NCBI GenBank assembly: GCA_016235445.1
Contig: JACRLB010000004.1
Span: forward strand, 1 to 64,000
Reading direction: 5' to 3'
Source of the DNA: Chloroflexota bacterium
GTDB taxonomy: Bacteria > Chloroflexota > Anaerolineae > Anaerolineales > Villigracilaceae
DNA: 64,000 nucleotides
Numbering within the stretch: the first letter of the stretch is position 1; each line of letters starts with the position of its first letter. The notes under the pieces were generated by a model. That model was not told where the DNA came from. It searched no databases and saw only the letters and a program-made list of their open reading frames with translations. The translations under genes and the position numbers were made by a program. Positions 1 through 64,000 of this stretch are shown here, one piece after another.

Positions 1-1
1 G

Positions 2-946
2 AATGGCAATTCTATTTTTGAGCAAAGGTACAAGCCCTGGGGAGAAACTCGCTACACAACCCTGAACGCAACGGCAAGCACGAAGTATCAGTTTACGGGT
101 CAATATTCGCACGAGACGGATTTTGGATTGCTGTTTTATAAAGCGAGATGGATGGATCCGCAGTTGGGGAGGTTTGTGCAGGCCGATAGTATTGTCCCTG
201 GCGGGGTGCAGGGGTTGGATCGGTATGCGTATGTCAATAACTCGCCGGTGGTTTATGTCGACCCGAGTGGGCACGAACCGCACGGGCCAGGTTCTTGTTA
301 TGGCGCAGGAGATATTAACTGTGAAATAAACAATGAAAAACACAAACAAGATATCCTTTACTCAAAAATAATCAAGGGGTCGCGCGACGATGGCTCTTGG
401 ACCGAAGGGGACTGGAAAAAGTACTTGAAGAACCGAGATAAATATTGGAATGAGCCTGACAAATGGCCCTATGCCGATCCATATAACTGGGAGTCGTTTG
501 CTTTACATGCCCAAAGGCTGGCTTCACAATACGATCTTTCCTATTCAGCACAAAGAAAACAGTTTGTGAGAGATTTCGCATTGCTGTTTGCAGGAATATC
601 TTCATTGGATGGTTGGATGGAAGTAGCTATAGACTCTGCGTACGGTCCGGAAATCGAACCAATCCTAAATGAAGGCACCGAGGGCCTTTCTACACAATAT
701 CAAGATAGTAACACGGGAAATCAATCCCACCATTACGCGGGTGTGTTTTTCAGCTCTTATTTTGCAGAGCCTATCCCCGCATTGATAGCAAACATTCCAA
801 GAGATCTATTTGATCGTGGCGGTCCCAATTTTGGTGATCTGACTTTGGATTTTCAAGCAACATTTGATGCCAATGAATTCAAATACAATCCAGGCAGCAA
901 TGCTAATTCCATAGCAAATTTCATCCTCAACCTCATGGGACCATAG
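2..946 (+). CDS. Rhs/YD-repeat protein, C-terminal part with variable tip (5' end outside window)
   Basis: The frame is open from base 2, so this is the 3' end of a longer gene. The first ~90 residues are Rhs core: a YKPWGE block, the FTGQYSH block, then GRFVQADSIVPGG and RYAYVNNSP, ending at the DPSGHE junction that closes Rhs cores. The ~220 residues after the junction are unrelated to the other tips in the window and match no family I recognise; Rhs proteins carry toxin or effector domains here. It is followed 8 bases later by a small membrane-protein gene, the usual position of an immunity gene. Sure of the Rhs assignment; the toxin role is inference. Confidence 0.85.
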   Translation, partial: NGNSIFEQRYKPWGETRYTTLNATASTKYQFTGQYSHETDFGLLFYKARWMDPQLGRFVQADSIVPGGVQGLDRYAYVNNSPVVYVDPSGHEPHGPGSCYGAGDINCEINNEKHKQDILYSKIIKGSRDDGSWTEGDWKKYLKNRDKYWNEPDKWPYADPYNWESFALHAQRLASQYDLSYSAQRKQFVRDFALLFAGISSLDGWMEVAIDSAYGPEIEPILNEGTEGLSTQYQDSNTGNQSHHYAGVFFSSYFAEPIPALIANIPRDLFDRGGPNFGDLTLDFQATFDANEFKYNPGSNANSIANFILNLMGP

Positions 947-954
947 GCTTGAAA

Positions 955-1374
955 ATGAATAAAAGATTCTGGATCATTGTCTTGGCCCTGGTAATGTTGC
1001 TTCTTTTGCCGAAACTATATTGGGCGATCAAAGCGATACCTTATCGTGAAAAACAGGAACAACTCGCACAAACCTTGGGAGTAAATATACACAATTACAG
1101 GAGATTTGACTTTCCCTTCGATTACTTTTTACAGGAGTTAAAGCCGGGAATGCCAATCCGGGAAATTCATCGCATCATACGAGGCTACGACAGGGTATTG
1201 AGATGCGATGATTACGCGGAGGTTTACCTCTATTTCAGTCCTCCAGGTACAGATTCCTTTAAGTACATGATATTGTACGACGAAAAATTCTTTAGGTCCT
1301 TCATAACAGATGATATATTTGGAGACAGAACTGTTTCAATCAATGGATGCGTAGACGGAAAATTACCTGAATAA
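955..1374 (+). CDS. Small membrane-anchored protein, candidate immunity protein of Rhs tip 1
   Basis: About 139 residues. One N-terminal membrane segment (residues ~4-22, FWIIVLALVMLLLLPKLYW) is followed by a soluble domain of ~110 residues outside the cytoplasm or at the membrane face. I do not recognise the family. It starts 8 bases after the Rhs tip stop; a TTG six bases upstream in frame is an alternative start. Position directly behind an Rhs variable tip suggests an immunity role, an inference from the general Rhs tip/immunity arrangement. It could instead be an unrelated cargo protein. Confidence 0.6.
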   Translation: MNKRFWIIVLALVMLLLLPKLYWAIKAIPYREKQEQLAQTLGVNIHNYRRFDFPFDYFLQELKPGMPIREIHRIIRGYDRVLRCDDYAEVYLYFSPPGTDSFKYMILYDEKFFRSFITDDIFGDRTVSINGCVDGKLPE

Positions 1375-1486
1375 AATCAGGCTTAATTTCTTGAAATCAT
1401 AACCCGATGCCATCAACGGCAACTACTACGAACTGACAAATGGCACAGTCACGAAATACTACTTCGCAGGGACGTCCCGCATTGCC

Positions 1487-2182
1487 ATGAGTAAATACAC
1501 CATCCCGGAAACCATGAAAGTGGAATATTTCCTGAGCGACCACCTCGGCTCCACCAGCATGACGACCGACAGCACGGGAGCAAAGGTCTCGGAGATGAGA
1601 TATAAGCCCTGGGGCGAAGTCCGCTACTCGTGGACAAATGACACCCTGAACGCGAATCCCGCCTACGCGTTGACCAGATACACCTTCACGGGACAATACT
1701 CCCACATGGACGACCCGTCCACACCCGCGAGTGAGGGATTCGGCTTAATGCACTACGGCGCAAGGATGTACGATCCCGCGTTAGGACGCTTCACCTCCGC
1801 CGACACCATTGTCCCTGGCGGGGTGCAGGGGTATGATCGCTATGCGTATGTCAATAACTCGCCAGTTCGATATACGGACCCGACTGGTCACATTGGGTGC
1901 GATGAAGATTTAAATGGGAAATGTATCAGCTATGGGTATAAAGATAAAGGGTCGTTTCAGAATGCTGCCCAGACACTAAACATTTACGTAGAGCAAGATT
2001 GTACACAAATACTATCTTGCGTCAGTCTAAAGAGCAAAGTAGCGAGATTCTTAACTATACCCAGCGCGGTCACAAATTGCGCTTTTTCAAAAAAGGGGGA
2101 AAGCGCAATTTGCAACCGTGGGTATTATAGACAAAGCGAAATATCTTCTTTACATATCTGCTTGGTGTATCTAACCAGATAA
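1487..2182 (+). CDS. Displaced Rhs tip 2 (orphan cassette)
   Basis: Rhs core homology begins just after an in-frame TAA at 1400-1402 and runs without a start codon to the ATG at 1487, so this looks like the 3' end of an rhs gene copied without its 5' part. It holds the FLSDHLGSTS and MRYKPWGEVRY blocks, GRFTSADTIVPGG and RYAYVNNSP, then a DPTGH junction. The tip after the junction is only ~96 residues, Cys-rich at its start, and contains a 69-base imperfect palindrome (2057-2125) that may have cut an originally longer domain. A three-helix membrane protein follows. It may be silent unless recombined onto an expressed rhs gene. Confidence 0.75.
   Translation: MSKYTIPETMKVEYFLSDHLGSTSMTTDSTGAKVSEMRYKPWGEVRYSWTNDTLNANPAYALTRYTFTGQYSHMDDPSTPASEGFGLMHYGARMYDPALGRFTSADTIVPGGVQGYDRYAYVNNSPVRYTDPTGHIGCDEDLNGKCISYGYKDKGSFQNAAQTLNIYVEQDCTQILSCVSLKSKVARFLTIPSAVTNCAFSKKGESAICNRGYYRQSEISSLHICLVYLTR
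2057..2125. repeat. Imperfect palindrome inside Rhs tip 2
   Basis: Two ~31-base arms, each containing an AAATTGCGCTTT-type block in opposite orientation, enclose a short A/G-rich loop. A sequence like one arm (AGCGCAATTTGTGACCG) recurs near 36295, so it is a dispersed repeat rather than ordinary coding sequence. There is no T-run, so a terminator is unlikely. Confidence 0.6.
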
Positions 2183-2204
2183 TTAAAACGAAAGTGTAAA
2201 TTAC

Positions 2205-2519
2205 ATGAAAACAAACCCAAACCTTCAAGATAAACTTTATACAATTTTTGTGGCAATTGCGATGGCCGCTGGATTTTATGTAGGTGTCATAACAGTCGAC
2301 AAATATGAGATGTTTGTAAGAGGGGTATTAAGTGGGACAACTCTTATTTTGATCCATTTTCTCTTTAACCCTCCTAAAAATTTTCTAGTAAAAAGATCTG
2401 CTAAGCTTCCTCAAGACCTGAAATATGTTCTAGTAGGTTTTTTTCTTGCAATTATTGGAACTTGGTCAGTCTTTCATATTTTAGATACAATAATATATTA
2501 TGGCAATATGATCGAATAA
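2205..2519 (+). CDS. Small three-helix membrane protein, candidate immunity protein of Rhs tip 2
   Basis: 104 residues with three hydrophobic segments (roughly 12-30, 37-53 and 72-96) and a short cytoplasmic N-terminus. The family is not recognised. It begins 22 bases after the tip stop and is followed by a terminator-like hairpin at 2527, so tip and membrane protein form a closed cassette. Immunity role is inferred from position only. Confidence 0.6.
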   Translation: MKTNPNLQDKLYTIFVAIAMAAGFYVGVITVDKYEMFVRGVLSGTTLILIHFLFNPPKNFLVKRSAKLPQDLKYVLVGFFLAIIGTWSVFHILDTIIYYGNMIE

Positions 2520-2526
2520 TAAACCA

Positions 2527-2563
2527 TCCCAGCACACAGAGGCCTCCCTGTGCGCTGGGCATT
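2527..2563 (+). terminator. Terminator-like hairpin after tip 2 cassette
   Basis: CCCAGCACACAG and CTGTGCGCTGGG form a 12-bp stem with one mismatch around an 8-base loop. It is followed by CATTTAAT, a weak T-tract. Confidence 0.55.
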
Positions 2564-2574
2564 TAATCCAAAAC

Positions 2575-2706
2575 TCAACTCTGCCTTATATCCCAGAATT
2601 TATTCACGATCTTTTCCAGTGACTTCTTCACATTCTCCTTCGTGATACTGGAGACCTTGAAAGTCAGCACGCTGGCGCTGGGGTCGTCGCCGGAGAAGAT
2701 GAAATT
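2575..2706 (-). pseudogene. C-terminal remnant of an unrelated gene, opposite strand
   Basis: Read on the minus strand this stretch is open for ~44 codons and ends in TGA at 2575-2577. The peptide starts GNFIFSGDDPSASVLTFKV and ends VNKFWDIRQS, which looks like real protein sequence (alternating hydrophobics, then an amphipathic helix). No start codon precedes it; it is cut off where Rhs homology begins near 2715. It probably marks DNA swept in, or left behind, when the Rhs tip was inserted. Family unknown. Confidence 0.4.
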
Positions 2707-2768
2707 TCCGCAAACACCTCGGCTCCACCAGCCTCACCACCGACAACACGGGAGCAAGAGTCTCCGAG

Positions 2769-3725
2769 ATGCGGTATAAGCCCTGGGGCGAAGTCCGCTA
2801 CTCGTGGACAAATGACACCCTGAACGCGAATCCCGCCTACGCGTTGACCAAGTACACCTTCACGGGACAGTACTCCCATATGGACGACCCGTCCACACCC
2901 GCGAGTGAGGGATTCGGCTTAATGCACTACGGTGCAAGGATGTACGACCCTGCATTAGGACGCTTCACCTCCGCGGACACCATTGTCCCTGGCGGGGTGC
3001 AGGGGTATGATCGCTATGCGTATGTCAATAACTCGCCAGTTAATTATGTCGACCCGAGTGGGCATGAACCCAAGTATGGATGTTATCAATCCAGCGGAAA
3101 CACTTGTTTAAATTCAAACGGAACAGAGCTAAAAGAAGGAAATGGGAAGGGCAAAGAACCGAAACAAAAAGAAGATGGAGACGATGAATTAATATTTGCT
3201 TGCGGATTCGACGCAGGCGTAAATTGTGATAACACTGCGGGTTATGATGGCCTTCCACTAACTCCTTATTATCAACTAGGAACCCCGTCAATATATGGGG
3301 TGGACGGCTACGGTAGAGACAAGCTAGCAATGGCGATTGCAATTTACAATCTTATAAAAAGCAATCCAGGAAAATACACACTTGTCGGCCATAGCGCAGG
3401 TGCAACTGCGTTGATTATTGCTGTGAGCTTGCTGCAAAGAGACGGCCTTGATAGTCAAATAAAAAATCTTGTTCTTCTTGACCCTGCAATGGATACTGGT
3501 TATAAAATCGATGAATACGGAAACATAGATATTGCAAATTCAATAAACCCTGCGGGCGACCCTAATGGAATCCCCCTGTTTTTAGGTGATTCTACTGTTT
3601 TTCCGGATGGGCCAGATTATATTGATGGATCAATTCGATTCCCAACAACCGTTGACCATCTTCAGTTAGCAAACAATCCCGATATATTCAATTTGATAGT
3701 TAGTGACCCTCGTTGGAGTCGATAA
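2769..3725 (+). CDS. Displaced Rhs tip 3 with alpha/beta-hydrolase (lipase-like) domain
   Basis: Core homology starts at about 2715 (the HLGSTS block) without a start codon; the first in-frame ATG is 2769. The core ends at a DPSGHE junction. After a charged linker, the tip carries an alpha/beta-hydrolase signature: a strand then GHSAGA (nucleophile elbow, Ser in GHSAG), a following helix, and VLLDPAMD supplying a likely acidic residue; a late DHLQL may supply the histidine. These tips are expected to be secreted effectors, so a lipase or esterase toxin is plausible. The stop codon overlaps the ATG of the next gene by one base, indicating translational coupling. Confidence 0.75.
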   Translation: MRYKPWGEVRYSWTNDTLNANPAYALTKYTFTGQYSHMDDPSTPASEGFGLMHYGARMYDPALGRFTSADTIVPGGVQGYDRYAYVNNSPVNYVDPSGHEPKYGCYQSSGNTCLNSNGTELKEGNGKGKEPKQKEDGDDELIFACGFDAGVNCDNTAGYDGLPLTPYYQLGTPSIYGVDGYGRDKLAMAIAIYNLIKSNPGKYTLVGHSAGATALIIAVSLLQRDGLDSQIKNLVLLDPAMDTGYKIDEYGNIDIANSINPAGDPNGIPLFLGDSTVFPDGPDYIDGSIRFPTTVDHLQLANNPDIFNLIVSDPRWSR

Positions 3726-4903
3726 TGAAAGCAAAGCTTTTAATCATCATCATTCTGTCTTTGTTGGTAGGTGGATGTATTCCTTCAACGCCTACCACAA
3801 GCAACATCAATAATGAGGAATGTATTCCGCCCTTGTATAATATTGCGTTTCCAATTGTTACACATGTGCCAGGGTCTGATATCCCTAGACAATTGGCCCC
3901 ACAGGGAAATTGGCAAATACAAGACGAATTGCCTTTTCCGCAAAATGAACTCGGTCATTTTGTTTTCCGTCCAAAACAAAATGAATTTTGGTTCACAGTT
4001 CCTGGGTCTAATAAAATATCTAGATATTTTATTAATAACAAACAATGGAAAACCTATCAGGCTGTCGGTTGGACTTTGAGTGTACCAGACAGTTTATTTG
4101 TCGCAAACGATGGCACGGTATGGGGTGCTGGGATACGCTTCACAACCAATAACTCGTCTGGGGAAAATTATCCGTTCCTGAGTCGATTTAATGATGCAAC
4201 AGACAGGTTCGAGTATGTGGAAGACACTTCTGGTTTCTTGCAAATTCCACAAGTGCGGCTGGTCTCAAATATTGCTGAAGACCCATATGGATTACTTTGG
4301 TTTTTTGTTGAAGGAGAAGATCAAACTTTGGTTAGTTTCGACTCGAAAACTGGTCGGTCTCAACAACATTATTATAGAAATAGGGGCGGCAATGGAAAAT
4401 TAGCAATTAGAACTGATGGGAGCGTATGGTTTGGAGATGTATTTAAGAATCATATAATTCAATACATCCCTCTCTCTCAGGAAACTCGTATTTATAAGGG
4501 CTACCCTGAACCTGCCGAATTTGGCGGGTTGGAGTTTGATTTAAGTGAAGTCAATTATTTATTTTTTGATCATTCTGGGCGATTGTGGCTAGCGAATAAT
4601 GGCTGGCTTGACCTTTCAAATGCTGATTTGCCTGTTTGGTATCAAATTATCGAATCCCCTGTATTTATTACAGAAGTTGGCTTACCTTTAAGTCGGTACG
4701 CTATCTCCTATCAATACTCTACATTTCAAAGCTCAAATGATTGGTATTGGTTCACTGGAGGGTCGGGAATAGTTCGCCTAGATTTAGAAAAAGGTACGTG
4801 GTGTTTGATGACTACTGGGGCAAGTGAAGTGTTTGAAGACAGCGATCAAAATTTATGGATTGCGGTGTTTGGTCATTTATATAAATACGCTCTGAAACGA
4901 TAG
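3725..4903 (+). CDS. Beta-propeller-like lipoprotein, candidate partner of Rhs tip 3
   Basis: Chosen start is the ATG sharing its A with the Rhs stop (taATG). The N-terminus is a lipoprotein signal with lipobox LVGGC. The ~370-residue body has repeated blocks of the kind VANDGTVWGAG, EDPYGLLWFF, IRTDGSVWFGD, DHSGRLWLAN and EDSDQNLWIA, which are typical of two-component-regulator-type beta-propeller blades. It would sit on the outer face of the membrane. One-base coupling to a lipase-like effector makes it a candidate immunity or anchoring protein (inference). Sure of lipoprotein and propeller character, unsure of role. Confidence 0.7.
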   Translation: MKAKLLIIIILSLLVGGCIPSTPTTSNINNEECIPPLYNIAFPIVTHVPGSDIPRQLAPQGNWQIQDELPFPQNELGHFVFRPKQNEFWFTVPGSNKISRYFINNKQWKTYQAVGWTLSVPDSLFVANDGTVWGAGIRFTTNNSSGENYPFLSRFNDATDRFEYVEDTSGFLQIPQVRLVSNIAEDPYGLLWFFVEGEDQTLVSFDSKTGRSQQHYYRNRGGNGKLAIRTDGSVWFGDVFKNHIIQYIPLSQETRIYKGYPEPAEFGGLEFDLSEVNYLFFDHSGRLWLANNGWLDLSNADLPVWYQIIESPVFITEVGLPLSRYAISYQYSTFQSSNDWYWFTGGSGIVRLDLEKGTWCLMTTGASEVFEDSDQNLWIAVFGHLYKYALKR

Positions 4904-4952
4904 CAGTGAAAAACTAAAGGGTATCCATTTGCCAATATTATCAAAATGAAGA

Positions 4953-5969
4953 ATGTACGGCGTAGAATTGATCCTCTCCGACCACCTCGGCTCCACCAGC
5001 ATGACGACCGATGACAAGGGAGTGAAAGTCTCTGAAATGAGATATAAGCCCTGGGGCGAAGTCCGCTATGCGTGGACAAATGACACCCTGAACGCGAATC
5101 CCGCCTACGCGTTGACCAAATACACCTTCACGGGACAATACTCCCATATGGACGACCCGTCCACACCCGCGAGTGAGGGATTCGGCTTGATGTACTACAA
5201 CGCAAGAATGTACGACCCTGCATTAGGACGCTTCACCTCCGCGGATACCATTGTCCCTGGCGGGGTGCAGGGGTATGATCGCTATGCGTATGTCAATAAC
5301 TCGCCAGTTAATTATGTCGACCCGAGTGGACACGAATCCGTTTGCGGACAAGGGAATTCAGATCCAGAATGTGGCAACCTAGGCAACAGTCCGCTTTCCC
5401 ACCCTAAACCAAAAACTCCTCCGCCTCCTGGCAATGAAGGGAAAGAAAAAGGTTGCAAAATTTATGGTGAGTGTTTAATTGGTCCGCCAGCACCAGTGCA
5501 AAACCCGGTACTAACCCTGCCTAACCCTATAGAAAATTATTGTGGAAATACCAGCACGCTCAGCTGTTTATCTATGGTCACACAGGATGCTACTACCTTG
5601 ATTGATTTAGTGGGAGTAGGATTAATAGAGGCGCCGCTTGTAGCATTGGGGTGCCTTGATGCCGGATGGCCTGGTTGCGCGGCAGGTGAATTGGTGGCTG
5701 CAGGAGTTTGGAGCTCAACGCTCGGTAATCTTGATATTGGTTTAAGCTGGCTCTCCACAGGTTTTACAATCGCGGATGATCTTGTCAACAACGGCGGTAT
5801 AGGCGAAAATACAATAACATCGGTCTCTGCATCTATTGCCGGTATGATGGCGCCAACCCCATCGGCAGATTTGATTATTGATGGGTACGCCGCAGGGTAT
5901 AACCATGGCATTTTCAATGGGGTTAATGCAATATTCAACGGCAGTTCAATTTTCAGTTGGGTAAAGTAG
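4953..5969 (+). CDS. Displaced Rhs tip 4 with hydrophobic Gly/Ala-rich domain
   Basis: Rhs homology begins within the first residues (the SDHLGSTS block) behind a usable ATG, so this cassette could be translated on its own. The core ends at DPSGHE. The tip has a Pro-rich linker (KPKTPPPPGNEG), several cysteines, and a ~150-residue region rich in hydrophobic, Gly and Ala residues (IDLVGVGLIEAPLVALG, then SASIAGMMAPTPSADLI). That composition would fit a membrane-inserting effector, but no family is recognised. A three-helix membrane protein starts 7 bases later. Confidence 0.75.
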   Translation: MYGVELILSDHLGSTSMTTDDKGVKVSEMRYKPWGEVRYAWTNDTLNANPAYALTKYTFTGQYSHMDDPSTPASEGFGLMYYNARMYDPALGRFTSADTIVPGGVQGYDRYAYVNNSPVNYVDPSGHESVCGQGNSDPECGNLGNSPLSHPKPKTPPPPGNEGKEKGCKIYGECLIGPPAPVQNPVLTLPNPIENYCGNTSTLSCLSMVTQDATTLIDLVGVGLIEAPLVALGCLDAGWPGCAAGELVAAGVWSSTLGNLDIGLSWLSTGFTIADDLVNNGGIGENTITSVSASIAGMMAPTPSADLIIDGYAAGYNHGIFNGVNAIFNGSSIFSWVK

Positions 5970-5976
5970 GGTAAAG

Positions 5977-6303
5977 ATGAAAACACTAATAATGATTTTC
6001 TTTTACATATTTATGTTCGTAGGTGGTATATCTATTATTATTGGCCTTGACCTGAAAAAATGGTACAGTTGGTTAATTGGGGCATATGGATTTGTAATCG
6101 GCTTCCTAATGGGGTTAGCATGGGTCGACTTTAATACTGCTGTTATAGCAGGAGTGTTGTTTGCCTTTTTGACGCTCGCTAGTGGCGCATCGGTACATTG
6201 GAATCGAAAGAGGTGGCGAGGGTCTCTTGAGAATAGTGACAGCGAAAAATATCCTCTTCTCACGAAGTGGGTAAACATTCTGAAAAAAATTTTCCGTATT
6301 TGA
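5977..6303 (+). CDS. Small three-helix membrane protein, candidate immunity protein of Rhs tip 4
   Basis: 108 residues: hydrophobic segments at ~3-24, ~30-50 and ~55-73, then a basic C-terminal tail of ~35 residues (HWNRKRWRG). It lies 7 bases downstream of tip 4. It has the same general design as the membrane protein behind tip 2, but the sequence is different. Immunity function is an inference from position. Confidence 0.6.
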   Translation: MKTLIMIFFYIFMFVGGISIIIGLDLKKWYSWLIGAYGFVIGFLMGLAWVDFNTAVIAGVLFAFLTLASGASVHWNRKRWRGSLENSDSEKYPLLTKWVNILKKIFRI

Positions 6304-6306
6304 AAC

Positions 6307-6919
6307 GGCTCAGTATGGCGACGAATCTCTCAAATGGCAACTCGTATACCTACGACGCCAATGGAAATCAAATGGGTGTGTTTCAAATGAGTTGAAGGTA
6401 TGGAACGTCCCGAAGGTTTTCCCGAAGACTTTTTCCGTTTTTCAAACCTTCGGGACGGTTGTTTCAACTGAAATGAAACACACCCAAATCAAATCAAACG
6501 CGCTGTCATTGGACAGGCCACCCTTGCGTTGAAATATGATGCTGAGAACAGGCTTGTGAAGGTCTGTGAAGACACATCGAATGATGGTGTCTGTGATAGC
6601 GGAGAGACTGAAATCGCCATCTTCGTCTATGACGGGGACGGCAGGCGAGTCAAAGCCACAGAATACCCTTCGACAGGCTCTGGGCAAGGCATCACCACCA
6701 CCTTTATCGGCGCTCATTACGAACTGACAAATGGCACAGTCACGAAATACTACTTCGCAGGGACGTCCCGCATCGCCGCCAGAAAATACACCGTTCCACA
6801 AGTCGGCGTCCTCACCTACTTCCTCTCCGACCACCTCGGCTCCACCACTACGCGTTGACCAAGTACACCTTCACGGGACAGTACTCCCATATGGACGACC
6901 CGTCCACACCCGCGAGTGA
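6307..6919 (+). pseudogene. Decayed Rhs core fragment (cassette 5, array end)
   Basis: Begins right after the previous stop with YD-repeat sequence (TNLSNGNSYTYDANGNQ), is interrupted at 6373-6486 by a palindromic element, resumes (KYDAENRLVKV, YDGDGRRVKAT, then the LSDHLGST block) and then jumps at about 6848 from the HLGST block directly to the later ALTKYTF block in another frame. It stops matching at about 6920. It starts further upstream in the core than tips 2-4 and has no variable tip left. Confidence 0.75.
6373..6486. repeat. 114-bp palindromic element, TGGGTG-end family, copy 1
   Basis: Ends are TGGGTGTGTTTCA and TGAAACACACCCA (13-bp perfect inverted ends, extended imperfectly to ~24). 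The inner hairpin is CGTCCCGAAGGTTT with AAACCTTCGGGACG. It is flanked by AATCAAA on both sides (6366-6372 and 6487-6493), a 7-bp target duplication. Removing the element and one duplicate restores an open Rhs frame reading DANGNQIKRAVI. Copy 2 is at 16122. Confidence 0.9.
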
Positions 6920-6940
6920 GGATGATGGATACACTTACCT

Positions 6941-7437
6941 TACGCAGTAGGGCGATATCATACCCTTGTGGCGCCCATCCACATTCTTGAAAACCTCATT
7001 GCGCGAAAGGCGGGGCGCCCTGTTCCCACGGCCCTTCCCACGCTGGGCAACCCTCCCTTTGAGAATAAGCCTCCTGTAATGCCTGGACGGGTTGCCCCTA
7101 CACAACACCGCATAACATCAGTGAGTAATTCACCTTACGCAGTTCAATCCCGAAGGGAGGCAGGATTATAGAAAATTGGTAACTGCCTAGCGAAGCTTCG
7201 CCTCAAACCGACAAGTTTGACGAAGGAAGGATAATCTTTCAGACACCTTGCTCCGCTGTAGTAGGCTAAAGCCTACGGCTATCTTTACAAAGTCTGCTAA
7301 CCCACAAGGTGCTTCGCAAAGCGGACTCATCGTCCCCGTATGGGGAAGTCACCTTTAGGCGATTTTGTAAAGATAGTTTGGATGTTTACATCCAGGCGGG
7401 CAGGGAACGCGCAGGTGATGGTCTGAGTAGTTACGTT
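6941..7437. other. Repeat-rich spacer without genes
   Basis: No convincing gene. It contains a CATAACATCAGTGAGTAATT-type unit running into CACCTTACGC (7111-7140), which recurs near 33945-33979 and partly near 38840, short inverted repeats such as GTAGGCTAAAGCCTAC (7260-7275), and a GGCAGGGAACG-GCAGGTG unit near 7400 that recurs near 38905. It looks like accumulated repeat debris between the Rhs array and the amylase gene. Confidence 0.6.
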
Positions 7438-10356
7438 TTACTTCGCCTTCTTCGCCGCAGTCGCTTTCTGTTTTGAGCCTGGCTTTGCCATTGCAGTTGA
7501 TTTCTTCTCAGCTTTCGCTTTGACAGTACCAACCTTTTTCACTTGCGCGGACGATATTGCAATGGATTTCTTTGCTTTGGGTTGAACCTTTTTCACAACA
7601 GCCTTTTTCGCTGACATTTTTGTCTTTACAGGCTTTTTCACAACCGCTTCTTTCTTCTTACCTCTTTCCTTCCTCACCTTCACCCCAGCCTTGCGGACAG
7701 CACGCTTCTTCGTGGCGGGCTTTTCTTCCACTTGGGTTTCTTCAACAACGGCAAACAACTTCTTCCATTCATCCTGCATGGAGGGGACGCCTGCGCCATT
7801 CAATTGGTCGCAGATGGTTTTCCATTCGGTGTCGCCTACGAAGCGGAAGTCCATGAAGGCGTGGGATTGGTAGGCGCCGAGTTCGACGTACATGCCTTTT
7901 TCCCAGATTTCTTTGCAGGAGCGGATGTATTCAAGTTGGGTGACGTAATCTTTGAAGATGACGTGTCCTACGCGGGGCAGGCCAATGCCTTCGGCGAGGT
8001 TCTTGCGCTTGGTTTTGCCAGTGGATTTATCAATGTAAGCGGCGGAGGTTTTGATCCAGCCTTTGGTGTCGGCGAATTTGTTGTGATAGATGACGAGGCC
8101 GCGCTCGTCGTTGAAGCGGTTGGAGTAGGCGAAGACTTCTTCGTCCACGCCGCCGGTGGGGCGGTAAAAGTCGTAGAGTAGGAACTGCTCGACATCAGCG
8201 AACAGGTATCGGCGGTGAAGGAGCGGGAAGATGCGCCAGTCATGCCCACGGACGAGTCCATCATCGCGGGTTTCATCCCACTTTGGACGGCGGAATTCCA
8301 TCCCGTATTTTTCGGAGAAGCCTTCCACTTGTCCGTGGCCGAACATGGGCAAACCAGGCAGGGTGGAGAGGACGGTGGCAATGCCGAAATATTTATCGCC
8401 TTTGCCAAATTGCTCGACGGCGGTTTTTTCGTCTGGGTTGTTCATGAAGTTGACGTAACGCTTTAATATTTGCGGGTCAAACTCCAATGTGTTTTTGATG
8501 GCGAGTCGGTATTTGGCGTTGTCTTCATCACGGAGCATGTGCATGAAAGCAGAGTTGTAAACGCGGTGCATTCCGAGGGTGCGGACGAAATAGCCTTCCA
8601 TGAGCCAGAAGGCTTCGGCGAGCAAAAGCGTATCGGGGACTTCGGCGGCGACACGATCCACAACTTCGCGCCAAAATTCTTCGGGGACTTTTTCATCGAA
8701 CTCGGTTTTGGTCATGCCGTATTGTGAGCGGGATGGAATCGCGCCGCCTGCGCCTGGCTCGGGGAACCACAGGCGTTGCACGTGTTTCTTGGCGAGGGTC
8801 ATGGCCGCATCAAAACGAATGACGGGAAAATTGCGGGCGACATGCAGGATGACTTGAATGACCGCCTCACGGACTTCGGGATTTGTGTAATCGAGTTGGG
8901 CGGTGTCGTTCCAGGGGAAGGATGTGCCATCGTTGCCGTGGTAGATGTATTGGGTCTTCTTGTCGCTAGTCTGCTGGTTTACAAGTTGAAAGACAACCGA
9001 AGCGTCTGAGTGGTTGTAGTAATGATCTTCCAAAATAATTTTTGCGCGCGGATCGTCGGAGAGGTTTTCGCTGTTGAAGGTGTAGGAGGGATAAGGAGGA
9101 AACGGGGATGATAAAAACCAATCAGGGTGTTCGACCACCCAGGTTGAGTCAATGCCCATGTGATTGGGAACCATATCTGCCGAGAGGCGAATGCCGCGTG
9201 ACCAGGCGCGGGTTCTCAAATTCTCCAATCCTCCCCAGCCTCCCAAATCTCCAGCAATATCATACGAGTGGAGTGAATATGCGGAGGCAACGGCATCTTC
9301 CTGCCCCATGCGCTGTTTGATGCGCTGGGAGGCGCGACTGCGTTCCCACAAGCCGATGAGCCACAGGCCAGTGAATCCGCGGGAGGCGAGCAGGTCGAGT
9401 TCTTCGTTGGGGATTTGGTCGAGGGTTTTGATTTCGCGCTGGTACTGTTTGGAAAGCTGGTCAAGCCAGACGTAGGTGTTTTTGGCAAGCAGAACGAGGC
9501 GGGGCATCCAGTCTTTGTCTGCGCTGTAGCGTTCGGTTTCGGCATATTCGGGGGTGGCAAAGGATGGGATGTAGGTTTCGGCCTGGGAAGAGTCGATCGG
9601 CCCTTGTTGGCGGAGGATGTCTTCGCGCAGGTAATCGAGTCCGCGCAGGATGCGGACGGAGAATGATTCGCCGAGTAAATATCCCCATTTTTCAATGACG
9701 AACTTTAGCTGTCCTTCCAAAGAATCAGGGGAGGCTTTGATGGGGGCTTCGAGAATATCGGTGAGGGATTCGCCGAGCGATGTTTCGCCATTTCCAAAAC
9801 CTGGCTGGCGGGAGAAGAAACCCAACAGCAACTGCATGGATTCTTTGTAGGCCGAACCGTTCATGGCGGCTTCATCCACCAGGTCTTTGTAGCGGTTGAC
9901 CGCTGGATTCTTGTTGGAGTTGTTGATGAGGAGCATCTCTTCGATGGAGGCGGCGCGCACGCCGCGGCCAAAGTCGCCAAAGTGTGGGACTTTGGTGGAG
10001 AGATAGACGCCTGCCGTCGTCTCGCCGCGAAAGACGGAAACGGGCGGGAATTCTTCGGTGAATTTGGTGAGGGTCAGGTCGTATTTCGAGCCGAGGTTCG
10101 ATTGCAACATGCCCATGGCGCGCCCCATGACGCCGGTGTAGCGGCTGTAAAAATGCTTGAGGAGGATGTGATAGGCCTCATCCAGCAGGGAGAGTGCATA
10201 TAGGTCAGTGGCAGGTACGGGGACGGAGCGAAGCGTTGTCATTTGGGCGGCAAATGCGCGGGCGGATGCCAAATCCGAAAAAACGATGTGCCCGTCTGGG
10301 CGGAAAAAGTCCAGAGAAAAATTATATTTTTGGCGGGCGGCGCGGGATGTAAGCAT
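7438..10356 (-). CDS. GH13 alpha-amylase-family protein with N-terminal extension and Lys-rich tail
   Basis: 972 residues. The first ~320 are a mostly helical extension I do not recognise. A GH13 catalytic barrel follows: region I DMVPNH (~residue 395), region II RFDAA with the nucleophile Asp (~513), region III LLLAEAFW with the acid/base Glu (~577), and a region IV candidate NNPDE (~638), where the usual NHD is NPD. All three catalytic acids therefore appear present. From ~875 to the end the protein is a basic Lys/Ala/Val tail resembling histone H1 tails. No signal peptide, so cytoplasmic storage-glucan metabolism is likely. Divergent from the kinase at 10411. Confidence 0.85.
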   Translation of the reverse strand: MLTSRAARQKYNFSLDFFRPDGHIVFSDLASARAFAAQMTTLRSVPVPATDLYALSLLDEAYHILLKHFYSRYTGVMGRAMGMLQSNLGSKYDLTLTKFTEEFPPVSVFRGETTAGVYLSTKVPHFGDFGRGVRAASIEEMLLINNSNKNPAVNRYKDLVDEAAMNGSAYKESMQLLLGFFSRQPGFGNGETSLGESLTDILEAPIKASPDSLEGQLKFVIEKWGYLLGESFSVRILRGLDYLREDILRQQGPIDSSQAETYIPSFATPEYAETERYSADKDWMPRLVLLAKNTYVWLDQLSKQYQREIKTLDQIPNEELDLLASRGFTGLWLIGLWERSRASQRIKQRMGQEDAVASAYSLHSYDIAGDLGGWGGLENLRTRAWSRGIRLSADMVPNHMGIDSTWVVEHPDWFLSSPFPPYPSYTFNSENLSDDPRAKIILEDHYYNHSDASVVFQLVNQQTSDKKTQYIYHGNDGTSFPWNDTAQLDYTNPEVREAVIQVILHVARNFPVIRFDAAMTLAKKHVQRLWFPEPGAGGAIPSRSQYGMTKTEFDEKVPEEFWREVVDRVAAEVPDTLLLAEAFWLMEGYFVRTLGMHRVYNSAFMHMLRDEDNAKYRLAIKNTLEFDPQILKRYVNFMNNPDEKTAVEQFGKGDKYFGIATVLSTLPGLPMFGHGQVEGFSEKYGMEFRRPKWDETRDDGLVRGHDWRIFPLLHRRYLFADVEQFLLYDFYRPTGGVDEEVFAYSNRFNDERGLVIYHNKFADTKGWIKTSAAYIDKSTGKTKRKNLAEGIGLPRVGHVIFKDYVTQLEYIRSCKEIWEKGMYVELGAYQSHAFMDFRFVGDTEWKTICDQLNGAGVPSMQDEWKKLFAVVEETQVEEKPATKKRAVRKAGVKVRKERGKKKEAVVKKPVKTKMSAKKAVVKKVQPKAKKSIAISSAQVKKVGTVKAKAEKKSTAMAKPGSKQKATAAKKAK

Positions 10357-10410
10357 AACAACAATGATAACCGATTTGAATTTTTTTCGAGTAAAATTTC
10401 AGCATCAATT
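10357..10410. promoter_or_regulatory. Divergent intergenic region
   Basis: 54 bases separate the start codons of the amylase-like gene (minus) and the histidine kinase (plus). It is AT-rich and must hold both promoters or their cores, but no clean -35/-10 pair could be assigned. Confidence 0.4.
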
Positions 10411-12693
10411 ATGAATACATCGCTGATTCAATTCATCTATTTAATTTTGCTTGGCGCGCTCTACCTGCCGGTCATTTTTTTTGCGATCCAGCGGCGGGAT
10501 GAAGGGCATGAGGCCGCAACCTGGCTTGTGGCTTTTTATGCGCTGTTGGCGCTGGTTTTGAATGTGACCGAGGCCATCTGGCCGATTGGGGAGGATTTAT
10601 TTCTTTTTCAGGAAATCCAAACCTATGTTGCGTTCACGCTTGCAACGATTGTGATCCTTGCGTTAAAAACATTCGTGAAGCGCGAGACCTGGTGGGCATG
10701 GTTCGGCCTATGGACGTTGTGGATTCTTGCCCTTGCGCTCATCCTCACCAACGCATTCGGCCTGCCTGAAACGCTTTGGACAAACGGCACGCTGGCGCTG
10801 TTCCGTTCGCGGCTTGGCCCAGCCTGGGTGATTTTGGGATGGCTGGTCGTTGCGATTGGCCTGATCCTTGCGCTTGCACACGCGGGCAGGCAGGCGCGCC
10901 AGCAGTTATTCCGCAACCGTTTGAATTATTGGTGGCCTGCGATCTTCCTGATGTTCGTCAACGACATCATTTTATTTTCGGGGATCAATATCGTCGGACA
11001 GCCGTTTCGTCTGGCGGTTGCCGTCATCATGGCGTATGTGGTCGGCACGCATCACCTCCCCGACCTGAAAGGCATCTCGCGGCGGGTGATCGTTTATCTC
11101 TCCATCGTGGTTGCCATTGTCGGTTTTTACGTTGCGGGCTTTCTGTTATTGCAAGCCACGTTTGGCAGGGGCGCAAATTTCAATCCGCTGTTGGCAGGAG
11201 CCGCAATCTCATTACTGCTGGCCGTTATTTTTGCGCCGCTATCCTCCCTGATCTCGCGCATCCTGAATAAGTGGATGAAGGGCGATCAATACGATGCCAG
11301 CCTGACCATTCATCAATACAGCGAAAGCATCAGCAACATCCTCGATATGGACAGGCTTGCCAGCATCGCCGTCGGCATCATCCTTGAATCCATGCACATC
11401 GAGCGCGGCTTTTTATTTCTTGTCGATTCGGAACGCCAGGCAGACGGACGCAAAACCTACAAACTTCGCTCTGCAAGAAGCCCCGAGGAACGGCAGATGG
11501 TGGCTGTGGAATTGGAAGAGAGCGGGATTCTCGCTTCGTATTTTATTCGGGAACAACGTCCGCTTCTTCAATATGACCTGGACCTGCTCCCCGCCTTCAA
11601 GCTGACTCATCCCTTTGAGAGGGACTGGTTCGGCCAGTTACGCGCCGAGGTTTACATTCCCATCTTTGCCAAAAAACAATGGATCGGCCTGCTGGCCTTC
11701 GGCTCGAAATTAAGCGGCAACCGCTACACCAAGGATGACCTTGTCACCTTAAGCTCACACGCCAGCCAGACCGCCGTGGCATTGGAAAATGCCCGCCTCG
11801 TGGACAACCTGATGCGCCTGAACAATGAACTGCGCCAGGCGCGCCGCGCATTGGAGAAAAACAACCAGAGCCTCGAACGTCTCGACCAGGCAAAATCCGA
11901 CTTCATCAGCATCGCTTCGCACGAACTCCGCACCCCGCTCACCGTCATCAAAGGCTACACCGAAATGCTGTTGGAAGACAGCCGCCTGGACTCGAACATA
12001 AAACTCATGATGAACGGCATCCACGAAGGGACTCTGCGCCTGCACGAAGTGATGGACTCGATGTTCGACATCGCGCAAATCGATGCGCGCTCGCTCAAGC
12101 CGCACCTTCAGCCTGTGGAGTTGGGCCATCTCGTCAAGGAAGTATGCATCGAACAGGCAAAATCATTCAAAGAACGCGAGCAGTTCCTGGCTGTCGACCT
12201 GCCCTCCCTGCCGCACGTCAAAGCAGACCCGAACCTGCTGAAAAAATTATTCCATCACATCATCCGCAATGCGGCCAAGTTCACACCGAACAAAGGGAAG
12301 ATTGCCATCACAGGTCATCACATCCCTGCCATCATCAACCTGCCCAACGGCGGAGTCGAGATCATCATCAGCGACAGCGGCGTGGGCGTAGACCCGAACC
12401 TGCGCGACATCATCTTCACCAAGTTCTACCAGCCCGGGGAATTGGGCAAACACTCCACCAGCAAGACACGCTTCAAAGGCGGCGGCGCGGGGTTGGGGCT
12501 GGCATTATCCAAGGGAATTGTGGAAGCCCACGGCGGACGCATTTGGGTGGAAAGCCCGGGGTACGATGAGGTCAATTTCCCGGGCAGTCAGTTCCACGTG
12601 ATCTTGCCGTTGACCAAATTGGAAAACGGCGAACAGCAAAAGGTTAGTGAGGTTGTGAAGTTTGAAGTTGTTGAAGTGATGAGTAAACAGTGA
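10411..12693 (+). CDS. Membrane histidine kinase with GAF domain
   Basis: 760 residues from the ATG that directly precedes the first membrane segment; an upstream in-frame extension lacks any domain and overlaps the divergent gene. The N-terminal ~315 residues hold about eight to nine hydrophobic segments. A GAF-type domain spans ~340-480, a short coiled linker follows, then HisKA with SHELRTPLTV (phospho-acceptor His ~503), N box IIRNAAKFTPNKG (~618), DSGVGVDP (~655) and GAGLGLALSKGI (~690). No receiver domain or adjacent response regulator, so the partner is elsewhere. The 3' end runs into heptamer repeats and a terminator. Confidence 0.9.
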   Translation: MNTSLIQFIYLILLGALYLPVIFFAIQRRDEGHEAATWLVAFYALLALVLNVTEAIWPIGEDLFLFQEIQTYVAFTLATIVILALKTFVKRETWWAWFGLWTLWILALALILTNAFGLPETLWTNGTLALFRSRLGPAWVILGWLVVAIGLILALAHAGRQARQQLFRNRLNYWWPAIFLMFVNDIILFSGINIVGQPFRLAVAVIMAYVVGTHHLPDLKGISRRVIVYLSIVVAIVGFYVAGFLLLQATFGRGANFNPLLAGAAISLLLAVIFAPLSSLISRILNKWMKGDQYDASLTIHQYSESISNILDMDRLASIAVGIILESMHIERGFLFLVDSERQADGRKTYKLRSARSPEERQMVAVELEESGILASYFIREQRPLLQYDLDLLPAFKLTHPFERDWFGQLRAEVYIPIFAKKQWIGLLAFGSKLSGNRYTKDDLVTLSSHASQTAVALENARLVDNLMRLNNELRQARRALEKNNQSLERLDQAKSDFISIASHELRTPLTVIKGYTEMLLEDSRLDSNIKLMMNGIHEGTLRLHEVMDSMFDIAQIDARSLKPHLQPVELGHLVKEVCIEQAKSFKEREQFLAVDLPSLPHVKADPNLLKKLFHHIIRNAAKFTPNKGKIAITGHHIPAIINLPNGGVEIIISDSGVGVDPNLRDIIFTKFYQPGELGKHSTSKTRFKGGGAGLGLALSKGIVEAHGGRIWVESPGYDEVNFPGSQFHVILPLTKLENGEQQKVSEVVKFEVVEVMSKQ

Positions 12694-12742
12694 ACAGTGA
12701 ACAGTGAACAGTGAACAGTGGTCAGTGGTCGGTGGTCGGTGA
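12687..12742. repeat. Heptamer tandem repeat
   Basis: About five AGTGAAC units followed by AGTGGTC/GGTGGTC variants, beginning inside the last codons of the kinase gene. Short tandem arrays like this can vary in copy number by slippage. Confidence 0.75.
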
Positions 12743-12778
12743 CGAGCAGATGAAAAAAGCATCTGCTCGTTTTTTTTA
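12742..12778 (+). terminator. Rho-independent terminator of the histidine kinase
   Basis: ACGAGCAGATG and CATCTGCTCGT form a perfect 11-bp stem around AAAAAAG, followed by eight T. Confidence 0.9.
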
Positions 12779-13300
12779 TTTTCTTACGGCTTTGCCTGCA
12801 AGGGCGGTGAGAACGCCTGCGATCAACAGGGTGAATTTTACAGTCGCGCATAGCCAGGCGGTCTGCGGAAATGATGGGTCAAGGCTCCCGATGAGGATGC
12901 GCCAAAGAGCATAATTTTCCACCATGTCGAAAAACGCGGCGGCAAATGCGCCCCAGCCCAGCCAGATAGTGAAGGCGCTGTACCAATTTGCTTTTTGATA
13001 GCCTGCAAGCAAAAGTCCAAGCGAAAGCGCCAGGGCGTAGACAAACATAAACAGGTAGTCAAACCCCAGCCCAAAGGCGGCGAAGAGGCGCGCATTTGAA
13101 TCCCAGGAATTGATCATCGCCTGCGAAGCATCCAAGGTGTGGGCCAGTTCAAAGGAGACAATCCCTTTCGGCGCAGTGGATGTTTGCAGTGGCGCGTCCA
13201 ACAGGCGGAAGACGCCAAAGATCACAAGGGTGAGGGCGAAGAAGAAATAGAAAAAAGGCTTTCGCAGGTTTTGCGGGACAAATTCAAGTGGATGCTTCAT
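12776..13300 (-). CDS. Conserved hypothetical four-helix membrane protein
   Basis: 174 residues with hydrophobic segments at about 17-33, 75-100, 108-125 and 150-170. The region between the first two is likely outside the cytoplasm. AAGGAGT precedes the ATG. It ends next to the GNAT gene's operon partner boundary: the two genes are only 15 bases apart on the same strand, so they are probably co-transcribed with the GNAT gene first. No family recognised. Confidence 0.7.
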   Translation of the reverse strand: MKHPLEFVPQNLRKPFFYFFFALTLVIFGVFRLLDAPLQTSTAPKGIVSFELAHTLDASQAMINSWDSNARLFAAFGLGFDYLFMFVYALALSLGLLLAGYQKANWYSAFTIWLGWGAFAAAFFDMVENYALWRILIGSLDPSFPQTAWLCATVKFTLLIAGVLTALAGKAVRK

Positions 13301-13315
13301 AGTGACTCCTTGTCG

Positions 13316-14446
13316 TTAAATTTTCTTCCGATAGACTCGGTTGTTCTTGTATTCCACGCCATTCAGGTTTTTCAAATCCGCGCGCATTTGCTCGGTGGTT
13401 TCGGCAACCTGGGTCATTTCCACATGCACGAATTGACCAAAATTCAGCAGAGTGTTGCCCATCGCGTAATACAAAAGCGCGTTGCCGCCATGTCCCTGGT
13501 GTTCGGGCAAAATGCCCAGGCCGTTGACGGAGACCGTGTTCGTGCGGCGCATTTCCAGCAGGATGTCAACCAGCCCGAACGGGAACAACTTTCCCTTGGC
13601 GCGTTGCAGTGCGGCGGATACATCATGGAAGGCGAATAAAAATCCAACCACATCATCGTCATGGGTGATGATCTTGATCAGGCGATGGTCTGCAATCGTC
13701 ATGATATTCTCGACCACAAAATCAATCTCGCGCTGGGAAAGCGGATAGTACTCCCAGTTATGCACAAAGGCATTGTTGTAGGCAATGCCGATCCGATCTG
13801 CCCATTGCACCAATTCCTTTTTATTTTTGAACGCCTTTATTTCAAGATGCCCGCGCTCCATCACCCGCTCGGTAATGCGTTTGACTCTCTCAGGAATTTG
13901 GAATTTATCAGCGGGAAGATAGCACGAGACAAAGTCCACCTCTTTGACAAAACCCTGCGCCTCCACCGTCGACTGGTAGTAGGAGTGGTTGTAATTGAGC
14001 ATGGTCATCGTCTGACGGTGTTCCTGCCCGAAAACCAAAACCCCGTACCCATCCAGCGGACCCATGCCTTTCGGGCCGATGACGGTATCCAGACCACGCG
14101 CCTTTGACCAATCGAATACGGTGTTGAATAAAGCGGTTGCGGCTTCCATGTCATTTTCGCATTCGAAGAAATAAAAGTCCGCAGTCTTTTCGTTGTGATA
14201 TTGATTGAAAGGTTTGTTCTCGATGGCGGCGATTCTACCCACGTCCCGCCCATCGCGCACAGCGAGGAAAAAGTCCACCTCCGAATGTTCGTGGAAGGGA
14301 TGCTTTTTGCGGTTGAGCTGGTTGTACGCATCCACATCGAGGGGCGGCACCCACTGCGGACAGTCCGCGTAAATTCGATAAGGCAATTCCACAAAACGCC
14401 TGACCTGCTTTTTATTTCCCGTGTCCACTTTTTCGATGGTTACCAT
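13316..14446 (-). CDS. GNAT-superfamily acyltransferase-like protein, two-lobed
   Basis: 376 residues behind a strong GGAGG site. The N-terminal half has a GNAT-like start (VRRFVELPYRIYADCPQWVPPL) and FFLAVRDGRDVGRIAAI; the C-terminal half carries VVGFLFAFHDV and VNGLGILPEHQGHGGNALL, the acyl-CoA-binding loop region of GNAT enzymes (QGHGGNA). This matches a family of large GNAT-like proteins of unknown substrate common in environmental bacteria. Cytoplasmic. First gene of a likely two-gene operon with the membrane protein at 12776. Confidence 0.75.
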   Translation of the reverse strand: MVTIEKVDTGNKKQVRRFVELPYRIYADCPQWVPPLDVDAYNQLNRKKHPFHEHSEVDFFLAVRDGRDVGRIAAIENKPFNQYHNEKTADFYFFECENDMEAATALFNTVFDWSKARGLDTVIGPKGMGPLDGYGVLVFGQEHRQTMTMLNYNHSYYQSTVEAQGFVKEVDFVSCYLPADKFQIPERVKRITERVMERGHLEIKAFKNKKELVQWADRIGIAYNNAFVHNWEYYPLSQREIDFVVENIMTIADHRLIKIITHDDDVVGFLFAFHDVSAALQRAKGKLFPFGLVDILLEMRRTNTVSVNGLGILPEHQGHGGNALLYYAMGNTLLNFGQFVHVEMTQVAETTEQMRADLKNLNGVEYKNNRVYRKKI

Positions 14447-14851
14447 GCGCGCCTCCGTTATTCATCTATCAGTATATACCCGAATTTTGAGGGAAAGTCA
14501 CGCTGTCAGTCAGGAACTTTTTCTTAACGCCTTTTTTGTACACGGAACAAACGGATTGCACGGATGATTTCACTGAAAAAACCTTTTTAACCACGAAGGA
14601 AGTTCAAAAGCGAAAGGCCTTTTTGCAGTGGAGTCACGGATACGAACGGAAAAAGTCGGACTGCGGACTAAAGTCCGCAGTCCGACAAGAAACGCTTTCT
14701 CAGGAGGAAGCCGTCAGCGTTGTATCGTGTTTGGGTTGTGTGGGCAGGTGAAAGGTCGGGGGTGAGGCGATGTTTTTTATCCAATCGAAAATGGACTGCG
14801 CAAAAATAATCCCCGTGCTATACTTGGAAAATCCCCACGAATCGAGGCGAT
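14447..14851. other. Intergenic region with repeat remnants
   Basis: No gene supported. At 14545-14625 it carries a unit related in inverted orientation to 38945-39010 (ACCACGAAGGAAGTTCAAAA-type). At 14655-14686 there is a perfect 15-bp-arm hairpin. CTATACTTGG near 14819 could be a -10 for the aminopeptidase. Confidence 0.5.
14655..14686. repeat. Perfect hairpin
   Basis: GTCGGACTGCGGACT and AGTCCGCAGTCCGAC are exact inverted copies separated by AA. No T-run follows, so it is a repeat hairpin rather than a classic terminator. Confidence 0.8.
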
Positions 14852-16114
14852 ATGACTGGCGATACTCATCAGGAAATGCTTGCAAAATACGCGGAAGCGA
14901 TTGTAAAAGTCGGCTTGAATATTCGAGCTGGGCAGAGATTGATCATCACGCTGATGGCGACCCGCGGCGTGCCGCATCAGTTTGCGCCATTGGTGCGCGA
15001 AGTGGCAAAAGCGGCCTACGGCGTTGGCGCAAAATATGTGGAAGTGATCTGGGGCGACGAAGAAATGATGCGCCTGCGCGCGCAATACGCGCCGCGCGAT
15101 TCTTTCGACGAATACCCCACGCACACGATTGACGCCATCATGAACATGGTCAACAATGGGGATGCCCTGCTTTCGATTGCAGGCTCAAACCCCGACCTGC
15201 TTGGCGGCCTCGACCCTGAGATTGTTGGCATGATGCAAACGAGACATTTGAATATCGCCAACAAGGTCAGTGAGCGGGTGACGACCAACGCGATCAACTG
15301 GTGCGTGGTTGCCGCCGCGGGCGAAGAGTGGGCCAGAAAAATTTTCCCCGATCTGCCCGCTGAAAAGGCGCAGGAAAAATTATGGAAGGCGATTTTCGAA
15401 TCCACGCGCATCGACCAGCCCGACCCAATCGATGCGTGGCAAAAACACATCGCCTTCCTGCGCGAGCGCGCAAAATATTTGCAAGCCAAACAATACACCG
15501 CACTGCACTATAAAGCCCCAGGCACAGACTTCACCCTCGGCCTGCCGAATGGACATCTTTGGATCAGCGCGCAATCCATGGCGCAGAACGGCATTGCCTT
15601 CACCGCCAACATGCCCACCGAAGAAGTCTTTACCCTGCCAGACCGCAACCGCGCCGACGGCGTCATCACTGCCACATTCCCGTTGAGTTATGGCGGCACA
15701 TTGATCGAAGATTTTCAGGTGACGTTTGAAAATGGGCGCATTACCAAAGTCAATGCAAAGAAGGGTGAAGCCGCCCTGCAAAAACTGGTGGATACCGACG
15801 AAGGTTCGCACCACCTCGGTGAAGTGGCGCTCGTGCCTGCCTCCTCCCCCATCGGCCAGCGCGGACATCTCTTCTACAACACTCTATTCGACGAGAATGC
15901 CTCCTGTCATATTGCGATTGGAAGAGCCTATCGCTTCACTCTTACGGGTGGAGAGGAGTTGACAGACGAGGAGTTTATCTCCGCTGGTGGTAACGTGAGC
16001 CTCAACCACGTGGATTTCATGATCGGCTCATCTAAAATGGACATCGACGGAATCAGCAAAGATGGCACGCACGAGCCTGTGATGCGAAATGGTGAATGGG
16101 CGTTCAAGGCGTAA
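14852..16114 (+). CDS. M29-family aminopeptidase
   Basis: 420 residues, normal length for the AmpS/aminopeptidase T family of two-metal cytoplasmic aminopeptidases. Typical features: early VGLNIRAGQRLIIT, the metal-site region GTDFTLGLPNGHLWIS, PTEEVFTLPDRNRADG, EGSHHLGEVALVPASSPI, LFDENASCHIAIGRAY, and C-terminal HVDFMIGSSKMDIDG with HEPVMRNGEWA. GAGGCGAT precedes the ATG. Stand-alone gene; a palindromic repeat lies 7 bases after its stop. Confidence 0.92.
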   Translation: MTGDTHQEMLAKYAEAIVKVGLNIRAGQRLIITLMATRGVPHQFAPLVREVAKAAYGVGAKYVEVIWGDEEMMRLRAQYAPRDSFDEYPTHTIDAIMNMVNNGDALLSIAGSNPDLLGGLDPEIVGMMQTRHLNIANKVSERVTTNAINWCVVAAAGEEWARKIFPDLPAEKAQEKLWKAIFESTRIDQPDPIDAWQKHIAFLRERAKYLQAKQYTALHYKAPGTDFTLGLPNGHLWISAQSMAQNGIAFTANMPTEEVFTLPDRNRADGVITATFPLSYGGTLIEDFQVTFENGRITKVNAKKGEAALQKLVDTDEGSHHLGEVALVPASSPIGQRGHLFYNTLFDENASCHIAIGRAYRFTLTGGEELTDEEFISAGGNVSLNHVDFMIGSSKMDIDGISKDGTHEPVMRNGEWAFKA

Positions 16115-16121
16115 AACGAAA

Positions 16122-16234
16122 TGGGTGTGTTTCAAATGAGTTGAAGGATGGAACGTCCCGAAGGTTTTCTCGAAGACTTTAACCGTTTTTCAAACCTTCG
16201 GGACGGTTGATTCAACTGAAATGAAACACGCCCA
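16122..16234. repeat. 113-bp palindromic element, TGGGTG-end family, copy 2
   Basis: Nearly the same sequence as 6373-6486: ends TGGGTGTGTTTCA and TGAAACACGCCCA (one change) with the inner CGTCCCGAAGG hairpin. Flanks AACGAAA and AATCACA are not a clean duplication, so this copy may be older. It sits between the aminopeptidase stop and the next ribosome-binding site. Confidence 0.9.
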
Positions 16235-16257
16235 AATCACATACAAGGAGAAGCGTT

Positions 16258-16839
16258 ATGCCAGGAAAGCCAAAGCTTGATACGAATGAAATCTTGAAAG
16301 CTGAATACAACTATATTGCCAATACCATCTTCCAGGCAAACGAAGACCGCTCGCGGGTGGCTTCGTTTTATTTTGTCACAGTCGGGTCGCTGGTGGCGGC
16401 CATCCTTGGCTCGTTGTTTTCAGCGGATGATCTAAAAGGCGCGACGCTTGCATTTTCGGGTTTGTTTTTAATTCTGACGATCCTTGGCGCGTTGACGCTG
16501 GCTCAACTTGCCCGCCTGCGTGCCGCATGGCATGAATCCGCGCAGGCGATGAATACGATCAAGGATTTTTACATCCGACACAACAAGGAAATCGAACCCG
16601 CTTTCAAATGGAGAGCGGAGACCCTTCCCGCCACAGACAAGCCGAACAGCATCGCAAACTTGATGGCATTTGAAGTGGCTTTGCTGAGCGCCATCACCAG
16701 CGCGGCTTCCCTATATTTTCTTCTTTTGACTCTTGGAGATATTAAATGGTGGGGCTGGGCATTATTAGCCGCGACGCTTTTGGGAGGATATATCGCGCAA
16801 TGGGCATGGTATAAATCCCTGCTGGTGGATAATCAATAA
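16258..16839 (+). CDS. Conserved hypothetical membrane protein, two helix pairs
   Basis: 193 residues behind AAGGAGAAGCG. Two hydrophobic pairs (~37-55/~60-82 and ~138-160/~163-183) flank a soluble, charged middle region of ~55 residues. The start (ILKAEYNYIANTIFQANEDRSRV) is amphipathic. The arrangement loosely recalls small SLATT-type membrane proteins, but the match is not strong enough to name. Cytoplasmic-membrane location. Confidence 0.6.
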   Translation: MPGKPKLDTNEILKAEYNYIANTIFQANEDRSRVASFYFVTVGSLVAAILGSLFSADDLKGATLAFSGLFLILTILGALTLAQLARLRAAWHESAQAMNTIKDFYIRHNKEIEPAFKWRAETLPATDKPNSIANLMAFEVALLSAITSAASLYFLLLTLGDIKWWGWALLAATLLGGYIAQWAWYKSLLVDNQ

Positions 16840-16883
16840 TGCAATCCGCTCAATCTGTGATTTACTGAGAATAGAGAGAAAAC

Positions 16884-17456
16884 ATGCCTCGTGATTACCA
16901 AAGCCAATCCCCCACCGCATTTCAACGCAGACCGCACCTGACAAAAGATGATGCGTGGATACGCGCCTTCCTCAAGGTTGCACAGGTTGGGCATATCGCC
17001 ACATCGGCGGACGGACAGCCGTTTCTGAATCCAAGCACATTCTGGTACGATGAGGAACATCATCAGATTGTCTTTCATTCGAATGTTGCGGGGAGAGTCC
17101 GCTCGAATATCGAGACCAACCCAAAGGTCAGTATGGAGGCGAGTGAGTTGGGGAGATTACTGCCATCCAATGTGGCGCTGGAATTCTCGCTCCAGTTCCG
17201 CAGTGTGGTTGTCTTTGGGACGGCGCACATTGTCAGCGATGCCGAAGAAGCGAAAAGATTGTTGTATGGGCTGATCAGTAAATACTTCCCCGCGATGAAC
17301 GCAGGCAGGGAATACCGCGAGATCACAGACAAGGAATTGCGCGCCACATCCGTGTATGCGATTCAGATCGAAGAGTGGAGCGGGAAGGAAAACTGGGAAC
17401 AGCGCGCAGACCAAAGCGACGAATGGCCGCCGCTCGATGAAAAATGGTTCGAATGA
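16884..17456 (+). CDS. Pyridoxamine-phosphate-oxidase-fold FMN-binding protein
   Basis: 190 residues. The split-barrel fold is shown by VGHIATSADGQPFLNPSTFW, IVFHSNVAGRVRSNIETNPK and the later LEFSLQFRSVVVFGTAHIV strand block, ending WSGKENW, all typical of the NimA/Pyridox_ox_2 group of flavin reductase-like proteins. Such proteins bind FMN or a deazaflavin; the substrate cannot be told. Located just downstream of a membrane protein and upstream of redox lipoproteins. Confidence 0.8.
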   Translation: MPRDYQSQSPTAFQRRPHLTKDDAWIRAFLKVAQVGHIATSADGQPFLNPSTFWYDEEHHQIVFHSNVAGRVRSNIETNPKVSMEASELGRLLPSNVALEFSLQFRSVVVFGTAHIVSDAEEAKRLLYGLISKYFPAMNAGREYREITDKELRATSVYAIQIEEWSGKENWEQRADQSDEWPPLDEKWFE

Positions 17457-17488
17457 TTGTTGTCGTATAATTCGGGCGGATAAAGACA

Positions 17489-18007
17489 ATGCCTTGCAAT
17501 AAATATTTTCAAGCCGTGTTTCTGGTGGTTCTTTCAGCCTTGCTTGCGTCCGCCTGCTCTGCGAAGGAGGAGGCGTTGAAGCTCGCTGAGTTTACAAAAA
17601 ACAGCGTGACGGTTTCAATATATTTAAGCGCGCCAAAGGATGGGACGAGTTCTCTTGTTGCGGCTTTTGTGCCTTTGAACGGTTTGCATCTTTACAGCAA
17701 GGATATTCCACGCAACGGGGTGGATGGACTTGGCAGGCCGACTCTTCTTGAGCTGACACAGGATAGCCAGATAATGGCGGCGGGGGATTTGATGGAAAGT
17801 GTCCCTGCGCAATTCCCTGATTTTGAGCCGAGGGATTTACTGGTCTATCCCGCAGGGATGGTGACGCTCACCCTGCCAGTTACATTTCCAATTGGCAAAA
17901 GCTGGGTGGACGATGAAATCAGCGTCACGTATATGGCGTGCAATGACACGGGTTGCAGAGCGCCCGTGGTGGATCAAATTATTGCTGTGCATATTCCAAT
18001 TCAATAA
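17489..18007 (+). CDS. Lipoprotein with DsbD-alpha-like domain
   Basis: 172 residues. Lipoprotein signal with lipobox ASAC at residues ~20-23. The rest resembles the N-terminal, immunoglobulin-like domain of DsbD: a beta-rich body and the C-terminal CNDTGCRAPV, in which the two cysteines match the redox pair that receives electrons from the DsbD membrane core. No DsbD membrane core is adjacent. TATAAT at 17466-17471, 18 bases before the start, may be the -10. Followed by a thioredoxin-like lipoprotein, so both probably act on extracytoplasmic thiols. Confidence 0.75.
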   Translation: MPCNKYFQAVFLVVLSALLASACSAKEEALKLAEFTKNSVTVSIYLSAPKDGTSSLVAAFVPLNGLHLYSKDIPRNGVDGLGRPTLLELTQDSQIMAAGDLMESVPAQFPDFEPRDLLVYPAGMVTLTLPVTFPIGKSWVDDEISVTYMACNDTGCRAPVVDQIIAVHIPIQ

Positions 18008-18057
18008 CTGATGTTATGCGATGTTCCGTAGGGGCGAGTTACCAGAGAAGGATAAAA

Positions 18058-18612
18058 ATGAACAAAAAAATATTACTCGTTGCTGTGACTATTTTCATTC
18101 TCTCTTGCAGTACCCTGCTCCCACAAAAAGCCGAACCGACTACGGCCTTGCCCACTCCAACGGATGCTCCGCAGGCTGGCACATCCCCTGCTGGAAATGC
18201 AAATGACGAGTTGATTGGGTTTATGGAAGTTCGGTTGCATCCCCAGGATGGGAATCTCGAGGAGATGCTGGCTGTGGAAGCAGGCAAGGCCGTTGCCGCT
18301 GGACTGCTCCCTGTGGTTGAGTTCGATGCGGATTGGTGTCCGCCATGTCAGGCGATCAACGGGTATCTGGAAGCTAAAAATGATCTGATGATCAAAGCAT
18401 ACGACGGGACGTATATCATCAAGCTGGATGTGGATGAATGGGGATGGAACAATGGCAGGGTTGAGAGTTTCTCGTTCGAGGCGATACCAATCTACTTTAA
18501 GTTGGATGGGCAGGGAAAACAGACAGGCGCAGTCATTGACGGCGGGGCGTGGAACGAGGATATTCCAGTGAATATTGCCCCAGTGATGGATGCCTTCTTC
18601 CACGGTGGATAA
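18058..18612 (+). CDS. Thioredoxin-fold lipoprotein
   Basis: 184 residues from the ATG behind AGAAGGATAAAA; the longer upstream frame overlaps the previous gene without domain support. Lipobox ILSC near residue 16, a Thr/Pro-rich linker, then VVEFDADWCPPCQAINGYL with a WCPPC active site and, near the C-terminus, a cis-Pro region (FEAIPIYF). This is a membrane-anchored thiol-disulfide oxidoreductase facing outward. It sits 50 bases after the DsbD-alpha-like lipoprotein, its probable electron partner. Confidence 0.85.
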   Translation: MNKKILLVAVTIFILSCSTLLPQKAEPTTALPTPTDAPQAGTSPAGNANDELIGFMEVRLHPQDGNLEEMLAVEAGKAVAAGLLPVVEFDADWCPPCQAINGYLEAKNDLMIKAYDGTYIIKLDVDEWGWNNGRVESFSFEAIPIYFKLDGQGKQTGAVIDGGAWNEDIPVNIAPVMDAFFHGG

Positions 18613-18678
18613 AAGCGCGTTCTACTACGATATAATACAAAAGACGCCCATTATCGTTTGAGGACTCAGGTCCCATCC

Positions 18679-21600
18679 ATGTCATTATCCCTGATCGACA
18701 CACTAAAAAGCTATATTCCGGATATTCTTCAAAAAAGGATCGAAGCCGACCCAACTCCTCCAAACAAGCCGTTTGGGGAAAGTTATGCGGCGGCGGTCTT
18801 GTTTGTGGATATTTCAGGGTTCACCGCGTTGACGGAGCAATTTGCGGCAAAGGGGCCTTCCGGCGCGGAAGATATTTCGGCTGTGCTGAATGATTTTTAT
18901 GGGCGCTGGATCAATATCATTAAAAGTTATGGCGGGGATATTATCAAATTCGCAGGCGATGGCCTGCTGGTGGTCTGGCAATACAACAATCTGGAAAAGG
19001 CAACCCTGCTTGCGGCACAAACCGCCCTTGAGGCGCGCAAGAAATTGGAAAATTTCCACGCGGGCGAGCGCACCCTTTCCACTCGCATTGCGCTTGGAAC
19101 AGGTAGCATTGCGGTCACCAGCCTGGGCGGGGTCTTCAACCGCTGGGAAATGGTCATCACCGGCGATGCGCTGGAACAGATCGGCGCGGCGCAAAAAACG
19201 CTCAAGCCCGGGCAAATCATCCTCTCTGCGGAAGCGTGGGAAAACATAAAAGGATATGCGTTGGGCGCTCCAGCCGAAGGGGGGCGAATGCTGTTGAGCG
19301 GAATCAGTTCACAGGTCCCGAGAGAGGCGATGCGGCATTTCAACCTGCGAAATAACAGCATCCCTGCATTAAGGTCTTACATCCCCGGAGCGATTGCGAG
19401 GCGTATCGATGCCGGGCAATCTGACTGGCTTGCGGAACTTCGGCGCGTCACGAGTCTTTTTATCAACATCCCTGAAATGACCCGAGGGACAGAAACCGAT
19501 GTGGCGCAGAAATTGGCGCAGATTTTGCAGAGCGCGATCTATCGCTACGAAGGCAGTATGAACAAAATTGCGGTGGATGAAAAAGGCGTTTCTGTTCTGG
19601 CGGCATTTGGGCTTCCGCCGTTCTCGCATGAAGACGATCCCTTGCGCGGAATACTGGCGGCGCAGGATATTATTACCGCAGTCCGCGAGCTTGGCCTGGT
19701 TTGTTATGTGGGCGTTGCCACGGGGCGCATGTTCTGCGGCGTGATCGGGAATGAAAAGCGCAGGGAATACACCATCAACGGCGACGCAGTCAACCTTGCA
19801 TCGCGGTTGATGCAGGCCGTCTCGGCTGATATGAGCACGCCCACCGGGGAGCGTATTCAGATCATTTGCGATACAAGCACCTACGAAGGCGCAAAGAGCC
19901 GCGTAGACTTTATCACCCTCGAACCAATTAGCGTACGCGGCAAATCTCATGCGGTGCCTGTGTTCGTGCCGCAGGCGCGCCACGCCAAAGGCAAGGGACA
20001 AATTGCATTAACAGACATGATCGGGCGCGAGGATGAACGCTTTGCGCTGGCGGAAGCTTTGCGCGCCCTCATCACAAAAGAAAGCAGGGTGGTGATGATC
20101 GAAGGCGAAGCCGGGTTTGGAAAATCGCGGCTGGTGGAGGAGCTATACCGCCAGACGGATGCAATGAACGTGAAGGTTCTGCTGGGTCTGGGAGAGGCAA
20201 TCGAACAAAGCACCCCGTACCATGTGTGGAAGGATATTACACAGAAATTATTCAACCTCGATACCCAGGAAAGCACGGCAGAGCAAAGGCTTGCTTTCGA
20301 AACCGCGATCAACAAAGACGATGATCTCAGGGAACGCGCGCCATTATTGAGCGCGGTCATGCCTTTTGCGATCCCTGATAACGAAAACACAATCAACATC
20401 ACTGGCGACGCGCGCGCAAACGCAATGCACCAATTGATCATCGAACGGCTTACCCAAACTGCCAGCCAGACCCCCACCGCGCTGGTGATCGAAGATGTGC
20501 ATTGGCTGGATTCCGGTTCCTGGGCATTATTAACCCTCGTTGCACAGCGGGTCGCGCCGCTTTTGATCGTGATCACCGCGCGCCCCATGGGGCTGGTGGC
20601 GCCCATGGAATTCATGCAAATACGTCACATGGCCGCCACGCGCTATTTATTGCTTGCCCCGCTCGGCAACCTGGATATCGAAACCCTGCTATGCCAGCGC
20701 TTGAATGTGCAAAAATTACCGGACGAGCTGGTGGCCTTTATCCGAAACAAGGCCGAGGGGCATCCGTTTTACAGCGAAGAACTTGCCTATGCCTTGCGCG
20801 ATAATAGTTTCATCGAAATAAAAAACAACGAATGCCTCATCACCTCCAGCGCCGGGAATTTGGATGATCTCAACCTGCCCGGCTCACTGGAAGGGGTAAT
20901 CACAAGCCGCATCGACAAAATGCCGCCCGCGCATCAACTCACCCTGAAAGTTGCCTCCGTTATCGGACGGGCTTTCGCCCTGCGAGAGTTATCCGCCATC
21001 TACCCGATCAAGTCTGAACTGGCGGCGCTTCCGGAGTATTTAACTCATCTCGAAAAACAGGAATTAACCATCCTCGACACGCCCGATCCTGAATCATCCT
21101 ATTTATTCAAACATATCATTACACAGGAAGTAGCCTACAACCTGTTGCTCTTCTCGCAAAGACGCTCCCTGCACCGCGCCATCGCCGAATGGTACGAAGG
21201 CTCCTTCATGCAGGATATCATGATGTACTACCCCGTCCTTGCACATCACTGGAAGCAGGCCGATGTTCCGCATAAAGCGGTTGAATATCTTGAAAAATCG
21301 GGCGAGCTGGCCTTTCACAATGGAACCTATCGCGAAGCCATTCAATTCTTTTCCCAGGCATTGGAAAAGTCGAATGCCGCGAGCGAAGCAAATGTGCCGC
21401 CGTTGAAGCAAGCCTACTGGCTGAGGCGCATGGGCGAAGCGCAAATGGGGCTTGGCGATATGGACCCAGCGCGGGAAAATTTCCGCCGGGCGGTTTCACT
21501 CCTCAAGCGCCCAAGCCCGGTATCATCCGCCGGGATATTCACCGGCCTTGTCACTCAATGGTTCATCCAAAACCTGCACCGCCGTTTTCCGAATATATTT

Positions 21601-22782
21601 ATCGGGCGTTTGAAGGAAAAGGATAAAGAACTCCAGGAAGTGGCTCATATTTACACCCATCTGGGGCATGTCAACTACATTAAGCTGGAAAGCCTGCCGA
21701 TGCTCTATCACACGCTGGCGAGCTTAAACCTCTCCGAAGACGGCGGCAGTATGTCTCCCGCGCGGGTCTGGTCGCTTGGGTCAGCCAGCGCCATCCTTGG
21801 TTTTATCCCCAGCCACAAACTGGCAAAGCACTACGCAGACAAAGCCCTGCACGCCTCCTCACAAGTGGATAACCCGCGTTCCCAAATCTGGACGTACCTG
21901 GCAGTCGGCACCTACAAACTCGGCGTTGGCGAATGGGACGCATCTCGAACCGCCCTCCGAAAAGCAAAAGAGCTTGCCTTGCGCGCATCCGACAGCCACC
22001 TTGAAGGCAATATAGAAACTGTACTGGCAGGTTTGGAATACTACCGCGGCGGCGACTTTGGCGCATGTTTACTGCATTACAACAACCTGACCACGCAGGC
22101 AAATACATCTGGAAACCATTTGCATCTCACCTGGGCAACCTACGGAATTTCCTTCCTGCACATCCTTCGCGGAGAGTTCGAGCTGGCTATTCAAAACGCG
22201 AAAGCAGGCGAATCTCTCGACCCCACGCCCACCAACATTGCGCACCTGAACAGCATCCGCGCCATGGCAAACTGGCGATTGGGCAGGGAGGAAGACGCGG
22301 TTAAAAATATGGCAAACGCGCTTCCCATTTTAATGTCGCTTCCACCCCAGGTATATTCCCTGCTGATATCGTACAGGATTCTCTCGCAGATTACATTTGA
22401 AACCTGGGAGCAGGGAAAAACCTTCAACGTTCAAGGCTGGCGCACAATGGCAGAAATTCAAAAGACCATTGCCACGTTGCAAAAATTACTCAAAAAATTC
22501 AAGCCCGCCTTCCTGATGGGAGAGCCTGCCCTGCTCCATTATCAGGGACTGCAAAAATGGATGAAAGGCAGGCACGATGCGGCGTTCAAAGACTGGCAGG
22601 CAAGCGCCCAAGCCGCAAGACTGCTCTCCATGCCCTGGGACGAGGCCAATGCCCTGCGCGAGATTGGCAGGCGCTCCAAAGGCGAGGCGCGCAGGGGAAA
22701 TCTTGAAAGGTCGCTGGCGCAATTTACGGCCTGTCAGGCGCAATACGATAGGATGGATGTTGAAAAATTGCTGGAAAAATAA
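18679..22782 (+). CDS. Soluble-adenylyl-cyclase-like protein: two cyclase domains, ATPase, TPR
   Basis: 1367 residues. Class III cyclase domain 1 (~35-200) has FVDISGFTALTE (first metal Asp) and KFAGDGLLVVW (second). Domain 2 (~250-430) is partly degenerate: LFINIPEM replaces the first metal Asp, while TINGDAVNLASRL is kept. A STAND-type ATPase follows: GEAGFGKSRL (Walker A ~475) and LVIEDVHWLD (Walker B ~603). The C-terminal half is helical repeats of TPR type. This is the architecture of mammalian sAC. Cytoplasmic; product cAMP or cGMP unknown. TATAAT near 18631 may be its -10. Confidence 0.9.
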   Translation: MSLSLIDTLKSYIPDILQKRIEADPTPPNKPFGESYAAAVLFVDISGFTALTEQFAAKGPSGAEDISAVLNDFYGRWINIIKSYGGDIIKFAGDGLLVVWQYNNLEKATLLAAQTALEARKKLENFHAGERTLSTRIALGTGSIAVTSLGGVFNRWEMVITGDALEQIGAAQKTLKPGQIILSAEAWENIKGYALGAPAEGGRMLLSGISSQVPREAMRHFNLRNNSIPALRSYIPGAIARRIDAGQSDWLAELRRVTSLFINIPEMTRGTETDVAQKLAQILQSAIYRYEGSMNKIAVDEKGVSVLAAFGLPPFSHEDDPLRGILAAQDIITAVRELGLVCYVGVATGRMFCGVIGNEKRREYTINGDAVNLASRLMQAVSADMSTPTGERIQIICDTSTYEGAKSRVDFITLEPISVRGKSHAVPVFVPQARHAKGKGQIALTDMIGREDERFALAEALRALITKESRVVMIEGEAGFGKSRLVEELYRQTDAMNVKVLLGLGEAIEQSTPYHVWKDITQKLFNLDTQESTAEQRLAFETAINKDDDLRERAPLLSAVMPFAIPDNENTINITGDARANAMHQLIIERLTQTASQTPTALVIEDVHWLDSGSWALLTLVAQRVAPLLIVITARPMGLVAPMEFMQIRHMAATRYLLLAPLGNLDIETLLCQRLNVQKLPDELVAFIRNKAEGHPFYSEELAYALRDNSFIEIKNNECLITSSAGNLDDLNLPGSLEGVITSRIDKMPPAHQLTLKVASVIGRAFALRELSAIYPIKSELAALPEYLTHLEKQELTILDTPDPESSYLFKHIITQEVAYNLLLFSQRRSLHRAIAEWYEGSFMQDIMMYYPVLAHHWKQADVPHKAVEYLEKSGELAFHNGTYREAIQFFSQALEKSNAASEANVPPLKQAYWLRRMGEAQMGLGDMDPARENFRRAVSLLKRPSPVSSAGIFTGLVTQWFIQNLHRRFPNIFIGRLKEKDKELQEVAHIYTHLGHVNYIKLESLPMLYHTLASLNLSEDGGSMSPARVWSLGSASAILGFIPSHKLAKHYADKALHASSQVDNPRSQIWTYLAVGTYKLGVGEWDASRTALRKAKELALRASDSHLEGNIETVLAGLEYYRGGDFGACLLHYNNLTTQANTSGNHLHLTWATYGISFLHILRGEFELAIQNAKAGESLDPTPTNIAHLNSIRAMANWRLGREEDAVKNMANALPILMSLPPQVYSLLISYRILSQITFETWEQGKTFNVQGWRTMAEIQKTIATLQKLLKKFKPAFLMGEPALLHYQGLQKWMKGRHDAAFKDWQASAQAARLLSMPWDEANALREIGRRSKGEARRGNLERSLAQFTACQAQYDRMDVEKLLEK

Positions 22783-22783
22783 A

Positions 22784-22817
22784 AAGGCTTCCAAAGCATA
22801 ATTTGGAAGCCTTTTTT
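22784..22817. terminator. Bidirectional terminator between convergent genes
   Basis: AAGGCTTCCAAA and TTTGGAAGCCTT form a perfect 12-bp stem with T-runs on both strands, serving the cyclase gene and the minus-strand protease gene. Confidence 0.92.
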
Positions 22818-22819
22818 CA

Positions 22820-23833
22820 TCACGCAATGTGTAAAATGGATTTCTCAACCTTGCCGCCATTCTTCGCAACCCGCCGCCAACTGCTATTATCGTTGAGCGA
22901 GATCCAGCGGCGTTCTTCGGTGCGATAGAACCAGTCTTTGTCCTGGCGGTAATAAACGAGCACGCCCGTTGATTCCCAAATGTTCAGAATTTCATTGCCA
23001 TGCGCGTGCGTGTCGTCGAAGTCTGTCGTGGCGCGCTGGCCCATTTCGCTGTAGAGTTCGTTCAGTTCCAGCAAAAGCGTGTTGATCTCCGATGAAAGAT
23101 GATTCACCTTCAGCCCAATCCGTTTGGCTTCTTCGATCAAAATCGGGTAGCCGTGCGACGGGTATTTCGAGTTCAAGGTAGCGGCTATCTGCTCCGCCTC
23201 TTTTTCATCTTCGATGTGATAGGCCAGCAATTCCTTGCACAGCATTATGGACAGGGACTCGGCGCGGTCCACTGCGCCGATGACAAGCGGATGCACGTGC
23301 TGGAATAATTGCTGATATGGATTCTCGCTCTTATCCGACCCCTGGGCCTGCCACAGTTTCACCACGCGGTTTAACTCATCCAGGCTGACGCTCACGCGGT
23401 CATTGTCCCGGTCAATTGGCGAGAGCGCGTGCGTCAGGGATGTATCCACCGAGGTGAGATAGGCCATCGGCCCCATATGAATTTCATTTGCGCCAAGCGT
23501 AATCATGGTTGCCGCAGACGCGCATTCCAGAGGAATGACTGCAACCACTTCCCTGCAATACTGGCGCAGGAGATTCACGATCCGCAGGGAGGCTTGCCCG
23601 TTGCCGCCGCTGGATTTGATGAAGAGATATATTTTTTCCTGGTGGCCGATCTTTTCCAGTAATTCAAATAAAGCCAGCACATCGTCATGGCAGACACTGC
23701 CGCGCGGATTATTGAAATAGGTCACCAACGTGCCGCCAAGTAATTTGTTAACTTGTTTGATGATGTTCTGGGTTTTTCCAAAAAGGATGGGCGGTTGTTT
23801 TTCTTTGTGATTATTTTTGTTCTGGTTTGCCAT
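22820..23833 (-). CDS. SppA/ClpP-fold serine protease-like protein (SDH family)
   Basis: 337 residues. The crotonase/ClpP-like core is visible: IYLFIKSSGGNGQASLRIV (oxyanion Gly-Gly region) and ECASAATMITLGANEIHMGP, with the likely nucleophile Ser in CASAAT. This is the pattern of the serine dehydrogenase proteinase family, relatives of SppA. No signal peptide. The C-terminal ~60 residues add a small module (YRTEERRWISLNDNSSWRRV) I cannot place. AGGAGCG precedes the start. Its substrate is unknown. Confidence 0.8.
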   Translation of the reverse strand: MANQNKNNHKEKQPPILFGKTQNIIKQVNKLLGGTLVTYFNNPRGSVCHDDVLALFELLEKIGHQEKIYLFIKSSGGNGQASLRIVNLLRQYCREVVAVIPLECASAATMITLGANEIHMGPMAYLTSVDTSLTHALSPIDRDNDRVSVSLDELNRVVKLWQAQGSDKSENPYQQLFQHVHPLVIGAVDRAESLSIMLCKELLAYHIEDEKEAEQIAATLNSKYPSHGYPILIEEAKRIGLKVNHLSSEINTLLLELNELYSEMGQRATTDFDDTHAHGNEILNIWESTGVLVYYRQDKDWFYRTEERRWISLNDNSSWRRVAKNGGKVEKSILHIA

Positions 23834-24074
23834 GCGGCTACGCTCCTAACCTGAGGGTTGGAAAGATATTATCAGTTTTTCGTGAACAACATGCAGACAA
23901 ATGTACTATTTACCTACGGTTTTCTCAAAATCTGAAAATCTTTAACGCGAATGGCGCGAATGAAACGAATGGCGCGAATTTTTCTGTATTTTCGCGAAAT
24001 TCACTCAGTTTGCGTAATTCGCGTTAAGCCTTTGCCATAAACTTGTAAAATGGTCAAGCTACTTTGAGAAAGCC
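23834..24074. other. Intergenic spacer with an inverted repeat
   Basis: No gene supported. TTAACGCGAAT (23942-23952) and ATTCGCGTTAA (24017-24027) are exact inverted copies and bound an ~86-bp palindromic element. The longer gene-free stretch continues to 24273 with the element at 24075. Confidence 0.6.
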
Positions 24075-24277
24075 GTAACTATTTTGACAATGTCACATTA
24101 AGACTGAAACCAAAGTACAAAACCACAAAGGCACGACACTTGCGCCGCACTGCGTTTGTTGCAGTGCAGGTGAGTGTCACGAAGGAAACCTTCGTTTTTA
24201 GCCTTTTGCTCTCCTTTGTGCTCCTTTGTGGACTTTGTGGTAAAGGTTTTGAAATGTGACATTGTCAAACTATTTAC
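24075..24277. repeat. ~203-bp MITE-like element, GTAAC-end family, copy 1
   Basis: The ends GTAACTATTTTGACAATGTC and GACATTGTCAAACTATTTAC are near-perfect inverted repeats. The same element lies inverted at 36082-36285. An independent hairpin (24135-24178, GCACTGC-GTTTGTT-GCAGTGC core) is nested in its left half. The right end overlaps the GH3 gene, whose TAA stop (24274-24276 on the minus strand) lies within it. Confidence 0.85.
24135..24178. repeat. Nested hairpin element in MITE copy 1
   Basis: About 44 bp: CACTTGCGCC-GCACTGC, loop GTTTGTT, then GCAGTGC-AGGTGAGTG. The same unit occurs at 36142-36182 but at a different point of the host element and in the opposite relative orientation. Confidence 0.8.
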
Positions 24278-27006
24278 CTGCGCGACCAAAACCAGCCGCC
24301 GACAAAGCCGATCAACTCCCCTAGAATTACAAAAATGATCACGCCCAATATGCCACTGCCTGCCATCCAGTTGGTAATTCCAAACAGGCCGAGGGCCAGG
24401 AAATTATAGGAAAGCAAACCGCCAAGTAAAATCCCCAGCGCCCAGCGGACGGCGGAACGGCGATTCGCAATCCGCAGGATGGCGCTGTAAGCCAGCCATG
24501 CAATCAGCAAAATGACCGCCATGGCAATGGCCCAGGCAGAGAAGCGCGGAAATCCATCATCGGAAATATAGGGATTCGTTTCCTCGATAACCTCCACCAC
24601 GGCAGTCGGTTCAATGGACTGGGTTAGTTCTGGCACAACCACCGTCACCGCTACAGCGCCAGATTGCGAAACGTCCAATTGCAGTACCAGCGAATTGACA
24701 GCGGGTTCGCTGGAAACGCGGATTTCCAAAAGACCGGGCTTATCCAACCCAAAGGATGCGCGCGCCACTCCTTGCGTTGTGACGGATTCCTCCTGCTGTA
24801 AAATGCCGCCGCCTTCCCCGGTCAACAGCATGGAAAATTGCACAACGGTCCCATCTGGAACGGGGTGGCCGTTGCCATCCATGATGGCCCCGGTGCGGAT
24901 GGCGATGGTGTCGCCGATTCTAAAGAGTGGCACGGGAGTCGGCTCGGGGGTAAGCAAAGAGCCGGGGGTAACAGGAGCAGGCGGCAGGTCCAGAAAGAGC
25001 GGAATAATCTGCCCGGCGTCCGGGGCCATGATGGTGTTCAAGTCATAGCCAACTGCCGAGACCGAGACCGGGGATGCGCCGACAGGCGTCATTTCTTGAA
25101 AGAGCAATCGTGCGGCGACATCCACAAATTGCGGTTGTTTGCTGTAGAGCGCGTAATAGGCGGTGAATTTCGAGATGGTGGTGGTGTCGAAATAGTAGGG
25201 CGCGCCGAAGGAAAACAGGACGATATTTTTTTCACGCAAAAGGTCGGGGCGTTCGCGCAGGAAGCGGCTGATGAGGGCGGGTTGTCCATTCGATGCGTCG
25301 GTGACGGAGATGACGATCCAGTCGGTGCGGTCGATACTCTCGATCATGAATTGATTATCGTCCGGGGTGTCGAGCAGGGCTTGTAAATTCTCAAACGAGT
25401 AGGAGGTGAGCCTGAAGCCTTCGGTCTGGTTTCCGCTTTGGGGGCCGTACAATTGCAAAATAACGCTCTCGAGCGCATCTGCCGCGAACAAGGGCTGGGA
25501 GATACATTCTGAGCATTGTTTTACATTGACAGTATCGGTCAGAAAGACGAGGCGTTCATTGGACTGGGGCGGCAGGGGCATGACGGATGTCAAGTCGGCG
25601 AGGGCGGGGCTGATCAAGGTTGCAGAATTGCGAGCCACGGCAAAGGTAATTGCCGTATCCGCGCCCAGTTCAGTCAATTGTGCGGGGTCTTGCAATACAT
25701 TGCCGAGGATAAAATTATCGTACAAATCGAATTTGGCAACCAGAATGCGCGCCACAGACGCATCCACCCGCTGGGCAAAGGCGGGATCTTCGTTGTATTT
25801 CTGGATGAAGAAATCAATGATACGGGTGGTGGTGGTAAATGAATCGGGTGCATCGCTGGAAACGATATTGCCGAGGTTGAGCACATCGTTGCCTGCAAGG
25901 AAGGCATCCCGTGCGGCGACGCGGGCAAAGAACTGGCCGCCGCCCGAAGCGTAAAAGTCGCTGACAGACGGGGCGCCAAGGTTGTCACTGACGATTAGGC
26001 CGCCATCGGCGTACCAGTCTGCAAATTGAGGTAAAGCCAGTATCTGGGTCAAGGCCTGCGAATCGAAGCTGATCGGCCTGGTTGTGGCGCGGATATTTCC
26101 CTGGAAGCCCTGGTAACGAATGTGCGAAACGAGCAAGCCGTCTACGGTGGCATCTTCAGAGAGTGCGTTTCCTGTTACTGCAAAGAAGGGCGCAAGTTCG
26201 ATCTGTTTCAATTGTTCCAAAGATTTGCGGACAGTGGAAACTTCCTGCTCGGGCAACCGTTCTGCGCCGCCAACCCCGGGGAAGTGTTTGGCAATGACAA
26301 GCAGTTGATTTTCACTGCCTTTGTGCAGGCCGTCCACGTAGGCGCGGCTCATCTCGCCCACCCAAAACGGATCGCCGCCAAACACGCGGGAACCTAGATC
26401 ACTGCCCGAGGAAGACGGCGTTTCCAACACATCCAGCGAGGGGCCGATCTGCAAATTAAAACCAAGAGCGGCAAGCTCGCGTCCGCGCACCTTCCCCACC
26501 TGTTCGGCAAGGTCTGTATTCCAGGTTGCGCCAATCGCCATCTCGTTCGGCAAAGGAGTCAGCCCATCAAAAATCTGGTCTGTGGGATACCCGTCCCCAT
26601 CCTGGGTGACGCCAACAAAAAGCGGCACATAAGTGGAGGTAACATTTTTTCCCGTTTGGGGATCTTCAATCGGCGTAACTGCCGAATCCCACTCCAGGCG
26701 TTGAAGCGCCTCGATCAGCGCGTGAGTTTGCGTGGGCGTATTCGTCCCCGAAAAATTATCATTTTCCAACATCAACGTCACGCCGCCCACATGATAATTT
26801 GCAATCAAATCATAGATTTGTGAAGCGGCGCTTGTATCCGTGCCATTAAAGGTAACAAGGAATAACTGCCCAACCTTTTCCTCTGGCGTCATCTCATTCA
26901 AGATGAGCCGAATACCAGGTGGAGGCGTGGAAGTCTGCGCCAGCGCCGGCAGAGGCGCGAGCGACAAAAGAATAATAACCAGCAAAAAAGTTCGGATCAA
27001 ACGCAT
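24274..27006 (-). CDS. GH3-family beta-N-acetylhexosaminidase-like protein, membrane anchored
   Basis: 910 residues. Signal peptide (~1-23), then a GH3 N-terminal barrel: EEKVGQLFLVTF, FNLQIGPSLDV, IAKHFPGVGG (~239) and GLIVSDNLGAPS (~332-343), whose Asp matches the GH3 nucleophile. The NagZ acid/base loop (DSH after KHFPG) is not evident; the sequence there is AERLPEQEV. A second domain follows, then Ig-like sequence, and three C-terminal membrane segments over the last ~100 residues. Likely acts on cell-wall or extracellular amino-sugar glycans. The stop codon lies in a repeat element. Confidence 0.8.
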   Translation of the reverse strand: MRLIRTFLLVIILLSLAPLPALAQTSTPPPGIRLILNEMTPEEKVGQLFLVTFNGTDTSAASQIYDLIANYHVGGVTLMLENDNFSGTNTPTQTHALIEALQRLEWDSAVTPIEDPQTGKNVTSTYVPLFVGVTQDGDGYPTDQIFDGLTPLPNEMAIGATWNTDLAEQVGKVRGRELAALGFNLQIGPSLDVLETPSSSGSDLGSRVFGGDPFWVGEMSRAYVDGLHKGSENQLLVIAKHFPGVGGAERLPEQEVSTVRKSLEQLKQIELAPFFAVTGNALSEDATVDGLLVSHIRYQGFQGNIRATTRPISFDSQALTQILALPQFADWYADGGLIVSDNLGAPSVSDFYASGGGQFFARVAARDAFLAGNDVLNLGNIVSSDAPDSFTTTTRIIDFFIQKYNEDPAFAQRVDASVARILVAKFDLYDNFILGNVLQDPAQLTELGADTAITFAVARNSATLISPALADLTSVMPLPPQSNERLVFLTDTVNVKQCSECISQPLFAADALESVILQLYGPQSGNQTEGFRLTSYSFENLQALLDTPDDNQFMIESIDRTDWIVISVTDASNGQPALISRFLRERPDLLREKNIVLFSFGAPYYFDTTTISKFTAYYALYSKQPQFVDVAARLLFQEMTPVGASPVSVSAVGYDLNTIMAPDAGQIIPLFLDLPPAPVTPGSLLTPEPTPVPLFRIGDTIAIRTGAIMDGNGHPVPDGTVVQFSMLLTGEGGGILQQEESVTTQGVARASFGLDKPGLLEIRVSSEPAVNSLVLQLDVSQSGAVAVTVVVPELTQSIEPTAVVEVIEETNPYISDDGFPRFSAWAIAMAVILLIAWLAYSAILRIANRRSAVRWALGILLGGLLSYNFLALGLFGITNWMAGSGILGVIIFVILGELIGFVGGWFWSRR

Positions 27007-27045
27007 AAGTTCTCTTATATCATATCCCGTGTGCTTCCAGAATAT

Positions 27046-27156
27046 TAAACTTTATCGGTAATTAGAAAAAACGTCCCGAAGGTTGTTATCAGGTGTTCAA
27101 ATTCCTCAAGAAAAACCTTCGGGACGGTGCCTGTGTTTTATTTCCGATAACGTCTA
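27046..27156. repeat. 111-bp palindromic element, TAGAC-end family with CGTCCC core, copy A
   Basis: Ends TAAACTTTATCGGTAAT and ATTTCCGATAACGTCTA enclose the core hairpin CGTCCCGAAGGTT and AACCTTCGGGACG. It is nearly the same as 56868-56978. It lies just upstream of the GH3 gene start on the opposite side of its promoter region. Confidence 0.9.
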
Positions 27157-27265
27157 TTTTATGCAACTCGCAACCAGAATAAACGGACGCCGCTCATTGA
27201 ACGGCGTCTCTTGCGGATATTCGCTTCGCTCCCCGCCCGGGCTTGCTCCCGTCATTCAGACACAT

Positions 27266-28066
27266 TCACCCGCCCCGGCCCAGCGCCCGCAAAGCGGCGG
27301 CGGGGTCATCGGTAAAAATTCCATCCACGCCCCAATCCTTGAGCCGATGGATTTCCTCGGGTGTGTTGGCCGTCCACACGTGGACGCGGCGTTGGAGGCG
27401 GTGCGCCCTCTGCATCTGCTCCCTGCTCGTGCTGGAGATATGCGGATGCAAAGCCTGGTAATTACCGAACATAAATCCAAACGAACGCGCCCACAAACCC
27501 AGCAGGCCCGGTGTGGCAAGCAGGCCGCGCGGGGCTTCGGGCATGGTCTGTTCTGCAATCTTTAAATTGGACGCAAAGAACGATGAAAAGATAATCTGCT
27601 TTTGGTTGTTGTGTTTCTTAATCAACTCGCATACTTTTTGGGTCAGCCCATCACGCGGGGTGGAGTAATTGGTCAACTCGATGTTGATCAATGCATCCTC
27701 CCCCACCGATTCAAAGACTTCTTCCAGCAACGGGACTTTTGTGCCTGCGAATTTTTCGTCGAACCATGCCCCCGCATCCAGTTTGCGAATTTCATCGAGG
27801 GAAAAAGATGCAACTTTTCCTTTGCCATTTGTGGTGCGGTCTACCGTTGAATCGTGAATGACGATAATATGGCCGTCGGAGGTCAGTTTTGCATCCAGTT
27901 CCACGCCGTCTGCGCCTTTTTGGATGGCTTGGATAAATGCTGGCAGGGTGTTCTCCGGCGCATGTGCCTGGTCGCCGCGATGGGCAAGGAGGATGGGGTT
28001 GGGAAAATTTTCAAGCATCAGAATCAGTTGTCGGTTAAGGTTGAGGCGATGGAAGTACGACAACAT
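27266..28066 (-). CDS. Glycerophosphodiester phosphodiesterase
   Basis: Up to 266 residues; an internal ATG at 28018 (MLENFPNPIL) is an equally good start. GDPD motifs: LLAHRGDQAHAPENT (HRG with catalytic His), GADGVELDAKLTSDG (metal Glu and Asp), VIHDSTVDRTTNGKG (second catalytic His), and C-terminal VHVWTANTPEEI with WGVDGIFTDDP. No signal peptide, so a cytoplasmic enzyme releasing glycerol-3-phosphate from deacylated phospholipids is likely. It follows the AAA ATPase gene on the same strand by ~40 bases. Confidence 0.92.
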   Translation of the reverse strand: MLSYFHRLNLNRQLILMLENFPNPILLAHRGDQAHAPENTLPAFIQAIQKGADGVELDAKLTSDGHIIVIHDSTVDRTTNGKGKVASFSLDEIRKLDAGAWFDEKFAGTKVPLLEEVFESVGEDALINIELTNYSTPRDGLTQKVCELIKKHNNQKQIIFSSFFASNLKIAEQTMPEAPRGLLATPGLLGLWARSFGFMFGNYQALHPHISSTSREQMQRAHRLQRRVHVWTANTPEEIHRLKDWGVDGIFTDDPAAALRALGRGG

Positions 28067-28107
28067 TCATGTTGTCCATGCGCAAGATAAATCTTGCGGT
28101 ACTCCTT

Positions 28108-29436
28108 CTAAATATCCACGAAGTAGGCTTTGCCAGCGTGATCGATCATCTCGCGGGACATGACGGGCGGGACGGCAAGGTAGGAGGCGATGTCTACGAT
28201 CTGGTCGCATAAATCACGCGGGTGCGAGGCGCGCATTTTGCGGTTGCGTTTGATGTACCATTCCTGTAAAAGATAGGCGAGGCCCTGGTCGTTGTATTCG
28301 ATGCGCCGATCCTGGGCAACGCGCTTGAAGATTTCGCGGTATTCTTCGAACGTTGGGTCGCCGATTTCGATCTTGTGGCGCAGGCGGCGCAGGAAGGCTT
28401 CGTCCACCAGGTCTTTGGGCGGCAGGTTCGTGGAAAAAACGATGAGCACATCAAAGGGGACTTCCACTTTGCGGCCCGTGTGCAGGCGAAGATAATCGAG
28501 TCGGTTTTCGAGCGGTACGATCCAACGGTTGAGCAGATCACGCGGACGAACCTGCTGGCGGCCAAAGTCATCGATGAGCAGGATGCCGCCGTTGGCTTTC
28601 ACTTGAAAGGGCGCTTCGTAGAATTTGGTGGTGTCGTCAAAAACGAGGTCGAGGCCTTCGAGGGTCAACTCGCCGCCAACGACGATGAACGGCCTGCGAA
28701 TTCTTACCCAGCGCGGGTCGCGGCGGGTGTTCGTGCGCAATCCGCCTGTGGAGGCTCCATTGGCGGCTTCAGTATCTGGCGCAAGGCTGTGGCTGACCGC
28801 GTCATATACTTTGATAACCTGTCCATCCAAATATAAGGCGTAGGGAATGTACATGTTCTGGCTGAGGACCAGGTTGCCGAAGGCGCGGGCGATGCTGGTC
28901 TTGCCGTTTCCGGGCGGGCCATACATAAAAATGGATGATCCTGAATTAAGCGCAGGCCCAAGCCGCTGGAATGTGGATTCTGAGATTACCAGTTGAGAAA
29001 GGATCTGGCGCATGGTGCGGGTGGTGACGCTTAGTCGTCCGCTTTTCTGGCGGCGGATGGCTTCGTTGTACACTTCAAACGGCACAGGCGCGGGGCCTGC
29101 ATATTGACTGCGTTCCATTGCTTCGCGGGCGCGCAGAATGCCCTGGCTTGTAATGCCGTAGGTGTATGCGCCTTCTCCCAGGCCGCCCTGGGATGATTTC
29201 ACTTCGATAAATTTTTCCTGTTTTAACGCGACCATTAACTGGTCGGTTACGCCTGCAAAAGGCAGGGTAATTTCCTCGGCGATCTTGAACCCGGTCAAAT
29301 AGCCGCGGAAGTACAGAACTTTAAGGATCAGGTCTTGCAGCCAGAGCGGGGAAAGCCCTGTGTCCTCAAGGCTGTTGATCTGCGGGGGTGAAAATCCGCC
29401 GGCGGCTCCTGCAATTTGTCCTGTTTGTTTCGTCAT
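28108..29436 (-). CDS. AAA ATPase with N-terminal winged-helix-like region
   Basis: About 442 residues using the ATG at 29436; an in-frame ATG at 29454 is the alternative. The N-terminal ~100 residues resemble a winged helix (LILKVLYFRGYLTGFKIAEE). The ATPase has Walker A GPPGNGKTS (~172), Walker B ILLIDDFGR, sensor region VFSTNLPPKDLVDEAFLRRL with an arginine-finger-like RRLRHKIEIGDP. C-terminal helices end in a YLAVPPVMSREMIDHA block. The partner or substrate is not indicated by its neighbours. Confidence 0.82.
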   Translation of the reverse strand: MTKQTGQIAGAAGGFSPPQINSLEDTGLSPLWLQDLILKVLYFRGYLTGFKIAEEITLPFAGVTDQLMVALKQEKFIEVKSSQGGLGEGAYTYGITSQGILRAREAMERSQYAGPAPVPFEVYNEAIRRQKSGRLSVTTRTMRQILSQLVISESTFQRLGPALNSGSSIFMYGPPGNGKTSIARAFGNLVLSQNMYIPYALYLDGQVIKVYDAVSHSLAPDTEAANGASTGGLRTNTRRDPRWVRIRRPFIVVGGELTLEGLDLVFDDTTKFYEAPFQVKANGGILLIDDFGRQQVRPRDLLNRWIVPLENRLDYLRLHTGRKVEVPFDVLIVFSTNLPPKDLVDEAFLRRLRHKIEIGDPTFEEYREIFKRVAQDRRIEYNDQGLAYLLQEWYIKRNRKMRASHPRDLCDQIVDIASYLAVPPVMSREMIDHAGKAYFVDI

Positions 29437-29498
29437 AATGGTCACCAATCCCATGCGGGCAAGAATTTTTTTAAGAACGATTTTGCTGCCGTATATGC

Positions 29499-29576
29499 AA
29501 ACCCTAAAGGTCTGTCTGGCATTCGTACAAGCCCAATTAACAAAAGAGACCTACGCCCTGTGGGTTAGGGTTTTTT
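29499..29576 (+). promoter_or_regulatory. Possible structured leader/attenuator ahead of the GT2 gene
   Basis: AACCCTAA (29499) pairs with TTAGGGTT (29565) and AGGTCT pairs with AGACCT inside it. The outer stem is followed by a run of six T, about 70 bases before the glycosyltransferase start. It could be a transcript terminator or attenuator; TATAAT at 29630-29635 gives a possible downstream promoter with a very short leader. Confidence 0.4.
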
Positions 29577-29644
29577 ACGAAGGATATGTACGGTAGAGAG
29601 ACAACAAATCAATTATACTTCTTTTCGTTTATAATCCAGCGCAT

Positions 29645-30328
29645 ATGAAACTATCGGTCATAATCCCTGTTTACAATGAAGTTGAAAGTATCGAAACCAT
29701 CTTAAGACGCGTTTACGATACAAAGTTGACGCACGAGATCATCGTCGTAGATGACGGCTCGAAAGACGGCACACGCGACCTGCTAAAGGAAATAAACGGC
29801 AAAATGGGTATTCGCGTCATCCTGCACGAGAAAAACCAGGGCAAAGGCGCGGCGGTGCGTACTGGAATGTCTGCCGCAAAGGGTGATATCCTCCTGATTC
29901 AAGATGCCGACCTTGAATATGATCCGCGCGATTATCCCGAATTGTTGAAACCCATCCACGAAGGACTTGCGGATGTGGTCTACGGCTCGCGCTTTCTGGG
30001 CCGCGCCCATCGTGTGACGATGTTCTGGCACATGGTCGCCAACAAATCGCTGACCCTGATGACCAACATCCTCTACGACACGATTCTTACTGATATGGAA
30101 ACCGGTTACAAGGTGTTTCGCCGCGAAGTGATCGAAGGCATGGTCATCCGCGCGAACAGTTTTAACTTCGAGCCTGAATTCACCGCGAAAATCCTCAAAC
30201 GCAGGTATCGAATTTTTGAAGTGCCGATCACCTTCAACCCGCGCGATTACACCCAGGGCAAGAAGATCAAACTCCATGACGCCTTCGAAGCCATCTGGGC
30301 GCTCATCAAATACAGATTTGTTGAATAA
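29645..30328 (+). CDS. GT2 glycosyltransferase, polyprenyl-phosphate sugar synthase-like
   Basis: 227 residues. SVIIPVYNEVESIETIL opens a GT-A fold; VDDGSKDGT binds the nucleotide sugar, QDADLEYDPRDYP carries the metal-binding Asp, and MTNILYDTILTDMETGYKVF with EPEFTAKIL is the acceptor side. These fit the dolichol/polyprenyl-phosphate mannosyl- or glucosyltransferase group. No C-terminal membrane segments. Acts at the inner face of the membrane, supplying lipid-linked sugar. Stand-alone gene with its own terminator. Confidence 0.9.
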   Translation: MKLSVIIPVYNEVESIETILRRVYDTKLTHEIIVVDDGSKDGTRDLLKEINGKMGIRVILHEKNQGKGAAVRTGMSAAKGDILLIQDADLEYDPRDYPELLKPIHEGLADVVYGSRFLGRAHRVTMFWHMVANKSLTLMTNILYDTILTDMETGYKVFRREVIEGMVIRANSFNFEPEFTAKILKRRYRIFEVPITFNPRDYTQGKKIKLHDAFEAIWALIKYRFVE

Positions 30329-30330
30329 AA

Positions 30331-30358
30331 AAGACGGGCTTGATTGCCCGTCTTTTTA
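30331..30358 (+). terminator. Terminator of the GT2 gene
   Basis: AAGACGGGC and GCCCGTCTT stem with TTGATT loop and T-rich tail. It abuts the stop of the convergent minus-strand gene and may serve both. Confidence 0.88.
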
Positions 30359-30817
30359 TTTAAACAAGCGGACGAAAACCGACTCCAACCCGTCCAACGA
30401 ATTGCGAACCGCCTCAGACAAGCCTCTGCCTGTTGACGTGGCGCCAGGCTGGATCGCCACGAGAAGCGTTTCCGGTCTCCTGCTCTTTGGAATCACCTTG
30501 AACAGCAAATCCAAATTTGCCGAATGGGTGGAAACGCCAGCCTTGCGAATATCCGCAAATTCGATCAGCGCGATCTCGCCCGGAGCGGCGTTGAAATCCG
30601 CCGCATCCACGATCAACACCATGTTCGCGCCCGATGATTCGATGCGGTCGATGCAATTCTCCGGCACATCGCCTGCATCCAACAGGGGAACTTTCACCTT
30701 CTTCTGCAACCGCTTGATCAAATACGAACCAACCCCGTCATCTCCGCGTGAGCGATTCCCCACTCCCAGCAAAAGAACGTTTTTATCTTCAATGCGCGTG
30801 TTGAGTTCTTCAAACAT
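30356..30817 (-). CDS. Hydrogenase maturation protease family (M52, HycI-like)
   Basis: 153 residues, the usual length. LLLGVGNRSRGDDGVG is the family signature, with the metal-binding acidic residue in GDDGVG; a second block LIVDAADFNAAPGE supplies another metal ligand (Asp in VDAAD), and STHSANLDLLF supplies the His. These proteases trim the C-terminus of the [NiFe]-hydrogenase large subunit. No hydrogenase gene is in the window, so its substrate must be encoded elsewhere. Confidence 0.88.
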   Translation of the reverse strand: MFEELNTRIEDKNVLLLGVGNRSRGDDGVGSYLIKRLQKKVKVPLLDAGDVPENCIDRIESSGANMVLIVDAADFNAAPGEIALIEFADIRKAGVSTHSANLDLLFKVIPKSRRPETLLVAIQPGATSTGRGLSEAVRNSLDGLESVFVRLFK

Positions 30818-30888
30818 GAACTGGTATTCTACGTTGAAACTGGGAAATAAGAACTTACAGATTTAATAGGCCGCCCTGTAAATAAAAA

Positions 30889-30926
30889 AAACGGGTTTGG
30901 AAGGAGTTCCTTCCAAACCCGTTTTA
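30889..30926 (-). terminator. Terminator of the S41 peptidase gene
   Basis: A long perfect stem (AAAACGGGTTTGGAAGGA with TCCTTCCAAACCCGTTTT) lies just past the minus-strand stop and is followed on that strand by a run of T. Confidence 0.93.
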
Positions 30927-30931
30927 CCTGC

Positions 30932-33427
30932 TTACGGCTTTACGAAAACGTTATATTCCAGAATGTAGTCGCCAGCCTGATAATCCGCGGAACCATCGTT
31001 GATGGCGGCGGTGAAGGTGGCCGCAATGGACATTGTGTGTTCGCCAGCCGGCCATTTACTCAGCGCCGTGTAATACAGCCTGCACCACTGACCGCCGTTC
31101 TCGAGGTCTTCCTGCCGCAGTTTGTCCAGCGCCACATCCTCTCCATCGAGGGTGAACTTCACTTCGATATTCTCGAAGTTCTGGTTGAGCACTTCCTTCG
31201 TGGAAGTACACCACGCATACATCCAGATTATCGTCTCTTCTTTCACGAGCGGGACAGTGTACGTCAATGTGCCTGGCACGGCATAATCCTCAGATTTATA
31301 CTCCTCCCGCGCCAGGTCTTCAAGGAATCTCTTGCCTGAAGAAAACGCAGATGAAGCCGCCGCCGCGCTGGCCAACTCCGGCGGACCGGAAGGCGTGATG
31401 CCCGCGCCCAAAGGCTGGCTGATCGCCCGCTCGGCAAAGGCGAGGACAACATCCTCCCCATTGAATTGCTGGAGGAGAGTCTCAGCCGTTACGGGGACTC
31501 GCAAATCGGGCACAACGCCGCTTCCTTCGAGGTGGATGTTGCCCTCCGCATCCATGGCGCGGCCAATCGTCATCTGGGTGTAGATACCCTCCGGCATGTA
31601 GAAACCTTCCACACTGCCGCCCGCCCCTTCCGAGGGATATTGACCAACCACAATGGCACGGTCGTTGATCGTCATGTTGTAGGAGAAGAATTCGCAGGCG
31701 CTCGCGCAGTTCGGGCCCACCATCACCACAACCTGCCCACTGTACTGAAGTTGTTCGCGCGGCGGGATCATGGTTTCTTCGTAGTCCGGGTCGATGAAGA
31801 AATCACCAGTGCTGTCATCGTAATAAGCGGTTTGCCCAACCACAAGCTCTTCGTTGAAGAAATAAGCCGCCATCTGGTCTGCCAGCCAGCCACTGCCGCC
31901 GCCGTTGTTACGCAGGTCGAGGATCACGCCGCCCACTTCATTCTCGTTGAAGTACTGCATGGCTCGTTCCCAAACCAGGATGGAAAGCAGATCATTATCG
32001 GAGAAGCTGGAAATCTTAATATAGCCGTATCCGCTCGGTAAAATTTCAAACTCGACGGGCAAAGCTGTGGGGTCAACCCCAGCGCGGAAGGAGGAGAAGT
32101 TGAAGCTGTCGAACTCATTGGAAAGCTCGAGAGACACCGTCTGCTCGGAAGCTTCGGGGTTCTTGAAAGTCAATTCAACCGCGCCCTTTTCAAGGCGGAA
32201 GCGGGTTGCGTAGCGCAGTTGTTGCAGGCGCCTGATCTCCGGGTTGCTAAACGGGGAAGACCAGGGCACAGTCACTTCGACCACATCCGCAGTGGAGACT
32301 CCGTCAAACGAAATGATCTCCGCGCCCCAAACCATTCCAGCCTCGGCGGCCGGGCCGCCTTCCAAAACAAAGTTGGCAATGAATTTTCCGTCATCCGTTT
32401 CGCGCATGGCGAAGCCCAGGCCGCCAGCCGTATCCGTCTGAAAATCATCGTTCAGCAGGGATGAATCAAAACCAACGTGCGTGTCTGGAATTGACCAGAG
32501 AAAATCGCGCAGGGCCAAAGCGTAGGCATGGCTGTCTTTCTTCTTCTCGGCCTCTTCAAACAGCGGACGGAACTCCCTGCCTTTCGCATCCCAGTCGATC
32601 TTCTTCAATTCGGTGAAGGCATATTCATTCTTGAACTTCTCGAGCATCTTGTCGAATGCTTCGGTATATGAAAGCGCAGAGAAGTCATCCGCCGCGGAGC
32701 CTTCCGGTTCGAGCAGGGCAATTTCAGGCTCTGCCGAGCGGTCAATGCTAAAGGGAGTCTGATCCAGATCGATGACCGACCAGCCCGCAGGTAAATCCAT
32801 GATCGGGTCGTCATCCGTAAATAATTTTTTGTCGTCGCCAAATCCAGAAGGGAAGGATTGTCCGCCATCTGGCGCGTACACCAGATACTTGCCGCCGAAG
32901 ACCTCGAGATAAAAATCGCTGTCATCGCTGACGTTGGTGGAGGCATACGCAGAAGACCAGCCGCCGCCGCCCTGATCGCGGCGCTCGAGGAATGGGTCGC
33001 CCCAGGTATTCGTCCAATAGGCCACGGCAAAAACCATCACACCCGTCTCGTCAGAGCCGTCATGATCCACATCATGCAAAGTGCCATTCGGTACTTCGGG
33101 CAGGGTCAGGCTGTAGGTAAAAGGTGATGTATAAAAATCCGAAGTGATCTGCCCGATCACCTGCGACTCAACGGGAATTAAAAACTTGCGATCGCGGGTC
33201 ACAAAGCCGCCCTGATCTTCAAGAATGATCACAGGTTCCGCCACACCCATCGTGAAAAACGTATTGGTGTATGTTACAGCGCCAGTGACAATTTTCGGCC
33301 CCGTGCCACTGCCGGCGGTTTCCTCCGTCGCGGGCGGCGTATCCGTCCCGGTCTTGGGGGCACATGCGGCAAGCGCCAAACTTATCATAACCAGAAAAGC
33401 AACAACTTTAAACAGATGTGATTTCAT
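30932..33427 (-). CDS. S41-family (tail-specific type) peptidase lipoprotein
   Basis: 831 residues from the ATG behind a perfect AGGAGGT; upstream frame is not coding. Lipobox LALAAC. The N-terminal ~250 residues are an unrecognised beta-rich region. A PDZ-like region (AMRETDDGKFIANFVLEGGPAAEAGMV) precedes the S41 core: VGGVILDLRNNGGGSGWLA and VVVMVGPNCASACEFFSYN, with the nucleophile Ser in ASACE. The C-terminal ~170 residues are another unassigned domain. An outward-facing, membrane-tethered protease. Confidence 0.88.
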   Translation of the reverse strand: MKSHLFKVVAFLVMISLALAACAPKTGTDTPPATEETAGSGTGPKIVTGAVTYTNTFFTMGVAEPVIILEDQGGFVTRDRKFLIPVESQVIGQITSDFYTSPFTYSLTLPEVPNGTLHDVDHDGSDETGVMVFAVAYWTNTWGDPFLERRDQGGGGWSSAYASTNVSDDSDFYLEVFGGKYLVYAPDGGQSFPSGFGDDKKLFTDDDPIMDLPAGWSVIDLDQTPFSIDRSAEPEIALLEPEGSAADDFSALSYTEAFDKMLEKFKNEYAFTELKKIDWDAKGREFRPLFEEAEKKKDSHAYALALRDFLWSIPDTHVGFDSSLLNDDFQTDTAGGLGFAMRETDDGKFIANFVLEGGPAAEAGMVWGAEIISFDGVSTADVVEVTVPWSSPFSNPEIRRLQQLRYATRFRLEKGAVELTFKNPEASEQTVSLELSNEFDSFNFSSFRAGVDPTALPVEFEILPSGYGYIKISSFSDNDLLSILVWERAMQYFNENEVGGVILDLRNNGGGSGWLADQMAAYFFNEELVVGQTAYYDDSTGDFFIDPDYEETMIPPREQLQYSGQVVVMVGPNCASACEFFSYNMTINDRAIVVGQYPSEGAGGSVEGFYMPEGIYTQMTIGRAMDAEGNIHLEGSGVVPDLRVPVTAETLLQQFNGEDVVLAFAERAISQPLGAGITPSGPPELASAAAASSAFSSGKRFLEDLAREEYKSEDYAVPGTLTYTVPLVKEETIIWMYAWCTSTKEVLNQNFENIEVKFTLDGEDVALDKLRQEDLENGGQWCRLYYTALSKWPAGEHTMSIAATFTAAINDGSADYQAGDYILEYNVFVKP

Positions 33428-33444
33428 ACTACCTCCTTGAAAAT

Positions 33445-33472
33445 TTGACCCATTATAATGCCGAAGTATAAT
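33445..33472 (+). promoter_or_regulatory. Promoter for the small HEPN-like gene
   Basis: TTGACC and TATAAT with a 16-base spacer. Transcription would start at or next to the ATG at 33480, suggesting a leaderless transcript. Confidence 0.6.
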
Positions 33473-33479
33473 GACCCGC

Positions 33480-33800
33480 ATGAATTCACAAATCGAAGCA
33501 GAGTTTGATCGAGCCGCGCAAGCCCGCGCAAAAAACAACGAGGGACAGGCGCGTGTTTGCGCAAGACGCGCCGCAGGCATTGCCATACGGGATTATCTCA
33601 CCCGCAGAGGGACTCACATCCCAAGCAGTAGCGCGTACGATCTGCTTAATCTGATCAAGGAAGATACGCTTCTTCCCCCTGATATGAAGCTGGTCGCTGA
33701 CCATTTGACATTGCGCGTCACTGAAGAATTCAAACTCCCGGTAGATGCAGACTTGGTCGCCGATGCCCGCCTCTTGTGCGACTGGTTATTAAATAACTGA
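33480..33800 (+). CDS. Small helical HEPN-like hypothetical protein
   Basis: 106 residues, entirely helical by composition: AEFDRAAQARAKNNEGQARV, RRAAGIAIRDYL, then SAYDLLNLI and LRVTEEFKLPVDADLVADAR. The length and helix pattern recall HEPN-domain proteins, though the catalytic RxxxxH motif is not seen. An in-frame ATG at 33471 is an alternative, but the promoter places the transcript start near 33480. Divergent from the S41 gene; no antitoxin-like partner is adjacent. Confidence 0.55.
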   Translation: MNSQIEAEFDRAAQARAKNNEGQARVCARRAAGIAIRDYLTRRGTHIPSSSAYDLLNLIKEDTLLPPDMKLVADHLTLRVTEEFKLPVDADLVADARLLCDWLLNN

Positions 33801-34153
33801 TGGTACGTAAAAGCACCATGACCCCGAAGGGGTCAAATGATTATAGTTTTTGGGGGTGCGGCAAATTCAACCCCGAAGGGGTGTCACTGCTCTTAAAATC
33901 AATGTCATCCCCGGGATTATGGACTGCATAAGGTGAGTGAATAAACTGCGTAACATCAGTTAAATAACTCACCTTACGCGCCCTCACCCTACCCTCTCCC
34001 GAAGGGAGAGGAGACTCCCTTCCCCTTCGGGGGAAGGGCGGGGGATGAGGGAGAGAAACTGCGTAAGGTGAATTAAATAATTAGACCCAAAAGGTTTTAC
34101 GAAGTTCCCGATAGGGGAAAACCTTTTGGGTCTTGAATTAGTTGCAATAACAC
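33801..34153. other. Intergenic region with repeats
   Basis: No gene. It holds CCCCGAAGGGGT repeats near 33820-33885, the unit running from GCGTAACATCAG to CACCTTACGC (33944-33979) shared with 7111 and 38840, a CTCTCCCGAAGGGAGAG hairpin near 33990, and the perfect hairpin at 34083. Confidence 0.55.
34083..34133. repeat. Hairpin with 16-bp perfect arms
   Basis: AGACCCAAAAGGTTTT and AAAACCTTTTGGGTCT are exact inverted copies. It lies downstream of the sigma-factor operon and could act as its 3' structure, although no T-run follows. Confidence 0.75.
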
Positions 34154-34423
34154 TCAGCCCTTGCGCCCAGCCAGGTAATAGAAAGCGCGCGCAAGGGTAA
34201 CCAGCAAAAGCATCCCAGACAGTACGCCGCCCAGAACAAAGAACATCCTGCGCCAGTCTGTCAGGCGCAGTGTAATCTCCCGTCTCGTGGGCATTTGAAT
34301 ACGCCCGCGCAGGCGTTGGACAATGTCGCTCGGAGGGGTGAGCGGCTTCAAGGTCCCGGCCAGATGCGCTTCGAGTACATCCAAATTTTCTTCGCGAGTC
34401 AAATCCATCTTACGTTTTGCCAT
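34154..34423 (-). CDS. Small single-pass membrane protein of the sigma-factor operon
   Basis: 89 residues: a basic, helical N-terminal half (TREENLDVLEAHLAGTLKPL) then one membrane segment (~62-82). No zinc-binding HC2 motif. As the third gene after an ECF sigma factor and a DegV protein it is a candidate membrane regulator of the sigma factor, but this rests on position and topology alone. Confidence 0.65.
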   Translation of the reverse strand: MAKRKMDLTREENLDVLEAHLAGTLKPLTPPSDIVQRLRGRIQMPTRREITLRLTDWRRMFFVLGGVLSGMLLLVTLARAFYYLAGRKG

Positions 34424-34436
34424 TCTGTTCCCTTGA

Positions 34437-35279
34437 TTATTCGATGGGATAAAGGATCAAGCCAACTGTGCCCGGGCCCAGGTTCGCCGCAATGGAAATG
34501 GACAACTCACCCAGCATCGTTTCTTTATGATTGAAATGGCTCTTTGCGTCATCCAGCAGAGCCTGCCCCGATTTCTGGTCGCGGGCATGTACAACCGCCA
34601 GGTACACCGGCTGATTCCCAAATTCCTCTTTTGCCATTTCAATTACGCGGTCGAGTGCGGCTTTGCGGGTGCGAACTCGTTCAGCCATATTAAGATCGCC
34701 ATCGCGCAATACGGCAATCGGTTTTACATTCAAAAGGGATGCCAGCGCCGCTTGCAGGGTTTTTACACGACCTGACATTTTTGCGTATTCGAGAGTATCC
34801 AAGGTCAGGATGACGCGGATTTTACGTTTGATGGTTTCCAAATAAGCCACGATCTCTTCGACGCTTTTGCCTGCGCGTTCCAATTTTCTTGCTTCCCGGC
34901 ACATCAACCCAATACCCAGCGAGCCGACGGCAGAGTCCATCGGAATGACATTGAACTCGCCCTTTAATTCCTCGGCGGCAGAAACTGCGGAGGTGTACGT
35001 GCCGGAGAGTTTGGCGGTAATGTGAATGGAGAGGATCGTATCGCCCTTTTGCGCCACCTTGCGGTAAAACTCGACAAATTGATGAGGCGATGGCTGGGAG
35101 GTTTTCGGAACACGTTTGCTTTCATCCACCAATTTGTAGAAGCCTTCGTTGTCCAATTCCACCCCTTGAAGATAGGATTTTTCCCCAAACAAAATATTGA
35201 CAGGGATCGTATCGATGCCAAATTCCTTTTCCCATTCGGGAAGGATATCGGCTGCGCCATCGGTCACAATTCGTAACAT
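34437..35279 (-). CDS. DegV-family fatty-acid-binding protein
   Basis: 280 residues, normal for DegV. IVTDGAADILPEW is the N-terminal signature, followed by TSQPSPHQF, LSIHITAKLSGTY and MDSAVGSLGIGLMCREA, all lining the fatty-acid site. The C-terminal domain includes YLAVVHARDQ. DegV/FakB proteins present fatty acids to a FakA kinase; no kinase is adjacent. The start is 3 bases after the sigma-factor stop, so they are co-translated. Confidence 0.92.
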   Translation of the reverse strand: MLRIVTDGAADILPEWEKEFGIDTIPVNILFGEKSYLQGVELDNEGFYKLVDESKRVPKTSQPSPHQFVEFYRKVAQKGDTILSIHITAKLSGTYTSAVSAAEELKGEFNVIPMDSAVGSLGIGLMCREARKLERAGKSVEEIVAYLETIKRKIRVILTLDTLEYAKMSGRVKTLQAALASLLNVKPIAVLRDGDLNMAERVRTRKAALDRVIEMAKEEFGNQPVYLAVVHARDQKSGQALLDDAKSHFNHKETMLGELSISIAANLGPGTVGLILYPIE

Positions 35280-35282
35280 GGT

Positions 35283-35855
35283 TTACTCTCCTTCAAGATT
35301 TAAGTTTTGATCTTCCAATTGGTCGCGAAGAGCCAGAAGAGTGCGGTGGTAAAGGCTTTTTACCGCTCCTTCACTTCTTTTCATAATTGCGCCAATCTCT
35401 GCGTTTGACATGTTTTCAACGAATTTCAGGATTAATAGATTTTGGCGTTCAGGCGGGAGTTTGCGAATCATCTTCAACAACGCATCCTGTTCCTGGGAGC
35501 GGACGAGGTTTTTTTCGGGATGGTCACCCTTCGCCGGCAGGATGGGCAGGTCATCCAGTGGAATCTCCTGCTTGCGGCTGCGGTCACGATGCCAGTTTGC
35601 AACGAGATTGTGGGCAATGCGATACAGCCAGGCTGAAAATGGAACGCCGCGGTCTGTATAATTCTTGATGTGGTTCATCGCCCGCTGGAACACGCGGGCT
35701 GTCAGGTCCTCTGCGTCGTGGAGATTCCCAGTCCGGTAGTAAACATAATTGAAGATGCGCTCCACGTAGCGTTCGTACAATTGACCAAACGCATCACGAT
35801 CACCCTGCGAGGCAAGGGCCAGCACTTCCTCTTCGTTGTATTCCAGTTCCGGCAA
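35283..35855 (-). CDS. ECF-type RNA polymerase sigma factor
   Basis: 190 residues with a TTG start. Region 2: FGQLYERYVERIFNYVYYRTG, HDAEDLTARVFQRAM and FSAWLYRIAHNLVANWHRD. Region 4: LPPERQNLLILKFVENMSNAEIG with IMKRSEGAVKSLYHRTLLAL, the helix-turn-helix. No region 3. First gene of a three-gene operon with DegV and a small membrane protein. Confidence 0.92.
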   Translation of the reverse strand: MPELEYNEEEVLALASQGDRDAFGQLYERYVERIFNYVYYRTGNLHDAEDLTARVFQRAMNHIKNYTDRGVPFSAWLYRIAHNLVANWHRDRSRKQEIPLDDLPILPAKGDHPEKNLVRSQEQDALLKMIRKLPPERQNLLILKFVENMSNAEIGAIMKRSEGAVKSLYHRTLLALRDQLEDQNLNLEGE

Positions 35856-36081
35856 GTTGATAACCTTACCGGCGGGTTTGAATTAAATAACACCGCCGGA
35901 TTTGAGAAGTTGCACCGAGTATAACATGCGTAATTATTCGGATATGAGAAGCATATTTTTAGCTCGCCAAAAATGGAGAGTGTAAAAACGGTTGGTATAA
36001 TCCAAAGTCGTCGAAATAAGGGTCTTCAGGAGTTGACCTGATTTCGTACACAGGTTTCACGGACGACTGTACTGAAAAAAG

Positions 36082-36285
36082 GTAACTACTTTGACAATGT
36101 CACATTTCAAAACCTTTACCACAAAGTCCACAAAGGGGCACAACACTTGCGCCGCACTGCGTTTGTTGCAGTGCAGGTGAGGAGAGCAAAATGCTAAAAA
36201 TCAAGGTTTCCTTCGTGTTGCTTGGTACCCTTTGTGGTTTTGCACTTTGGTTTCAGTCTTAATTTGACATTGTCAAAGTAGTTAC
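36082..36285. repeat. ~204-bp MITE-like element, GTAAC-end family, copy 2 (inverted)
   Basis: GTAACTACTTTGACAATGTC and GACATTGTCAAAGTAGTTAC are exact 20-bp inverted ends. The body is the reverse complement of the element at 24075, except that the nested hairpin is at a different position. Confidence 0.88.
36142..36182. repeat. Nested hairpin element in MITE copy 2
   Basis: The same GCACTGC-GTTTGTT-GCAGTGC unit as 24135-24178, inserted at the opposite arm of the host element. Confidence 0.8.
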
Positions 36286-36351
36286 GAAAAAAGCGCAATT
36301 TGTGACCGTGATGAGTATAATTTGAAAAAGCCTGCTCAAAGGAATTTTCCA

Positions 36352-37263
36352 ATGAAAAAAATTCTGTTTCTTATCCTTACCGCCTTTCTCACAGCCTGCT
36401 CTTCATCCTCATCGCAGGTGACAGTCACCTCCGAGGTGACTGTCACCTTGCCGCCCACCACAACACCGCTCCCCACGTTGACGCTAACCCTCATTCCTGC
36501 TTCTCCCACCCCCGAACAACCCACCGAAACAGGCCCCTCCCCCGAGCAGATCGCCACAATCGAGGCGCACAACGAGGCATGGAATGGCGTGCTGAGCATC
36601 AACGAAGAAAACCAATTCCTCAACAAGGCGGGCGAGGTGGTCACGGGACTGGTGTATGACCCTGCGACGGGCATGATAAGGATAACCCGCGCCGACGCGG
36701 CGGGGCATGACTTTACCGAGCAGTTTGACCCCAAGCTGATCGTCGTAGAGACAGATGATGATGGGGTAATAGATGAAACAATTAACTATGTGTTTAGCCT
36801 GGGCGAGAATGGGCAGTTGGAAAGATTGAAGTATGGTGAGACGAGCGAGTATCTCTATACTCAGGACGAAGTGTTGCAAATGGTTGCCGAGAACCATAGC
36901 ACCGCGCCAGGAGCAGATTTGGATACGTTGGCACATGGCAAAGAAATATTGAGTAATTTCCAGGTGAAAGACGCAACCGGTACAACTTGGTATATAAAAT
37001 TTGGTGACTTTTACGAAGAGCAAGGGAGTGTGGGGGGGAGTTTTTTTGGGACAAATAAAGTAAAAATCTGGAATAGTGAAACACAAAAAGAAGAAGTAAT
37101 AGATACTTCTGAGTATGTTGGAGTTGGTTTTGGCGGAAAGGACGGAGATTCGAGTTATGCAGTGATAGTGTGGATTGGCGCGGACGGGAAACCGAATATA
37201 AAAATAGTTCACGGTAGCAAAAAGACAAATCATAGTTCTGGTTGGTGGGGGATAACTGAGTAG
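36352..37263 (+). CDS. Lipoprotein of unknown function
   Basis: 303 residues from the ATG behind AAAGGA. Signal with lipobox LTAC, a Thr/Pro-rich linker, then a beta-rich body containing VYDPATGMIRITRADAAGHD and a C-terminal FGGKDGDSSYAVIVWIGADG block. No family recognised. First of three closely spaced genes for secreted or membrane proteins at 36352-38655. Confidence 0.7.
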   Translation: MKKILFLILTAFLTACSSSSSQVTVTSEVTVTLPPTTTPLPTLTLTLIPASPTPEQPTETGPSPEQIATIEAHNEAWNGVLSINEENQFLNKAGEVVTGLVYDPATGMIRITRADAAGHDFTEQFDPKLIVVETDDDGVIDETINYVFSLGENGQLERLKYGETSEYLYTQDEVLQMVAENHSTAPGADLDTLAHGKEILSNFQVKDATGTTWYIKFGDFYEEQGSVGGSFFGTNKVKIWNSETQKEEVIDTSEYVGVGFGGKDGDSSYAVIVWIGADGKPNIKIVHGSKKTNHSSGWWGITE

Positions 37264-37306
37264 TTTGAATTGACTTCTTGACTGAATGTGTCTTTAATGG
37301 GTGGGG

Positions 37307-37924
37307 ATGGAGAATGAGCAGGGATTAGCCGTAGGTTTAACAAAACTAGCCAGGTGGGCGGGGATTTTTGGGGTTGTTTTAATATTGATGATGTGGGTAG
37401 CATTGGGGACTAGATTTAGCGCAAACCTCCCTGGGGTGATACAAACACGCAAATTTTATAATGAGCGGGTTTTAGAGGAGAAATATTTGCCCGATGCTTT
37501 GCCTTACGTGATGCAAGTACGTGAAGTAAAAGAGCAAGAATATGTTTATGAGTTGTGGGGCAGGATAAAAGCACTCGATTACGCCAACTACATGATGACG
37601 ATAGAGGACAAGCGGGGGAGGGAGTGGAGAGTGCAGATGATCCACCCGCCGTACCATGAGGCGAACAAGATCGGGATAGAGATGCATGAGTTTGAGATAG
37701 AGCGATCTAGTGGCAAGACTGTGGGGCGAGCCAGACTACTAGTGATAGACCGCAGAGAGGTAGAGCAGACGAAGCAATACTTGGCGGTAGGAGATATGAT
37801 GAGTGTAGTGTGGAAGGATAAGCTGACGCTTTCACAAATTTATCAAGCTCATCGCCGTGGTGTGTATTTGGTGTCACTTTCTGGCGATATCACCAGACCG
37901 ATCCGAAAGGTGGTGGGGAAATGA
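37307..37924 (+). CDS. Membrane-anchored hypothetical protein
   Basis: About 206 residues. One membrane segment at ~15-35 (IFGVVLILMMWVALG), then a ~165-residue soluble domain outside the membrane with no recognised family. GTG at 37301 is an alternative start; GGTGGGG precedes the ATG. Its stop overlaps the next start by four bases (ATGA), so the two are translationally coupled. Confidence 0.65.
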   Translation: MENEQGLAVGLTKLARWAGIFGVVLILMMWVALGTRFSANLPGVIQTRKFYNERVLEEKYLPDALPYVMQVREVKEQEYVYELWGRIKALDYANYMMTIEDKRGREWRVQMIHPPYHEANKIGIEMHEFEIERSSGKTVGRARLLVIDRREVEQTKQYLAVGDMMSVVWKDKLTLSQIYQAHRRGVYLVSLSGDITRPIRKVVGK

Positions 37925-38655
37925 AAATTAAGTTGTGGCGGATGCTAATGGTGATTGGTTTAATTTTCACACTTTTTGCAGTATTTAGAGACGAGCATGT
38001 TTACGCTTTTGATGATAATTGTAATGGGACTTGTCCTGTGGGGACGGTGTGCCAGGAGGTGGGACCAGATATATGGCAGTGTGAGCAGGAGGGGACTACA
38101 CCGACTCCGACACCGCCGCCGAATGATGAGGTGTGTGGGGACTCGGCGGCGCCTGCTTGCGGAGGGTATTGCTCCACATCATCATCATCGTGCGTGACGA
38201 CATCTTCTAATCCCACTTGCCACTGCTCAGGCAACGCCCCTGGAGCGCCCCAATGCAGTGGGACACAAGTAGTCAAAAGTTATGATCCGATTGGGACGCT
38301 CAACAACAATGGTTGTAGTTTCGCTGACGGTTGCTGGAGCTACTTCCCCTCTGTCCACACTGCGACGGGGTGCGACGGCAAAGACGTGAAGGGGATATGC
38401 AGAGTCAGCTACCTATGTTGCAACGCTAACCAGGTCATCTCATGCACTACAGGGGCAAATGATACGCACGAAATATCTGGGACAGCCTGCCCCGCAGGGG
38501 AGATGAAGTCCTCGGCCAGGACGAGCTTTTACTGGACAACAGACAACCCCCCAGAGCGCGTCACCAACTATACTGGGCGCGGTCAGGAACTGCGCTTTTA
38601 TTCAACAGGGATTCGGCGGGCTGAAGCCCTGCCTCAGTACGTTGAAGTCGGCTGA
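37921..38655 (+). CDS. Cys-rich secreted protein, 3' end replaced by a repeat
   Basis: 244 residues as read. Signal peptide (~1-29), then ~25 cysteines including CNGTCPVGTVCQEV and a Pro-Thr linker. The last ~29 residues (from YTGRGQELRF) are encoded by the 142-bp repeat at 38568-38709, not by the original gene. Cys-rich sequence of the same style resumes right after the repeat (NCGCVATCNATAPTGLTITK, 38713-38775), so the gene was probably longer and has been split. Coupled to the preceding gene. Confidence 0.65.
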   Translation: MKIKLWRMLMVIGLIFTLFAVFRDEHVYAFDDNCNGTCPVGTVCQEVGPDIWQCEQEGTTPTPTPPPNDEVCGDSAAPACGGYCSTSSSSCVTTSSNPTCHCSGNAPGAPQCSGTQVVKSYDPIGTLNNNGCSFADGCWSYFPSVHTATGCDGKDVKGICRVSYLCCNANQVISCTTGANDTHEISGTACPAGEMKSSARTSFYWTTDNPPERVTNYTGRGQELRFYSTGIRRAEALPQYVEVG

Positions 38656-38709
38656 AGCCGACTGGTCTCAGTCCGCTTTAGCGGACTTGCATGTACTGAG
38701 CAGGGGATT
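38568..38709. repeat. 142-bp dispersed repeat, copy 1, inside a gene
   Basis: Runs from CTATACTGGGCGCGG to GAGCAGGGGATT and contains internal hairpins (AAGTCGGCTGAAGCCGACT and AGTCCGCTTTAGCGGACTT). The reverse complement is at 43975-44116 with only scattered differences. Confidence 0.9.
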
Positions 38710-39155
38710 CTGTCGGCGCAATTGCGGATGTGTCGCCACCTGTAACGCCACCGCCCCCACGGGGCTGACGATTACCAAGGGGAGTCTCGATACCTCTCAT
38801 CCCTTCGGGGTTATTGACCGCGTAAAGTGAGATAATGAGATAATTCACCTTACGCGCCCTCATACCCTAACGGGCACTTTCCCCAACCCTTCTCCCTACG
38901 GGCAGGGAACGTGCAGGTGCTTGTTTGAGCAGTTACGAAAAAAGACCTTACGCTTTTGAACTTCCTTCGTGAACTTCGTGGCCTTCGTGGTTAAAAAAGG
39001 TTTTTGCAGTGAATTCATCTTTGAAATCCGTTAAATCCGTGTCCCAAAGATTTTAATCACGGCAACTCCCAGTAAGCCAAAATAAAAACATTCCACAACC
39101 AGAACGCATGTGCTATAATCGCTTCGCTTTTCCATTTTCCAAAGAAGGCTAATCC
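38710..39155. other. Gene remnant and repeats before uvrA
   Basis: 38713-38780 is the displaced 3' continuation of the Cys-rich gene. The rest holds a CACCTTACGC unit near 38850, a GGGCAGGGAACG unit near 38903 shared with 7402, and a unit near 38945-39010 related to 14545. GCTATAAT at 39112-39119 is the probable -10 of uvrA. Confidence 0.5.
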
Positions 39156-42032
39156 ATGTCATCCAATAAAATTCGTGTCGTGGGCGCGCGCGTCCACAAT
39201 TTGAAAAATATTACCGTCGAGATTCCGCGTGACAAGTTCGTGGTGATCACAGGCTTATCGGGTTCGGGCAAATCGTCGCTGGCGTTCGACACCATCTTCG
39301 CCGAGGGACAGCGCCGCTACGTCGAGTCGCTTTCAGCGTATGCGCGCCAGTTCATCGGCCAGATGGACAAGCCTGATGTAGACTACATCGACGGCCTCTC
39401 CCCCGCCGTTTCGATTGACCAGAAATCCACCTCGCATAATCCCCGTTCGACAGTGGGTACGGTTACCGAAATTTACGACTACATGCGTTTGCTTTTTGCG
39501 CGTGCGGGCATTCCACACTGCCCCGTTTGCGGACGCGAAGTTGTCAAACAGTCGGCACAAGAGATCGTGGACAAGATCGAAAAACTCCCCGATGGCTCGC
39601 GTGTGCTGATCCTCTCCCCGCTCGTGCGCGCGCGCAAGGGAACGTATCAGGCCGTCTTCGAGGAAATCCGCAAGGCTGGCTTCACCCGCGTCCGCGTGGA
39701 TGGAACAGTCTCTTCATTGGATGACGAGATCGAACTGGATCGCTACAAACAGCACACCATCGAAGCGGTTGTGGATCGCCTGGTCATTTCACAGCACGAA
39801 GATAAAGAAGAAAGAAAATCTGCCCGCACCCGTCTGACAGACTCGGTTGAAACCGCTTTGAAATTTGGCGAAGGATATGTAACAGTCAACCTTGTTGATA
39901 AAAAAGAGGATCTGCAATTCTCCGAACACCTCGCCTGCCCCGAACACGGCGTCAGCATTCAGGAAGTGGAGCCGCGCACTTTTTCCTTCAACACTCCCCA
40001 AGGCGCCTGCCCAGATTGTCAGGGACTCGGCTCCAAACTGGAAATTGACCCCCAGCGCATCATCCCTGACGATAGCCTGTCTCTGAACGAGGGAGCGATC
40101 GTCAGCATGGAGTGGAACGGCCCGAAGGTCGAAGGCGGCTATTACTGGCAGAGTCTCATCAATGCTTCGAAAGCCTTCAAAATAGATTTGGATAAACCCG
40201 TCAACGAACTATCCAGGGAAAATATGAAGGTCGTCTTGTACGGCACTGGCGACAAGCAAATTCAGATGACGTATCAGGGTGCGAACGGGAACGAGTTCAA
40301 GTTCACACGCGCATTCGAAGGCGTCATCACAAACATGGAACGCCGCTACCGCGAAACAAACTCGGAATATATCCGCGAGAAAATCAGCGAGTTCATGTCC
40401 GACCGCCCCTGCCCAAGCTGTGGAGGCAAACGCCTCAACCCCGCCGCGCTGGCTGTGACCGTGGACAACGTGAACATCGTGGAAGCGAACTCGTGGCCTG
40501 TCCTGCAAACGCTGGAATGGGCGAAGAAGATCGCTGGCAAAAATTCCCCGCTCACATCCAAGCAAAAAGCAATTGCAGAACGGGTCATAAAAGAAATCAG
40601 CGAAAGGCTTTCCTTCCTCGTCAATGTTGGTTTGGATTATTTGACCTTGAATCGCTCCGCTGTTACATTATCCGGCGGCGAAGCACAGCGCATCCGACTC
40701 GCGACCCAGGTTGGTTCCCGTCTCGTTGGGGTTTTGTACGTGCTGGATGAACCGTCCATTGGGTTACATCCGCGTGATAATGCAAGGTTGCTGGAAACTC
40801 TCAAAGGCTTGAGGGATTTGGGCAACACGGTTCTCGTTGTCGAGCATGACGATGAAACCATCCGCGAGGCAGATTGGGTGATCGATCTTGGCCCCGCCGC
40901 CGGCGAGCATGGCGGACAGGTAATTGCCGAGGGAACCCCGAAACAGATTTTGGCGCACCCAAAGTCATTGACGGGGCAATACCTCTCGGGGCGCAAGCAG
41001 GTTGGGGTCCCGAAAAAGAGGCGGGAGGGAAATGGCAAGGCGTTGACCATTGTCAATGCGAAGGCGAACAACTTGAAGGGCATCACTGTCCCGATCCCGC
41101 TTGGAAAATTGGTTTGTATTACTGGTGTTTCAGGGTCGGGCAAATCCACTTTGATGAGCGACATCATGTACAACGCGCTCGCCGCAAAATTGATGGGCGC
41201 GCGCACACAGCCCGGCGAACATGAAAAAATCGAAGGTGTGGAACAACTCGACAAGATCATCAACATTGACCAGTCGCCGATTGGACGCACGCCGCGCTCG
41301 AACCCTGGAACATACACAGGCCTGTTCGATGAAATTCGCAAGCTGTACGCCGAACTGCCCGAAAGCAAAGTGCGCGGCTACAAGCCCGGGCGTTTCTCGT
41401 TCAACGTGCATGGCGGGCGTTGCGAAGCCTGCCAGGGACAGGGCGAACTGCGCATCGAAATGCAGTTCCTGCCTGATGTGTACGTGCCTTGTGATGTGTG
41501 CCACGGCAAACGCTTCAACCGCGAGACCTTGCAGGTTCTGTTTCGAGATCAGTATTCCATCTCGGACATTCTCGACATGACCGTGGACCACGCGCTGACC
41601 GAATTCCAGAATTATCCGCAAATGCAAAACAAGTTGAAACTACTGCAAGAGGTTGGGCTTGGCTATGTGCGAATCGGTCAGGCGGCGACGACACTTTCAG
41701 GCGGCGAAGCCCAGCGCGTGAAACTCTCGAAGGAACTCTCACGCCGCGCCACGGGACGCACACTTTACGTTCTCGATGAACCATCCGTCGGCTTGCACGC
41801 GGCGGACGTTCACAAATTGATCGAAGTCTTGCAACGACTGGTGGATACAGGCAACTCGGTGTTGATCATCGAACACAATCTCGACATTATCAAAATCGCC
41901 GACTGGCTGATAGACCTCGGCCCCGAGGGCGGCGACCGCGGCGGCGAGTTGATCGCCGAAGGCACGCCCGAGCAGGTGATGAAAGTGAAAGAGTCTTATA
42001 CGGGGAAATATTTGAAGGCGCATGTGAGGTAG
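39156..42032 (+). CDS. uvrA: UvrA, excinuclease ABC subunit A
   Basis: 958 residues, full length. The first ATPase has [20 protein letters not shown] and [16 protein letters not shown]; the second has [16 protein letters not shown] and [16 protein letters not shown]. Two zinc-binding regions are seen (CPEHG to CPDC, and [10 protein letters not shown] to CDVCHGK). It recognises damaged DNA in nucleotide-excision repair with UvrB and UvrC, which are not in this window. Stand-alone gene. Confidence 0.98.
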
Positions 42033-42410
42033 GGCAGGCAAATCATAGGCGGGTTGATAGGTGGACAGGTAATCAGGTAAACACTGTACTTGCCCACTTG
42101 CCCACTTGCCTACTTTTGTACATCTCCTCTCTCCACGTGTGCATGCAAAGGTTGTCAGTCTTCCCCTTTTCCCTCACCCCAAGTATGAAGACTTTTCGCC
42201 GTGTCGACTCCCCCCTCTCCCTGAGGGACGTGTGCCCGTAAGGGTAGAGGGGGGTGAGGGGTTTTCACAGCCCAGCGAACAATCTACCTCCCCTGACTAC
42301 CTTTGCTTGCACACTCTCTCCACACAACATCCGTTTTTCAGGTAGAATTATTTTACATGGCGTGGGATATCAAACTGCATTAACACGCTCTGTAAAAAGG
42401 ACAAGACTCA
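42033..42410. other. Intergenic region with repeats
   Basis: No gene. 42085-42118 holds near-tandem ACTTGCCC units. A palindromic element fills 42137-42314. GGTAGAATTATTTTA near 42341 may contain the promoter of the LysM gene. Confidence 0.5.
42137..42314. repeat. 178-bp element with inverted ends
   Basis: GTGTGCATGCAAAGGTTGTC at the left and GACTACCTTTGCTTGCACAC at the right are inverted copies with a few mismatches. The interior carries a CCCTCTCCCTGAGGG-type hairpin. Single copy in the window. Confidence 0.7.
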
Positions 42411-43223
42411 ATGAATAACAAACCTCCCATATCTTCAGCCTCTTCTTCGGATGTTATCAACGCCTACCGCAAGCGCAGACAGCGCAACAACCCGAACATC
42501 ATCTACATTCTCGCAGGCGCGCTTGTGCTGGGCGGCATTGGCATATTGGCCTACTGGCTACTCAGCACCCCGAACAACCCGGTCTCCAGCCTGTTTGCCA
42601 CGGAAACCCCCACCCCAACCATCACACCGTCTCCAACCAACACATCCACGCCTACTTTAACGCCCACAGAAACTTCCACTGCCACCATCACCCCTACGCC
42701 AACCTTCTCGTCGCCGTTCACGTACAGCGTGCAGGCAGGCGATTACCTGGCCCTGATCGTGGAAAAATACAACCTCGGCAAAGATGCGATTGAACTAATC
42801 TATTACCTGAACCCCTACGTGGAAGAAACAGGAACGGGCATCAACCCGGCCAACCCGATCATCATTCCCGGCCAGATCATTCGGCTCCCCTACGCAGGGA
42901 TGCCGCTTCCAACCGCCACACTCATCCCGCCAAACCTGCCGCGTGGTTCACTGGAGCCTTATTACGTGAAAGCCGGGGATACCCTGGGCAGTATAGCGGC
43001 GCTTTACAACAGCACCATTGACGATATCATCAAAGAAAACAACATCGCAGACCCGAACGCCATCGAGATCGGCGACCTGCTGATGATCCCCGTCAACATG
43101 GTGACTCCAACAGCCACCCGCCCGCCCACCAGCACCCCCATCACCCCCGGCCCCGGCACCGTACTGCCCAGCGCCACGCTGACCCCGGTCAACGCCGCGC
43201 CGACAGCGACCAATACCCCGTAA
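42411..43223 (+). CDS. Membrane-anchored protein with two LysM domains
   Basis: 270 residues. Cytoplasmic N-terminus (~30 residues), one membrane segment (~30-52), a Thr/Pro-rich linker, LysM domain 1 (YSVQAGDYLALIVEKYNL to IIIPGQIIRLP), LysM domain 2 (YYVKAGDTLGSIAALYN to EIGDLLMIP), then another Thr/Pro-rich tail. LysM domains bind peptidoglycan or related glycans, so it links membrane and wall. Confidence 0.9.
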   Translation: MNNKPPISSASSSDVINAYRKRRQRNNPNIIYILAGALVLGGIGILAYWLLSTPNNPVSSLFATETPTPTITPSPTNTSTPTLTPTETSTATITPTPTFSSPFTYSVQAGDYLALIVEKYNLGKDAIELIYYLNPYVEETGTGINPANPIIIPGQIIRLPYAGMPLPTATLIPPNLPRGSLEPYYVKAGDTLGSIAALYNSTIDDIIKENNIADPNAIEIGDLLMIPVNMVTPTATRPPTSTPITPGPGTVLPSATLTPVNAAPTATNTP

Positions 43224-43232
43224 CTTCATCAT

Positions 43233-43264
43233 AAATACGCGGGCAAATTGCCCGCGTATTTTTC
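43233..43264 (+). terminator. Terminator of the LysM gene
   Basis: AATACGCGGGCAA and GCCCGCGTATT stem followed by TTTT. Confidence 0.9.
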
Positions 43265-43352
43265 ATCAAATTACTGGACAAATATACAGCGCCCATGTAA
43301 AATACACCGCTGTCGTAAAGAAAAGTAAGGAAAGAATTTTTGGAGGAAGACC

Positions 43353-43664
43353 TTGGCTAACATTCAGTCACAAATCAAACGCAATCGTCAGAACGAAAAG
43401 CGCCGCGTTCGCAACCGCACATTCCGTGGCGCCGCCCGCACCGCTGTAAACATCGCGCGCACCGCCTTTTCAGAAGGCAATCCCGAAACCAAAGCTGCCG
43501 TCTTGAAAGCCATCAGCATGTTGGACAAAGCCGCAGAACAGGGCGTGATCCACAAGAACAACGCCTCCCGCCGCAAGGGACGCCTGATGAAGAAGCTCGC
43601 TACTTTTGTACCCGATGAACATTTCGGCGAAGAAAAGAAAAAGGGCTCGAAGAAATCCAAGTAG
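43353..43664 (+). CDS. rpsT: 30S ribosomal protein S20
   Basis: 103 residues, basic and helical: ANIQSQIKRNRQNEKRRVRN, then AISMLDKAAEQGVIHKNNAS and RRKGRLMKKL, all diagnostic of S20, plus a short Lys-rich tail. The start is TTG with GGAGGAAG eight bases upstream; no ATG is available at the right place. A UUG start is also known for E. coli rpsT. Stand-alone gene with its own terminator. Confidence 0.96.
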   Translation: MANIQSQIKRNRQNEKRRVRNRTFRGAARTAVNIARTAFSEGNPETKAAVLKAISMLDKAAEQGVIHKNNASRRKGRLMKKLATFVPDEHFGEEKKKGSKKSK

Positions 43665-43692
43665 TCCGGGTGAGTTTCAAACTTGCACAAGC

Positions 43693-43718
43693 GCGGGAGT
43701 CGAAAGGCTCCCGCTTTT
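43693..43718 (+). terminator. Terminator of rpsT
   Basis: GCGGGAG and CTCCCGC stem with a TCGAAAGG loop and TTTT. Confidence 0.88.
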
Positions 43719-44247
43719 GTTTACAAATCCACAGCGCATGATATATGGGAATTGACAAAATCATTCGGATGCTTTCAAGCCGATAATTGGACTGTCCGCT
43801 TTGGGGTCAAACGCTCGAAAAAAGCGCCTCAACCTAACCCGTTGGCCTGACTCTGTTTTCAGGCATACGCCACGCTGTTGCCGCTTCCGCCAAACGCGAA
43901 AACAATCCCGAAGGGATGAGATAGCTGTGCGCGGTTACAAACTGCGGTTTTCTGCCGCCCGTTTCGCGGGGATAAATCCCCTGCTCAGTACATGCAAGTC
44001 CGCTAAAGCGGACTCAGACCAGTCGGCTTCAGCCGACTTCAACGTACTGAGGCAGGGCTTCAGCCCGCCGAATCCCTGTTGAATAAAAGCGCAGTTCCTA
44101 ACCGCGCCCAGTATAGCTGCGTCCAAACCCATATCACCCTTCGGGGTTTGGACGCTCAATTTCTCGGTTCTATAATCCTTTCACTCCTTCGGAGTTCATA
44201 AGCCACCTGATATAATCCAAAAAATCATCCACAGGATCGCTTGACTT
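43719..44247. other. Intergenic region with repeats before argS
   Basis: No gene. The 142-bp repeat copy 2 occupies 43975-44116. TATAAT at 44171 and 44211 are candidate -10 boxes for argS; the second lies 31 bases before its ATG. No T-box leader is recognisable. Confidence 0.5.
43975..44116. repeat. 142-bp dispersed repeat, copy 2 (inverted relative to 38568)
   Basis: Reverse complement of 38568-38709 with scattered changes; the same internal hairpins. Confidence 0.9.
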
Positions 44248-46065
44248 ATGTTTCAAAAAGAACAACAACTCATCGAAGAAAAAATAAAAGCCTTCTGCAC
44301 AGCAAATGATATTGCGCTGGCAGAGCTCAAATGGCAACCCATCCCCTTCTCGGGCGAGTGGGGCTTTGCCACATCATTTTTCCAGACCGCCGCCAATGAA
44401 GCGAAACTGGGCAAGGGCAGCAAACTTCCAGTGCCGCAAAAGGCTCAGGAAATTGCCGAGCAGGTCAAAGGTCAGTTGGGAAGCGTGGAGGGAATCAGTC
44501 ACATCGAGGCGGTCAAAGGCTATCTCAATGTCTACTTCAAGACATCCGATTATGCCCGCCGCGTTGTGGATGAAGTGCTCACTTCTGGCGCAGACTTTGG
44601 CCGCGGCGCAAAAAAATCTGAAACGGTGATGGTGGAATATGCCCAGCCAAACACACATCACTCCTTTCATGTTGGGCACGCACGCAACACGATTTTAGGT
44701 GAAGTATTGGCAAGGCTGGTGGAGTTCGCGGGCTTTGAAACGATCCGCGCCTCGTACCCCGGTGATTTAGGTCTTGGCGTTATCACCGTCATGTGGATTT
44801 ATGAAAAGCTATACAAAGGCCAGGAACCCGAAGGCGTGCATGAACGCGGCCAGTGGCTGGCGAAACTTTATGTAGAAGCCACTGCCCTGCTTGAGAAGCA
44901 GGAAAATGAAACGCCCGAACAAACTGCGCAACGCGAAGCCTACGATGCCGAACGGCGCGAGATGTATCGCAAATGGGATGCAGGCGATGAGACTGTGCGC
45001 GAACTGTGGCGTGTGACCCGCGAGTGGAGTTTGGAAGAACTGCGCGAAATTCTGCACATGCTCGACGTGAAGATGGATGTGTGGTTCTACGAAAGCGAAG
45101 TGGACGAGCCGTCCAAAGTGATCGTGGATGAATTGATCGCAAGAGATATTGCCACCGATGAACGCCCGAACGGCGGCGCGGTGATCGTGAAAATTGACGA
45201 AAAGCTTGGGCTGACGAAGGAAAAATATCGCACAAATGTTATTTTGCGCCGCGATGGTACGACGCTTTATTTAACAAAAGACCTTGCGCTTGCAAAAGTG
45301 AAGTTCGAACAATATCATGTGGACCGTTCCATTTATGTTGTGGATGTGCGCCAGTCGCTGCATTTACAGCAGGCCTTTGCCATCCTCAAATTGTGGGGGT
45401 TCCCGCAAGCCGAGAAATGCCATCACCTGGGATATGGCTTTGTGAGTCTGCCTGAGGGAGCCATGTCTGCGCGGCGCGGGCGGGTGGCGTTGTTCAAAGA
45501 AGTCTACGATGAAGCCGTCAAACGCGTGCTTTCGGTGGAAGCCGAAAAGAGCGCGAATATCCCCGCCGGGGAACGTGTGAAGATCGCTTCACAAATCGGG
45601 CTGGGTGCGCTGGTCTATTCCATGCTTTCGGTGGACAACAACAAGGATATTGTCTTCGACATCAACGAGGCGTTGTCCTTCGATGGGCGGACAGGGCCAT
45701 ACATTCAGAATGCGCATGTGCGGGCAAATTCCATTTTGAAGAAGATGCAAGTTTCAGGTTTCAAGTTTCAGGCTTCAGGTTCATTTGATTACGAGTTGAC
45801 GAAACATGAGATCGAACTCATTGAACTCATCTCCCGCTTCCCACAGACGGTGGAACAGGCGGCAAATGAGTATCGTCCGCTGGTGATGGCGGCTTACGCC
45901 TACGAGCTGGCAAACGCTTTTCACTCTTTTTATCATGCGGTGAATGTACTGCAAACCGAGGATGAAAGCATCCGAAACGCCCGCCTGCGTCTCGTCTCCG
46001 CCGCAAAGCAGGCCATTGCGAATGCACTGCGTCTTCTCGATATTCAAGCGCCTGATGTAATGTAA
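44248..46065 (+). CDS. argS: Arginyl-tRNA synthetase
   Basis: 605 residues. VEYAQPNTHHSFHVGHARNT carries the HIGH motif as HVGH; GAMSARRGRV is the reduced KMSKS loop typical of ArgS. The N-terminal ~100 residues form the tRNA-elbow domain (GYLNVYFKTSDYA). The C-terminal anticodon domain has RPLVMAAYAYELANAFHSFY and SAAKQAIANALRLLDI. At 45748-45783 the frame reads through a TTTCAGGTTTCAAG-type microrepeat, adding ~12 residues in a loop. Confidence 0.96.
   Translation: MFQKEQQLIEEKIKAFCTANDIALAELKWQPIPFSGEWGFATSFFQTAANEAKLGKGSKLPVPQKAQEIAEQVKGQLGSVEGISHIEAVKGYLNVYFKTSDYARRVVDEVLTSGADFGRGAKKSETVMVEYAQPNTHHSFHVGHARNTILGEVLARLVEFAGFETIRASYPGDLGLGVITVMWIYEKLYKGQEPEGVHERGQWLAKLYVEATALLEKQENETPEQTAQREAYDAERREMYRKWDAGDETVRELWRVTREWSLEELREILHMLDVKMDVWFYESEVDEPSKVIVDELIARDIATDERPNGGAVIVKIDEKLGLTKEKYRTNVILRRDGTTLYLTKDLALAKVKFEQYHVDRSIYVVDVRQSLHLQQAFAILKLWGFPQAEKCHHLGYGFVSLPEGAMSARRGRVALFKEVYDEAVKRVLSVEAEKSANIPAGERVKIASQIGLGALVYSMLSVDNNKDIVFDINEALSFDGRTGPYIQNAHVRANSILKKMQVSGFKFQASGSFDYELTKHEIELIELISRFPQTVEQAANEYRPLVMAAYAYELANAFHSFYHAVNVLQTEDESIRNARLRLVSAAKQAIANALRLLDIQAPDVM
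45748..45783. repeat. In-frame microrepeat within argS
   Basis: Alternating GTTTCAGGTTTCAA units encode QVSGFKFQASGS between the catalytic core and the anticodon domain. The units resemble the non-coding heptamer repeats of these genomes. Confidence 0.65.
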
Positions 46066-46092
46066 GCAGGTTGAGGTAAACAAGCACACACG

Positions 46093-46131
46093 AAAACAGA
46101 CTGAACTATTGTGGTTTGGTCTGTTTTTTTT
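46093..46131 (+). terminator. Terminator of argS
   Basis: AAAACAGAC and GTCTGTTTT stem with a loop of ~17 bases (partly paired) and eight T. It lies 12 bases before the next start. Confidence 0.85.
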
Positions 46132-46142
46132 ATTGGTAAACC

Positions 46143-47429
46143 ATGAACCCAAATATATTTGACGAAACACATCCTTTGGAAGAAGTATTAGTTTGGGGCG
46201 AGCCTGGTATCGAGGCCCTGCTGGGGCAACTGCTTCCAAAGTCCAAGAGTCTGTTCTTCAGTTATTACGAAGTGCTGGAGGCCCGCAGAGAATTCAGGCA
46301 CATGCAAACACTGATCGAGCAGGAAGGGATTCGATTTACAAGGGCGAAGGATGCATTTGCCAGTTCGCTGGAGAAAAGGAAATTCCCAAACGAACCCCGA
46401 TCCATTCAAGAGTTGGAGTCCGCTCTGCTGGAACGGGCGGGGGAATATTACGAAACCTATCGCGATCATAAAACAAGGGATTTTGCACATGAAGGCATTC
46501 ACGGGAACATCGATGAAGTTTATGTTCAGATCCAAAAAGATATAAAACACATCTTAAAAGAAGATGTTCAATTCTATGGCGAAGCCGCCGCCATCCGTTT
46601 GAATCACTGGCTCTGCCTTACGCACGAATTGCCGCTCGCCAATATTTTCTATGGCAGGGATCAATCGCAGACCATGGCGGATAAAGTGATGCTCTCCGCC
46701 CTAAAATGGGGAATCCGCAAGCCTGAAGTTGGAACGTTCAAGGAGGCATTGACGGAACTTGGGTATGCAGATTCATTGGTCGAAATAGAAAACGGCACCA
46801 TCGAGGGCGGCGACATTGCCATCCTTGGGGATACCTGCTATATCGGCGTTGGCGCACGGACAAACATGCGCGCGGTTAAAAACCTGTGCAGGAAAATCGG
46901 GGTTTATTTGGAAGGCAGGGGGATTCAAATTGTGGCAGTGGTCAACAAACGGCATGTGGATGAAGCCTCCACCTACGGCGCACCCACCGATGAGCACATG
47001 CGCATCATGCACCTGGATATGTTCTGGATCCCGCTCACCCCTGACCTGGTCATGGCCTACGGACACGAGCTGGATCAACGCGAGATCATTCGTGTCTCGC
47101 GGAATATGGACATTATGGTCGTCGAGGAGTTGGGAGGCTTCCGCGAATTTCTTTCGGAAAAAGGCATTGAAATTTTGGAAGTGGATGAACAGGAGCAAAA
47201 AAACTTTGCCACCAACCTGCTCAATTTGGGAAATAAAACCGTGATCGTAGCCCTCTCCACCAACACCCGCGTCATTCAGGAATTGGAGAAACGCGGCTTT
47301 CGCGTGCTCAGCGCAGAGTTGAACAAACTGGTCAACGGCTATGGCGCGGTCCATTGTTTGACGGCGCCGGTGAGACGAGGGATGGGAGATACGACACCCA
47401 CGCACCGTGTCATATCAAAAACAGGCTGA
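46143..47429 (+). CDS. arcA: Arginine deiminase family protein
   Basis: 428 residues. The C-terminal two-thirds hold the guanidino-group-modifying core: GTIEGGDIAILG (catalytic acidic residues in EGGD), MHLDMFWIPL (catalytic His) and GYGAVHCLTAPVRRG (nucleophile Cys in HC). EHPLEEVLVWG-type N-terminal (THPLEEVLVWG) replaces the usual HRPG start. The reaction would be arginine to citrulline plus ammonia. The sequence between ~50 and ~150 is unusual for ArcA, so substrate specificity should be taken as probable only. Follows argS after a terminator. Confidence 0.8.
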   Translation: MNPNIFDETHPLEEVLVWGEPGIEALLGQLLPKSKSLFFSYYEVLEARREFRHMQTLIEQEGIRFTRAKDAFASSLEKRKFPNEPRSIQELESALLERAGEYYETYRDHKTRDFAHEGIHGNIDEVYVQIQKDIKHILKEDVQFYGEAAAIRLNHWLCLTHELPLANIFYGRDQSQTMADKVMLSALKWGIRKPEVGTFKEALTELGYADSLVEIENGTIEGGDIAILGDTCYIGVGARTNMRAVKNLCRKIGVYLEGRGIQIVAVVNKRHVDEASTYGAPTDEHMRIMHLDMFWIPLTPDLVMAYGHELDQREIIRVSRNMDIMVVEELGGFREFLSEKGIEILEVDEQEQKNFATNLLNLGNKTVIVALSTNTRVIQELEKRGFRVLSAELNKLVNGYGAVHCLTAPVRRGMGDTTPTHRVISKTG

Positions 47430-47587
47430 ACGTTATCTTGGCTTTCCACTTGTTTTCCCGTTTAATACAATCAATGAGACCGTATTGGGTAAAAACGATG
47501 TGACTCAAAACCAAAGCGGAGTTGCGTCGGACACTGCCCCGTAGAGCGGGACGCGTCCCCAATGCGGTTGTACGATAGGAGATTCCT

Positions 47588-48910
47588 ATGCCAATCAAAA
47601 CCATCATCATGGGCGCGGCGGGGCGCGACTTCCACAACTTCAACACCTTTTTCCGTGGGAACAAGGATTACGAAGTGGTGGCGTTCACGGCGACTCAAAT
47701 TCCCGATATTGAAGGCCGCGTCTATCCAACCGAGCTGGCTGGTGACTTGTATCCGAAAGGCATTCCCATCCATGCGGAAGAAGAACTGCTTGACCTGATC
47801 AAGAAGCATGGCGCGGAGCAGGTTGTCTTTTCCTACAGCGATGTGCCGCATGAATATGTGATGCACAAGGCCAGCATGGTCAACGCGGCGGGCGCGGACT
47901 TCCGCATGATGGGTACGAAGTACACGCAGATCAAGTCGAACAAGCCGGTCGTGTCGATCAGCGCCGTTCGGACGGGATCAGGTAAAAGTCAGACCACGAG
48001 GCGGGTGTCTTTGATCCTGCAAGAGATGGGGTACAAAGTCGCGGCGATTCGTCACCCAATGCCGTATGGAAATTTAGTCGCGCAGGAAGTTCAGCGTTAC
48101 GAAAATTACGATGACCTCGATGAATATGATTGCACAATTGAAGAGCGCGAGGAATACGAGCCGCACATCGATAACGGCGTGATCATTTATGCGGGCGTGG
48201 ATTATGAAAAGATCATCCGCAAGGCGGAGGCTGAAGCGGATATTATTTTATGGGACGGCGGCAATAACGATTTTCCGTTCTATGTACCTGACTTGCAGAT
48301 CGTGGTGGCTGACCCGCACCGCGCTGGACATGAGTCAACTTATTACCCTGGTGAGACAAACGTGCGCATGGCGGATGTGTTCGTCATCAACAAAGTGGAT
48401 ACGGCGGATGCGGAGAATGTGATTCGCTTGCGCGAGTCGCTGCGCAAGCTGAACCCGAATGCAATGCAGATCGAAGCCGCCTCTCCCCTCTTTGTAGATG
48501 ATCCTGATGCGATTCGCGGCAAGCGCGTTTTGGTGGTGGAAGACGGCCCGACTCTGACTCACGGTGAGATGGCCTACGGCGCGGGCTTTGTTGCCGCTCG
48601 CAGATTCGGCGCGAAAGAGATTGTAGACCCGCGTCCATTTGCGGTGGGTTCGATTGCGAAGACTTTCGAGAAGTACCCGAAGACTGGAACGATTCTCCCT
48701 GCGATGGGCTACGGCGACAAGCAGACGAAAGAACTCGAAGAGACGATCAACGCCTCTGATGTGGAGCTGGTTATCATCGGCACGCCGATTGATCTTTCGC
48801 GGGTGATGAAGATCACGAAGCCGCATCAGCGTGTGAGATATGAATTGCAGGAGATCGGTCAGCCGACGTTGAAGGATGTGTTGATGAAGAAGTTTGGGGT
48901 GAAGAAGTAG
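47588..48910 (+). CDS. Cyclic 2,3-diphosphoglycerate synthetase-like P-loop protein
   Basis: 440 residues behind AGGAGATT. N-terminal Rossmann-like domain (IIMGAAGRDFHNFNTFF), then a P-loop VRTGSGKSQTTRRV (~130-143), DIILWDGGNNDFPFYVPDL, and NKVDTAD resembling the NKxD base-recognition motif. This is the cPGS-related predicted NTPase family (COG2403). Members outside thermophilic archaea probably do something else; position next to arginine deiminase hints at arginine or carbamoyl metabolism (inference). Confidence 0.8.
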   Translation: MPIKTIIMGAAGRDFHNFNTFFRGNKDYEVVAFTATQIPDIEGRVYPTELAGDLYPKGIPIHAEEELLDLIKKHGAEQVVFSYSDVPHEYVMHKASMVNAAGADFRMMGTKYTQIKSNKPVVSISAVRTGSGKSQTTRRVSLILQEMGYKVAAIRHPMPYGNLVAQEVQRYENYDDLDEYDCTIEEREEYEPHIDNGVIIYAGVDYEKIIRKAEAEADIILWDGGNNDFPFYVPDLQIVVADPHRAGHESTYYPGETNVRMADVFVINKVDTADAENVIRLRESLRKLNPNAMQIEAASPLFVDDPDAIRGKRVLVVEDGPTLTHGEMAYGAGFVAARRFGAKEIVDPRPFAVGSIAKTFEKYPKTGTILPAMGYGDKQTKELEETINASDVELVIIGTPIDLSRVMKITKPHQRVRYELQEIGQPTLKDVLMKKFGVKK

Positions 48911-48934
48911 GGGCAGGTAAATATATAGACAAGT

Positions 48935-48992
48935 AAGGCGGTCCGTTTGGGTTAATCAGGGGTTCGATTAATCACGAAGGGCCGCCTTTTTA
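48935..48992 (+). terminator. Terminator of the cPGS-like gene
   Basis: AAGGCGGTCC pairs with GGGCCGCCTT, an inner GGTTAATC/GATTAATC stem lies between them, and TTTTT follows. Confidence 0.8.
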
Positions 48993-49274
48993 ATTTCAAA
49001 CTCTCCTGTTTCTGGCGGGATTGAATTTCAAACAACAAACCTTTTGCCGCGAATTTCGCGAATTCACGCCAATTTTCAAATCAATTTGCGAAAATTCGCG
49101 ACATCGTGCCCGTAGGGCAAATTCGCGGCAGATTTTTTAGTTGGCGATAGTTTTCCCGTTAAAAACGGTAGAGCCTAATTTCATTAATGCTTTTTTAATT
49201 ACAATCTTGTACTAAATTCTCAATCTGCTTGAAGGGAGTTGTATAATTGTAAAAAGTCTTTGGGAGAATTGAAA
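48993..49274. other. Intergenic region with an inverted repeat
   Basis: No gene (gap runs from 48911). TGCCGCGAAT (49045) and ATTCGCGGCA (49121-49130) are exact inverted ends of an ~86-bp palindromic element of TTCGCG type, similar in style to 23942-24027. The T-run after it could terminate transcription. Confidence 0.55.
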
Positions 49275-50369
49275 ATGATTAAACTTTTTCAACTCAATTC
49301 ATATGTACGGGGATGTCTGTCAGCCTGCCTGATTTTGGGTTTTCTCAATTCAAGCTGCGCCCAGGCGCCAACCCAACCTCCCCTTGCAGATGAGATCGTT
49401 GTATACAACTGGGATGGCGACATTCCTCAATCGGCGCTGGATGCTTTCACAGAGGAGACCCATGTCAAAATCAAGTATGAGGCGTACGAATCGCAGGAGG
49501 AGGCGATTGCAAATATCCGCGCAGGAAAGATTTATGATGTAGTCGTAATGGAGAGTCGCTTTATCCCCCTCATGGTAAAAGATAATTTACTGGCGGAACT
49601 CAATTACGAAAACATTCCAAATTTTAAAAATATCTCGCCTAATTTCCGTGACCTGATTTATGACCCAGGGAACCTCTACAGCATTCCCTACAGTTGGGGA
49701 ACAACGGGAATGGTAGTGCGCACGGACCTGGCACAAAACCCCGTTTCGCGTTGGGCTGATTTGTGGGATGCGAAATATGCGGGCAAAGTGGGGATTTGGG
49801 TGGGTCAACCGCGCGAGACCCTGGCGCTCACGCTCAAATCGCTCGGATATTCGGCCAATTCAGAAAAGCCCGCGGAGTTGGAAGAAGCCCTGACTGCATT
49901 GATCGCATTAAAGCCCAACCTTCATTTCATTGAAGATTTTGATCCAGAGTCTGCCGCGCCTGCCCTGTCAACTGGAAAGATTGTGATTGCGATGGGTTAT
50001 TCCGGAGATTTTTTAGCGAGCAAAGATATAGGTCTGCAAGTTGAATATATTATGCCGGAGGAGGGCGCGCTCTTGTGGGGAGATACTTTTGTCATCCCCT
50101 CGAACAGCCCCAATCAAAGTTCTGCCGAATTATTTATCAATTTTATTTTGCGCCCCGAAATCAGCGCAGAGATCGTCAACCAGAAATATTATGCCAGCGC
50201 CAACGATGCCGCCCGAATTTTTATTGACCCGCAAATTTCAGGGGATCCATCCATTTATCCCGGCGAGGAAACGCTGCGAAAAGCTGAGATTATCCTGCCG
50301 CTGAGTGTGGAAGGCCAGACATTATATGACGATATCTGGCAGAGATTCCTGGATGCTGACCCAAAGTAA
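49275..50369 (+). CDS. Polyamine-type (PotD-like) substrate-binding lipoprotein
   Basis: 364 residues from the ATG behind GGGAGAA. Lipobox NSSC. EIVVYNWDGDIPQSALDAF is the spermidine/putrescine-binding signature, followed by YDVVVMESRFIPLMV, SIPYSWGTTGMVV, SRWADLWDAKYAGKVG, and ALLWGDTFVIPSNSP. No PotABC permease genes are adjacent; instead a sensor kinase starts 3 bases later. It may therefore act as the ligand-binding subunit of the kinase rather than of a transporter (inference). Confidence 0.88.
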   Translation: MIKLFQLNSYVRGCLSACLILGFLNSSCAQAPTQPPLADEIVVYNWDGDIPQSALDAFTEETHVKIKYEAYESQEEAIANIRAGKIYDVVVMESRFIPLMVKDNLLAELNYENIPNFKNISPNFRDLIYDPGNLYSIPYSWGTTGMVVRTDLAQNPVSRWADLWDAKYAGKVGIWVGQPRETLALTLKSLGYSANSEKPAELEEALTALIALKPNLHFIEDFDPESAAPALSTGKIVIAMGYSGDFLASKDIGLQVEYIMPEEGALLWGDTFVIPSNSPNQSSAELFINFILRPEISAEIVNQKYYASANDAARIFIDPQISGDPSIYPGEETLRKAEIILPLSVEGQTLYDDIWQRFLDADPK

Positions 50370-50372
50370 ACT

Positions 50373-52655
50373 ATGACCGAGATCCGCTACAGCCAGTCAT
50401 TACGTGCCCGCGTCATGGCATTTATGGGGATGCTTTTTCTTGCGCTGGCCATATTGATCGTGGCAAGCATATTATTTTTTATTTACACAACAGAACAAAA
50501 TACCTGGCGGGCGCGTCAAACCGAAGCGACTGGAAACGCGGTGATCAAGGTGGCAGATTATCTTCAAAAAAACGAAACCCTGTTGCTCTGGCTGGATAAG
50601 TATGAGTTTGATAAGATCAAGAATAACCCGGATATTCTTCAGGAAATACTAAAGGATAACCCGGCCTTTTTGGAAATCACCTTCGTGGATAAAGGCGGCA
50701 CTCCCATTATGGATGCCGCCCGGACTCAGCCCACGCTGGCGAATCAATTCACCATTCTTCAATCGGAATGGTTTCGGGTGGCAAACTCAGGGCAAAAGAT
50801 ATATACGCGCGTTCAAACCTCCCCGCAAAATGAGTCTTATATCATCTTTGCCATGCCGTCACAACATGGCGGCGTGTTGGCCGCTCAAATCCAAATGGAT
50901 GCGTTATGGAACACAGTAGCAGAAATTCAGTTTGGGGAGACGGGCAGAATTTATATCGTCAACCAGAACGGACAGGTGATTGCCCACCCAAATTCTCAAA
51001 TTGTTTTGTCGAATCAGAATATTGGGGATACGGCATTATTTGAAGCAATCCTCCAATCTCCCGGAGAAAAATGGATCGGCAATGCCCTCAATTTTGAAGG
51101 CGTCAAGGTGGTCAACGTTTCCATGCCTGTTGAGCTTACTGAGTGGATCGTGATCTCTGAATTGCCGCAAGAGGAAGCCTACGCCGCCAGCCGCCAGGCA
51201 TCCACTCTTATCCCGGTTCTGGTCATTTTTCTGATGATCATCGTTACAATTACCTTCAGAAGAATGTTGGACAGGGTAATTATGCAACCGTTAAATCTCC
51301 TGCGGCAGGGAGCGAATCAGGTTGGGCAGGGCAACTTATCACATCGAATAGCAATCCCACGCAAGGATGAACTTGGCGAGGTAATGGGGGTGTTTAATGG
51401 CATGGCCGCTGACCTGGAAAAACAGCAGGACAACCTGCAAAAAGCGCTTGCCTATGAATACGAAACCAAACGCGCAAACGACCTGGCGCGGTCGAACTCC
51501 ATAATCCTGGCTTTATCAAAAGTGGCGGCACAACTGGATAGTTCTTCGGATTCCTTCGAAATTTTCGATACCGTCGGAAAAGAACTCAAAAAACTGGAGA
51601 TGGATAGCATCGTGGGCGTTCTCGACGATAGCAAACAAACCATCCAAATCCGATATGTCTCGATAGAGCATCAGGTGGTCAGGTGGGTGGAAAAAATGAC
51701 AGGTCATTCTGTGCGCGATCTGGCAATTCCCCGCCATCTCTGGCCCAACGAAAAAGTGATCACGGAAAAAGCCGCTTATTGGGACCCGAATCTGATGAAA
51801 GGGACGCTCAATATGTTTCCGATCATCCCGGAAAAGTTACATAAAGCGGTTATAAAAATGGCTGGGATAAGTATGGATGATCCCGTAATTTATCTGCCGC
51901 TTGCGAATAAACAGGAAGCGCTGGGAGTGCTGGCTGTGTGGGGAGCAGGGCTTAAACAAAGCGATGTTTCCGCACTAAGCATAGTGGCAAATCAAGTTGC
52001 AACTGCCATCAGGAATTCTCAACTCTATGAAACTGAAGCCCGCCGCGGACGGGAAAAAGAAATTCTTCTGAAAGAAATTCATCATCGCGTCAAGAACAAC
52101 CTGCAAATCATCTCCAGCCTGCTCAACTTGCAGACCGATCAGGTTAAAGACACCGGCACTCTACGTGCCTTGCGCGACAGCCAGGCGCGCGTGCGTTCGA
52201 TGGCATTAATTCATGAAAAGCTGTATCAATCCAAAGACCTGGCAAAGATCGAATTTGGCGAATATGTCCAAAGCCTGGCAAAAGACCTGTTCCGTTCGTA
52301 CCAGCGCGCGCTGGGAAATATAAAATTAAACATTCAAGTTGATGAAATTGCCCTGGACCTGGATTACGCCGTGCCGTGTGGGTTGATCCTGAACGAATTG
52401 ATGACCAATACCTTAAAGTATGCTTTTCCAAACGGACGCGACGGCTCGATTCAGGTTGAATTGCACGCGGGTCCCGGCCAAACCCTTAGCCTGAGAGTTA
52501 CAGACGACGGCGTAGGCATTCCTGCGGATTTGGATATTTTCAATAACAAATCGCTTGGCTTGCAATTGGTCAACAGCCTGGTGAAGCAAGTGGACGGCAA
52601 ATTGGTGATTGAAAACTCAAAGGGAACATCATTTCTGGTTTCATTCAAGTATTGA
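50373..52655 (+). CDS. Sensor histidine kinase: extracellular sensor, HAMP, GAF, HisKA_2
   Basis: 760 residues. TM1 (~16-38), a ~240-residue extracytoplasmic Cache-like sensor region (GETGRIYIVNQNGQVIAHPN), TM2 (~276-298), HAMP (~300-352), coiled region, GAF (~390-550), then LLKEIHHRVKNNLQIISSLL with the phospho-acceptor His in the HisKA_2 motif (~570) and an HWE/HATPase domain (NELMTNTLKYAFPNG, then DDGVGIPAD, ending KGTSFLVSF). Starts 3 bases after the PotD-like gene. Confidence 0.92.
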   Translation: MTEIRYSQSLRARVMAFMGMLFLALAILIVASILFFIYTTEQNTWRARQTEATGNAVIKVADYLQKNETLLLWLDKYEFDKIKNNPDILQEILKDNPAFLEITFVDKGGTPIMDAARTQPTLANQFTILQSEWFRVANSGQKIYTRVQTSPQNESYIIFAMPSQHGGVLAAQIQMDALWNTVAEIQFGETGRIYIVNQNGQVIAHPNSQIVLSNQNIGDTALFEAILQSPGEKWIGNALNFEGVKVVNVSMPVELTEWIVISELPQEEAYAASRQASTLIPVLVIFLMIIVTITFRRMLDRVIMQPLNLLRQGANQVGQGNLSHRIAIPRKDELGEVMGVFNGMAADLEKQQDNLQKALAYEYETKRANDLARSNSIILALSKVAAQLDSSSDSFEIFDTVGKELKKLEMDSIVGVLDDSKQTIQIRYVSIEHQVVRWVEKMTGHSVRDLAIPRHLWPNEKVITEKAAYWDPNLMKGTLNMFPIIPEKLHKAVIKMAGISMDDPVIYLPLANKQEALGVLAVWGAGLKQSDVSALSIVANQVATAIRNSQLYETEARRGREKEILLKEIHHRVKNNLQIISSLLNLQTDQVKDTGTLRALRDSQARVRSMALIHEKLYQSKDLAKIEFGEYVQSLAKDLFRSYQRALGNIKLNIQVDEIALDLDYAVPCGLILNELMTNTLKYAFPNGRDGSIQVELHAGPGQTLSLRVTDDGVGIPADLDIFNNKSLGLQLVNSLVKQVDGKLVIENSKGTSFLVSFKY

Positions 52656-52673
52656 TCTTTCGGAGAAATAAAT

Positions 52674-54866
52674 ATGTCAAAAGCGCGCATATTAATTGTC
52701 GAAGACGAGCAGATTGTCGCCCTGGACATTCAAAGCACCCTTGAATCCTGCGGCTACATAATCGCGGGGCAAACCAACAGGGGCGATGATGCCGTCAAAA
52801 AAGCCGGGGAGCTAGGCCCCGACCTTGTAATGATAGATATCGGCCTCAAGGGTGAAACGGACGGCGTCGAAGCCGCCACCCAAATTCGGGAGCGGTTTCA
52901 CATTCCCGTCATATTTCTAACCGCATTTTCCGACCAGTCAACCACCGATCGCGCCCGTCTGGCTGAGCCGTATGGATATCTGCTCAAACCTTTCGAGGAA
53001 CGTGAACTCGTCATCGCAGCGGAAATGGCGCTCTACAAACATGGCATGGAAAAAAAACTGCGAGAAAGCGAGAATAAATTCCGCAGTGTGATCGAGCAGG
53101 CCTCGGATGGGATTGCCCTGACCGACAGCCAGGGGATGATCATCGAGTGGAACTCAACCATGGAGCAAATCACTGGATTGAATCGCGCCAAAGTGATCGG
53201 CCAGGCAGTGTGGGAAACTGTTTACCAAATAGTACCCAGGGAAAAAAGGGCCCCAGGTTTACAGGAAACCATCGAGAATCAATGGAAGGTTGAAGCTGGG
53301 AACAGTAACGTTGACAAAGACCAAATGACGGAATATGAAATAGAAGACCTGCAAGGACTTCACCGAATCGTTCAAAGCAACGGGTTTTCAATTGAGACAA
53401 CTCAGGGCACCCTGGGAGGGGTCATCATGCGGGATGTGACACAAAGGCGGCAAACTGAATTGGAAATTCTCGCGACGAAACATCAACTGGAAGCCACGCT
53501 GAACGCCGTCCCTGACTTGTTGTTCGAAATAGGGCTGGATGGCCGCTATTATAATTATCATTCTCCCCTTGTTAGTTTACTAGCCGCGCCTCCAGAAAGT
53601 TTCCTGGGCAAAACCGTATTCGAAATCCTTCCTCCTGAAGCGGCAAGCGTCGCCATGGATGCCCTGCGGGAAGCGCACGAAAAGGGTTTTTCACATGGCC
53701 GGCAGTATGAATTACAGCTTTCCCAGGGAAGGTTTTGGTTTGAACTTTCCATTTCCCGCAAGAATGCCAATCCCGAGGAAGAACCTCGTTTTATTGCGCT
53801 GTCACGCGATATCACGGATCGGAAGTTGCTGGAACTGGCAGAGCGTGATCAACGCCAATTGGCGGAAGCTTTGCGTGATACAGCCATGGCTTTGAACGGC
53901 ACTTTAAAGTTGGATGATGTTCTGGATCGAATCCTCGCCAATATCGGCAAACTGGTCAACTACGATACGGCCATGGTATCCTTAATCGAAGGCGATTCGG
54001 TTCGAAAGATCCGCTATTACAATAATCCTCGGGAGAACACAAGTCCACGTTCCATTGGAGATACGCAAGCGAACCTGCTCAATATTCCAATTCTCAAAGA
54101 GATCATCAAAACCAAACAGGCGTATCTTATCCCCGATATTCAGGCAGATAAACGCTGGAAAATTGTTGCCATCCCGGGCGCGCAACGAGTGCATTCGCTG
54201 ATTTGTGCTCCGATCGAAATTCAGGGGAATGTTGCGGGAATTGTAAACGTGATCAGCGCCACTCCTAATTTTTTCACTCCTGTGCATACCGAACGCATCA
54301 TGGCATTTGCAAGCCAGGCCGCAGTTGCCATGGAGAATGCGCAATTATTTGAACGGGCCAAGCGCCTTTCGTTGACCGACCCTTTAACTGAATTATTCAA
54401 TATGCGGTATTTTCTTGATTTCGCCAATCTTGAATTTGAGCGTGTTCGACGCTACGCCAGAACTCTTTCAGTTGCAATGGTGGATATCGACCACTTCAAA
54501 AATATAAATGATACCCATGGCCACAGTATTGGAGACCTGGTATTACGTGAAGTAGCCGACCGCATCAAAAGATCAGTGCGCGCGGTGGATGTGGTTGCCC
54601 GCTACGGCGGCGAAGAGTTTGTCGTTCTGATGCCAGAGACAGGGCTGGAAGAAGCCTGCCAGGTGGCGGAACGAGTACGGCAGATTGCCGCAGACAGCCC
54701 AATTGAAATTAAGGATATCGCAATTTCGTTAACGCTCAGCCTGGGAGTCGCCGAGATCAATAAAACCGACAGCCTGAATGAACTAATAAAACACGCAGAC
54801 CGCGCGCTCTACAAAGCAAAGGACAACGGAAGAAATCGCATGGAAAGCTATTTATTCCACAGGTGA
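52674..54866 (+). CDS. Response regulator with PAS, GAF and GGDEF domains (diguanylate cyclase)
   Basis: 730 residues. Receiver (1-120): IVEDEQIVALDI, phospho-acceptor Asp in LVMIDIGL (~53), FLTAFSD and LLKPFEE. Two PAS domains (~125-255 and ~265-385), GAF (~410-560), then GGDEF (~565-725) with DIDHFKNINDTHGHSIGD and RYGGEEFVVL (active-site GGEEF), so it should make c-di-GMP. No EAL domain. 18 bases after the kinase; presumably its cognate regulator. Confidence 0.94.
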   Translation: MSKARILIVEDEQIVALDIQSTLESCGYIIAGQTNRGDDAVKKAGELGPDLVMIDIGLKGETDGVEAATQIRERFHIPVIFLTAFSDQSTTDRARLAEPYGYLLKPFEERELVIAAEMALYKHGMEKKLRESENKFRSVIEQASDGIALTDSQGMIIEWNSTMEQITGLNRAKVIGQAVWETVYQIVPREKRAPGLQETIENQWKVEAGNSNVDKDQMTEYEIEDLQGLHRIVQSNGFSIETTQGTLGGVIMRDVTQRRQTELEILATKHQLEATLNAVPDLLFEIGLDGRYYNYHSPLVSLLAAPPESFLGKTVFEILPPEAASVAMDALREAHEKGFSHGRQYELQLSQGRFWFELSISRKNANPEEEPRFIALSRDITDRKLLELAERDQRQLAEALRDTAMALNGTLKLDDVLDRILANIGKLVNYDTAMVSLIEGDSVRKIRYYNNPRENTSPRSIGDTQANLLNIPILKEIIKTKQAYLIPDIQADKRWKIVAIPGAQRVHSLICAPIEIQGNVAGIVNVISATPNFFTPVHTERIMAFASQAAVAMENAQLFERAKRLSLTDPLTELFNMRYFLDFANLEFERVRRYARTLSVAMVDIDHFKNINDTHGHSIGDLVLREVADRIKRSVRAVDVVARYGGEEFVVLMPETGLEEACQVAERVRQIAADSPIEIKDIAISLTLSLGVAEINKTDSLNELIKHADRALYKAKDNGRNRMESYLFHR

Positions 54867-55191
54867 TTCTGGGGTGAGAGACTGGGGACGAAGGGTTCGG
54901 TCTAAAGTTTCGGAAATGTGGCGCAAGTCTCTGACTTGCGAGGCAAATCAGAGACTTGTCCCACGCGGAGTGCCGAAAAAATATTCCATACACGGGGACG
55001 AGGAGGCGATTTTCCGTACTGTTTTCGTTTGCTATAAAATAGACTTTATCGGTAATAAGCCACAAGCTTTAATGGGACGCAGATGAACGCTGATTTTCGC
55101 TGATTTAAAAAGAATTATGCGCCGCTTATTTCGGGTATTATCCAATCTCTGGAATTCAAATTAATATCCCCCGCAAAGGTACATACAAAAA
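54867..55191. other. Intergenic region with repeats
   Basis: No gene. GTGGCGCAAGTCTCTGA and TCAGAGACTTGTCCCAC form an inverted repeat at 54916-54964. A half element of the TAGAC family starts at 55040. Confidence 0.55.
55040..55125. repeat. Half copy of a TAGAC-end element (copy C)
   Basis: TAGACTTTATCGGTAATAAG and the next ~65 bases match the reverse complement of the right arm of 55758-55888, then homology stops. The two therefore form ~85-bp inverted repeats around the gene at 55192. Confidence 0.85.
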
Positions 55192-55713
55192 ATGAAAAAG
55201 ACACCGAAGACAACCAAAAAATTCTTCCAATTTCATGACGACGGAAATACCGATCATGGACATCCCAAGTACGATACCTGGGAGCCAAAAGCTCGAACCG
55301 CAAAAATCGTTCTGCAAATGCTGATCGGGGTTTTGCTGGCTCTTCTGCTGGGAACAAAATTTTTCTTTAAGCTCTTCTGTCATCCCTGCCTCACGTGGCA
55401 CCCATATCTTCACGCCATCTATCAAATGGAAACGTTATTGATCGTCAGCAAAGCGCTGGCCTATTCCGCAGGGATCGAACTTGCCTATATGCTATTTACG
55501 CCCGGCCCCGATGAAGCCATCGAGCCATTGATAACAAGCGCGGCCTCAGGGCTGATGTATGTCTTAGCCAGCGAACACCAATTAACCATACAAACCATCT
55601 TTAGTTTGTTGTTGTATGTACTCGTGATCGCATCCCTGTTTATGATAAAAGAGATTTTCGCAGAGAGTGAGAACAAAAGGAAACGCCTGATAGACATCCT
55701 AAGAAATAAATAG
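55192..55713 (+). CDS. Small membrane protein between inverted repeats
   Basis: 173 residues: a basic, His-rich N-terminus (FHDDGNTDHGHPKYDTW), then hydrophobic segments at ~40-57, ~83-100 and ~133-150, and a basic C-terminal tail. No family recognised. It is the only gene between the inverted elements at 55040 and 55758. The function and any link to these repeats are unknown. Confidence 0.6.
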   Translation: MKKTPKTTKKFFQFHDDGNTDHGHPKYDTWEPKARTAKIVLQMLIGVLLALLLGTKFFFKLFCHPCLTWHPYLHAIYQMETLLIVSKALAYSAGIELAYMLFTPGPDEAIEPLITSAASGLMYVLASEHQLTIQTIFSLLLYVLVIASLFMIKEIFAESENKRKRLIDILRNK

Positions 55714-55757
55714 CGCCTGGCAAACCCAGCCCAAACAGCCTGCCTTTGGAGAGGTAA

Positions 55758-55888
55758 TAGACGTTATCGGAAATAAAATTGGGACGCTGATTCACGCAGA
55801 AAAACGCGGATAAATTCTTTTAAATCAGCGAAAATCAGCGTTCATCTGCGTCCGATTAAAGCTTGTGGCTTATTACCGATAAAGTCTA
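55758..55888. repeat. 131-bp TAGAC-end element with a different core (copy D)
   Basis: Ends TAGACGTTATCGGAAAT and ATTACCGATAAAGTCTA match copies at 27046 and 56868, but the core is an unrelated palindrome (GGGACGCTGATTCACGCAG paired with CTGCGTCC via AATCAGCG blocks). Confidence 0.88.
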
Positions 55889-55928
55889 ATGACAAACATC
55901 ACTTCCCCAAAAGCGGGTATCTGCTACA

Positions 55929-56870
55929 ATGCAAATCCAGAACATGAAATCGCATTCCACAGACCGCAAATTTCTCACACGCTTCGCCTGGGTTTCGATT
56001 GGCGCGGCCATACTTACGATTGCGCTCAAAACCATCGCCTATTTCCTCACGGGTTCGGTGGGCCTGCTTTCGGATGCGCTCGAGTCACTGGTAAATTTAG
56101 TCGGCGCGTTCATGGCCCTGGCCATGCTGACCATCGCCGCCCGCCCCGCCGATGAAGACCACGCCTACGGCCACAGCAAAGCCGAATACTTTTCCAGCGG
56201 CGTCGAAGGGACATTGATCGTGATCGCCGCCGTCAGCATCATCATTGCGGCCATTCCGAGGCTCATCACCCCGAAGCCCCTGGAACAAGTTGGCCTGGGT
56301 CTGGGCGTATCCGTCGGCGCATCGTTGGTCAACCTGATCGCGGCATGGATTCTCCTTCGGGCTGGAAAACAAAACAACTCGATCACCCTGCAAGCCAACG
56401 CCCATCACTTGCTGACAGATGTATGGACCTCCGTCGGCGTGCTGGCAGGGGTTGGCGCAGTGGCGCTCACTGGCTGGCAAAGGCTCGACCCCATCGTTGC
56501 ATTCATCGTCGCGGGCAACATCATCTGGTCTGGGGTTCGCATTATCCGCGAATCAGCCCTGGGCCTCATGGATACCGCACTCCCCCTGGCAGAGCAGGAA
56601 ATTCTAAAAAAAGTACTGGAGCCCTACACCCAGGACGGCGTGCAATATCATGCGCTTCGCACCCGCCAATCGGGGTCGCGCAGGTTTGCATCCCTGCACG
56701 TGCTCGTCCCAGATACCTGGACCGTCCAACGCGGCCATCAATTGCTGGAAAGCATCGAAGCCGATTTCCGCCGTGCCCTTCCCAGCATTACAGTGTTTAC
56801 ACACCTCGAACCGCTGGGCGACCCCGCTTCATGGGAAGATACAGATCTAGACCGTGAAGATGGACAATAG
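55929..56870 (+). CDS. Cation diffusion facilitator (CDF) metal transporter
   Basis: 313 residues; ATG at 55944 is an alternative start. [17 protein letters not shown] and [20 protein letters not shown] are CDF membrane-site motifs, [16 protein letters not shown] is the second metal-site helix, and the C-terminal ~95 residues form the cytoplasmic domain ([20 protein letters not shown]). About six membrane helices. It exports divalent metals such as Zn, Co, Mn or Fe against H+. The TAG stop is the first three bases of the repeat at 56868. Confidence 0.92.
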
Positions 56871-56978
56871 ACTTTATCGGTAATTAGAAAAAACGTCCCG
56901 AAGGTTGTTGTCAGGAGTTCAAGTTCCTCAAGAAAAACCTTCGGGACGGTGCCTGTGCGTTATTTCCGATAACGTCTA
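56868..56978. repeat. 111-bp palindromic element, TAGAC-end family with CGTCCC core, copy B
   Basis: TAGACTTTATCGGTAAT and ATTTCCGATAACGTCTA ends; core CGTCCCGAAGGTT with AACCTTCGGGACG. Differs from 27046-27156 at a few positions. Its first three bases are the stop codon of the CDF gene. Confidence 0.92.
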
Positions 56979-57015
56979 ATCTGCGGAAATTTAATTTTCA
57001 AAAGGATTCCTTGAC

Positions 57016-57582
57016 ATGACCACACTAGCCCCTGCCCTCTCCATCCGCCTCTTTCCCCGCGCCGCAAACTGGTTGCGCAATTTAGCTTTGATCTTCGCTG
57101 GATCATTGCTCGTGGCGGCCTTTGCCCAAATTGAAATCCCTACCCAGCCCGTCCCCATCACCGGGCAGACCTTTGCCGTACTGCTCGTCGGCGCATTGCT
57201 TGGCTCAAAACGCGGGGCGGCGGCCATGGTCGCGTACATTGCCCAGGGCGCCCTGGGACTGCCCTTCTTCGCGGGCGGCGCATCTGGCATGGGCATTCTG
57301 TCTGGCGCAACGGCTGGCTACCTGCTGGGGTTTGTCGGGGCGGCGTATGCTGTAGGTTGGCTGGCAGAACGCGGCTTGGAGCGAAGCGTCCGCACTTCCA
57401 TCCTGCCATTTTTAGTTGGCACAGTCATCATTTATGTTTTCGGCGTGGCGTGGCTGTCCATCCTGCTGATGAGTTTCAGCAAGGCCATTCAATTTGGCCT
57501 GCTCCCATTTTTGGTCGGCGATCTCATCAAATTAATTGCGGCGGCCATTGCCCTGCCGAGCGCGTGGCAATTTATGAAATAA
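57016..57582 (+). CDS. bioY: BioY-family biotin transporter S component
   Basis: 188 residues behind AAGGA. Family hallmarks: QIEIPTQPVPITGQTFAVLL, LGSKRGAAAMVAYIAQGALG and LPFFAGGASGMGILSGATAG, then YLLGFVGAAYAVGWLAERG. About six helices. It captures biotin for an ECF-type importer or alone; no EcfA/EcfT genes are adjacent. Confidence 0.95.
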   Translation: MTTLAPALSIRLFPRAANWLRNLALIFAGSLLVAAFAQIEIPTQPVPITGQTFAVLLVGALLGSKRGAAAMVAYIAQGALGLPFFAGGASGMGILSGATAGYLLGFVGAAYAVGWLAERGLERSVRTSILPFLVGTVIIYVFGVAWLSILLMSFSKAIQFGLLPFLVGDLIKLIAAAIALPSAWQFMK

Positions 57583-57652
57583 CCCGCTTCACCTAAAATA
57601 ATGCCTCAAATTTTGCCTGTGCTATACTCGGCTTTGCCAATCCATTATTAAC

Positions 57653-57771
57653 AGGACTTACGCAAAACCTTGATAGAGTCCACTACTCTCCACGAATTTA
57701 CGCTAATCCTTTTAAAAATTCGCGTGGATTGGCGTAGATTAGCGGACAAAAAAGCCTTCTGCGTAAGTCCT
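57653..57771. repeat. 119-bp palindromic element, AGGACTTACGC ends
   Basis: AGGACTTACGCA at the left and TGCGTAAGTCCT at the right are exact inverted ends. Inside, CCACGAATTTACGCTAATCC pairs imperfectly with GGATTGGCGTAGATTAGCGG. Lies just before the GcvR-like gene. Confidence 0.85.
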
Positions 57772-57795
57772 AATTAAACGAAAAGGGAGTTTGCC

Positions 57796-58323
57796 ATGCC
57801 AAAAAATATCGTGTTGACCCTGACGGGCAGGGACAAAATCGGGCTTGTTGACCATGTCACCAGCCTGATGGTGAAGCGCGGCGGCAATGTGGAATCCAGC
57901 CGCATGGCGCGCCTCGGCGGAGAGTTTGCCATGCTGATGCTGGTGACCGTCTCTGACAATGAGTTTGCAAACCTCGACCAGGACCTACAGCAGTTGCGCG
58001 GGGAGGGCTATCAGGTTACGCTTTTGCAAACGGAGGATGTTGCAAAGAAATACGCGGGCTGGCTGCCCTACGAGATCGAAGTAACAGGCGCAGACCACGA
58101 AGGCATCATCCATGATATTTCGCATCACCTTGCCACACAGGGAATCAACATCGAGAGCATGGATACCAATTCCGCGCCTGCGCCGATGAGCGGCACACCC
58201 TTGTTTACGATGAAGGGCGTTGTTCTCGTCCCGCCAGCGTTGAACTTCCATGAGTGGAGCGATGCGCTGGAGGAGATTGGCGATACACTGAACGTGAGCG
58301 TGAAGGTGGGGGTGGTGAAGTAG
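57796..58323 (+). CDS. Double-ACT-domain protein, GcvR-like
   Basis: 175 residues behind AAGGGAG. ACT domain 1: IVLTLTGRDKIGLVDHVTSL with GGNVESSRMARLGGEFAML. ACT domain 2: YEIEVTGADHEGIIHDISHH and GINIESMDTNSA. This is the layout of the glycine-cleavage repressor GcvR, a regulator without its own DNA-binding domain that senses an amino acid. No gcv genes are nearby. Confidence 0.88.
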   Translation: MPKNIVLTLTGRDKIGLVDHVTSLMVKRGGNVESSRMARLGGEFAMLMLVTVSDNEFANLDQDLQQLRGEGYQVTLLQTEDVAKKYAGWLPYEIEVTGADHEGIIHDISHHLATQGINIESMDTNSAPAPMSGTPLFTMKGVVLVPPALNFHEWSDALEEIGDTLNVSVKVGVVK

Positions 58324-58372
58324 GATGGGGGGATTAGTGATCAGTGATCAGCGGGGAGTGGGCAGGAATCAG

Positions 58373-58408
58373 AAGGCGGAAGGTGAAATTGCCCTCCGCC
58401 TTTTTTCA
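58373..58408 (+). terminator. Terminator of the GcvR-like gene
   Basis: AAGGCGGAAGG and CCCTCCGCCTT form a stem with six T following. Confidence 0.85.
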
Positions 58409-58464
58409 TTCTTTTTCTCTTTTTACTCGCAACTCATTTCTCGTTACTCACTTCCCGCCATTTG

Positions 58465-59661
58465 CTATTCGTATCGAAACCTCGCGACCCCAATCGTAAA
58501 GAAGATCGCGGCAAACCCAAGCAAAACCCCCGACTCGGGAAAAATATCTATCAACCCGCCGCCGCGCAAAACAAGATCGAGCATTCCTTGCATGGCCCAG
58601 GTTGTTGGCAGTACTTTAACGATGTTCTGCACCGTCTCTGGAAACATTTCCAGCGGATACCAACAGCCGCCCATCAACGCCATGACCATGCCCAGCATGA
58701 TGCTCAGCCCGCCGGCCTGTCCATCGGTTTTGACGAATGTCCCCAGCGTTGTGCCCAGCGCCGATGCCGCCAATGCAAACGAAACCATCAACACTGCCAA
58801 TGCCAATGGCTCGCGTCCCCAGTTTAGATTTAATACAAATGAACCAAACGTCACCAACAAAGTCATTTGCACGATGGCGGCCAATACCTGTCCGCTGATT
58901 GCGCCGAATAAAAATGTGGCTTTGGATGTTGGCGTGGTCAACAGGCGGCGCAGAGTCCCTTGTTGGCGTTCGAATGCGAACAAGCCAGAGAGTCCCAACA
59001 GCGGGATGAAGACCCATGTGATCAACTGCCCAGCGGATGAATTCGCCGCCGGGTCATACTCAATCTGGTCACTGGTTGCCGCGCGAGTGATATTGACCCG
59101 GCTGGGAGCTTCGTCTAATAACTTCTGCGCCGAGATCAGCGCGTCATCGAAATATGCCTGCCGATCTGATTCTGATTCGAAGGCGCCGATCTGTTCGGCC
59201 TCATCCACGGCCATTTGAGCGGCGTTGATGGCGCTGCCCAGTTTTCCGATTACGGCCTGCACGGCTCGATCTGCGATGAGCGCGTCCATGTCATTGGGCT
59301 GTTGGCGTAATTCCAGTTCAGCAGAGCTGTTGGATAGACTTTCGGCATCAAAGCCTGATGGAATGATCAACAGAACCGATGCGCTTCGCTCGCTGAATTG
59401 ACTCTCGGCTTCGCCCAGTTCCAATACATCGGGGCGAATCGCTGTCGATTTTTCCAACTCAGCAATCAGGTCGGAGGAGAGCGGGGTGTGGGCCTGGTCC
59501 ACCACGACGAGTCGAATCCTATTATCAGCGTCGCCAGGGTTGGGTGAGCCGCCGAGAATAAAAGTAAACACGATGGGGAGGATGATAAAGAAGAGCAGTT
59601 CCGAGAATCCAGAAAAACGGATGAGGGCATCTTTCCATGCAATTGCGAATATCTTTTTCAT
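58465..59661 (-). CDS. ABC-2 type permease, second of the exporter operon
   Basis: 398 residues from the ATG behind AAAGGTGAT. Membrane segment at ~20-40 (SELLFFIILPIVFTFIL), a ~170-residue extracytoplasmic loop, then five C-terminal segments including LITWVFIPLLGLSGLFAFER and RQQGTLRRLLTTPTSKATF, the conserved cytoplasmic loop of ABC2_membrane_3 proteins. It forms a heterodimer with the permease at 59666. Four bases separate the genes. Confidence 0.9.
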   Translation of the reverse strand: MKKIFAIAWKDALIRFSGFSELLFFIILPIVFTFILGGSPNPGDADNRIRLVVVDQAHTPLSSDLIAELEKSTAIRPDVLELGEAESQFSERSASVLLIIPSGFDAESLSNSSAELELRQQPNDMDALIADRAVQAVIGKLGSAINAAQMAVDEAEQIGAFESESDRQAYFDDALISAQKLLDEAPSRVNITRAATSDQIEYDPAANSSAGQLITWVFIPLLGLSGLFAFERQQGTLRRLLTTPTSKATFLFGAISGQVLAAIVQMTLLVTFGSFVLNLNWGREPLALAVLMVSFALAASALGTTLGTFVKTDGQAGGLSIMLGMVMALMGGCWYPLEMFPETVQNIVKVLPTTWAMQGMLDLVLRGGGLIDIFPESGVLLGFAAIFFTIGVARFRYE

Positions 59662-59665
59662 GCGA

Positions 59666-60919
59666 TCACCTTTGCGCAATGCCCTGGCGGTTGAACAAGA
59701 GAACGGCCGCAATAAATAACACGGCGCCCATCAATAATAAAGCCGAGACTGGCGTTGAAATATCGGCCAGCCCGCCGCCGAGCGCGAGAGTGGTGAAGCC
59801 ATCCAGCCCCCAGGCGTTGGGAGTGATCTTGCTTAAATTTTGCATGAGTGGATGCAGGTTTTCCAAACTGACGAATGAACCGCCGAGGATGCCGAAGATC
59901 AACATGATGGCCGAGCCAACGCTTGCAACCTGGCCTGCGGTGCGCGCCAGGGCAGTGATCAACATGCCCCAGCCCGTTGCGCCGAAGACAGCCGCAAGCA
60001 CTAATACAATCACCCCAAGTGTGTTGCCCCATTTCAATTGGAACATCATGGTGGTGGCGAATATCAAAATACCCAATTGGGCAACGCCTGTTAAATAAAT
60101 ACCGAATATCTTGCCGCCTAAAATTTGGGCGGCGCTGGTGGGTGAGATTAATAAACGCGGCAGGGTGCCTTGAATGCGTTCTGCAATGATGGTGCGCCCG
60201 CCGTAGCTTACGGTGTACATCAGGAACATCAGCGCCATGCCTGGCGCGAGGTAAGCCAGCACATCAAACTGGATCGCTTCACCGCCGACTTCATTTTGTT
60301 TTAGTTTGATGGCTGTAACTGGTTCAGTCGTCGAGGATGAAAGCCTTTCGCTCATGGCTTCACCAACTGCGGGGATGTCTTGCGGGGCTACACGTCCGCT
60401 GGTGATGAGTTGGGCCATGGTGACTTGTCCGCCGATGGAGCCTGATTCAACGCGGCTGAGAAATTCTTCAACAATCGTTTGGACGATGCCTGCGCTGGTT
60501 GGGCGGGTCGGGTTGGTGTAAATCTCGATCGAGATGATTTCGTCTGAAAGAGTCTGCCCGTCTTTGGGGATGATGCTTTCGGTGAAGCCTTTGGGGATGA
60601 AGACGACTGCCGCAGTTTCGTCGTTGTCAATTAATTGGCGGGCAGTTTCAAGGTCGGATGAGGCGGTGGGTTCCATCAAATCGGCAAGTTCGGGGGCGTT
60701 GAATAAATCCACAAGGGCATTGCCGAGTTGGGCGTTATCTTGATTTACGAGAATGACGGGGATGTCGCTAATTCCGCTTGTGCCGCCTGAGAAACGGCCG
60801 GTGACGAAACCCATACCGATTGTGAGGAGGAAGGGGGCCAGAAGCATGAGGAGCAGTGCGGCGCGATCTCGAAAGGCGAGGCGGAGGTCTTTGAGGCCGA
60901 TGAGGAAGGTTTTTAACAT
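59666..60919 (-). CDS. ABC-2 type permease, first of the exporter operon
   Basis: 417 residues from the ATG 8 bases after the ATPase stop; the longer frame overlaps that gene. Same topology as its partner: DRAALLLMLLAPFLLTIGMG segment, long loop with a SIEIYTNPTRP stretch, then RTIIAERIQGTLPRLLISPT and five membrane segments, with FGILGGSFVSLENLHPLMQ near the end. Both permeases probably export a drug, lipid or peptide with the ATPase at 60928. Confidence 0.9.
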   Translation of the reverse strand: MLKTFLIGLKDLRLAFRDRAALLLMLLAPFLLTIGMGFVTGRFSGGTSGISDIPVILVNQDNAQLGNALVDLFNAPELADLMEPTASSDLETARQLIDNDETAAVVFIPKGFTESIIPKDGQTLSDEIISIEIYTNPTRPTSAGIVQTIVEEFLSRVESGSIGGQVTMAQLITSGRVAPQDIPAVGEAMSERLSSSTTEPVTAIKLKQNEVGGEAIQFDVLAYLAPGMALMFLMYTVSYGGRTIIAERIQGTLPRLLISPTSAAQILGGKIFGIYLTGVAQLGILIFATTMMFQLKWGNTLGVIVLVLAAVFGATGWGMLITALARTAGQVASVGSAIMLIFGILGGSFVSLENLHPLMQNLSKITPNAWGLDGFTTLALGGGLADISTPVSALLLMGAVLFIAAVLLFNRQGIAQR

Positions 60920-60927
60920 GATGATTT

Positions 60928-61872
60928 TTAGTCCCTTAATGCCCTTCCTGTAAGATGTAGAAATACTGCTTCGAGATTCGGCTCGCGGATATCTATCGAG
61001 CGGATCTTGACTCCCTGTTCGTTGGCCTTGCTGACAACTGCGGCGAGTACATCTTCGGCTTCTGGGCAAATGATTGTGACGGCGTGGTCGCTGGCATCGG
61101 CGTTGTCCACGCCTTTGATTCCATTGAATGATTTTGCGAGCGCTTCAGGGTTTGCGCCTTCCTCCAAATGAAGAATCAGCGTTTCGCTTTGCCCGACTTG
61201 TTGCGTGAGTTCTTTCTGTGTGCCAAGCGCGATCATCCTGCCGTGGTCAATGATGCCGACGCGGTTGGAGAGTTCTTCGGCTTCTTCCATGTAATGGGTG
61301 GTGTAAAGCACGGTCATGCCTTGTTTGTTCAAATCTTTGACCGTGTCCAAAATTGCGCGGCGGGATTGCGGGTCGATGCCGACGGTGGGTTCGTCCATGA
61401 AGAGCAGTTTGGGTTTGTGGAGCAGGCCAACGCCGATGTTGACGCGCCGCTTCATGCCGCCTGAAAAAGTTTTGACGCGATTTTTGGCTTTATCGGTCAG
61501 GCCAATTTGCGCGAGGACTTCATCCACGCGAGTGTTGAGGGATTTGCCGTTCAAGTTATACATCTGTCCCCAGAAGATCAGGTTTTCGCGGGCGGTCAGG
61601 TCTTCGTAGAGGGCAAGGTCTTGCGGCACCACGCCAATGATATTGCGAACGCTCATCGGGTCTTTGGTAACGGAATGCCCGCCAATGGTGGCGTCGCCTG
61701 AGGTGGGTGTGTAGAGTGTGGATAGCATGGAGATGGCCGTTGTTTTTCCTGCGCCGTTGGGCCCGAGCAGGCTGAAAATTTCCCCTTCTTCGATGTTGAA
61801 TGAGACTCCTTTGACGGCGGTGAAGTCTCCGTATTTTTTTACAAGTTCTTTTACTTCGAGAATGTTGGGCAT
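60928..61872 (-). CDS. ABC transporter ATP-binding protein, DrrA type
   Basis: 314 residues behind AGGAGTTCCC. Walker A LLGPNGAGKTTAISML, signature FSGGMKRRVNIGVGLLHKPK, Walker B LLFMDEPTVGIDP, H-loop YTTHYME. The C-terminal extension (~220-314) is that of DrrA/CcmA-type exporters and ends LEAVFLHLTGRALRD. First gene of a three-gene efflux operon with two ABC-2 permeases. Confidence 0.96.
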   Translation of the reverse strand: MPNILEVKELVKKYGDFTAVKGVSFNIEEGEIFSLLGPNGAGKTTAISMLSTLYTPTSGDATIGGHSVTKDPMSVRNIIGVVPQDLALYEDLTARENLIFWGQMYNLNGKSLNTRVDEVLAQIGLTDKAKNRVKTFSGGMKRRVNIGVGLLHKPKLLFMDEPTVGIDPQSRRAILDTVKDLNKQGMTVLYTTHYMEEAEELSNRVGIIDHGRMIALGTQKELTQQVGQSETLILHLEEGANPEALAKSFNGIKGVDNADASDHAVTIICPEAEDVLAAVVSKANEQGVKIRSIDIREPNLEAVFLHLTGRALRD

Positions 61873-61972
61873 GGGAACTCCTGGGGTTTGTTCTGGAAGA
61901 GTCTACGATAGAAGAGTCAATATGGTTGCGCGAAAAAAAAGGAATGCGGTCTCTGCGGGAAAAAGGACTTTT

Positions 61973-62035
61973 GCCACAGAGAAACAGCAGAGATTTAAAG
62001 GCTTTCTCAAAAAAAAACTCTGTGTACTCTGTGGC
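61973..62035. repeat. Inverted repeat between ABC operon and UbiA-like gene
   Basis: GCCACAGAG and CTCTGTGGC are exact inverted ends around an A/T-rich middle. No T-run; repeat rather than a clear terminator. Confidence 0.55.
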
Positions 62036-62126
62036 TAATTGCACTTACCTACGCAAGAGGACGACTACGCTCCTGCCAGGTTTGCTCAGGAATACTTTTC
62101 ACCTGCCTTGCGCAGTTTATTTTGAT

Positions 62127-63038
62127 TTAAGCGCCCAGCGTCATATTCACCAACAAAAAGACGGAGATCAGCGCAAACTGAATCACGGGATAAAAACTGG
62201 CCTTGTCAAATAATTGGGCCGCATGGCGTCCTTCTTTAAATTTGTAAAGTTGAAAACCTGGCTGTAGGAGAAATACATACCCGACGATCAAACTTGCCAA
62301 AATATAGAGCGGGCCAAGATTTGCAGGAGAAATTAGCGGTAAAAAAATACTTGCAATAACGGTCAGCGCCAAGGTTATCATAACGATAATTCCCGCCTTT
62401 TCAACGCCGAAGCGAATGGGAATCGTTTTTGCATGAACACGCCTGTCTTCTGCGGTGTCGTTCCAGTCTGCGGGCACATTTTGGCCGCCTATTTCCCAAA
62501 AGAACAACCAGGCAAACAGCAGAAATAAAAGGTACGGTGACGGGTTGGCATCTACAACGAAAATGGCCGCAATAGGTCCGCTTGCCTTGACCATGCCGCT
62601 TACAAAGGTTCTCAAGTAAGTGACCTTGAGTAAAAGGCAATAAATGGTTTCCAAAATAGCGGCGCCAATAAAAATAAAAACGATGACGGGATTGAGCAAA
62701 TAGGAGCCAATGATGGCCAATATGGACCAGCTTATCATCCACAGCAGACCGCTTTTATAACTTAATATATTTTGCGCCAATGGATACCGCATTGCGGAGG
62801 CTTCCACGGAATAGCCCGGGTTTATTTTGGCACCGGTAAATTTTTCCCTGTCAACTTTTACGCCAACCAGGTCGTTGAGGGCGTATATGGCGGTATACCC
62901 CGCAAACGCCGTACCGATAGATAGGAGAATTATCGTCCAATGCGGAAAGCCGCCCAGCCATAACAATGCGCAAAAGGCGGGGGTGGCCAGGTCCAAAATA
63001 CCGTGGGTGGTTCTCGACAATGCAAAAAACGGTTTCAT
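62127..63038 (-). CDS. UbiA-family prenyltransferase
   Basis: 303 residues starting at the ATG 9 bases after GAGG; upstream ATGs at 63053 and 63095 are less well placed. About eight to nine membrane helices. The first motif is YALNDLVGVKVDREK, where the usual central Asp of NDxxxDxxxD is Gly; the second is PADWNDTAEDRRVHAKTIPIRFG. This is the UbiA superfamily that joins prenyl diphosphates to aromatic or lipid acceptors in quinone, heme or lipid synthesis. Acceptor unknown. The UbiG-like gene 170 bases upstream on the same strand supports a quinone-related role. Confidence 0.85.
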   Translation of the reverse strand: MKPFFALSRTTHGILDLATPAFCALLWLGGFPHWTIILLSIGTAFAGYTAIYALNDLVGVKVDREKFTGAKINPGYSVEASAMRYPLAQNILSYKSGLLWMISWSILAIIGSYLLNPVIVFIFIGAAILETIYCLLLKVTYLRTFVSGMVKASGPIAAIFVVDANPSPYLLFLLFAWLFFWEIGGQNVPADWNDTAEDRRVHAKTIPIRFGVEKAGIIVMITLALTVIASIFLPLISPANLGPLYILASLIVGYVFLLQPGFQLYKFKEGRHAAQLFDKASFYPVIQFALISVFLLVNMTLGA

Positions 63039-63209
63039 GTGTTCATACCTCATCTGACAAGTAGCAGGCTTTTTTTGAAATAAGGCGGTTGTCACTTTTC
63101 CCGTTGTTTCCTTCGAGTAAAGCCGCCCAAAATGGCTGTGTTAGTATCTATCCGAAAAACCTTCGGAGCGCCCATGCAGGCTGAAGTCTGCAATCCGTTA
63201 TTCGGATAA

Positions 63210-63914
63210 TTATTTTTTAACGAAATGCGCCATGTAGTTCACGTCTTCTTTTTCAGCAACCTTGAATTTTCTGCTGAATGGATTATAGATCAGGCTGGAG
63301 AGGCGTTGGAATTCCAATCCGCTTTCCTGCGTCCACTTTTTTAGCTCATTGGGCCGAATTAATTTTCCGTACGTGTGGGTGCCTTTTGGCAGGAGGCGCA
63401 GGATGTATTCACCGCCTATAATCGCAAATAAAAAGGCCTTGGGAGTGCGGTTGATCGTCGAAAAGAAAGCGTGGCCGCCCGGTTTCAATAACTGTGAGCA
63501 GGCCGCTATGGTCTTGTTTGGCTCTGGAACATGCTCCAGCATTTCCATGCAGGTTACCACATCGAATTCGCCCGCGTGTTTTTTAGCCACCTCCTCGATG
63601 TTTTCATAACGATAATCGATATTCAAGCCCTGCACACTGGCGTGCAGTCTTGCGGCTTCGATGGATGCCTCGGATAGATCGATCCCTGTCACCCTGGCGC
63701 CGGACTTTGCCAGGGCTTCCGTTAGAATACCTCCTCCGCAACCCACGTCCAATATTTTGCAATCAGCCATATTCAACTTTTCGGTAATAAATTTCGTGCG
63801 CAAAGGGTTGATGACGTGTAACGTGCCCATGGAGCCTTCAAGATCCCACCAAATACTGGCAACATTATCGAACTTCTTTATTTCTTCATGATCTGTATTC
63901 GTAAACTGTGTCAT
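63210..63914 (-). CDS. ubiG: UbiG-like O-methyltransferase
   Basis: 234 residues, the normal UbiG length. The N-terminus (FDNVASIWWDLEGSMGTLHV) and NPLRTKFI are characteristic of UbiG; ILDVGCGGGILTEALAKSG is the SAM-binding motif I, TGIDLSEASIEAARLHA motif II, and VTCMEMLEHVPEP motif III. UbiG methylates hydroxyls in ubiquinone synthesis. Known Chloroflexota use menaquinone, so the acceptor here may differ. Upstream of, and same strand as, the UbiA-like gene. Confidence 0.88.
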   Translation of the reverse strand: MTQFTNTDHEEIKKFDNVASIWWDLEGSMGTLHVINPLRTKFITEKLNMADCKILDVGCGGGILTEALAKSGARVTGIDLSEASIEAARLHASVQGLNIDYRYENIEEVAKKHAGEFDVVTCMEMLEHVPEPNKTIAACSQLLKPGGHAFFSTINRTPKAFLFAIIGGEYILRLLPKGTHTYGKLIRPNELKKWTQESGLEFQRLSSLIYNPFSRKFKVAEKEDVNYMAHFVKK

Positions 63915-64000
63915 TGATCACCGTCCAATTTTTAAGGATTTTACAGGCAGATTGAATTTCCTCGAATTTTACATCGTTTACAAAGATGCATTTTCCTATT

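Follow-up and report, generated by a model that had tools for sequence, protein, structure and literature searches.

A probable non-coding mobile micro-element of 26–47 nt in Anaerolineae bacteria

Introduction

Two copies of one MITE lie in opposite orientations in the window, by which we mean the whole stretch of 64,000 nucleotides that was analysed, and each carries the same short hairpin, in the left arm of one copy and in the right arm of the other. How did one hairpin come to occupy different places in the same host? The original prediction offered two answers: that the hairpin had moved independently into each copy, or that it had been flipped by recombination between the arms of the palindromic host. 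To our knowledge, whether and how DNA units of less than 40 bases transpose has been open since such repeats were first described.

Results

The host MITE

The two ~203-bp elements are reverse complements, as had been predicted, with blocks I3, I4 and I5 complementary at 95, 95 and 92%. These blocks are broken by a direct repeat (D8, 45 nt, 98%, 24130-24174 and 36137-36181), which contains the hairpin. The MITE proper, TTTGACAATGTCA...TGACATTGTCAAA, is smaller than first described: it measures about 151 bp when empty, and the 203 bp comprise the MITE, a 36-nt insert and flank. The features are as follows.

24083..24269, + strand: host MITE copy 1, AAGACTGAAACC end first
24137..24172, + strand: 36-nt hairpin insert, site L of MITE copy 1, junction GGCACGA|AGTGTCACG
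36090..36277, - strand: host MITE copy 2, reverse orientation
36082..36102, + strand: left inverted end of MITE copy 2, matches 36265-36285 perfectly, includes flank
36265..36285, + strand: right inverted end of MITE copy 2, includes flank
36144..36179, + strand: 36-nt hairpin insert, site R of MITE copy 2, junction GGGCACAA|AGGAGAGC
1445..1560, + strand: empty homologue of a filled site (L052), 92% over 116 nt

Copy 1 is bounded by the 4-bp direct repeat CTAT/CTAT (24079-24082, 24270-24273). Copy 2 has no such repeat; its flanks read CTAC/GTAG, and its inverted ends, perfect as claimed, therefore extend into flank and are not all MITE. Among the 26 measured MITE copies, 18 have an exact 4-bp direct repeat, of the form xTAx in 17. 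The host thus has the terminal inverted repeats and short target direct repeat of a DDE-type MITE.

The hairpin insert and its two sites

The hairpin, previously put at ~42 bp, is an insert of 36 nt with the same sequence in both copies. With up to 3 mismatches allowed, the window contains its core exactly two times, against 0.02 expected from shuffled sequence; genome-wide, with 2 mismatches or fewer, the core has 31 matches and the reversed control pattern 0. Rfam at the gathering threshold gave no match in 23900-36500, nor did a search of plasmids and phages with the 207-bp MITE and its hairpin.

The distance from the nearer MITE end to the start of the insert is 54 nt in both copies; the two positions mirror each other, but the arm sequence around them differs. 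An inversion between the MITE arms is excluded, since each insert lies within its own arm's sequence and both have one orientation relative to the local GCACRA|AG. Instead, each MITE has two arm-specific insertion sites, of which the left, the right, both or neither may be occupied. Empty counterparts exist for site L (for example L019, GGGCACGA|AGTAACACG) and for site R (for example L015, L019, L029 and L030), and five copies (L005, L008, L010, L014 and L018) have both sites filled with different hairpins at once.

The lengths of the 26 measured copies follow this filling. Empty copies are 151-153 bp long (L015, L019, L026, L030), those with one 36-mer mostly 187-192 bp, those with 36+27 inserts 214 bp, those with 36+39 inserts 225 and 226 bp, those with a 63-mer 216 bp and those with three inserts 240 bp. 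In seven copies (L009, L017, L020, L022, L023, L025 and L037), deletions of small or larger size make the length deviate from the exact sum of MITE and insert. Insertions inherited while the MITE multiplied will be common to many of its copies, so that the filled copies are not one event each. A third family (CCTGCACCGTGCAGCAGGCACGCGTG) is present in L014 and L020.

Copies outside the MITE, families and fold

Relatives of the hairpin are numerous in the 4.1-Mb genome: 107 model matches at E<=10 and 87 at E<1e-4, counts that rest on 150 scored of 4259 candidates. They occupy not only the MITE sites but also repeats of other kinds, genes and unique DNA. Copy number is lineage-specific, ranging from 0 to 90 among 25 genomes of the genus, the source genome included.

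The loop of the first family hosts a second one, similar in fold, and thereby accommodates 27 extra bases. Family 2 lies inside family 1 at 15 of 25 family-2 places, and the reverse nesting is seen in 5 of 119 elements (L180, L189, L200, L218, L233). The common form is a six-base 5' leader (CACTTG or CCCTGG) followed by a hairpin; its base stem is CRCC/GGTG, and on the 3' side a single A is unpaired. The commonest 27-mers of families 1 and 2 have the same best fold, while the L014 27-mer and the 39-mer have different ones. The reverse-complement strand folds about equally well (-8.6 vs -8.1 kcal/mol for family 2, -5.9 vs -5.6 kcal/mol for the family-1 27-mer), and compared with shuffles the folds are not exceptional.

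Target site

In family 2, the joined flanks align with 0 gaps to all 11 methyltransferase orthologues and all 7 CASTOR-like orthologues examined. For family 1, empty MITE sites with matching lengths are joined by a paralogue inside the window (1445..1560), the empty form of a site elsewhere in the genome (L052) where a 37-nt element stands at GCCA|TGGG. As judged from these sequences, insertion is clean, with neither duplication nor loss of the target, wherever an empty counterpart can be compared.

Target statistics were taken over 97 flank clusters, 84 of them of family 1. The family-1 target is A|A or A|T in 72 of the 84 independent sites; position -1 is A in 74 (p 2e-34) and position +1 is A or T in 79 (p 5e-19). 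A|A is found at 32 sites against 6 for T|T (p 2e-5), and family-1 insertion is thus biased in its orientation relative to the target. A preference for palindrome centres was not borne out in the 97 clusters, where the mean stem score was 3.37 vs 3.22 at control offsets and 2 sites scored at least 8 vs 2.2 expected. Three single cases (L176, L192 and L085) look palindrome-centred. The borders, target rule and empty sites of the hairpins are defined to the base.

Copies in genes

Some insertions lie in frame within genes, for example in the EPSP synthase of L254, and a Pfam domain spans the element in 4 of the 10 proteins scanned. Stop triplets are absent on either strand in 65 of 75 distinct elements (16.7 expected by shuffling), although neither this count nor that of lengths is independent, since elements share descent. 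Because some insertions land in genes, survival is probably best for elements with a length divisible by three and no stop triplets. In-frame insertions are a source of new protein loops.

Discussion

A separate mobile element

Our analyses revealed that the hairpin is very probably a non-coding mobile micro-element of 26-47 nt in Anaerolineae bacteria. Its mobility as a separate, very small element is well supported, and the predicted independent movement is borne out in substance by copies outside the MITE, empty MITE sites, doubly filled MITEs and gapless empty orthologous sites of the related family-2 element. Movement itself was not directly seen, and most of our sources are metagenome bins. 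The hairpin could instead be an old part of the MITE, its distribution made by gene conversion, deletion and arm inversion. The two sites are exact mirror positions, which the original prediction had taken as a sign of inversion if every host copy showed nothing else, and the presence of 63-mers in both sites may reflect exchange between the arms. However, the full genome contains both host copies without the hairpin and hairpins outside the host, in unique DNA, genes and other repeats, and the same element recurs in other genomes; with the gapless empty orthologues and the MITEs carrying different hairpins in their two sites, these copies answer the mirror symmetry and leave an immobile hairpin very improbable. 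An artefact of assembly or binning, which the prevalence of metagenome bins might suggest, is hardly conceivable, since many separate assemblies agree on the boundaries, some of them in contigs as long as 341 and 731 kb (L222; L202 and L224).

How the element moves

The element would be moved in trans by an enzyme recognising the folded single strand. Such an enzyme would join both element ends into a nick or a single-stranded target, which is how HUH (Y1) single-strand transposases act on IS200/IS605, and our best guess, a tentative one, is that it belongs to that class. It is possible, if doubtful, that these hairpins rank with the smallest transposing DNA units known, and that an as yet undescribed reaction moves them by inserting a folded strand of 26-47 nt bluntly at A|W; the target would then bias the orientation, nothing would be duplicated, and genes could be traversed in frame.

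A Y1 partner recognisable by linkage was sought and is not supported. Out of the 110 matches to Y1 in the genus, 75 genes were examined, with 3 poorly extracted; none has an element within 500 nt, and several have different hairpins of their own. Two loci cut by contig ends (L318, L319) were scanned whole and contain no element. Among 49 orphan left half-elements (1.35 Mb of partly overlapping loci), none was recognisable as part of a version that carries genes. A right half follows within 4 kb on the same strand in five of the 49; one of these, L129, is an element in its own right whose end is a variant, and in the remaining four the left half is not preceded by the usual A.

Alternatively, the hairpins might be REP-like elements that owe their movement to a RAYT or to some other Y1-domain protein from the genus. 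Their size, bulged hairpin, high copy number and intragenic copies are like those of REPs, and Y1 matches occur in 39 of 41 genomes. One of the six Y1 matches in the source genome is a 553-aa Y1-domain gene (L063); a family-1 element lies 65 nt beyond its end and a family-2 element 114 nt beyond it, both within a CATTGCGAGG repeat. Genes of similar size are found in 22 of 25 genus genomes, and another Y1 group (the L065 type) in the five highest-copy genomes. However, the terminal tag is missing: when the final 6 nt are taken together with 4 nt of flank, GTAG/GGAG stands at an end in 6 of 208 elements and CGTC in 0 of 208. The large L063 gene, which lay outside the set of 75, is the only exception to the want of a repeat-flanked RAYT gene. 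Its case is not repeated at eight similar loci, six in the genus (L334, L336, L337, L338, L339, L400) and two outside it (L329, L331), where the stretch examined contains no element; the density of the elements predicts 0.07 of them within 500 nt of a large Y1 gene. Moreover, a genome without any Y1 match (G170, 85% complete) has 3 copies, and the L065 group is also present in low-copy genomes (G154, G174, G178) and was not found in G151, G152, G155 and G158. We consider a REP-like origin quite unlikely.

Another route would be through RNA: an RNA copy of the hairpin would become joined into a DNA or mRNA molecule and undergo reverse transcription; spread of this kind had reportedly been proposed for the small dispersed repeats of cyanobacteria. 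The tiny hairpin, its bulged fold and its loops tolerating inserts are compatible with it, and clean insertion would fit reverse splicing. Yet a reverse transcriptase is not required by the genomes seen: a PF00078 match is absent in G173 (98% complete, 34 copies), G158 (19 copies), G151 (16) and G171 (11). The last two are only 79 and 71% complete, and the enzyme could have been lost after the spread; we regard this route as unlikely.

The known borders, target and empty sites, the common fold of two families and the range of 0 to 90 copies within one genus make the mobilising enzyme searchable by comparison and testable in vitro.

Relation to known repeats

The small dispersed repeats (SDR) of Nostoc, reportedly described by Elhai and colleagues in 2008, are said to be very small (21-27 nt), to share a common fold, to lie in minitransposons and in each other, to be confined to one lineage and to be mobile without a known enzyme. 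The Anaerolineae hairpins, dispersed, of about the 20-40 nt expected of SDR-like repeats and nested in related elements and minitransposons, with a fold common, some exceptions apart, to families of different sequence, resemble them, as described, in these respects. They differ in phylum, in length (26-47 vs 21-27 nt) and in their A|W target, and gapless empty orthologues and in-frame gene insertions can be added for the hairpins.

IS200/IS605 elements and their non-autonomous derivatives are hairpin-based and insert in an oriented manner, without target duplication, at a 4-5-base target. The hairpins share the first three properties. In contrast, they are not bounded by one hairpin end on the left and another on the right and have no identified linked transposase, and in place of a fixed 4-5-base left-end target only the -1 A and the +1 A/T are strongly conserved.

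GTAG/CGTC REPs and Rickettsia RPEs are 20-40-bp palindromes of high copy number, some in frame within genes (PMC3733652), and the hairpins resemble them in size, copy number and in-frame gene copies. Unlike these, the hairpins have as a rule no GTAG or CGTC tag and no consistently linked RAYT, and their two families are nested reciprocally. The yeast mitochondrial GC42 is a 42-nt GC-rich palindrome with lineage-specific copy number, merging units and an unknown amplification mechanism, and abundant yeast GC clusters are bordered by AG or ACT direct repeats (PMC4478555). The hairpins are likewise small palindromes with lineage-specific copy number and merging units, but they are bacterial, have an A|W target and lack the duplication. 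The literature searched, in which the work on the Nostoc SDRs is cited (PMC3116915), contained no report of such hairpin elements in Anaerolineae. The RepRanger paper has a table of the repeats counted in Anaerolinea thermolimosa and Ardenticatena maritima, and the hairpins may be among them.

The hairpin is an insert within an ordinary MITE

The original prediction held that the two window elements are copies of one host in reverse orientation, and our comparison bears this out: both are one MITE in opposite orientations, and each carries an identical 36-nt insert on the + strand. The window contains two occurrences of the hairpin core, against an expectation of 0.02. The inserts and the two host sites, in which the bar marks the insertion point, are as follows.

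24137-24172, + strand: 36-nt hairpin insert of MITE copy 1
36144-36179, + strand: 36-nt hairpin insert of MITE copy 2
Site L: GGCACGA|AGTGTCACG and variants, 54 nt from the MITE end in the window copies
Site R: GGGCACAA|AGGAGAGC, 54 nt from the MITE end in the window copies

A DNA search of the source genome (4.13 Mb, 55 contigs) with MITE copy 2 gave 115 matching pieces. Among 26 measurable copies, four empty ones are 151-153 bp long, those with one 36-mer are mostly 187-192 bp, and other inserts give 214 (36+27), 225 and 226 (36+39), 216 (one 63-mer) and 240 bp (36+27+26); seven copies have deletions and do not fit insert sums exactly. Exact 4-bp direct repeats flank 18 of the 26, with TA in the middle in 17. 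The hairpin is therefore inserted in a host that is itself an ordinary MITE. The perfect inverted ends predicted for the second element are indeed perfect, but they run into the flank, since copy 2 (36090-36277) is bordered by CTAC/GTAG and has no direct repeat. This copy is perhaps a recombinant of two copies.

Host copies lacking the hairpin, for which the original prediction advised a search, were found. Among the copies read (L numbers denote extracted loci), both sites are empty in L015, L019, L026, L029 and L030; only site L is filled in window copy 1, L035, L038, L039 and L040; only site R is filled in window copy 2, L002, L003, L006, L007, L009, L011, L012 and L013; and both are filled, each time by two different hairpins, in L005, L008, L010, L014 and L018. 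The remaining copies are cut short or not classed. A regular-expression tally gave 35 hits for site L (10 filled and 25 empty; of the empty ones, we judged nine to be genuine site L and the others to be repeats of similar sequence) and 27 for site R (16 filled, 11 empty); it counts distinct flank contexts, so that copies with equal flanks merge and copy number is undercounted. In copies read directly, the hairpin has a single orientation relative to GCACRA|AG, the only one that the expression matches, so the tally is no test of orientation. The filled copies will not all be separate events, because many will have inherited the insertion.

Two hairpin families of similar plan

Besides the family of the window hairpin (family 1), a second family, CCCTGGCACCGCCCGCCAGGGCAGGTG, occupies 25 genome places at ≤3 mismatches (control, 0). 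Fifteen lie within the family 1 loop (GTT|TGTT) and ten elsewhere; in other genomes, family 1 lies within the family 2 loop (GCCA|GGGC) in five of 119 elements (L180, L189, L200, L218 and L233). The nested unit of 63 nt (family 2 within family 1) is present at site L too (L160 and L161), where it moved whole, was copied between arms, or arose by two insertions at the same loop position.

In single-stranded DNA folding, the commonest 27-mers of both families have the identical best fold, ......((((((((....)))).)))), a six-base leader followed by a hairpin with one bulged A, and both can instead pair the leader with the 3' arm in a hairpin within ~1 kcal/mol. Stems are longer in the 36-mer and 33-mer, which otherwise share this layout; the 39-mer and the rarer 27-mer of L014 have other best folds. 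Compared with shuffled sequences, these folds do not stand out (z -0.7 to -2.1), and folding of the opposite strand is about as good. A third sequence of like layout is present in L014 and L020.

Copies outside the MITE

Hairpins outside the host, which the prediction also advised looking for, are present in other repeats and other DNA: besides the MITE, contexts include the CATTGCGAGG repeat, TTCGTG-type repeats and GCGAA|TTACGC contexts. The core has 31 genome places at ≤2 mismatches (0 for the reversed control), and a covariance model built from 12 elements gave at least 107 matches at E≤10 and at least 87 at E<1e-4, lower bounds with 150 of 4259 candidates scored. Grouping 208 places by flanks (60% identity over 40 nt) gave 97 clusters, represented by the source genome in 30 and by other genomes in 67; the commonest lengths are 27 (33 clusters), 36 (31), 26 (9) and 33 nt (6). 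At L049 (~1490-1530) a copy is a nearly perfect palindrome of its left half: CACTTGCGCCG stands at either side, as though one arm were a duplicate of the other.

A scan for the pattern in 84,980 species gave at least 113 stretches. Chloroflexota account for 77 of 80 among the matches listed, many naming Anaerolineae or its orders; the Chitinophaga (L187) and Bryobacterales (L215) matches appear to be due to chance, and a Verrucomicrobia bin has a 36-mer without mismatch (L240), perhaps through transfer or misbinning. Matches occur in at least 24 of 150 genomes of the class, the source included (E≤1e-4), and at least 13 of 301 of the phylum (E≤1e-5), 12 of the 13 in the same order; both are lower bounds because the filters were strict. 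Among 25 genomes of the genus (E≤1e-3), copy number ranges from 0 (G153, G160, G172 and G181) to 64 (G176), 65 (G179) and 90 (source genome). Ten viral contigs matched; six matches look real (L413 and L419, which are alike, L415, L416, L420 and L422) and four look like chance. Such contigs are a possible vehicle between hosts.

Insertion boundaries and target

A gene for a CASTOR-like ion channel (Pfam) carries 27 nt in the source genome that the relatives examined lack, and the joined flanks align gaplessly with all seven orthologues compared (72-91% identity), taken from 12 relatives with a match. The joined flanks in a methyltransferase gene likewise align gaplessly with 11 of 11 orthologues compared (74-89%). 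Both insertions are of family 2. Family 1 is represented by a 37-nt element (L052) that splits a repeated gene; the empty paralogue of this gene is in the window (1445-1560). The MITE copies give further empty sites. In the empty counterparts compared, no target base is doubled and none is lost; being gapless, they place the borders at CACTTG (or CCCTGG) and GGTG.

Base -1 is A in 74 of the 84 family 1 clusters (background 0.247, p 2e-34) and base +1 is A or T in 79 (p 5e-19); the junctions are A|T in 40, A|A in 32 and T|T in 6. The excess of A|A over T|T (p 2e-5) means that the target biases orientation. Ten of the 13 family 2 clusters have T|T, eight of them TT|TG; since T|T is A|A on the other strand, the families may use one target type in opposite orientations. 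No preference for palindrome centres was seen in the 97 clusters.

Mechanism and relation to known elements

A DDE transposase of the usual type leaves a target duplication behind. That no target is duplicated here and that orientation is biased would fit transposition of the folded element as a single strand, and the element would have moved in trans. No larger relative with an internal gene was recognised, and reverse transcriptase had no match in G173 (98% complete, 34 copies) or in three other genomes with 11-19 copies.

The Y1 (HUH single-strand transposase) domain has matches in 39 of 41 genomes. Of 110 Y1 matches in the genus, 75 genes were examined (three poorly extracted), the others being mainly of the 528-593-aa class or fragments; no element lies within 500 nt of any of the 75, several of which adjoin different hairpins. 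One gene outside this set points the other way: the source genome's own 553-aa Y1-domain gene (L063, 1307-3105) has a family 1 and a family 2 element 65 and 114 nt past its end, inside a CATTGCGAGG repeat. Its protein type (528-593 aa; an open frame of 811 in one genome) occurs in 22 of the 25 genus genomes, which hints at a host function. Because eight comparable loci with a large-class gene, six from the genus and two from elsewhere, had no element in the stretch examined, and 0.07 elements are expected near such a gene by density, we read this neighbourhood as chance and not as proof.

The nearest description known to us is that of the small dispersed repeats of Nostoc, which PMC3116915 mentions. 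REP elements are defined by GTAG or CGTC tags (PMC3733652), which the present hairpins as a rule lack; yeast GC42 clusters, similar to them in size, have AG or ACT direct repeats (PMC4478555). On this comparison we class the hairpins as a newly found variety among the very small mobile hairpins rather than as REP.

Insertions within genes

Of the 208 places, 32 fall within a reading frame that stays open for 45 codons or more to either side; most are not proven coding. A Pfam domain spans the element in four of ten proteins scanned, which with the two orthologue cases makes six genes.

L254: EPSP synthase
L261: Mutator transposase
L223: molybdopterin oxidoreductase
L127: alanine racemase, where a whole repeat surrounds the hairpin

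In EPSP synthase, both alignments shown to solved structures have 17 extra residues at the insertion, ~10 of them from the element. Of 75 distinct elements, 65 are free of stop triplets on both strands, where shuffling predicts 16.7, and length is divisible by three in 75 of 97 clusters, figures weakened by shared descent; the 37-nt insertion of L052 is not a multiple of three. In L116, L119, L254, L261 and L223 the element is antisense to the gene, in the same reading phase (TPAL...) in all five.

Other repeats

At L061 (962-1404) a Y1 transposase gene adjoins tandem hairpins, GCCGTGGGATGAACCCCACGGC and GCGGGGTGGTTTACCACCCCGC, which are REP-like and unlike the element here. RAYT-like genes lie near GGTGACAGTCAC...GTGACTGTCACC hairpins, apparently a separate REP family of the genus, in L345, L350, L356, L369, L371 and L374. 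In the window, direct copies of 74-300 nt (79-100% identity) occupy 1410-6921, in a run of what we take to be YD-repeat/Rhs genes. An inverted 145-nt pair (38565-38709 and 43975-44119; 98%, 5.3 kb apart), an 83-nt pair (55040-55122 and 55806-55888) and a direct 111-nt pair (27046 and 56868) are other repeat families.
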